Source: a virus. Taken from it: a DNA stretch of 21,930 nt. The stretch spans positions 1 to 21,930 of the IMG/VR virus record IMGVR_UViG_3300032897_000035; one strand, written 5' to 3'. Made by a program: the position numbers and the translations under genes. Below, piece after piece: positions 1 to 21,930 of the stretch; within the stretch, counting starts at the first letter, position 1; every line of letters starts with the position of its first letter. The notes under the pieces were generated by a model that saw nothing but the letters and a program-made list of their open reading frames with translations, did not search any database and had not been told where the DNA came from.

Positions 1-2980
1 AACCTAATGATTCATTTATTTGCTTACCAAACTCTCTTACTGCTTTAAAGGGGTCAATACCCGAATTCACATAACGTATACCCTCAAGACCTTCCTCAGG
101 CCCTTTTACAACAGATTCTTCTGCCAACCTTCTGCTTGTTCTTATCATGTGGCGCAGAGAACCTTCCAGAATAGCTTGGAGTTGATCTTTGGTTATATCT
201 CTTTCTTTCCAACCATTTCGGACCAACCACTCTTTTATTTTAGTAATTATGATATTCTTGATGTTAGCTAGAACACCACTTGCATGTTCTGCTTTTATGT
301 CATTAGCAACAATACCCATGAATTCTTCAAATATGACATCTTTGTCAAAACGAGGATCTTGTCTACCTAACACATCTGAGGGACGATCATACGCTTTCAA
401 ACCCGCATACGAAGGATTTTCTGCCCTAGAATATAAACCCACCATCCCATCCCACTGTTCTTTTACATATTTGTCTCCATGTTCATAAGCAGAATTGATG
501 GCCTCTTTTAATCCATCCCAACCTTCATTACCCAGAAACTCTCTGACCCCTAAATGATTTCCAATTTCATGATAGAGAATGCCTGTTGCTTCTTTAGCAT
601 CAACCTTATTGGATATAATCTTGGCAATTCTTAAAGCTCTTATAGCCCATGCTTTCGAAGAAGCAGGATCGTATGAGTCAGACGGGGTTATTCTCAAAAT
701 TCCACTTTTCTTAAAACCTTCTACTGTATTTTTGCCAAGAGACGCAACCAAATTCTTTTCAATAGGAGCATTCAAAATATTCTTTCTTGCTTCCAAGATA
801 CTATCAACCGCAGCGTTTTGAAAATCTTCTTTTTTGAAGACCTCTTGGATGTTATTGATATGTTCTTCAGATTCGTTTGGAAGAGCTTTTTTTAAATAGG
901 TTTTTAACCTGTCTCCTGCTTCACTCAGCACTGATAAAAACGAATGACCATTCTTCGGAGCTTCTTTGGATACTTCAGATAATATTTTTGGAAAATCAAC
1001 ATCTTTTAGTTCTTCTGGTAAGTCTTTTAACTTCCCTTTGAGAACTTCTGAAAACTCATTAGTATTCAAAGTAGTTGTTATTGCATCAGCATCCATTGCT
1101 GGTAAATAAAATAATTTTTTTTCTGCACGTTTACCTTTCTTACCATAAGAAAGAGCCTTGGTTTCATTTTTATCAGCTTCAAATATTCTTGGATATTTTT
1201 CTCTAAGCCTATTGACTAATCCTTTGCCCATTTCAGTTTGATCTGTTGATCCTAACCAAGGACCATATTTATCTCTGGCTTCCAAGTACAACTGAGCTGC
1301 TACATCTTTACCTCTATGAGCTTTGTCTACTTCAACTTTTCTGACTTCGAAACCGTCATTCTTTTTAGTTATCCACAATCTTCCTATGTCTTTTCCCGAG
1401 TCAGGATCTCTAGCAATCATTTGTTCATCATCAGGTCCCATCAGAGAAACTAAACGATTACCTTGGTAAGAAGTTGACTCTACTATATTTACTTTCTTTT
1501 TGAAATCTGCTTTTTCTTTTTCGATTTCATTGGTAATTTTTTCCCCTTGCTCGCCTTGTTCCACTCTTCTACGTCTACCCCCTTCTTCTCTAATTCCTTC
1601 TTGTGAGTGTTGAAGAATCTCTCCTGCTTCAGGCTTTTGTATGGCACTTTCTTCTCCTAACGCTATTGGTTTATTTTCGCCTTCTGTTGTTGTTACAGGT
1701 CTCTCAGGTTTCCAGATTGGTTCCCCTTCAGGAGTTGTTCCTATCATGGCAGCTTCACCATGGGGCGTAGGAGCACCGTGTTCCATTTTTGCTTCAGGAG
1801 GATTCGCTAGCAATCGTTCCTCTCTAGCTTCAGGAGGAGTCCAACCTAATGTGGGAAGTCCAGCAGGATTTAGAATCTCTCCTTTTTCATTCTTTGCCCC
1901 GAGTAATGATTTTATAGCATTCATTCCTTCACTTACAGTCTTTCTTGCAGTTTCTGGAATGGCGTGTAATGCAAATCCAGTCAGGTATGATTCACTGTAA
2001 GATTCTAACCCAGTCTTTCCCAAGACTCTTTTTGTCCAATCCCATTGAGATTCCCCTGGCTTCGGAGGATCTTCTTGCAACTTTGCATTCACATAATCAT
2101 GGCCCATGTGATTACCAACCATGGCCAGACCACTGAGGTTTGCAGCTTTAGCTATTTGAGCAAAAGTATTACCTGAAGCTTTGGTTAGTTTGCCAGCTCC
2201 ACCAGGTATTACACCCAAAGCAACATCGGGGGCAGCAGCCCAAATATTTATAGCATTTCTTTCTGATGGAGAAAAACCCTGGTCATCCATCATCTTATCT
2301 ACTTCACCAAATCGAGATACTCCCATCATTCCTGCCCCAACAGGAGCCGAAGCTACATAAGGAAGAACCCCACCAACTACATCGGATAATCGATCTTGTA
2401 GGAAACTAATTTTCCCCTTAACCCCTTTAGAGCTTTCCCAAGACTGAGGTCTTATATTCTTTTCCATCTGAAATTCAGATTCAGCTTGTTTTTCTTTTCC
2501 TCTAGCAACCTGCCTAAGCTCTTCAGGAGCGAGTCCATAAGGATTTAATACCCCTGGTGCCTTTTCATAAAACTCTCTACTAACTTTAGAAACCTCAGGA
2601 GTTATTGTTTTCCCCTCTATTTGTTCTCCCACTTTAGGCGTCATCATGTCTGCAAATTTTTCATTCATGCTAGCTGAAAATCTATGCATAGCATTTGATG
2701 CATTCTGAATTGTCCCTAAAGCACTGGACACAAGATGACCAGTTGCGCTTGATTGATAAGCTTTATTCAATGCCTCTTCTGGAACATTCTGTGTGACTAA
2801 ATGTCTTCTTCCTGAAGGAGTGACTATAAACGTTTGTCCATTAGCTACTTCTTCATGTGTAGGTTTCGGCTCTGCCTGTGGAGATTGCGTATTAACAGTA
2901 GGTAATGGAGGAAGCGCCTCAGGAGGAACCCAGTTGTTGCTTACTTGCTCTTTCATTGCCTCAGGAGGAGCCCAGTCCAC
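1..2980 (-). CDS. Large ejection/polyvalent-type virion protein, partial (C-terminus beyond left edge)
   Basis: The frame is open from a GTG at 2980 to the left edge, giving 993 residues with no stop, so the gene is incomplete. The GTG was chosen because AAGGGG lies 5 bases upstream, an in-frame TAA is just above it, and the alternative ATG at 2956 has poor SD spacing. The N-terminus has W-x-PPEA motifs (residues 3-8, 17-22, 380-385). Residues about 190-290 are hydrophobic and glycine/alanine rich. Residues about 505-600 resemble a GNAT fold, with HRGKDV at 555-560 in place of the usual RGxGxA loop. Residues 804-809 read HEIGNH, followed by EEF at 885-887, the HExxxH-plus-Glu pattern of metallopeptidase domains in phage polyvalent proteins. 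By position it matches P22 gp16, the large ejection protein. Entry into the host and enzymatic activity are inferences; family assignment is by motif only. Confidence 0.8.
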   Translation of the reverse strand, partial: MDWAPPEAMKEQVSNNWVPPEALPPLPTVNTQSPQAEPKPTHEEVANGQTFIVTPSGRRHLVTQNVPEEALNKAYQSSATGHLVSSALGTIQNASNAMHRFSASMNEKFADMMTPKVGEQIEGKTITPEVSKVSREFYEKAPGVLNPYGLAPEELRQVARGKEKQAESEFQMEKNIRPQSWESSKGVKGKISFLQDRLSDVVGGVLPYVASAPVGAGMMGVSRFGEVDKMMDDQGFSPSERNAINIWAAAPDVALGVIPGGAGKLTKASGNTFAQIAKAANLSGLAMVGNHMGHDYVNAKLQEDPPKPGESQWDWTKRVLGKTGLESYSESYLTGFALHAIPETARKTVSEGMNAIKSLLGAKNEKGEILNPAGLPTLGWTPPEAREERLLANPPEAKMEHGAPTPHGEAAMIGTTPEGEPIWKPERPVTTTEGENKPIALGEESAIQKPEAGEILQHSQEGIREEGGRRRRVEQGEQGEKITNEIEKEKADFKKKVNIVESTSYQGNRLVSLMGPDDEQMIARDPDSGKDIGRLWITKKNDGFEVRKVEVDKAHRGKDVAAQLYLEARDKYGPWLGSTDQTEMGKGLVNRLREKYPRIFEADKNETKALSYGKKGKRAEKKLFYLPAMDADAITTTLNTNEFSEVLKGKLKDLPEELKDVDFPKILSEVSKEAPKNGHSFLSVLSEAGDRLKTYLKKALPNESEEHINNIQEVFKKEDFQNAAVDSILEARKNILNAPIEKNLVASLGKNTVEGFKKSGILRITPSDSYDPASSKAWAIRALRIAKIISNKVDAKEATGILYHEIGNHLGVREFLGNEGWDGLKEAINSAYEHGDKYVKEQWDGMVGLYSRAENPSYAGLKAYDRPSDVLGRQDPRFDKDVIFEEFMGIVANDIKAEHASGVLANIKNIIITKIKEWLVRNGWKERDITKDQLQAILEGSLRHMIRTSRRLAEESVVKGPEEGLEGIRYVNSGIDPFKAVREFGKQINESLG

Positions 2981-2982
2981 AA

Positions 2983-4035
2983 TTACCCCTTAGTATATTC
3001 TTTACCATTCCAGACAAACTTGGTTCCTTTTGGAAGCTTTTCATATTCAGCTTGAGATGATATTGTAGTAGTTTTGGACGCAGGAGCAGAGGATCTTACA
3101 GGAGCAGTGTTAGCGCGAGCATTGTTCTTCTGCAACTCATTCCTTCTGGTCTCCATAGCTTTGTACTCAGGATAATCATCACTGTCTGTTTCAGGAGTTC
3201 TCCCACCATGATATTTACGGAGCTCGTCCATCCGTTTATCCAACACCTTCACATCCTGAACCTTGCTGAAGGCATAAGTGGAAGCTGTTCCAGGAGCAGG
3301 GATCATATCCATAGCCTGCTCTATAGCTTCCTCATTACTCAATGAATTGTTTCTAGCTTTCAAACTCTTTGCTCGGTACTCTACATTTTGTATCCAACTG
3401 GTAGATCTATCTTTAGCTTTTGTTTTATCTTTTGCATTTTGTATGTAAGCATCTAGTCGTTGTTTAGCTATGTCTTCTTGATTACCCCAATGCTGTATCT
3501 GGGCTAAAGATTTATCTTTCATCAAATCTATTCTTTGCTGCTCACGTTCACCCTTTTGCTCTGCCATAGTTGCTTTATGAGTAGCTTCCATTTCTTTAAG
3601 GGCTGAAGCAGGATCAGTACTTAATCCATGCAACTGCTCAGGGGTGACTACAGAAGTGCTCTCTTCTCCAATAGCATTTCCTTTGGCATCTTTTGGAGTA
3701 TGAGTAAAGGTAACAGCACCATTTTCGTCCTTTCCCCACGTTCCTTGTAATTGAGGATAACTTTTTCCAATGGAACCCATTACAGCATTTGCTTGATCAA
3801 AATTCCCAGTAGAGGCATAGTGTGACGCCATCGAAACGTTTTTGTAAAAGTCTTTATTGTCCTCATCTGGTTCAGACAACTCTTGTTGTTTTTGTTGAGC
3901 ATCCAATCGCAGGTTATTAATCTTCTCCTGAGTCAGTTGTTGCTGAGCAGCTTGTTTTTGGCCTTGCATATAAGCAGCAGGAATGCCAGCTAATGCTCCT
4001 CCTAACATGTCCATGTGAGCATAAGGATTAGCCAT
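2983..4035 (-). CDS. Putative internal virion / DNA ejection protein (P22 gp20 position)
   Basis: This encodes 350 residues. The N-terminus (MANPYAHMDMLGG) is followed by a Gln-rich helical stretch at residues 25-55. The long charged helical middle (about 145-225) is probably coiled coil. The last 25 residues form a small motif (YEKLPKGTKFVWNGKEYTKG) of a type often found at the ends of phage internal proteins. The start codon overlaps the previous stop by one base (TAATG), implying translational coupling, and the stop lies two bases before the next gene's GTG. It sits where P22 keeps gp20, between gp7 and gp16, so I infer a protein packaged in the capsid and ejected with DNA. No catalytic motif is visible. 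Sequence identity to gp20 cannot be claimed; the call rests on order and composition. Confidence 0.6.
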   Translation of the reverse strand: MANPYAHMDMLGGALAGIPAAYMQGQKQAAQQQLTQEKINNLRLDAQQKQQELSEPDEDNKDFYKNVSMASHYASTGNFDQANAVMGSIGKSYPQLQGTWGKDENGAVTFTHTPKDAKGNAIGEESTSVVTPEQLHGLSTDPASALKEMEATHKATMAEQKGEREQQRIDLMKDKSLAQIQHWGNQEDIAKQRLDAYIQNAKDKTKAKDRSTSWIQNVEYRAKSLKARNNSLSNEEAIEQAMDMIPAPGTASTYAFSKVQDVKVLDKRMDELRKYHGGRTPETDSDDYPEYKAMETRRNELQKNNARANTAPVRSSAPASKTTTISSQAEYEKLPKGTKFVWNGKEYTKG

Positions 4036-4724
4036 TAGAAATCTCCTTCTGATTTCGTGAGATAAGGATTAGTTTGATTTGTCGGGGTAGAACCTTGAGT
4101 GACTGTTGTCACCGGAGCAGAACTTTTACTACCAAAGTAATTACCCAAACTACTACCTAACCCACTCATTCCTTTTTGAAGATTACCATAGGCTTCTGCA
4201 GCAGATGCACCAGCAATTCCCGCTTGTTTTCCATACATGTCGCTCAAGCCTTGTTTACTGCGCATTACATTTGCACCCCATTGATTGGACTGATCCTCAC
4301 CCAATAGTCTCATCAGATTATTTTGTTGCTGGATCTTAGCTTGATTGTAAGCAGCAGCCAAGTTAGAATTCAAATTCATTTGCCCTCCACGAAGGAGAGC
4401 AGCAGTGACGCCACTGTTAGAAGCAGGACTCGCTAAAGCTTCTCTGTTAAAATTCCCAAGTTGTCTGTTTAGTATATTTGCTTGTTGATTGTATATCTCA
4501 GGTGTTACTGCTGTGTTTTCTTTTATCAATTCTTTTCTGATGGGATTATAGAGATTCTGCTGATTTAAAAATTGCTGCTCAGCAAAAGATTCGGCTTGTT
4601 GATTTTGCTTCTGTTGCTCTTCAGCTAATTTTTTAGCATCTTCTTGTGCAGACATTCCTTGAATTGCAGATAATCCCATACCTGCAACACTTATGGCAGC
4701 GGGAACGGCTACTGCGGCTGGCAT
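4035..4724 (-). CDS. Putative DNA ejection protein, P22 gp7-like by position
   Basis: This encodes 229 residues. The N-terminus (about 2-24) is a run of Ala/Val/Ile/Gly residues that could form a hydrophobic or amphipathic helix. It is followed by a strongly Gln/Asn-rich helical region (about 30-145), then a Gly/Ser/Ala-rich segment and a Thr/Ser-rich tail. This composition is typical of small podovirus internal or ejection proteins that help form the trans-envelope channel. It directly follows the gp14-like GNAT gene, overlapping it by 16 bases, and precedes the gp20-position gene with a TAATG junction, reproducing the P22 order 14-7-20-16. The role is inferred from that order. No enzymatic motif is seen. 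Confidence 0.6.
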   Translation of the reverse strand: MPAAVAVPAAISVAGMGLSAIQGMSAQEDAKKLAEEQQKQNQQAESFAEQQFLNQQNLYNPIRKELIKENTAVTPEIYNQQANILNRQLGNFNREALASPASNSGVTAALLRGGQMNLNSNLAAAYNQAKIQQQNNLMRLLGEDQSNQWGANVMRSKQGLSDMYGKQAGIAGASAAEAYGNLQKGMSGLGSSLGNYFGSKSSAPVTTVTQGSTPTNQTNPYLTKSEGDF

Positions 4725-5179
4725 GGCATTAACTCCTTTTGCAGAAAAATAACATCAACCACCTCTCTATTCTTGCACATCCATGAATTTTTTAAAACTC
4801 CCATCTCTGTCATCCCACCTTCCCGTGCATACTTTACAGCTAGTCTATTAGTAGAAGGTATTTTGGTAATCAATGTTCTGCATTTATAATGAGCTATTAG
4901 AATCTGTTCAATCATTGCTCTGAGATCTTTGGCAGTCCTTCCTCTCGCATTAGGAAGAAGAGCGGTATGGATTTCTCGACTTTGACTAGTTATCATGTCA
5001 ATTCTATATAACCCATAACAAACATCATCTTCAGAACACAACCAATAATCCAACACTCCATCTAAACAGACAGGATAGAATTCCTCTTGTCCATATTCGG
5101 ACACATGAGGCCATAAGGATGGGTGAGTGATGATCCTCTTTATTGTTTCCTCATTGTGAGTCTGTTCTATGATTAGCAC
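4709..5179 (-). CDS. GNAT-fold head/ejection accessory protein, P22 gp14-like (DUF2824 type)
   Basis: This encodes 156 residues covering a whole GNAT-like domain. It opens with ETIKRIITHPSLWPHVSEYG. A central EIHTALLPNARGRTAKDL segment (about residues 69-86) corresponds to GNAT beta4 and the start of alpha3, and TKIPSTNRLAVKYAREGGM (about 104-122) matches the conserved 'N-x-x-A-x-x-x-A-x-x-x-G-M' helix. This pattern is characteristic of the DUF2824 family that includes P22 gp14, a protein needed for head completion or infectivity. The acetyl-CoA loop is degenerate (ARGRTA), so transferase activity is doubtful. It lies nine bases after the 147-aa gene and overlaps the gp7-like gene, matching the P22 order. 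Confidence 0.75.
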   Translation of the reverse strand: MLIIEQTHNEETIKRIITHPSLWPHVSEYGQEEFYPVCLDGVLDYWLCSEDDVCYGLYRIDMITSQSREIHTALLPNARGRTAKDLRAMIEQILIAHYKCRTLITKIPSTNRLAVKYAREGGMTEMGVLKNSWMCKNREVVDVIFLQKELMPCQPQ

Positions 5180-5188
5180 CTCAAACCT

Positions 5189-5632
5189 CTAAGAAGGACT
5201 ATCTGTTCCCTCAAAAGTGTATTCGATTGATCGCAGATTTGCATTCCCACAAATTTCTAAGTCTATGGTGTGGCCTATCTTTCTACCTATTGGAATATTT
5301 ATTCTTCTGTGTGTATTTGGATTCTCAGACAGCGTGACATTACCATCACATACGTATCGACCATCTATATATACTCTGACTCGTAAGGTCCCAGGAGTAG
5401 AACCATAACCATGAAACTCTACATGAGAAAAGTTCTTTCGATCTGAAACATCTCCTAAACCTTGAGGGCCTGTTCTTATATGGAAAGGAAGTTTAAAACT
5501 CTCATCAGTAAATAATTCAACTATTATGGGCTGAACTGACCCACTAGGTATATCCACAGTTTGGGAGAAAGTACTCTCTGCTTTAGCAAAGTTCACTAAC
5601 CCGGTCATTACTTTTGGTATAAAGGTTGTCAC
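5189..5632 (-). CDS. Beta-rich virion-associated protein of unknown function
   Basis: This encodes 147 residues, predominantly beta-strand by composition, with alternating hydrophobic segments such as GTLRVRVYIDGRYVCDG (about 81-97) and TIDLEICGNANLRSIEYTFE (about 122-141). This suggests a small beta-sandwich. The ATG overlaps the stop of the PKD/Kelch gene (ATGA, four bases), so the two are translationally coupled and probably made together. A tail or fibre-associated accessory role, for example a cap or chaperone for the preceding adhesin-like protein, is an inference from this coupling. I do not recognise the family. Confidence 0.6.
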   Translation of the reverse strand: MTTFIPKVMTGLVNFAKAESTFSQTVDIPSGSVQPIIVELFTDESFKLPFHIRTGPQGLGDVSDRKNFSHVEFHGYGSTPGTLRVRVYIDGRYVCDGNVTLSENPNTHRRINIPIGRKIGHTIDLEICGNANLRSIEYTFEGTDSPS

Positions 5633-7365
5633 GGCAGCACCAATATTTCAGGAGAAGCATCATTAGATGACCCTAGGGACACTAACTTTCCAAACAATTT
5701 TCCAATGCATGCTCGTTCATCCACATACTGATTGGAATTAGAATGTGAATAATTAGTCCATGTGGAAGCTTGGGTGTTGTATACCCCTGTGGCAAGACCT
5801 GTGGAATCTGTAGTATTGTGGAGCATCACATATTTGTGACTGTCAGTATACAATCTAAGTATTCCATTTCCACTAGTAGAAGTCCATCCTAAAGAAATTT
5901 GTGACACAGCATGCGTAGCTTCATTATAAGAAAACAGATAAGAAGAAACTACTGCTCCATCACTAACAATCTGTCCATACCAATAGATGACTCCGTTTAT
6001 TTCTCCCAACAAACTTTGTCTTGACACGCTAGTCACTGTGAAATTTGGACTGGTGTTAGAACTTATCAAAGTCCCTTGGACTCCTTCAGTATAAACTCCA
6101 GGCCATTTGGTGACATAATTGTTATAATGATTTATATAAATGTTGTTGTTTGAAGACAAGAGACTTCCACAACCTCCTCCGAAGTGAGAAGCATAATAAA
6201 GGTATTCGTTGGTCAAGTCTGAATATAATAATTGCAAACCATAATCAGCATCAAAGATACTGTTCGTTGGACTTCCTAAAGGATCTAGACTTATAAAAGA
6301 ATTAGAAGAAGGATCAAACAGTGTTATGTAAGCCATGTGTCTTGTAAGAACTTCTCCACCAACAAAAGAAGAACCTCCCGTGCCGCCGTACAACATGACC
6401 TTTCCATCATGCATCAAACAACTATGGTGTTTGGCTACAGGAGGAATCATTAGCAAACTATAACTGTTGTTGTTTGGAGGATATAGTTCATAAACCCCAA
6501 TGATTGATGTGGGGAGTGAGACTGAACTCCAACTATTAGAAACTGGATTGTATATTTCAGCAACAGTTGATGTTGGGGAATACCCTACTATGAATATTCT
6601 TCCATCATTTAAAAGAACAGCATTACCACCCAAGGAATCAGAGAAGTAAGAGTTGTAACCTATATTAGGACCGGTAGAAGTTGCTCTAGCATCATTCATG
6701 GATGCAATAGGAGTAAAGGCAATTCCATCAAAAATATATGCAGAATTCACCCGTGATCCATTTACCCATCCCCCTGCAATCAACATTCTCCCGTCTGCCA
6801 TTTGGCAACACAAAGAACCCTCAAAATGTCTAGGAAGGGATACTCCGTTCATGACATTCCATCCGGCTGATGGATATACAAATACAGTAGAAGTTTTACT
6901 TCCAGTAGTATCTGTGACACTGTCAGTGACTGTTAATGTTGCAACATGTGCCCCAGTAGTAGTCCAAGTATGGGTAGGGTTTTGTAAAAGAGAAGAATCT
7001 CCGTCATCAAAAGACCACGAATAACCTAAAACAGCATCTGCAAAATTACAAATAGCTGTTCCATCATATTGGATGTCTACGTTTTCTAACGTGGCCCCTC
7101 CAGTAGGATTTATAGAGACAGTTATGGTAGTTTGTATTATATTATCAGTTATAGAATTGTAAGCTGTCTGCCCCAAAGATGTGTTCACACATACAACAGA
7201 AGTTGTGTGGTTTCCAGGAGTATGATATTTGTGAACGGCATATTGACCAGTAGCAGTTCCTCCATCGTCAAACGTCCAAGAATATGTATAAGGCCCATCA
7301 TAATCAGGAACAGGATAATGACCTATGCCTTTAAAAGGAACATACTGCCCAGTGTAATAAGCCAT
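5629..7365 (-). CDS. PKD-domain plus Kelch-type beta-propeller virion protein (putative receptor-binding)
   Basis: This encodes 578 residues. Two PKD-like domains are visible: residues about 27-61 (SWTFDDGG, then YHTPGNHTTSVVCV) and 115-148 (SWSFDDGD, then TWTTTGAHVATLTVTD). From about 168 there are Kelch or galactose-oxidase-type blades, marked by GRMLIAGG (192-199), GRIFIVG (255-261) and GKVMLYGG (321-328), each followed by aromatic strands such as AEIYNPVSNSW. The start ATG directly follows the stop of the 807-aa nozzle protein. Position beside the tail hub and a modular extracellular-type architecture suggest a tail adhesin or spike, but no trimerisation or enzymatic domain was identified. 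PKD and Kelch modules usually bind polysaccharide or protein surfaces. Confidence 0.75.
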   Translation of the reverse strand: MAYYTGQYVPFKGIGHYPVPDYDGPYTYSWTFDDGGTATGQYAVHKYHTPGNHTTSVVCVNTSLGQTAYNSITDNIIQTTITVSINPTGGATLENVDIQYDGTAICNFADAVLGYSWSFDDGDSSLLQNPTHTWTTTGAHVATLTVTDSVTDTTGSKTSTVFVYPSAGWNVMNGVSLPRHFEGSLCCQMADGRMLIAGGWVNGSRVNSAYIFDGIAFTPIASMNDARATSTGPNIGYNSYFSDSLGGNAVLLNDGRIFIVGYSPTSTVAEIYNPVSNSWSSVSLPTSIIGVYELYPPNNNSYSLLMIPPVAKHHSCLMHDGKVMLYGGTGGSSFVGGEVLTRHMAYITLFDPSSNSFISLDPLGSPTNSIFDADYGLQLLYSDLTNEYLYYASHFGGGCGSLLSSNNNIYINHYNNYVTKWPGVYTEGVQGTLISSNTSPNFTVTSVSRQSLLGEINGVIYWYGQIVSDGAVVSSYLFSYNEATHAVSQISLGWTSTSGNGILRLYTDSHKYVMLHNTTDSTGLATGVYNTQASTWTNYSHSNSNQYVDERACIGKLFGKLVSLGSSNDASPEILVLP

Positions 7366-9789
7366 TTAAGCCCCATGTGTTTCATGAACTATTGTAACAG
7401 TGGTTTGAGTGGCCACAGTATCTCTTATAACAGCACGAACTCTTCCTGTCTCATCAGTATGTGCAGCTAACAGTTGAAGAGGAAGAGTGGTTATCGGAAA
7501 CCCTTGTAGTCTCAAATCAACACACACGCAAGTATGTGCTCCATAATTCCCAGTTGTGTTAGTCCAGAATACAAAATACTTTCCATTCCACACAAAAGAT
7601 TTTATATCCCGTATCAACCCTGGGGCAATGTTGTTTAAGTGTTGTGCGTATCCTATTGCCACATCTGATCTTATTCCATCTTCATAAGCAAATGCTGCAT
7701 AGTTGTAAGAAGAGAGCGTAGGGATTAGTCCAGAAAGTTGATTGTTTCCATAACTGGGAGATTGCCAGAAACGAGCAGGAACCGATATATCGGTAATACA
7801 CTTAGCATGCATACCATCAAAACTCATGACGCCCTTGCGGCTCAGATAGAGTAATCCCGCTTCAGTTGTCTTTTGAACAGAATAAGGAGCGATACAACCA
7901 TCTTCTACTAAAGTCTTAGTGACAGTCAATCCTACAGGACTCGTCCCATCCAGTCTGTAAATTGTATCTTCACAAAGAACAATCAAAGATTGAGCAAAAG
8001 ATTCTAATGCAACAGGAGGATAGGGGAATGATTGAGAGAAGACCGCCGGCCATGCGTCAGGTTGTCCTACAGGCGTCCATCTGACAAGATTACCTATTAT
8101 GCCAAAGAACATATCATAGTGTCGTGTGAGCCCAGTAAGACCCACAGGAGCAGGTTCGTAGATTACTTGGACGCCATTATCAACATAATAACTAGTGGGA
8201 GATTCACCTAAGTTTGCATCTGAGATCGTATCTTGGTAAATAGTTTTCCATATAGGAATTTGTTCTACAAGACCATAACTTCCACCACTGCCTATTCTGT
8301 ATAGATTTCTGTAGGTTATGTAGCCGTTCCCTGGAATGAATCTAAAGGATGAAATACTACCAGTTGCGGATATCGTTTGTTGGGAGATGGAGATGCAGAG
8401 ATTTCCATCAGTAACTGGTGTTTCTAGATGCGCCCGATAGGTTCCTGATGTGAACTCAGGATAAGTAGAACGATCTATATAAACCACGTCCCCTTCACTT
8501 ATATCAGGAGATGATTGAGGGGGACTCCATTGACTAGGAGGTGTCCATTCTATATAAGTTTTTGCCACATTAACAGTAAGAGTATCAACCAAATAAGGAA
8601 GGGTGCTGTTTACAACTATTAATGTAGGAGATGCTCCTGTGGTAATAGGAACGATATCTCCTACTTGCACGTCATTAGTATCTGTGAAAAACACACTGTC
8701 ATACTGTGTCAAATTTAAATCAGTATGAAGCGTGAAGGTTGTTGTGTGAAGAATGTAATTGACATAGACACTACCTGCTTCTATAGAAGAAGTTCCAGCA
8801 GAAGCACTGTTTCTAGTGATTATGGTGGTAGTAATGTTGACATTGTTGTTGGAATCTTTAGTCAAAGCATCAGGAGTTCCGTCGGTTATAACTTGTCTGT
8901 TAGGTTGAGAAAAGAATCCATCAGACAAAGGAGTAAAGGTTATCTCTTTCCCAAGAGTAGGATCAAGCATTACAGACAGAGGTGAGACACCAGACTCATC
9001 CAACATGCCCTTGAAGTCTCGCTGAAAAGTATAAGCATATACGTAATTATTTTTAGCAACATAGTTATCTATCGATTCTCCTGAAGTCCAAGACCCATCG
9101 TCAATAGCTGTTAACTGTGAAGAATTCACTTTCAATGCAACAGTTTCATTTCCACTAGATCCTGCAAATATCAAATATCCAACAGCATTAGGAACAGAAT
9201 TCCAAGTCAATGTAGCTGAATGAGTGTGGATTACTGTGGCATTTGAAAAGATGACAGTTACTTCTTGGCAGGGGATTTGAACCCCTCCAGGCAAAATTGC
9301 TGCTACTCGATAGGATCGACTGGTTCCAGTATAATACAAACCTCCAGTGCTGCTCTGAATCACAGACAAGATTAACTTTGTTATTACTGTGTTGGAGGTC
9401 AGAGGAGCTGTGGAAGGAACAAATGTACCGAGAGGAATTTCAATCCCATAAATGCTTTTTTTGGCAGACCCACCATACTCAGTCCAGAAGATTCGATCCT
9501 GTCCTGCTACCGTATCAGAAGCCCAATCTCTCCATCGAGCTGAAGTATAGATCTGATTCTTATATGAAAATATTGATGTTGTATCGTTTGTTGTATTTGC
9601 TATGAAAGTGTAAGCATTAAAAGGACGAGCTTGACCTGAACGAAAGTCAACTCCGTCTGCTACTGAGCACCATCCTTTTGCAAAGATGGAATAATATCCC
9701 GGCATTATGGTAGGTTGCCCTGCAGGCAAAATACTCTTATCAGCTACTACGTTGACACCGCCAGTCAAGTCTAAGCGATAAGATTTCAT
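7366..9789 (-). CDS. Tail nozzle / hub-type structural protein with beta-propeller (P22 gp10 position)
   Basis: This encodes 807 residues. The N-terminus (MKSYRLDLTGGVNVVADKS, then a conserved ADGVDFRSG stretch around 44-52) resembles phage DNA-stabilisation/nozzle proteins. Residues about 150-245 look like a fibronectin-III-type domain (SYRVAAILPGG, ATLTWNSVPNAVGYLIFAG). Residues about 550-700 contain propeller-like repeats (RHYDMFFGIIGNLVRWTPVG, VLCEDTIYRLDG, LLYLSRKGVMSFDG). In P22 the gp10 hub extends the connector and closes the DNA channel; this protein is much longer than gp10, probably through the inserted Fn3-like and intermediate beta domains. The ATG follows the upstream stop by three bases and has only a weak SD, implying reinitiation. 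Function is inferred from motif style and position. Confidence 0.65.
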   Translation of the reverse strand: MKSYRLDLTGGVNVVADKSILPAGQPTIMPGYYSIFAKGWCSVADGVDFRSGQARPFNAYTFIANTTNDTTSIFSYKNQIYTSARWRDWASDTVAGQDRIFWTEYGGSAKKSIYGIEIPLGTFVPSTAPLTSNTVITKLILSVIQSSTGGLYYTGTSRSYRVAAILPGGVQIPCQEVTVIFSNATVIHTHSATLTWNSVPNAVGYLIFAGSSGNETVALKVNSSQLTAIDDGSWTSGESIDNYVAKNNYVYAYTFQRDFKGMLDESGVSPLSVMLDPTLGKEITFTPLSDGFFSQPNRQVITDGTPDALTKDSNNNVNITTTIITRNSASAGTSSIEAGSVYVNYILHTTTFTLHTDLNLTQYDSVFFTDTNDVQVGDIVPITTGASPTLIVVNSTLPYLVDTLTVNVAKTYIEWTPPSQWSPPQSSPDISEGDVVYIDRSTYPEFTSGTYRAHLETPVTDGNLCISISQQTISATGSISSFRFIPGNGYITYRNLYRIGSGGSYGLVEQIPIWKTIYQDTISDANLGESPTSYYVDNGVQVIYEPAPVGLTGLTRHYDMFFGIIGNLVRWTPVGQPDAWPAVFSQSFPYPPVALESFAQSLIVLCEDTIYRLDGTSPVGLTVTKTLVEDGCIAPYSVQKTTEAGLLYLSRKGVMSFDGMHAKCITDISVPARFWQSPSYGNNQLSGLIPTLSSYNYAAFAYEDGIRSDVAIGYAQHLNNIAPGLIRDIKSFVWNGKYFVFWTNTTGNYGAHTCVCVDLRLQGFPITTLPLQLLAAHTDETGRVRAVIRDTVATQTTVTIVHETHGA

Positions 9790-9792
9790 AGT

Positions 9793-10488
9793 TCATCTTC
9801 TTCCTATAATCAAGTAGAAAATTGGAATGATGATTCCTCCTCCTGCTTGAGGAATGTTTTGAGCAGCAAACGTTCTTGTGGTGCTCATGTCTGCAATACC
9901 ATGACCGTCAGCGTCTACATATTCAAAATGAGTAACATTACCACCTGGGTTAGGAAAGGCTTGGTACAGCGGAGTTACCATCCAAATGCATTGTGCTTGT
10001 GTAGCCTGACTACCATCACCAAAGAAGGGTAGAGGTATTGTTTGGACCACAACAGGACCCACATCTTGAGTGAAAGTAAATGTCCCAAACCCCATAGCTA
10101 TATTTGAAGAAAGTGTGGCTTGAGATAAAAATGTATTTATAGACTGTGTCACTTCAGCATTTATCAGATTGACAAGGGCTGTCTGAAGATTGGTAAGATC
10201 ATTTTGGGTAGCAAGTGGGACTCCATTCAGGGTAGCAGTAGTGGTAAGTGCAGGACTATCTAGAGGAGCCCATCCCGAAACACCTGTGATTGCTCCTGTA
10301 GCAGTAAACCCAGATTGGGTGGCCAATCCTAAGAAAGGATTGTTGACATTACCTATTAACGTCCAACCAGAATTAGAAGTATTTCGCATAGAAATGTTAC
10401 CGGTAGTAGGAACACACCATAAAGCAAAAGCTCCTACAGCACCTGGATCATCTTCTTGCACATATCGGTCTTGTTGTTGAAAGGCCAT
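9793..10488 (-). CDS. Short fibre/needle-like virion protein
   Basis: This encodes 231 residues. The first 75 are beta/Gly-rich. A segment typical of phage fibre shafts follows (GWAPLDSPALTTTATLNGVP, about 72-91), then a short amphipathic helix (about 93-125, LATQNDLTNLQTALVNLI) that could form a trimeric coiled coil. The C-terminal half is a beta-rich globular region ending in a hydrophobic strand (IIIPIFYLIIGRR). AGGGG precedes the ATG. It lies between the adaptor-like genes and the hub gene, so a minor tail fibre, needle or collar role is plausible. I cannot assign it to gp26 or any specific family. Confidence 0.55.
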   Translation of the reverse strand: MAFQQQDRYVQEDDPGAVGAFALWCVPTTGNISMRNTSNSGWTLIGNVNNPFLGLATQSGFTATGAITGVSGWAPLDSPALTTTATLNGVPLATQNDLTNLQTALVNLINAEVTQSINTFLSQATLSSNIAMGFGTFTFTQDVGPVVVQTIPLPFFGDGSQATQAQCIWMVTPLYQAFPNPGGNVTHFEYVDADGHGIADMSTTRTFAAQNIPQAGGGIIIPIFYLIIGRR

Positions 10489-10500
10489 TCAAGATCCCCT

Positions 10501-11394
10501 TTAACTGTTCATAGCTCTTTGAACTCGATGTGGATATCTTTCTTTTGGTAAAACATTCTCAGGGCGAGGTAATGCCAACCCCATTGAAATAGGAGAGTTA
10601 CCTTCTATGAATTCCGTAAACGTAGTAAGGAATTTGTCAGCCAAGGCTATCGATTGGTGATCCCCTGCCATGTTTAATAAGTAATAAGCAGCGGCATATT
10701 TGAGGTATTCTTGATGCATGGGAATTATTCTAGGGTCTATTATTTCAATTAATTGACCGTCGTTTGTAGGAGGAGATACTTCTTGAGTGACTAATTTGAA
10801 TTGAGTGCCTACATTATTATTAGGAGCACCCATTGTTGTAAAATCAGTATCTCCTACAGAAAAGATTTCATACCACTGACCCACATTCAAATGGGCATAA
10901 TCCCCTGCAGAGAATGATTCTGTAGAAGATACTGGCCAGGGGTTTTGTATATAACCTATCGTCAAGGGGTCATCTGCAACAAGATTTGGAATAATTCCTA
11001 CGGTTCTACCGTCAACAACATACCAATATTTTGCAGCAGGACCTGTTTGAACTTCCCAGAAAGGGTTCTTCAATGCTTCCATCATCTTTGTGGTTTTGTG
11101 GAGATTGCCATTAGTCAAAGAAAAAACTCTAACAGGTTGAATACTATCAAAAGGCAAAGTAAAAGAATTAGGAGCAGACCCAGAAGAAAGTGTTGCTGTC
11201 ACTTCAGTATAAGTAGAACTTGTGTGTGTGCAGTATTCCTTAACTGCATAATTAATAGAATCTATAACCATCTCTTCATTCCAAGTATTACCGGCTACTT
11301 CATAAGCACTACTAGGAACAAAATTGATATTGTCTCTAAGAAGCGCTCTTATTAACAATTCCAATCGGTGTGAAGTAAATGCTTTATTGAACAT
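10501..11394 (-). CDS. Connector/adaptor-type structural protein with inserted beta module
   Basis: This encodes 297 residues from the ATG at 11394. I prefer this to the GTG at 11406 because GGAGG stands five bases before the ATG. N- and C-terminal helical regions flank a beta middle. Near residues 70-140 are strand-rich motifs (FTLPFDSIQPVRVFSL, KYWYVVDGRTVGIIPN). Residues about 171-203 form a short repeat-like module (GQWYEIFSVGDTDFTTMGAP, then NVGTQF), a small beta unit found inserted in many phage virion proteins. The C-terminal helices (YLKYAAAYYLLNMAGDH) resemble adaptor/head-completion proteins. It overlaps the upstream gene by 11 bases. I infer a head-to-tail joining role like P22 gp4; the assignment is by architecture and position. 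Confidence 0.6.
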   Translation of the reverse strand: MFNKAFTSHRLELLIRALLRDNINFVPSSAYEVAGNTWNEEMVIDSINYAVKEYCTHTSSTYTEVTATLSSGSAPNSFTLPFDSIQPVRVFSLTNGNLHKTTKMMEALKNPFWEVQTGPAAKYWYVVDGRTVGIIPNLVADDPLTIGYIQNPWPVSSTESFSAGDYAHLNVGQWYEIFSVGDTDFTTMGAPNNNVGTQFKLVTQEVSPPTNDGQLIEIIDPRIIPMHQEYLKYAAAYYLLNMAGDHQSIALADKFLTTFTEFIEGNSPISMGLALPRPENVLPKERYPHRVQRAMNS

Positions 11395-12394
11395 CCCCAC
11401 CTCCACCCTTCATATTTCTGTAAGGACCTGTTGAATACTGCCTACCCACCCAGTTAGGTGGAACCATGAAAGAATCACCAGAACTGCCAAAGATCCCCAT
11501 GCTTTTCAGACCTGATAGTTCTTCTTCGTATCTTTTTCTAAACATCTCAGCTTGTTTTATGTCTTGATGCATACCTGGTGTTCTATAAAGAATCTCCAAG
11601 GTACCATTGATGATTGCTTCCTCAGCCTCAACAGGAAGAGGATTTACTATCATGTCTAGATATTGTGGAGGTGATACTTGCCAGTTTATAGAATTGGGAA
11701 CTACCGCCAAGGTTATCTGGACAACAGTGTCGTATTGAGGAGGAGGATACCAATACAAAGAATTGAATTCTCTTGAGCAATGACTTGGTATACCACGACT
11801 GACTTGATTGGTATCAAACCATTTATCAATTGATACTTTAGAAGTTACACCTAAAGTTTTATATTTATCTAATTTATATTGAATCCAATTGCTACCATCA
11901 GAGCTGATCGTGTCTCCTACATCCCAGGCCATAGTGGTCAATGCTCCCTGCAGGATTGAGGTAGTGGAAGATACCACGTTTGTGGGAATAGGAATTGCTC
12001 CTAATGTGTTTATTAAATAAAAAGAATACGGAGGAAATGAGGGTGCATTGGTATATGTCAGGGTTGTAATTCCATTATACGATGGAGTTATTATCCCTGT
12101 GGACACATCCAACGTTCCCATATATCTTGCTGGATTGGCTACAGACCCCGGGAGAGGAGCAGCTACTACCTTCTTTATAGTAGAAGGTTCACCTCCAGGG
12201 ACAGTCAATGTAGTAACGTGAGTATTGCCTAGCAGAGGAGTCACAGGCAAAGACACCACATTTAAAAAGGTAGCGCGACAAATACAACGAATAACTTCCT
12301 GTAAGGCCCATATGGCGTAACCTTCTCCTTCTTTCTCTATGAGGTCAGGTCGATATACTGAAACTCTAGGGAGTAGTTCGCGCACATAAGACAT
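11384..12394 (-). CDS. Connector/adaptor-type structural protein
   Basis: This encodes 336 residues. An N-terminal helical stretch (EGYAIWALQEVIRCICRATF, about 24-43) is followed by a long beta-rich centre and C-terminal helices (PVEAEEAIINGTLEILYRTP, then HQDIKQAEMFRKRYEEEL) of the kind seen in phage head-tail adaptors, where two helices pack against the portal ring. The extreme C-terminus is Gly-rich. AAGGA lies 10 bases before the ATG. The overall plan resembles the next gene, so the two may form successive rings below the portal or be distant paralogues. No enzymatic motif is visible, and the precise family is not recognised. Confidence 0.6.
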   Translation of the reverse strand: MSYVRELLPRVSVYRPDLIEKEGEGYAIWALQEVIRCICRATFLNVVSLPVTPLLGNTHVTTLTVPGGEPSTIKKVVAAPLPGSVANPARYMGTLDVSTGIITPSYNGITTLTYTNAPSFPPYSFYLINTLGAIPIPTNVVSSTTSILQGALTTMAWDVGDTISSDGSNWIQYKLDKYKTLGVTSKVSIDKWFDTNQVSRGIPSHCSREFNSLYWYPPPQYDTVVQITLAVVPNSINWQVSPPQYLDMIVNPLPVEAEEAIINGTLEILYRTPGMHQDIKQAEMFRKRYEEELSGLKSMGIFGSSGDSFMVPPNWVGRQYSTGPYRNMKGGGGDVQ

Positions 12395-12400
12395 TGTGAT

Positions 12401-12787
12401 TTATTCCTTTTCCATGACCTCTTGGGCTTGGGATGCTAATATGTCTTTGATCAAGAACAATTTTCCTTTTGCAGTGCTTCCAAAAACAGAGGCTATTTCT
12501 TTTAACCTCTTTATATCCATGCTTTTTAACTCTTCCTCTGTGTAAATGTGATCTAGTTCATCTGCCAGCTTATCAAAGCTTCGTTCAAAGCATGTTGGTT
12601 CAAGAGCAGCTCTTTTATAAAGAATAGGCCATCGTTGAGATTCCTCTCCTGTCCGTTCGTAAACTACTCCAGTCATAAGATTGGTTATCCGAAAGCATCT
12701 TTTAGAATCTGCTAAATATTGACTTTCCACTAATTTGTCACAAGACTCCATGACAGGTTTTATGTTTCCAAGAATCCTTGGTTCCAT
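12401..12787 (-). CDS. Small protein with C-terminal HeH/SAP-like helical motif
   Basis: This encodes 128 residues. The N-terminal half is unassigned and contains three cysteines (C16, C31, C66). Residues about 84-120 (EEELKSMDIKRLKEIASVFG, then KGKLFLIKDILASQ) match the helix-extension-helix or SAP-like pattern, which in phage proteins often marks a nucleic-acid-binding or head-associated small domain. GAGGAG precedes the ATG with five-base spacing. It is the first gene after the terminator that follows the coat gene, and it directly precedes the adaptor-like genes, so it may act in head completion. That role is inference. Confidence 0.55.
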   Translation of the reverse strand: MEPRILGNIKPVMESCDKLVESQYLADSKRCFRITNLMTGVVYERTGEESQRWPILYKRAALEPTCFERSFDKLADELDHIYTEEELKSMDIKRLKEIASVFGSTAKGKLFLIKDILASQAQEVMEKE

Positions 12788-12798
12788 TGAAACTCCTC

Positions 12799-12829
12799 AA
12801 AAAAGAAGGGATGACCGAAATCATCCCTT
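12799..12829 (-). terminator. Rho-independent terminator after the coat gene
   Basis: A perfect 9-bp stem (AAGGGATGA with TCATCCCTT) closes a 6-base loop at 12806-12829. On the minus strand it is followed by C and then six T residues (12804-12799). It begins 42 bases after the coat stop, and the SD of the next gene comes directly after it. It should end or thin transcription coming through the coat gene. Confidence 0.85.
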
Positions 12830-12870
12830 GGGTCAATTATTATAGTAAGTTACTTGCAGGTAATAGTCAA

Positions 12871-13776
12871 TTACGCAGTGATATTAACCTGAAGTGCAAC
12901 AAGGCAATCTGGCTTGACAGTTTTGAAACCAAAAGCATTTACTGCACGAAGACCTTGCCCTGTGTAATCGATCAAGAAGGGAAGAACTTCGAAGTGAGTA
13001 AACTGAGTAGCCAAAGTGATTGACTCGATATGACCGGCAATTGCGTAGTAGGGGTTGGCAACAGTTCCAGCCCCTGGGATGAATGGAGAAGTGTAGATCT
13101 TGAAACCTTCAAGCTCTCCAACAAAACCTCTTTGCAATGCACCCTGAACTGTTCCAGCATTAAGAGCATAGAGAGGAACAGCTTGTTTTAATCGGGTCAT
13201 CATTGCAGGATGCATTACCAACCAACGATCTTCTTGGGGGGCAAAGCTCATATCCAAAAGTTCATGAGCCTTACTTAAGAACAAAGTAGGAGTGGCATCC
13301 CAGTCACTATAAGTTGCGCCAGTACCAGTTCCTGTTCCAAAGGCATTGTATGCGATAGTGGACTGTGCATCAGCATACACTGAACCCAGAATGGTAGTTT
13401 CAATTCGTATCCTAAGTCTGTTGGCAATTTCATCCATCAGTTCAGGTTGAACGTTTATATCGAACTCATGCATATCAACGATGTCTAAAGGAACAGCAGC
13501 TTCAAACGCATAAGCGATCTCTAACTTCTGCGAGACATCATTGATTGGAGTCCATATGGTCTTTTCATTCTTGACGTAAGGAGATACGGAGATATCAGGT
13601 CTCTGCCTGAGAATCACAGTATTGCCTTTTTCTTTAATCTCTCCCTGCCAGTGCTGATTTGTGATTACGTTGCAAACTGATGCAGCATAAAACTTTGAAA
13701 TCAACCTGGGAGAATATATGGTTGGTATGAAAGCATTGTTTGGGAAATTCATACCAGTTGAAGGAATAGTAGCCAT
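12871..13776 (-). CDS. Major capsid (coat) protein, HK97 fold
   Basis: This encodes 301 residues. The N-terminus runs FIPTIYSPRLISKFYAASV, then HWQGEIKEKGNTVILRQRPD, the pattern of P22-type/phage coat N-arms and E-loop. The middle has ELMDEIANRLRIRIETTILG and the spine helix LSKAHELLDM, followed by DRWLVMHPAMMTRLKQ, GFVGELEGFKIYTSP and the C-terminal QGLRAVNAFGFKTVKPDCLV strand set typical of this coat family. It lies downstream of scaffold and a decoration candidate, with AGGAG eight bases before the ATG. A strong terminator follows the stop, fitting a gene that needs high local expression. Confidence in the role is high; the precise subfamily is not. Confidence 0.9.
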   Translation of the reverse strand: MATIPSTGMNFPNNAFIPTIYSPRLISKFYAASVCNVITNQHWQGEIKEKGNTVILRQRPDISVSPYVKNEKTIWTPINDVSQKLEIAYAFEAAVPLDIVDMHEFDINVQPELMDEIANRLRIRIETTILGSVYADAQSTIAYNAFGTGTGTGATYSDWDATPTLFLSKAHELLDMSFAPQEDRWLVMHPAMMTRLKQAVPLYALNAGTVQGALQRGFVGELEGFKIYTSPFIPGAGTVANPYYAIAGHIESITLATQFTHFEVLPFLIDYTGQGLRAVNAFGFKTVKPDCLVALQVNITA

Positions 13777-13793
13777 TGTTGTTTCTCCTCAGA

Positions 13794-14303
13794 TTAGTAA
13801 CTGGCAGCGCCAAGTTCTTCGGTTTCAATTAACAACTCAACTCTACCTGCAGTAGCACCAGTCCAAGTTCCACCAAGAGTCAACTGGATGGCATTAGCTG
13901 TATAATAAAAAACTGGGGGGTAGACTAAGGTTACAGTATAGCTTCCACTTCCGAGCTGTGTATCTGTGATGTGACTAGAATAGCAAGTTCCAGCAGTAGT
14001 GGTCACATCTGAAGCAGCAATGAAGGCTCCAGAAGATTGGTCACCAACAGCTATCGTTGCGCCAGATACACTGCCACCAGCGACGGGTACGGTGATTATC
14101 ATGTTGATGCTTTTGACTTTCGTCCAAGCACTTATTGTGAGGATATCGATGGTATCTCCAGATGCCGCAGCAGAACCCTTGCAGGTCTTGATATCAGCGA
14201 GATCTATTGTTACACGATGGGTGTCATCTCCTTGCTTTTTAGCCTGATAAAGCATCTTGGCCAGATTAGCAGAAGAGATCATACTGACTGTGCCAGTAGA
14301 CAT
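13794..14303 (-). CDS. Putative capsid decoration / minor head protein
   Basis: This encodes 169 residues, mostly Ala/Gly/Ser/Thr with beta-strand periodicity (MIITVPVAGGSVSGATIAVG, then SYTVTLVYPPVFYYTANAIQ, LGGTWTGATAGRVELLIETE). The N-terminal 25 residues (SSANLAKMLYQAKKQGDD) are helical. AGGAG precedes the ATG with six-base spacing. It lies between scaffold and coat, the usual place for a decoration or minor head protein, and its composition matches small beta-barrel head proteins. No specific family is recognised, so the role is an inference from position. Confidence 0.6.
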   Translation of the reverse strand: MSTGTVSMISSANLAKMLYQAKKQGDDTHRVTIDLADIKTCKGSAAASGDTIDILTISAWTKVKSINMIITVPVAGGSVSGATIAVGDQSSGAFIAASDVTTTAGTCYSSHITDTQLGSGSYTVTLVYPPVFYYTANAIQLTLGGTWTGATAGRVELLIETEELGAASY

Positions 14304-14316
14304 TTCATTCTCCTAG

Positions 14317-15423
14317 TTATTTGTGGTATTTTTGGGCATACTTCTTTTCGTATCGGGTCAGCAGTTTCTCTGCCTCCTCGAATTTTCCAGAGTTTTGTAA
14401 TTTGATTACTTCTGTAGTTATTCTGTTGCCATCACTTAAGTAATCAAACTCTTTGTCTGTCAAAGATCCTGGACCAGCTTCAACAGCAATCGGGGCAGGA
14501 AGATTGGAATTCACTCTTGTTACTCTGTCTCCAAGAGAAGGGGTTTCTGTCTTTCTTTGAATCCCTAGATCTTTTTTGAACATAGTAAGAATGTGACCAA
14601 ACTCTTTCCCACTAACACTCAATGGAGTCTCAACAATGTTTGTTATAAACGACGGTTGTGTAGTTGTCGCCCAATGCAGCATTGCATCATAGTTCTCATT
14701 GAGAAATTCGCGGGCATCAGGGTGAATTGAAGCTATTTCTGCCAGGTGAGCATTGACAGCCATTTGATGTTGGATTTGCTCCAAATTAGTAAATCTAGGA
14801 TCAGCTTTACTTTTGTGAAGCTCTTCTTTCATCTTTTCAATTTCTTGCATTCGTTCATTCAATTTTCTCGAAATATTGGATTCCATCCGAGCGAGTCTTT
14901 TATCGACTCCTTTTGAGATATCCTCGAATTCAGAAAGTTCATCAGGTTCTAATGGAGTATGTGCAGCAGGTTTATTTACACGGTCCATAAGATCGTTCAG
15001 CTTTTCTGTCAAAGAATCTATCTTGCTTGAGAGTTCTTTGTTCTCTCGTTTAAGCTCAGCTCTTTCCTGTTGAAGCTTAGTAAGTTCCGGTTGCTGGTCA
15101 CTTCTACGCTTCCTTTCAGTTGCAGCCTGCTTTTTCCAATAGTTGAGATCTTTTACTTCCTCTTCAGGAATCGGAGGAAGTGTGGTACTAGTACCTGTCT
15201 CAACTGGTGGAGCACTTGGTGGATTCAAAAGAGGATCAGGAGGGGTATCAAGCCTGACAACATTTACGTCCGGGTAAGTCTCAACACTTACAGGACCAAG
15301 CTCGGGCACCTTCGGTTCAAGTTTTGATCTTTCAAGTTGTTCCTCTGCATCAAACAATTGTTGGGCATACATCTTTTCCCCACCAGTCATTTGAGCAATT
15401 TGTTCTTTTGTATAAGTGGCCAT
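14317..15423 (-). CDS. Scaffolding protein
   Basis: This encodes 368 residues with typical scaffold make-up: few aromatic residues, a Pro-rich stretch (about 58-90), then a strongly charged coiled coil at 92-150 (ELTKLQQERAELKRENKE) and a second at 168-207. The C-terminal 40 residues are helical and end in a basic segment (LLTRYEKKYAQKYHK), like the coat-binding C-terminal helices of P22 scaffold. AAGGAG lies five bases before the ATG. A sigma70-like promoter and structured leader sit directly upstream. It should assemble inside the procapsid and leave before or during packaging; no protease motif is visible. Confidence 0.8.
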   Translation of the reverse strand: MATYTKEQIAQMTGGEKMYAQQLFDAEEQLERSKLEPKVPELGPVSVETYPDVNVVRLDTPPDPLLNPPSAPPVETGTSTTLPPIPEEEVKDLNYWKKQAATERKRRSDQQPELTKLQQERAELKRENKELSSKIDSLTEKLNDLMDRVNKPAAHTPLEPDELSEFEDISKGVDKRLARMESNISRKLNERMQEIEKMKEELHKSKADPRFTNLEQIQHQMAVNAHLAEIASIHPDAREFLNENYDAMLHWATTTQPSFITNIVETPLSVSGKEFGHILTMFKKDLGIQRKTETPSLGDRVTRVNSNLPAPIAVEAGPGSLTDKEFDYLSDGNRITTEVIKLQNSGKFEEAEKLLTRYEKKYAQKYHK

Positions 15424-15428
15424 TTAGG

Positions 15429-15455
15429 CTCCTTGTAGAGGTCCTTATAAAGGAG
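15429..15455 (-). promoter_or_regulatory. Leader with two mutually exclusive hairpins over the scaffold SD
   Basis: In the minus-strand transcript CTCCTT (15455-15450) can pair with the scaffold SD AAGGAG (15434-15429) over a 15-base loop. The same bases can instead form a local hairpin TCCTT/AAGGA (15454-15442) with a 3-base loop, which frees the SD. A switch in translation is inference; pairing is visible. Confidence 0.35.
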
Positions 15456-15461
15456 TAGTCT

Positions 15462-15482
15462 ACTGTATAAAAATTATACAGT
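15462..15482. repeat. Inverted repeat overlapping the scaffold promoter
   Basis: Two 9-base arms, ACTGTATAA and TTATACAGT, are separated by AAA. The repeat covers the -10 box of the minus-strand promoter and the end of the 68-aa gene. No T-tract follows on the minus strand, so an operator is more likely than a terminator. Confidence 0.6.
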
Positions 15483-15502
15483 TAGTCTTCAAACAAAGTC
15501 AA
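15473..15502 (-). promoter_or_regulatory. Sigma70-like promoter for scaffold, decoration and coat genes
   Basis: On the minus strand TTGACT (15502-15497) and a perfect TATAAT (15478-15473) are 18 bases apart. The -35 box lies inside the last codons of the 68-aa gene. The start point would fall about 15466, upstream of the scaffold SD. It would raise scaffold-decoration-coat expression up to the terminator at 12799. Confidence 0.6.
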
Positions 15503-15688
15503 CAATGATTGTAACTTCCTTATGGCCCCTTGGGACCTATATATCAAATGAGGTTCGAATTGACGATCTACTACCAACTGTTCCATTGCTATTAAAGCAT
15601 TTACATACTCTGTAAAAGCAATCCGTGTGTCCTTATTCATTTTCAACAAGAGGTCGTTTTCTAGTTTAGTTAGAACATTTTTGTTCAT
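15482..15688 (-). CDS. Small helical protein between portal and scaffold
   Basis: This encodes 68 residues, helical throughout (LTKLENDLLLKMNKDTRIAF, then VNALIAMEQLVVD and IRKLQSLLTLFED). GGAGG lies six bases before the ATG and inside the end of the portal gene, so it is clearly translated after portal. The C-terminal codons also carry the -35 box of the scaffold promoter. A minor head-assembly role is possible from position only; I do not recognise the family. Confidence 0.6.
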   Translation of the reverse strand: MNKNVLTKLENDLLLKMNKDTRIAFTEYVNALIAMEQLVVDRQFEPHLIYRSQGAIRKLQSLLTLFED

Positions 15689-15690
15689 GA

Positions 15691-18027
15691 CTATCCTCCG
15701 TTTGGTTTCATACCTGCCATCTTGACAGCATGCTCTTGTTTACTAGTTTCTAATCTTTCTTTGTGACGATGCGCATGTAATTCAGTAGGACCTATCTCTC
15801 TATTAGCAGCTTCTGTTCCCATTTGGTGAACCGTATCATGATCTTTAACTTCTTGCATTGCAATGGCATCCTCAAAAGATTTTTGCAAATCAGGAGTTAT
15901 GTTGCCAGATTCAGCCAAAACCTTTTCTATAAGTTTTAGTTTGAGAGCTGTGCATTCTTCAGGGACAGCTTCCATTGCTTGCAGTAACATATCTTGAGGA
16001 GTAGTCTGAGCGCGCATCTTTTCATTTGCTGCTTGTTGCTGCTCAGCTTGCATATTTATGCCTGATTGTAACTGAGCTGCTGCTGCTTGATTGACAGCCT
16101 GCATTTGTTGTTCCTGCTCATCACGGGCTCTTTGTTCAGTTTCTGTAAAGAAAATATGCTCATCAACCAATCCTGAACCCTTCATGTTTAATTCCGAAAC
16201 ACGATTCCAGTCCACACGTTTGGCTGCTTCAGGATTTTGAACTACTGTAGTTAATAGATTTGCTAATTTTTGATTAGCAATGTCCCGTGCCATCAGACCA
16301 GACAAACCTTTAGCCGTAACCTTAAAGTCTCCAACAATTGAAGGGTCTTTGCTAAACTTCAAATTGAACCTGATCATATCCCCAATCATAGGGGCTATCA
16401 AGCAATTATCCAAATTGGAAGCTACTACTTTCATGGGAGTTAAGGCATTGTTGAACTGTAATTGAGCACCGCTTGAGGTTCTATTGTGAACACCTTCCCC
16501 ACTCTCACCTTGCAACATTTTAGGTAGAGATGTTTGTTCATCAGATAAATTCATATGAAACTGCATCAACTTTAAAAATTCATCTAGATGAGACTGAGGA
16601 TTAAAAAAGATTATAGGATTTGGAGTAGCACCAGGAAGCTCTGACTCTTCTACCCTAAAGATTTTCCAAGGAGCTATTTCCATAGCTTCTTCTCCAGGGG
16701 CTAGCCTGTTAGTGTGCACCACAGTCATAGGCCCAGCAATCATAGCCATGTTATCACATGCAGAACGAGCTGCTGCATTGATCATGTCTTGAGAATCCCA
16801 CATGTACTCAGCAGGGCCTGAACCCCAAATGGAATGAGGGACCATGTTGTAAGGTGTGAAGTAGAATGGTAATTTGCATCTATATAAATCAGAGACTTGA
16901 AGATAAATTACGCGTCCACCTAACACCCATACTTGGCACATCACTTGTTCGTAACGCTGTGATTCTTCTATCTTGATACCAGCTTTTTCAATGTCATCCC
17001 CGCTCAAGAATCCCCATCGAATTTTTACAATGAAACGATCTGCAGGACAATTCATCTGAAACTGTTGGTTGGTTATGTTTATGACTGATTCCCATCGTTC
17101 AGGTGTCCAATCACCATTCTTGGTTTTCTGCAAAACTTCTTTTATGATGTCAGCTTTGAATCCATCGAGTTTTGTCAAATCCATAACCTGACTTCTGTTC
17201 AATACTTTTCGTATTGTAACAAACATCAAATCTTCAGTTTTATGAGCAGCAGGGTCAGGATATACTTCAAAAGGATTATAAGCTTCTAATTGTGGACGAT
17301 ATTCATCCACATAACCTGAGGCTTCCATCGAAGGAAGATTTATAATCTTTTGCCATCGTTTCATCAACTCAGGATCTTCATTTCGTTTGGCAGCTTCAGG
17401 ACTCTGGTAAGTAGGAACAGCGAAAGGCGCTCCTACTATAGAAATCCCGTATTCACATAAATGTAGAGTTGTTTGTTGTAATACCATAGCCCAATTGGTC
17501 TCATCCAATTGGCTGCTTATCTTTCTTGTCATATTTTCAGCAGCTTTGTCTGCGGCTTCTTTTATTGCTTTTCTTATATCTTCAGGAGGAAGATTTTTTT
17601 GAAGTAGTTGTAGTAATAGTTCTGGAATAAAAGGATCTCTTGTCGAAGACACATCCCAGGCATTCTCTCCAGGAGGAAGTGCTACTTCCATCAACCTAGC
17701 ATGAGCGTTAGATACTTTAGGACGAGTGACTTGAACAAAGACTCTAGAATTACCACCGTTGTAATTTATGTCAGGAGAATACACACCTTTACAATTCTGA
17801 TGGCATCGTATCCAAATGTTTTCTTGGAATAGTCTGGCCGAACGACATTGAGTAAACTCATCCTCAACTTTAGCCGCAAGATGGTCTATCTCCTCATCAT
17901 CAGCTCGTTGTAGTATTTTTGCTACTTTTGATTCAGAAGATTCTGGCTTCTGAAACAAATCTTGATAAGAATTATCTGTTGGATTGTTTAACTTTTGTGG
18001 TCCTTGAGATGGATCTTCATAGGCCAT
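15691..18027 (-). CDS. Portal protein, large podovirus type
   Basis: This encodes 778 residues, close to the long P22-like class. The N-terminus has a helical EDEFTQCRSARLFQENIWIR region, then the wing and stem regions (YNPFEVYPDPAAHKTEDLMF, PFYFTPYNMVPHSIWGSGPA, SQDMINAAARSACDNMAMIA), typical of this portal family. From about residue 630 the C-terminus is Gln/Ala rich (QEQQMQAVNQAAAAQ) and helical, matching a barrel or crown extension into the head. The ATG is two bases after the large terminase stop, with GGAG as SD. It forms the 12-subunit vertex through which DNA is packaged and ejected. The last 40 residues are His/Lys/Glu rich. Confidence 0.9.
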   Translation of the reverse strand: MAYEDPSQGPQKLNNPTDNSYQDLFQKPESSESKVAKILQRADDEEIDHLAAKVEDEFTQCRSARLFQENIWIRCHQNCKGVYSPDINYNGGNSRVFVQVTRPKVSNAHARLMEVALPPGENAWDVSSTRDPFIPELLLQLLQKNLPPEDIRKAIKEAADKAAENMTRKISSQLDETNWAMVLQQTTLHLCEYGISIVGAPFAVPTYQSPEAAKRNEDPELMKRWQKIINLPSMEASGYVDEYRPQLEAYNPFEVYPDPAAHKTEDLMFVTIRKVLNRSQVMDLTKLDGFKADIIKEVLQKTKNGDWTPERWESVINITNQQFQMNCPADRFIVKIRWGFLSGDDIEKAGIKIEESQRYEQVMCQVWVLGGRVIYLQVSDLYRCKLPFYFTPYNMVPHSIWGSGPAEYMWDSQDMINAAARSACDNMAMIAGPMTVVHTNRLAPGEEAMEIAPWKIFRVEESELPGATPNPIIFFNPQSHLDEFLKLMQFHMNLSDEQTSLPKMLQGESGEGVHNRTSSGAQLQFNNALTPMKVVASNLDNCLIAPMIGDMIRFNLKFSKDPSIVGDFKVTAKGLSGLMARDIANQKLANLLTTVVQNPEAAKRVDWNRVSELNMKGSGLVDEHIFFTETEQRARDEQEQQMQAVNQAAAAQLQSGINMQAEQQQAANEKMRAQTTPQDMLLQAMEAVPEECTALKLKLIEKVLAESGNITPDLQKSFEDAIAMQEVKDHDTVHQMGTEAANREIGPTELHAHRHKERLETSKQEHAVKMAGMKPNGG

Positions 18028-18029
18028 TC

Positions 18030-19430
18030 TTACACTCCAATGTTTTTATCAAACGGTTTCCACTCTTTTACAGTAACGATACGTTTGTTGTTTCGCCTAA
18101 ATCCTTGGGTCTCAGCTTTTTCATAATTCGCAACAGCATGGGTAAAAGCATCAACCAAGTCATCATCTTTTTTATCTATTTCTACCTTGTTGTTTTTATT
18201 CATCTTAGTATGATAGTTTCTTATCTGGCTCATCAATTCAGGACATTTATCTTTGAAGATGAACAATCTTCCTTCAGACATTAGAGATCTTGCTTTTTCT
18301 ATCCTAGCCCAAACTTCTCTACCAGCACTGAACAAAATCATTCCTTCTTTTTTGAACTCATTGGCTACACAATCACCATTCTGAAAATTATTATTAAAGG
18401 CATCATGAGAAGCAGCAAAAGGCATATCCCAGTGCCTGAGAAATCTACCTACATCCGAAGCACTCTTTTGTTTTGCGTAATACTCACCATATATATAGAT
18501 GATGTTAGTTTCTCGATCCCAAGCTAATTGGATCGCTCCTGTGGGATGGTTGTATCCAATATCCATCCCTGCCAGTCGGGGCCAATAAGAAGGTATTTCA
18601 AAACTATCACATGAGTATTCCCAAGGCTCGAAAGAGAATATCTGACCCCCTCCTATTGCTGGTATACCATGTCTTCGGGCTCTGGCTTGTAATTCATCCA
18701 ACCCTTTTAGCATTTCAGTTATGGTTTCCTCATCTAACCAAGGAACGTCATCCATAGAAATGCTAAAGATTTGGGCTTTATCATCTTCCAACAATTGCCT
18801 GCATACTACAGGGTTTGAAGATAATGGAGTAAAGGCATACAACAAATACCCCTTCTTGACCATAACCCTCATCTTACATTCTGCATGAATACCTTCAGGA
18901 GGTTCTTCGTCAAAGCACACAATATCAATGGTTGAGCTTTGGAAGTGTTCTCGTTCTTGCTCATAGGATAAGAACACCAAAGTTGACCATCCACCAGAGG
19001 TGTGTTTTACTCTCACTTGTTGGTACGCATTCGGTATACCTGGTTTTTTTGTAAAACCGTTTTCAAAATCCATACAGTCTTTTGGAATAAACCCTGTTCC
19101 AAAATGACCGATCTCCCCTAACAATCCTTTTTGAAGATTATCTCTTACTTTCTCAGAGTTGACACCTACTACCCACATTTCTATAGGTCGATTGTATCTA
19201 ATACCATTCCAATCTTTTGGATATCTTCCTGTTAACTGGGTTGCTATCTCATACATCAAAGTAGAAGATTTTCCTGTTTGGTTTCCTGCCACAAGGGCTT
19301 TCTTATGACTACTGCAATCTAGGAAAGCTTTTTGTTTTCCAAAAGGTTCCCAGTGAGTCAGTTTGTTTTCTGATCTCAGTTTTATCAGGTTTTCAGCTAA
19401 CTTCAGGGCTTCGTGAATATTACCGCTCAT
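18030..19430 (-). CDS. terL: Terminase large subunit (packaging ATPase and nuclease)
   Basis: This encodes 466 residues. The ATPase half shows Walker A GNQTGKSS (49-56), Walker B IDIVCFDEE (168-176) and motif III AFTP (199-202). The nuclease half shows the RNase H-like acidic residues: D290 in GMDIGYNHPTG, D343 in AASHDAF, and D422-D427 in DDDLVDAF. A run typical of this family precedes Walker B (FLSYEQEREHFQSSTIDIVC). It cuts concatemers and drives DNA through the portal encoded next. The start is fixed by an in-frame TGA five codons upstream and no nearer start. No SD precedes the ATG, but a promoter-like -10 box does (19437-19442), so the transcript may be leaderless. Confidence 0.95.
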   Translation of the reverse strand: MSGNIHEALKLAENLIKLRSENKLTHWEPFGKQKAFLDCSSHKKALVAGNQTGKSSTLMYEIATQLTGRYPKDWNGIRYNRPIEMWVVGVNSEKVRDNLQKGLLGEIGHFGTGFIPKDCMDFENGFTKKPGIPNAYQQVRVKHTSGGWSTLVFLSYEQEREHFQSSTIDIVCFDEEPPEGIHAECKMRVMVKKGYLLYAFTPLSSNPVVCRQLLEDDKAQIFSISMDDVPWLDEETITEMLKGLDELQARARRHGIPAIGGGQIFSFEPWEYSCDSFEIPSYWPRLAGMDIGYNHPTGAIQLAWDRETNIIYIYGEYYAKQKSASDVGRFLRHWDMPFAASHDAFNNNFQNGDCVANEFKKEGMILFSAGREVWARIEKARSLMSEGRLFIFKDKCPELMSQIRNYHTKMNKNNKVEIDKKDDDLVDAFTHAVANYEKAETQGFRRNNKRIVTVKEWKPFDKNIGV

Positions 19431-19436
19431 TGTTAA

Positions 19437-19465
19437 ATGATATCAGCTTGCTATCTTATCAGCAA
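19437..19465 (-). promoter_or_regulatory. Candidate promoter giving a leaderless large terminase mRNA
   Basis: On the minus strand TTGCTG (19465-19460) and TATCAT (19442-19437) are 17 bases apart. The -10 box ends six bases before the ATG, so transcription would start at or next to the A of ATG. The -35 match is weak (3/6). Direct repeats TATCAGC (19441-19447 and 19457-19463) overlap it and could be an operator. Confidence 0.35.
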
Positions 19466-19514
19466 TATGTCATCATGGATCAAGGCAAGTCGACGCCTTA
19501 CTAGGAGATCAAAA

Positions 19515-19694
19515 ATGGCTAAACATGTTCACAACCCAGAATCGCACGGACCGGAAGCTTTGACAGGCAACATTGATCATGTCGGAGATGGCCGTATGAT
19601 TGGTAACGTTGGTCCAGGTAAACCTCAGCCACAGACAAGTATTGTCAGTGACACTAGAGATTTAGGTTATGGTAATAAAGGAAATGACAAGTAA
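19515..19694 (+). CDS. Small GKPQPQ-motif protein 1, opposite to the late operon
   Basis: This encodes 59 residues. The ATG at 19515 was chosen over upstream in-frame codons because AGGAG stands seven bases before it and the upstream extension has unrelated composition. It is Gly/Asn/His rich, with GKPQPQTSIVSDTR at 35-48. The next plus-strand gene carries the same motif and starts on the stop codon (TAATG), so the two are coupled. It lies between the two terminase genes but is transcribed against them. No known domain is seen; a small virion or regulatory moron-type product is a guess. Confidence 0.6.
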   Translation: MAKHVHNPESHGPEALTGNIDHVGDGRMIGNVGPGKPQPQTSIVSDTRDLGYGNKGNDK

Positions 19695-19921
19695 TGGCCA
19701 AATGTAAGAATCCAGGCTTCAACCAAGATTTCAGATATCCTTATGAGAAGAAGAAACCTATAGACTTAAAGGGCGCTGGCCTTAAACCTATAGACTTTCA
19801 AGATGAGGATATGCCGACAATCACCATTCATGAAATGGGAAAAGTGAATATTGGAAAACCACAACCCCAAAGCTCACAGGTTGTCTCAACTAGGCCAAAA
19901 GAGAAGAAGGGCAAAAAGTAA
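19694..19921 (+). CDS. Small GKPQPQ-motif protein 2, paralogue of its neighbour
   Basis: This encodes 75 residues. Near the end it has GKPQPQSSQVVSTR (54-67), aligning with the motif of the preceding protein, and the N-termini are alike (MAKHVHNPE, MAKCKNPG). It also holds an internal KPID(L/F) duplication (21-24 and 31-34) and a Lys-rich tail. The start codon overlaps the previous stop by one base. Synonymous codons in the shared motif differ between the genes, which fits an old duplication kept for protein sequence. A strong terminator follows. Function unknown. Confidence 0.6.
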   Translation: MAKCKNPGFNQDFRYPYEKKKPIDLKGAGLKPIDFQDEDMPTITIHEMGKVNIGKPQPQSSQVVSTRPKEKKGKK

Positions 19922-19956
19922 AAATAAGAATTCTCTGGTAATTAATATCGTACCTT

Positions 19957-19996
19957 GAGGGAGAGATTGTGTTGACAGTCTCTCCCTCTTTCTTTT
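19957..19996 (+). terminator. Rho-independent terminator of the GKPQPQ gene pair
   Basis: A perfect 10-bp stem (GAGGGAGAGA with TCTCTCCCTC) encloses a 12-base loop and is followed by TTTCTTTT on the plus strand. The T-rich tail overlaps the last codon and stop of the oppositely oriented small terminase gene. There is no T-tract on the minus strand, so it acts on plus-strand transcripts. Confidence 0.8.
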
Positions 19997-20720
19997 ATTC
20001 GTTCTCTTCTTTGTATTCTAGACTATCCATTGTTCCAGAAGACATCAATAGATCCCGTATATCAGGATGAGTGTTCAGAATCTCAATTAGTTTCTTACGA
20101 GCTTCTTCCTCATTATTTGCAGATACATTTTCATTTATATTTCTCTGTTTAGATTGGAACTTTTCATTTAAATTACCGGCATGTTGGATAAGCGCATCAT
20201 GTGCGATTTTCGCATGGGATATTTTGTTTTTGTCTAAACGTTTGGTATCAGGATCTTTTTTGCCAGCTTCTCTGACATAATCCAATCCCTCTTGAGCTAA
20301 TGCCTCTGCACGAAACTTTTCAGCCTTCACTAATTCTGCCTTGAAGTCAGGATGAGAATCCTGCCATCTAGATATTTCTATTGCTGTAGGAAAACTTTCA
20401 TATTCATTACCCTCTTCTATTATTTCAACTAGAGAGAGTCCCTCATAGGTCAAAGTTATAATCAATTCCATCATTTCGTATCTATTAAGTCTTTCATCAT
20501 CAACCACAAAGATCTTCTCACTTGCGTTGTAAGTTTCTCTTCTCTTAGCTTGATCAAATCGAGCACGAGCCGCCCTAAAGGAAGTCTCGTCGTTCCAAAG
20601 CCTTGGATCTTTTTGCTTCTCGGGCCTGTGCCTCACTAGGGGAAATTTCTTTAAAGGTGATTCGGCCAGATTCTTTAATGACCGGTTCGACAAGTCCTCC
20701 AGTTCCTGATTCTTTTTCAT
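19995..20720 (-). CDS. terS: Terminase small subunit
   Basis: This encodes 241 residues from the ATG at 20720; a TTG at 20738 would add six residues but has no SD. GGAG lies 12 bases before the ATG, so translation may depend on the overlapping upstream HTH gene. The core (about 90-190) has the small-terminase pattern: a helical YEGLSLVEIIEEG, a recognition-like ISRWQDSHPDFKAELVKAEK, then helices AEALAQEGLDYVREA and HAKIAHDALIQHAGNLNEKF. The C-terminus is acidic and would contact the large subunit. The first 49 codons overlap the HTH gene in another frame. It recognises the packaging site on DNA. The large subunit lies downstream but separated by two opposite-strand genes. Confidence 0.75.
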   Translation of the reverse strand: MKKNQELEDLSNRSLKNLAESPLKKFPLVRHRPEKQKDPRLWNDETSFRAARARFDQAKRRETYNASEKIFVVDDERLNRYEMMELIITLTYEGLSLVEIIEEGNEYESFPTAIEISRWQDSHPDFKAELVKAEKFRAEALAQEGLDYVREAGKKDPDTKRLDKNKISHAKIAHDALIQHAGNLNEKFQSKQRNINENVSANNEEEARKKLIEILNTHPDIRDLLMSSGTMDSLEYKEENE

Positions 20721-20925
20721 GATGACGTTTGTCTCCAATAGAACAACTTATACCAGTTTTTTCCGACAACTCTATCCATTCTTTACTTATAAGAAGTTTG
20801 TTTCCAAACATTGTAGCAGGTATCAACTTTTCATTTATCTTTCTGCGTATAGTTAAAGCACATACTCCAAATCGTTCTGCTACTTCATCTATAGAATACC
20901 AATCCTTCTGAGGTCTTAATGCCAT
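20575..20925 (-). CDS. Excisionase-type (HTH_17/MerR-like) DNA-binding protein
   Basis: This encodes 116 residues. Residues about 9-52 match the excisionase-type winged HTH: WYSIDEVAERFGVCALTIRR, then NEKLIPATMFGNKLLISKEW. The C-terminal half is charged and disordered-looking (SPSEAQAREAKRSKALERRD). AAGGA lies nine bases before the ATG, which overlaps the end of the zinc-ribbon gene. Its last 146 bases overlap the small terminase gene out of phase, and it ends in CTT TAG. Since lambda Nu1-type small terminases begin with this kind of HTH, it may be the DNA-binding part of packaging, alone or fused by frameshift. A plain regulator is the alternative. Confidence 0.7.
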   Translation of the reverse strand: MALRPQKDWYSIDEVAERFGVCALTIRRKINEKLIPATMFGNKLLISKEWIELSEKTGISCSIGDKRHHEKESGTGGLVEPVIKESGRITFKEISPSEAQAREAKRSKALERRDFL

Positions 20926-21128
20926 ACCATACTATCCTTAATCCATCGCAAAGTGGAAATAGAACCACAACAAGGGCATTCACCATAATCATGTTCACGC
21001 TCTGACAAAAATACTGCATGCTCTCCACAAGCACAGAACATATGCTTACACATCCTCCAGCTTAAAATCATAGTTTCAATTTCACTTCTACTCTTAATAT
21101 TTTTTGCTTTAAGGTTCGGATGTTGCAC
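20916..21128 (-). CDS. Small zinc-ribbon protein
   Basis: This encodes 70 residues. The start is a GTG at 21128, six bases after a strong GGAGG; an in-frame extension to 21353 would run antisense through a plus-strand gene with its own signals. The C-terminal half carries cysteines at 27, 32, 34, 51, 53 and 54, with FCACG and GECPCCGS as the likely metal-binding knuckles. It is the first gene of the minus-strand unit, just below a promoter, and overlaps the HTH gene start by 10 bases. DNA or protein binding is likely; the specific role is unknown. Confidence 0.6.
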   Translation of the reverse strand: MQHPNLKAKNIKSRSEIETMILSWRMCKHMFCACGEHAVFLSEREHDYGECPCCGSISTLRWIKDSMVWH

Positions 21129-21151
21129 AAGAAACCTCCAGATACTATAAT
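21123..21151 (+). promoter_or_regulatory. Sigma70-like promoter for the basic/His-repeat gene pair
   Basis: TTGCAC (21123-21128) and a perfect TATAAT (21146-21151) are 17 bases apart, and a G-rich SD-like stretch (21159-21165) lies upstream of the ATG at 21172. The -35 box overlaps the GTG start of the minus-strand zinc-ribbon gene, so the two units share one control region. Confidence 0.6.
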
Positions 21152-21178
21152 TATGCACGGGGGAAGAAATAATGGCAA
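21150..21178 (-). promoter_or_regulatory. Sigma70-like promoter for the zinc-ribbon/HTH/terminase unit
   Basis: On the minus strand TTGCCA (21178-21173, 5/6) and CATAAT (21155-21150, 5/6) are 17 bases apart, and the SD and GTG of the zinc-ribbon gene follow at 21139 and 21128. Its -35 box lies in the first codons of the plus-strand gene. Its -10 box overlaps the -10 box of the divergent plus-strand promoter. Confidence 0.6.
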
Positions 21179-21384
21179 CCAAGAAAAAGACAATGAAACA
21201 ACCTTTGATCAAACCTGAGAATAAAGGAAAGTTTACTAAGAAGGCTAAAGAACATGGTGAAAGTGTTTCTAAATACGCAAAGGAGGTTTTACAAGAAGGA
21301 AGTAAAGCAAGCGCAACTACAAAGAAGGAAGCTAATTTTGCTCGTAACGCCAAGAAATGGAATCATTCTAAAAAGGGAAAATAA
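21172..21384 (+). CDS. Small basic protein (FARNAKKW type)
   Basis: This encodes 70 residues, about a third Lys. The middle FTKKAKEHGESVSKYAKEVL (21-40) looks like a short helix-turn-helix unit, and NFARNAKKW (55-63) is a tail motif that I associate with small conserved phage proteins of unknown function found near terminase genes. It directly follows a promoter and ends in TAATG with the next gene, so the two are co-translated. Nucleic-acid binding is suggested by charge only. Family identity is from memory of the pattern and unsure. Confidence 0.6.
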   Translation: MATKKKTMKQPLIKPENKGKFTKKAKEHGESVSKYAKEVLQEGSKASATTKKEANFARNAKKWNHSKKGK

Positions 21385-21614
21385 TGTTTGAAAGAACACA
21401 GTTCGTCAGTTGTATCACTGATGATTTATTAAAGGAGCTAGGAATGGCTGCAAAGAAAGCAGAGCATATAACACTAAAGAAAGTTCATGCCAAACATGAG
21501 AAAGAGCACAAAGAGGTTCATGCTAAGCATGAGTCTGCTCACAAAACAATGCACTCTAAACATGAGAAGGAAGTCAAAAAAGTGCATGAGAAGTATGAAA
21601 AGAAGAAGAAGTAA
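21384..21614 (+). CDS. His/Lys-rich 11-residue repeat protein
   Basis: This encodes 76 residues from the ATG at 21384, which shares a base with the previous stop and has AAGGGA nearby. An internal ATG at 21444 has a better SD (AAAGGAG, six bases away) and would give 56 residues starting MAAKKAEH, so either or both may be used. Residues 32-75 are four 11-residue repeats on the plan K-x-(V/M)-H-x-K-(H/Y)-E-x-x-(H/V/K), a hendecad-type coiled coil with nine histidines. Metal binding, acid sensing or DNA binding are possible. A strong terminator follows 20 bases downstream. Function unknown. Confidence 0.65.
   Translation: MFERTQFVSCITDDLLKELGMAAKKAEHITLKKVHAKHEKEHKEVHAKHESAHKTMHSKHEKEVKKVHEKYEKKKK
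21477..21608 (+). repeat. Four tandem 33-base units inside the His/Lys-rich gene
   Basis: The coding sequence repeats every 33 bases, encoding KKVHAKHEKEH, KEVHAKHESAH, KTMHSKHEKEV and KKVHEKYEKKK. Base identity between units is partial, so copies have diverged while protein period is kept. Confidence 0.8.
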
Positions 21615-21634
21615 ACTTTAATTCATACAAACCT

Positions 21635-21662
21635 AAAGGAGGTCAAAAGACCTCCTTTTTTT
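21635..21662 (+). terminator. Strong rho-independent terminator
   Basis: A perfect 10-bp stem (AAAGGAGGTC with GACCTCCTTT) with AAAA loop is followed by a run of T residues. It ends the plus-strand pair that begins at 21172. Confidence 0.9.
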
Positions 21663-21675
21663 AATAAAATTTAAC

Positions 21676-21703
21676 ATGACTTTGTTCCAAGAGTTCTTAT
21701 ACT
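21676..21703 (+). promoter_or_regulatory. Possible promoter for the rightmost gene
   Basis: ATGACT (21676-21681, 4/6) and TATACT (21698-21703, 5/6) are 16 bases apart and come after a terminator, where a new promoter is expected. The start point would be close to the SD at 21711. Confidence 0.35.
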
Positions 21704-21723
21704 TTTAATCAGGAGGCGAACTA

Positions 21724-21930
21724 ATGGTCATGACCATTCGTAAAGCAGAAGAACTGATAGAAAAAGAAATCATGGATACACCTAAGTTTTACAGTCTTGA
21801 TGAAGATCTAGTAAGTGTAGAATGTGAACCCACTGATGATTGCATAAATATCCGCATAACTTACATCATGTTGAGTGGAGAATTACATGAGATAGTTTAT
21901 GCTCTTGAACCAGATTCAAGTATAAACATT
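21724..21930 (+). CDS. Unknown protein, partial (C-terminus beyond right edge)
   Basis: The frame is open for 69 codons to the edge. AGGAGG lies seven bases before the ATG at 21724. The start MVMTIRKAEELIEKEIMDTP suggests a helix, followed by acidic and strand-like segments (CINIRITYIMLSGELHEIVY). Some early phage proteins look like this, but no family is recognised. Confidence 0.6.
   Translation, partial: MVMTIRKAEELIEKEIMDTPKFYSLDEDLVSVECEPTDDCINIRITYIMLSGELHEIVYALEPDSSINI

Follow-up and report, generated by a model that had tools for sequence, protein, structure and literature searches.

What does the giant reading frame at the left end of this contig encode, and what would its product do when the phage enters a cell? 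The frame lies in the window, that is, the whole 21,930-bp stretch analysed (IMG/VR record IMGVR_UViG_3300032897_000035), which derives from an uncultivated, probably short-tailed phage. Terminase, portal, capsid, hub, gp14-like and ejection genes were found in this record, all on the minus strand like the giant gene, which adjoins virion structural genes as those of polyvalent proteins do. We propose, with a probability of about 0.78, that the frame codes for the first half of a polyvalent protein of the phage type in the third ejection position (gp7-gp20-gp16), with swappable cargo and a peptidase most likely engaged in self-processing. The features on which this proposal draws are collected in Table 1.

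Table 1. Features of the giant frame and of the genes preceding it (window coordinates).
Feature	Coordinates	Strand	Basis
N-terminal 993 aa of gp16-position polyvalent protein; C-terminus past the contig	2..2980	-	continuation inferred from sister contig L003 and syntenic single ORFs of L096 and L104
AAGGGG, ribosome-binding-like site ahead of GTG 2980	2986..2991	-	sequence
Pro-rich start, MDWAPPEA..NNWVPPEALPPL	2801..2980	-	like GLPPGE repeats opening the relatives; by eye, match not significant
Hydrophobic stretch, residues 198-219; possible membrane-active segment	2324..2389	-	hydropathy
GNAT-like segment, residues ~523-600, motif A RGKDVA	1181..1414	-	PF13508, sub-threshold
HExxxH metallopeptidase-like domain, residues 789-955	116..616	-	family profile, masked profile, shuffles, reciprocal search
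HEIGNH, residues 804-809; expected zinc ligands H804 and H809, expected general base E805	554..571	-	sequence, family alignment
E885-E886-F887; E886 expected third zinc ligand	320..328	-	family alignment
Junction NSGIDPFKAVREFGKQINESLG, like HAGLNPFEAVRDAAEAAKKELG right behind the ART of L104	2..67	-	weak, E = 0.18
gp20-position protein, 350 aa	2983..4035	-	position matched by 432-aa (L104) and 364-aa (L097) ORFs
gp7-like DNA-ejection protein, 229 aa	4035..4724	-	PHROG 21132 'DNA ejection', E = 0.0016 (weak); 27% identity to L104 gp7 slot, E = 4e-10
P22 gp14-like head-morphogenesis protein (DUF2824)	4709..5179	-	PHROG 651, E = 4.5e-14; PF11039, 28.3 bits, above cut-off

The giant frame starts with GTG and was still open at window base 2. 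A preliminary description had read in it HEIGNH at residues 804-809, EEF at 885-887 and a GNAT-like stretch (VEVDKAHRGKDVAAQLY) at 549-565; each was recovered once, at exactly those residues. No significant direct homologue of the window protein was detected in IMG/VR, phages, plasmids, GTDB contigs or the PDB, and Pfam, NCBIfam and the PDB yielded no match over threshold. PADLOC gave no match. Weak Pfam, PHROG and NCBIfam matches (tRNA-splicing endonuclease, DhiA, FNIP_C and others) lay far under the respective cut-offs and were rejected.

The frame probably continues in a second contig from this virus, here called the sister contig (IMGVR_UViG_3300032893_000181), which shared 5,472 bp with the right end of the window at 100% identity and whose far end opened with a 967-aa frame, open on its 5' side. 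The left end of the window showed no sequence overlap with this contig, and an unsequenced gap lies at the join. Two relatives, L096 (a 27.8-kb record with a terminase 39% identical to that of the window) and L104 (IMGVR_UViG_3300035180_000231, 23.8 kb), each carried a single ORF of 1,673 or 1,791 aa after the gp7-like and gp20-position genes. The 967-aa frame matched the C-terminal part of these ORFs (E = 9e-46 for L096 and 5e-49 for L104; 25-26% identity over ~650 aa), and the gene following the giant ORF in L104 matched the gene following it in the sister contig. Because L096 and L104 carry single ORFs in the same slot that match the 967-aa frame, the window frame most likely encodes the N-terminal portion of one protein, at least 1,960 aa long, whose two parts are joined by synteny. 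Several small ORFs of the sister contig (L003, about 12400-18000) shared MELGK or EIGERLW type sequence and may form a paralogous family.

The genes upstream of the giant frame followed the P22 order gp14-gp7-gp20-gp16, the gp14-like and gp7-like genes being recognised by profile and the gp20 counterpart by position only. PHROG 21132 was clearer in the gp7-like counterparts of L104 (E = 4.6e-10) and of a terminase-related phage, G011 (L097, IMGVR_UViG_3300037471_001742; E = 2.3e-5). The same run, a gp7-like gene, a 432- or 364-aa ORF and a giant protein, recurred in L104 and G011, the last member in G011 being 3,089 aa long. No homologue of the 350-aa gp20-position protein was detected among Pfam and PHROG profiles; sequence comparison with the counterparts in the relatives did not clearly establish homology, and the correspondence is one of position. 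The earlier assignment to the P22 gp16 slot was upheld by the gene order after the gp14-like and gp7-like genes, but not by gp16 sequence similarity: PHROG, Pfam, the PDB and tblastn in 50,697 phage records revealed no homology to P22 gp16, and 'gp16' therefore denotes position only. Also in the window, a 578-aa virion-region protein (5629-7365, minus strand) carried two PKD-like repeats and, after them, Kelch-like stretches (MADGRMLIAGGW), and a 76-aa protein (21384-21614, plus strand) ended in His/Lys/Glu-rich repeats (HAKHEKEHKEVHAKHESAHKTMHSKHEKE). Locus L004 encoded a 156-aa pentapeptide-repeat protein (2834-3304, minus strand; ADLSGADLSGADL), possibly a DNA mimic, and a phage-encoded 240-aa trypsin-like serine protease (8413-9135, plus strand; GQGSGFAITPHIICTCQHVV).

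HEIGNH is of the HExxxH type, with four residues between the histidines, rather than the canonical HExxH. Iyer et al. 2017 (PMC5512222) described a clade of polyvalent-protein metallopeptidases (MPTases) that combine HEXXXH with a Glu located in the conserved helix that follows. We scanned IMG/VR with the pattern HE-x-hydrophobic-GH-x-G-hydrophobic-R/S-x-hydrophobic-hydrophobic-G, part of which was modelled on the window. The scan returned at least 120 in-frame motifs, whose ORFs ranged from 297 to 4,275 aa (median 1,837 aa among the matches listed); these loci (L107-L226) represent a large peptidase-like family in giant phage proteins, and in none of the six members tested did the domain match a Pfam model. 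A family profile was built from 71 non-redundant HExxxH phage proteins; scores from a profile to which the window sequence had been added are circular and were left out. Window residues 789-955 scored 31.0 bits against this profile (E = 1e-8 for 1,000 sequences), with HEIGNH, EEF and the next amphipathic helix all in register. Since the search pattern was partly modelled on the window, we masked the motif region over 14 or 30 residues as a control. The masked score was 15.9 bits with either mask, compared with at most 8.4 bits in 500 shuffles and 8.6 bits for the best non-family ORF among related-phage loci. A reciprocal search with the window segment recovered 12 ORFs at E < 1 among 7,218, and all 12 belonged to the HExxxH family. 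Against PDB sequences the family profile gave nothing significant, a snake-venom metalloproteinase appearing at E = 0.76.

At ~20% identity to the family, the window domain retained H804, E805, H809 and E886. E886 was invariant in the family alignment with the window added (72 of 72), while E885 was kept in 65 and replaced by Asp in seven; neither residue was part of the search pattern. The conserved Glu partner that the preliminary description had anticipated for HEIGNH is thus present as E886, but E885 is not invariant. A Gly preceded the second His in all sampled relatives and not in the window (HExxGH vs HEIGNH); this conservation is uninformative because the search pattern required that Gly. 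In 257 Gb of bacterial and archaeal DNA, HE[FLIMV]GNHxG[FLIMV]R occurred in 23 stretches against ~15 expected by our estimate, and none of the frames encoding them matched the HExxxH family. The HEIGNH motif by itself is not diagnostic; the surrounding region is. With an H-E-x-x-x-H motif, a Glu in the following helix and a sequence match outside the motif, the region is firmly placed by profile as a divergent HEXXXH-clade metallopeptidase-like domain, and it is predicted to bind zinc and to be proteolytic.

The GNAT-like segment scored 16.8 bits with PF13508 at residues 523-570 (E = 1.6e-4 within this record), short of the cut-off of 27, and was not matched by PF00583. Among 31 other records PF13508 matched in only one, at 12.2 bits. 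The HExxxH protein of locus L137 had a GNAT motif, QQRQGIG, and a PF13508 score of 24.5 bits; its direct alignment with the window segment was not significant. Motif A of the window, RGKDVA, departs from Q/RxxGxG/A by an Asp for the first Gly. What had been described earlier as a GNAT-like stretch with Asp at the usual Gly shows that Asp and a weak PF13508 match, but falls under the GNAT cut-off, and because no GNAT model matched over its curated cut-off we use the label 'GNAT-like' only. GNATs do occur in polyvalent proteins (Iyer et al. 2017, PMC5512222). Taken together, the window protein holds one firm domain (HExxxH) and one probable domain (GNAT-like).

Comparison of the two relatives revealed replacement of cargo in a conserved frame. 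From L104 residue 737 onwards to the C-terminus, L104 and L096 shared 67-98% identity (87-98% over most of the C-terminal part), and at residues 377-556 they shared 75-93% (81% as flank). At residues 558-713 L104 carried ART-PolyVal (PF18760, E = 5.8e-23), where L096 had a short linker, and sequence and profile comparison found the HExxxH domain in neither. The GNAT-like and peptidase-like modules of the window occupy the corresponding region, ahead of the conserved core. The locus thus shows the interchangeable cargo of polyvalent proteins, ART-PolyVal being present in L104 and absent in L096. The core itself did not match LPD38 (Pfam; hhalign probability 0.1); among nine complete HExxxH-family proteins, LPD38 was found in six, and InPase, ART-PolyVal, zeta toxin, ddrB-ParB, MuF_C, PBECR1 and one GNAT also occurred. 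The 3,089-aa protein of G011 (L097, 247-9513, minus strand), with SLT, InPase, LPD5, LPD1, HExxH (1594) and HExxxH (2028), is a clearer example of the slot. The HExxxH profile match, the ART-PolyVal domain that a syntenic relative carries at the corresponding place and the position after the ejection genes support the earlier reading of the window product as a polyvalent protein.

We considered whether the peptidase-like region is a peptidase at all. HEIGNH could be a chance match in an ordinary helical ejection protein without peptidase ancestry, as might be suspected from the near-chance frequency of the motif alone in bacterial genomes, in non-family frames. An AlphaFold model from the 72-sequence alignment (pLDDT 64.5, pTM 0.53) did not form the expected upstream sheet, and Foldseek searches of this sheet-less model against the PDB and BFVD, and VIA-align, returned only helical coincidences (Z ≤ 3.4) and listed no zincin, a result that we regard as uninformative. 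A single-sequence model (pLDDT 50) was discarded. The masked score well above both the shuffles and the best non-family ORF, the reciprocal matches, E886 in register and a relative that carries known polyvalent cargo at the corresponding place nevertheless make coincidence very improbable. A degenerate relic, in which the ligands were kept by descent, sheet and spacing decayed and the domain serves only as a structural spacer, would fit the missing sheet (pLDDT ~53-57 upstream of the motif), HEIGNH in place of HExxGH and a match to the family that is weak for a member. We consider a relic unlikely: all four predicted catalytic-site residues are kept at ~20% family identity, the Gly of the relatives was imposed by the search pattern, and the helices round the site, those of HEIGNH and of E886 (model residues 156-171), were predicted with pLDDT mostly ~80-91.

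The substrate of such a peptidase is a further point of choice. The preliminary description favoured attack on host targets at entry, Iyer et al. name it among the options (PMC5512222), and the peptidase sits amid other effector cargo. For polyvalent MPTases Iyer et al. 2017 proposed both self-processing and host-target roles, but favoured processing as the common theme, citing P1 DdrB (PMC5512222). Moreover, L104 (ART) and L096 (nothing in the cargo region) lack the peptidase, so that no essential host target need be assumed; this weakens obligatory self-processing as well. That the enzyme chiefly attacks host proteins after injection, and not its own polypeptide, is in our view improbable; by analogy with P1 DdrB it most probably processes the polypeptide of which it is part.

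On this self-processing reading, an N-terminus that is rich in Pro and partly hydrophobic, together with a conserved core of ~620 aa in the C-terminal part (sister contig), would frame a central cargo region, filled here by the GNAT-like segment and then the HEXXXH zincin-like domain, and in relatives by an ADP-ribosyltransferase or a linker only. By its position, and by analogy with P22/T7 ejection proteins and polyvalent proteins, the protein would be packaged and ejected together with the gp7- and gp20-position proteins, and the core may aid DNA entry. The predicted peptidase, with H804, H809 and E886 on zinc and E805 as base, would then cut the polypeptide and free the cargo from the conduit; possibly it would also cut host proteins. 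The GNAT-like module, if active, would acylate a host target.

Several known systems resemble this protein. The P22 gp16 and T7 gp16 ejection proteins (reviewed in PMC8954989) share with it the position after gp14-like, gp7-like and gp20-position genes and hydrophobic stretches, whereas P22 gp16 is 609 aa long, shows no detected sequence similarity and has not been described with a giant multidomain architecture. The C1 domain of the N4 virion RNA polymerase (PMC12633501) likewise places a zincin-type motif in an ejected giant protein, but the motif is HExxH instead of HExxxH, and no RNA polymerase module was detected in the window protein. Stenotrophomonas phage StenR_269 encodes a 2,270-aa protein (L009, 22776-29588, plus strand) that bears the annotation virion RNA polymerase and has two HExxH motifs and no Pfam match. 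The L104 ART-PolyVal protein has the same position, a homologous C-terminal core (26%) and a similar Pro-rich start, and carries ART where the window protein has the GNAT-like segment and the peptidase. Closest in kind are the HEXXXH polyvalent proteins of Iyer et al. 2017 (PMC5512222), which are likewise large, multidomain, near virion genes and equipped with HExxxH and a downstream Glu, and in which effector-type cargo including GNAT and ART co-occurs, as in the window group. The window copy differs from them in being highly divergent, in having HEIGNH and not the sampled HExxGH, and in a core that is not detectably LPD38.

The polyvalent strategy and the HEXXXH clade are already known, and the window protein is a new, divergent example of them. 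It puts the abundant HExxxH family, with at least 120 motifs in large phage proteins of IMG/VR, into an ejection block of P22 order, at the position of gp16, in a group in which cargo is exchanged between close relatives. A bolder reading, which we offer only tentatively, sees in the third ejection protein of this P22-order group a natural chassis for delivering proteins: host-acting enzymes (ART, or a GNAT-like module with a self-releasing HExxxH peptidase) would be swapped between a conserved front and back, and the HEIGNH variant, with its Gly shifted at the helix bend, would still be zinc-catalytic. If such delivery holds true, it would link podovirus DNA-ejection proteins to injected effectors and would offer a natural system for how a virus frees enzymes from its own entry machine.

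Follow-up and report, generated by a model that had tools for sequence, protein, structure and literature searches.

A candidate regulator site over an internal promoter-like sequence ahead of the capsid gene of a phage distantly related to HMO-2011

Why should a perfect inverted repeat lie over the -10 box of a promoter-like sequence in the middle of a block of phage head genes? The locus that raises this question belongs to a virus record 21,930 bases long, the whole of which was analysed and is referred to here as the window. A first-pass annotation, made without database searches, had described a -35 and a -10 box on the minus strand, the spacer between them and a repeat covering the -10 box, and on re-reading of the sequence all of these proved correct, coordinates included (Table 1, which gives sequences, placement and gene order as they stand in the window). 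Read on the minus strand the palindrome is ACTGTATAA-TTT-TTATACAGT, that is ACTGTATAATTTTTATACAGT (15482-15462), and both the -10 box and the expected transcription start (about 15466) lie beneath it. The promoter-like sequence scores 11/12, with its spacing within 16-18 nt, against the sigma70 consensus; it is the best sigma70-like match within the scanned positions 3000-21930, and the palindrome is the sole match to its pattern in the window. A 68-aa ORF, its stop codon included, ends on the first base of the palindrome, which is housed in the 58-nt gap between that ORF and the scaffold-like gene, this being the only gap exceeding a few bases in the stretch from the portal gene to the scaffold-like gene; the promoter is on the right strand for the genes that follow. 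The palindrome is of a length that suits a dimeric protein and it overlaps a promoter, both being properties looked for in an operator. The hexamer AGACTA abuts the palindrome on either side (15456-15488, minus strand), so that a direct repeat stands beside the inverted one.

Table 1. Features of the locus and genes for candidate binding proteins (positions are those of the window unless L004 or L005, in the overlapping contig, is given)
Feature	Position	Strand	Remarks
-35 box TTGACT	15502-15497	minus	inside last codons of the 68-aa ORF
-10 box TATAAT	15478-15473	minus	18-nt spacer to the -35 box
Inverted repeat ACTGTATAA-AAA-TTATACAGT	15462-15482		perfect; arms 9, loop 3, 21 bp
68-aa ORF	15482-15688	minus	flanked by the portal and scaffold-like genes; stop codon reaches the repeat
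368-aa ORF, scaffold-like	14317-15423	minus	role suggested by position only; first gene past the promoter
169-aa ORF	13794-14303	minus	function not assigned; between scaffold-like and capsid genes
Major capsid protein	12871-13776	minus	PHROG 267 major head protein, E 4.7e-33
Intrinsic-terminator-like hairpin	12829-12806	minus	10 pairs, UUCG loop, then CTTTTTTG; after capsid gene
HTH_17/excisionase-type protein	20575-20925	minus	HTH_17 E 1.2e-07; excisionase-type PHROG match
95-aa HTH_3 protein	L004:8976-9263		overlapping contig; E 6.8e-11
91-aa Cro/CI-like protein	L005:7073-7348		PHROG 1373 transcriptional regulator, E 8.2e-09; Pfam below cut-off
159-aa protein	L005:6597-7076		overlapping contig; weak HTH matches

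Of the two genes that separate the promoter from the major capsid gene, the scaffold-like one matches an SbcC-like PHROG weakly (E 0.00062) and the 169-aa ORF has no PHROG match. A hairpin resembling an intrinsic terminator sits beyond the capsid gene, 44 nt on from where the stop codon begins; its predicted fold (-13.9 kcal/mol over 41 nt, z -1.61) was equalled by 11 of 200 shuffles and is thus not exceptional. Among 19 capsid-matching records (the window included) 12 contain 150 nt beyond the capsid stop codon, and such a hairpin is present in four of these (the window, L012, L014 and L021) and absent from eight. The hairpins of L012 (at 41 nt, with a poor T tail) and L014 (at 40 nt) occupy the same position as that of the window, and these two loci rank among its closest relatives by portal. 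The promoter, the scaffold-like gene, the 169-aa gene, the capsid gene and the terminator would therefore make up a delimited unit. The earlier proposal of an internal late promoter is plausible, and because the terminator-like hairpin directly follows the major capsid gene that reading is strengthened; from this arrangement we infer promoter activity, a start site, terminator activity and a capsid unit.

Our preferred reading, to which we give a probability of about 0.55, is that of an internal promoter for the capsid unit with the palindrome as a candidate regulator site. A sigma70-type promoter within the minus-strand head-gene block would give transcripts starting near 15466, and these would provide extra output for the scaffold-like, 169-aa and major capsid genes and end at the terminator behind the capsid gene; in the simplest reading, a dimeric phage regulator bound to the palindrome could hold RNA polymerase back until the late phase of infection. 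This last step, repression through the palindrome, is a conjecture which, taken alone, we regard as possible and somewhat doubtful.

A second viral contig (IMGVR_UViG_3300032893_000181; 36,467 bases) overlaps the window at 16459-21930 with zero mismatches over 5,472 bases, for which reason it appears to derive from the same phage; since it ends at window position 16459, it does not include the repeat site. It encodes a DnaB helicase, an SSB, a dUTPase, a protein with a primase-polymerase domain and a DNA polymerase, as well as a Tlde1-domain protein (L004 8579-8992; E 4e-11). Within the window, two small plus-strand ORFs (19437-19694 and 19694-19921) lie between the minus-strand genes for the terminase large subunit and a small-subunit-like protein, and a strong terminator-like hairpin (19957-19988) comes after them. 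The portal protein matched 36 phage records, all at less than 60 % identity (21.1 to 29.1 % among the 30 matches listed, which include HMO-2011 and Roseobacter, Pelagibacter, Rhizobium, Sinorhizobium, Aeromonas and Vibrio phages), and the capsid protein matched 34 records, again all below 60 %. The phage is a distant relative of the HMO-2011-like podophages. The phage collection held no DNA-level relative of positions 14300-18100, and scans of viral contigs led, with the portal and terminase proteins, to the overlapping contig alone and, with the capsid protein, to no relative; a close relative covering the site was thus not found in the collections searched.

Comparison was made with 82 relative loci, which together with the window gave a portal match in 83 of 83 and of which 75 (window included) extend for 600 nt past the portal stop codon. 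With thresholds of at least 10/12 for a coding-strand promoter, and of arms of at least 8 and a loop of at most 8 for a repeat, promoters were found after the portal gene in 5 of the 75 loci against 9.5 expected, and repeats in 5 against 6.4 expected (the window being counted in both). The window alone has both: the pair of promoter and palindrome occurs in none of the 74 relatives with 600 nt downstream, and since all of these are distant (portal about 25-32 % identical) its absence is weak evidence against an operator. L011, L013 and L014, three of the five closest relatives that have a small ORF behind the portal gene, carry an extended -10-like sequence, TGATANAAT, directly after the portal stop codon, at the junction of the portal gene and the small ORF; L012 and L015 are without it. 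The pattern occurs in only those three among the 80 examinable loci of the 82, against 0.78 expected, but it was picked after being seen and no -35 box was demanded, for which reason it hints only faintly at a promoter one gene further upstream.

The lack of conservation in the 74 relatives also fits a different reading, in which the palindrome is an A+T-rich coincidence, whether or not the promoter is real, and which we consider a distinct possibility. Neither element beats chance by itself. Sigma70-like matches in general are no more frequent than in shuffled sequence (46 at 3000-21930, against a shuffle mean of 47.9), and 43 % of simulated windows (n=200) contained at least one promoter of 11/12 or better. 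Repeats with arms of at least 9 and a loop of at most 3 were expected at about 0.4 to 0.5 per simulated window, with one observed, and a longer perfect A+T-rich palindrome, with 10-bp arms, lies inside an ORF of the overlapping contig (G001 30087-30106). What chance accounts for less well is the combination. The joint event, a promoter of at least 11/12 with its -10 box within a repeat having arms of at least 9 and a loop of at most 3, appeared in none of 600 simulated windows (300 order-1 and 300 order-2). Looser limits (10/12, arm 8, loop 5) gave it in 9 of the 600, none of them mostly within positions that are intergenic in the window (by our own gene list, 3.3 % of its bases), and the loosest limits tried (9/12, arm 8, loop 8) gave it in 19.5 % of 200 simulations. 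As all of these limits were set after the feature had been seen, the figures serve as a guide only.

Further copies of the palindrome would also speak for a binding site, and a search for them had been suggested along with the proposal of an operator. There is no second exact copy in the window or the overlapping contig, which together are perhaps not the whole genome. The best near-copy, AGTGTATACTTTTTATACATT, lies in the overlapping contig (G001 10903-10923), has 3 mismatches and shares bases with the dnaB stop codon. A match of this level arose by chance in 2 to 3 % of simulations when the 18 arm positions were considered and in 0 to 0.3 % when all 21 were (3 x 1000 simulations; an earlier, smaller run gave 1/60 for the arm positions), a result modestly above expectation that tells against coincidence. 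The idea of an operator thus gained one near-copy in the same phage, while the position of that copy, where no clear promoter was recognised, and the distribution of the pair among relatives weigh on the other side. Close to it are poorer matches, at 11189 (5 mismatches) and 9592 (6 mismatches). Within 1.5 kb of the candidate regulator genes of the overlapping contig, no match at 5 mismatches or better was found; the 6-mismatch match at 9592 is 329 nt upstream of the HTH_3 gene and was given no weight. In every other locus the best match had at least 4 mismatches (87 loci, 749 kb, several being overlapping pieces of the same contig).

The viral contigs, from which records of the window's own genome were possibly left out, contain no exact copy of the oriented 21-mer, whereas the exact palindrome with a free middle was found in the collections at 5 viral and 11 genome loci, the latter including two Sulfurimonas, two Tenericutes and three Clostridia or Clostridiales records. 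One genome locus, from candidate division KSB1 (L097), has a full match to the 21-mer, and this lies within an ORF. An ORF follows at least five of the genome copies (L094, L095, L096, L101 and L102), the genes downstream of these encoding a MerR-family regulator, a formate/nitrite transporter, a xylose-isomerase-like TIM-barrel protein, a sodium:alanine symporter and a methyltransferase; no gene is common to them, and even the two Sulfurimonas copies precede unrelated genes. Because exact palindromes adjoin unrelated genes, no known operator emerges, and their scatter over differing organisms favours chance. Several of the collection copies resemble hairpins or terminators by eye. Two viral loci (L090 3841-3979 and L092 6274-6412) have common surroundings with three spaced CTGTATAAAGGTTATACAG-like palindromes, and in Enterococcus malodoratus the free-middle palindrome (L094 6769-6789) stands 9 bases before the ORF of the MerR-family regulator.

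The repeat might instead act as RNA, a hairpin in read-through transcripts past the stop codon of the 68-aa ORF shielding or processing the scaffold-like message. Its location, past one stop codon and ahead of the next gene, would suit this role, and the minus-strand RNA of 36 nt is predicted to fold at -8.7 kcal/mol (z -3.42), with one of 200 shuffles as good. The fold of a 101-nt segment is however ordinary (z -0.96; 37 of 200 shuffles as good), the stem is A+U-rich and has no U run behind it, and the near-copy is inverted relative to its gene, dnaB, and has a weak predicted fold (-2.7 kcal/mol, z 0.24). Five of the six environmental relatives nearest to the window (L011-L015, with L010 as the exception) can likewise be read as having a small ORF and a following ORF after the portal gene, and no such repeat was seen by eye where their small ORF meets the scaffold gene. 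No Rfam family reached the gathering score in the window, L004 or L005, and relaxed settings over 15300-15700 yielded two hits below the cut-off, both to animal families, which we took as chance. On this balance a role as RNA is unlikely. The repeat was also considered as an intrinsic terminator and rejected, because it is A+U-rich and without a following U run; it is not in the terminator list.

If the palindrome is, as in the preferred reading, a site for a phage regulator, several proteins come into consideration as binders. The one named by the first-pass annotation (20575-20925) is indeed of a helix-turn-helix type, with weak MerR matches besides those in Table 1, and in its favour one of the 11 palindromes in bacterial genomes (L094) precedes a MerR-family gene. 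Proteins of the Cro/CI type, acting as dimers, fit a palindrome better, and those of the overlapping contig seem to be better candidates than the HTH_17 protein. The ORFs of that contig were scanned in part (20 of them and, in addition, further ones), so that further regulators may exist. Between divergent gene blocks, beside two genes with Cro/CI-type matches, the same contig has about 750 bases without an ORF of more than 60 aa (L005 5840-6596), in which no Rfam family reached the gathering score; a 24-base repeat, 92 % identical, occurs at L005 5805 and 5959. It is interesting to speculate that a Cro/CI-type regulator of the phage, by binding the palindrome at two distant places, over the -10 box ahead of the capsid unit and at the end of dnaB, would link capsid production to the passage from replication to assembly, with the host RNA polymerase in use for these genes, a scheme that we think improbable.

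A protein of the host or of a satellite, rather than of the phage, might also bind the site as a regulator of capsid expression. The LexA (SOS) box is CTGT-N8-ACAG, and the half-sites here are LexA-like, yet their spacing is CTGT-N11-ACAG; a LexA box was rejected by this spacing. Neither a host nor a satellite is known for this phage, and the two Sulfurimonas copies stand ahead of unrelated genes. Satellites that lower the capsid operon of a helper phage are known, so that capsid-operon control is a point at which phage satellites act as well (PMC7567579). For the present site we judge such a regulator very improbable.

The site is of an ordinary kind for phage regulation. If real, it would add one more host-polymerase promoter before capsid genes, raising their share of expression, with a possible timing switch, and the general picture would stay unchanged. 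As in phiM6, Rollin and CRP-9, where a small gene is annotated right after the portal gene, the window has its 68-aa ORF there; in phiM6 and CRP-9 further genes and then an annotated capsid or coat gene follow, as they do here, the genes of Rollin in that place being annotated as hypothetical. The portal protein is 22.7 to 29.1 % identical to those of phiM6, Rollin, CRP-9 and HMO-2011; the promoter-palindrome pair after the portal gene sets the window apart from the 74 relatives compared, phiM6, Rollin and CRP-9 being among the 82 loci supplied. Repressor operators overlapping the -10 box are a known arrangement at phage promoters, and the palindrome resembles them in covering the -10 box and the start, whereas it differs from them in having one near-copy in place of an array of sites, and a binder that is a candidate only. 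A capsid unit running from promoter to terminator is likewise an organization already known from other podophages. In T7 the phi10 promoter and the T-phi terminator flank gene 10, and the phage transcribes that capsid unit with its own RNA polymerase. The window would share with T7 an extra promoter before, and a terminator after, the capsid gene, and would differ from it in the sigma70-like boxes of the promoter and in the inclusion of a scaffold-like gene within the unit.
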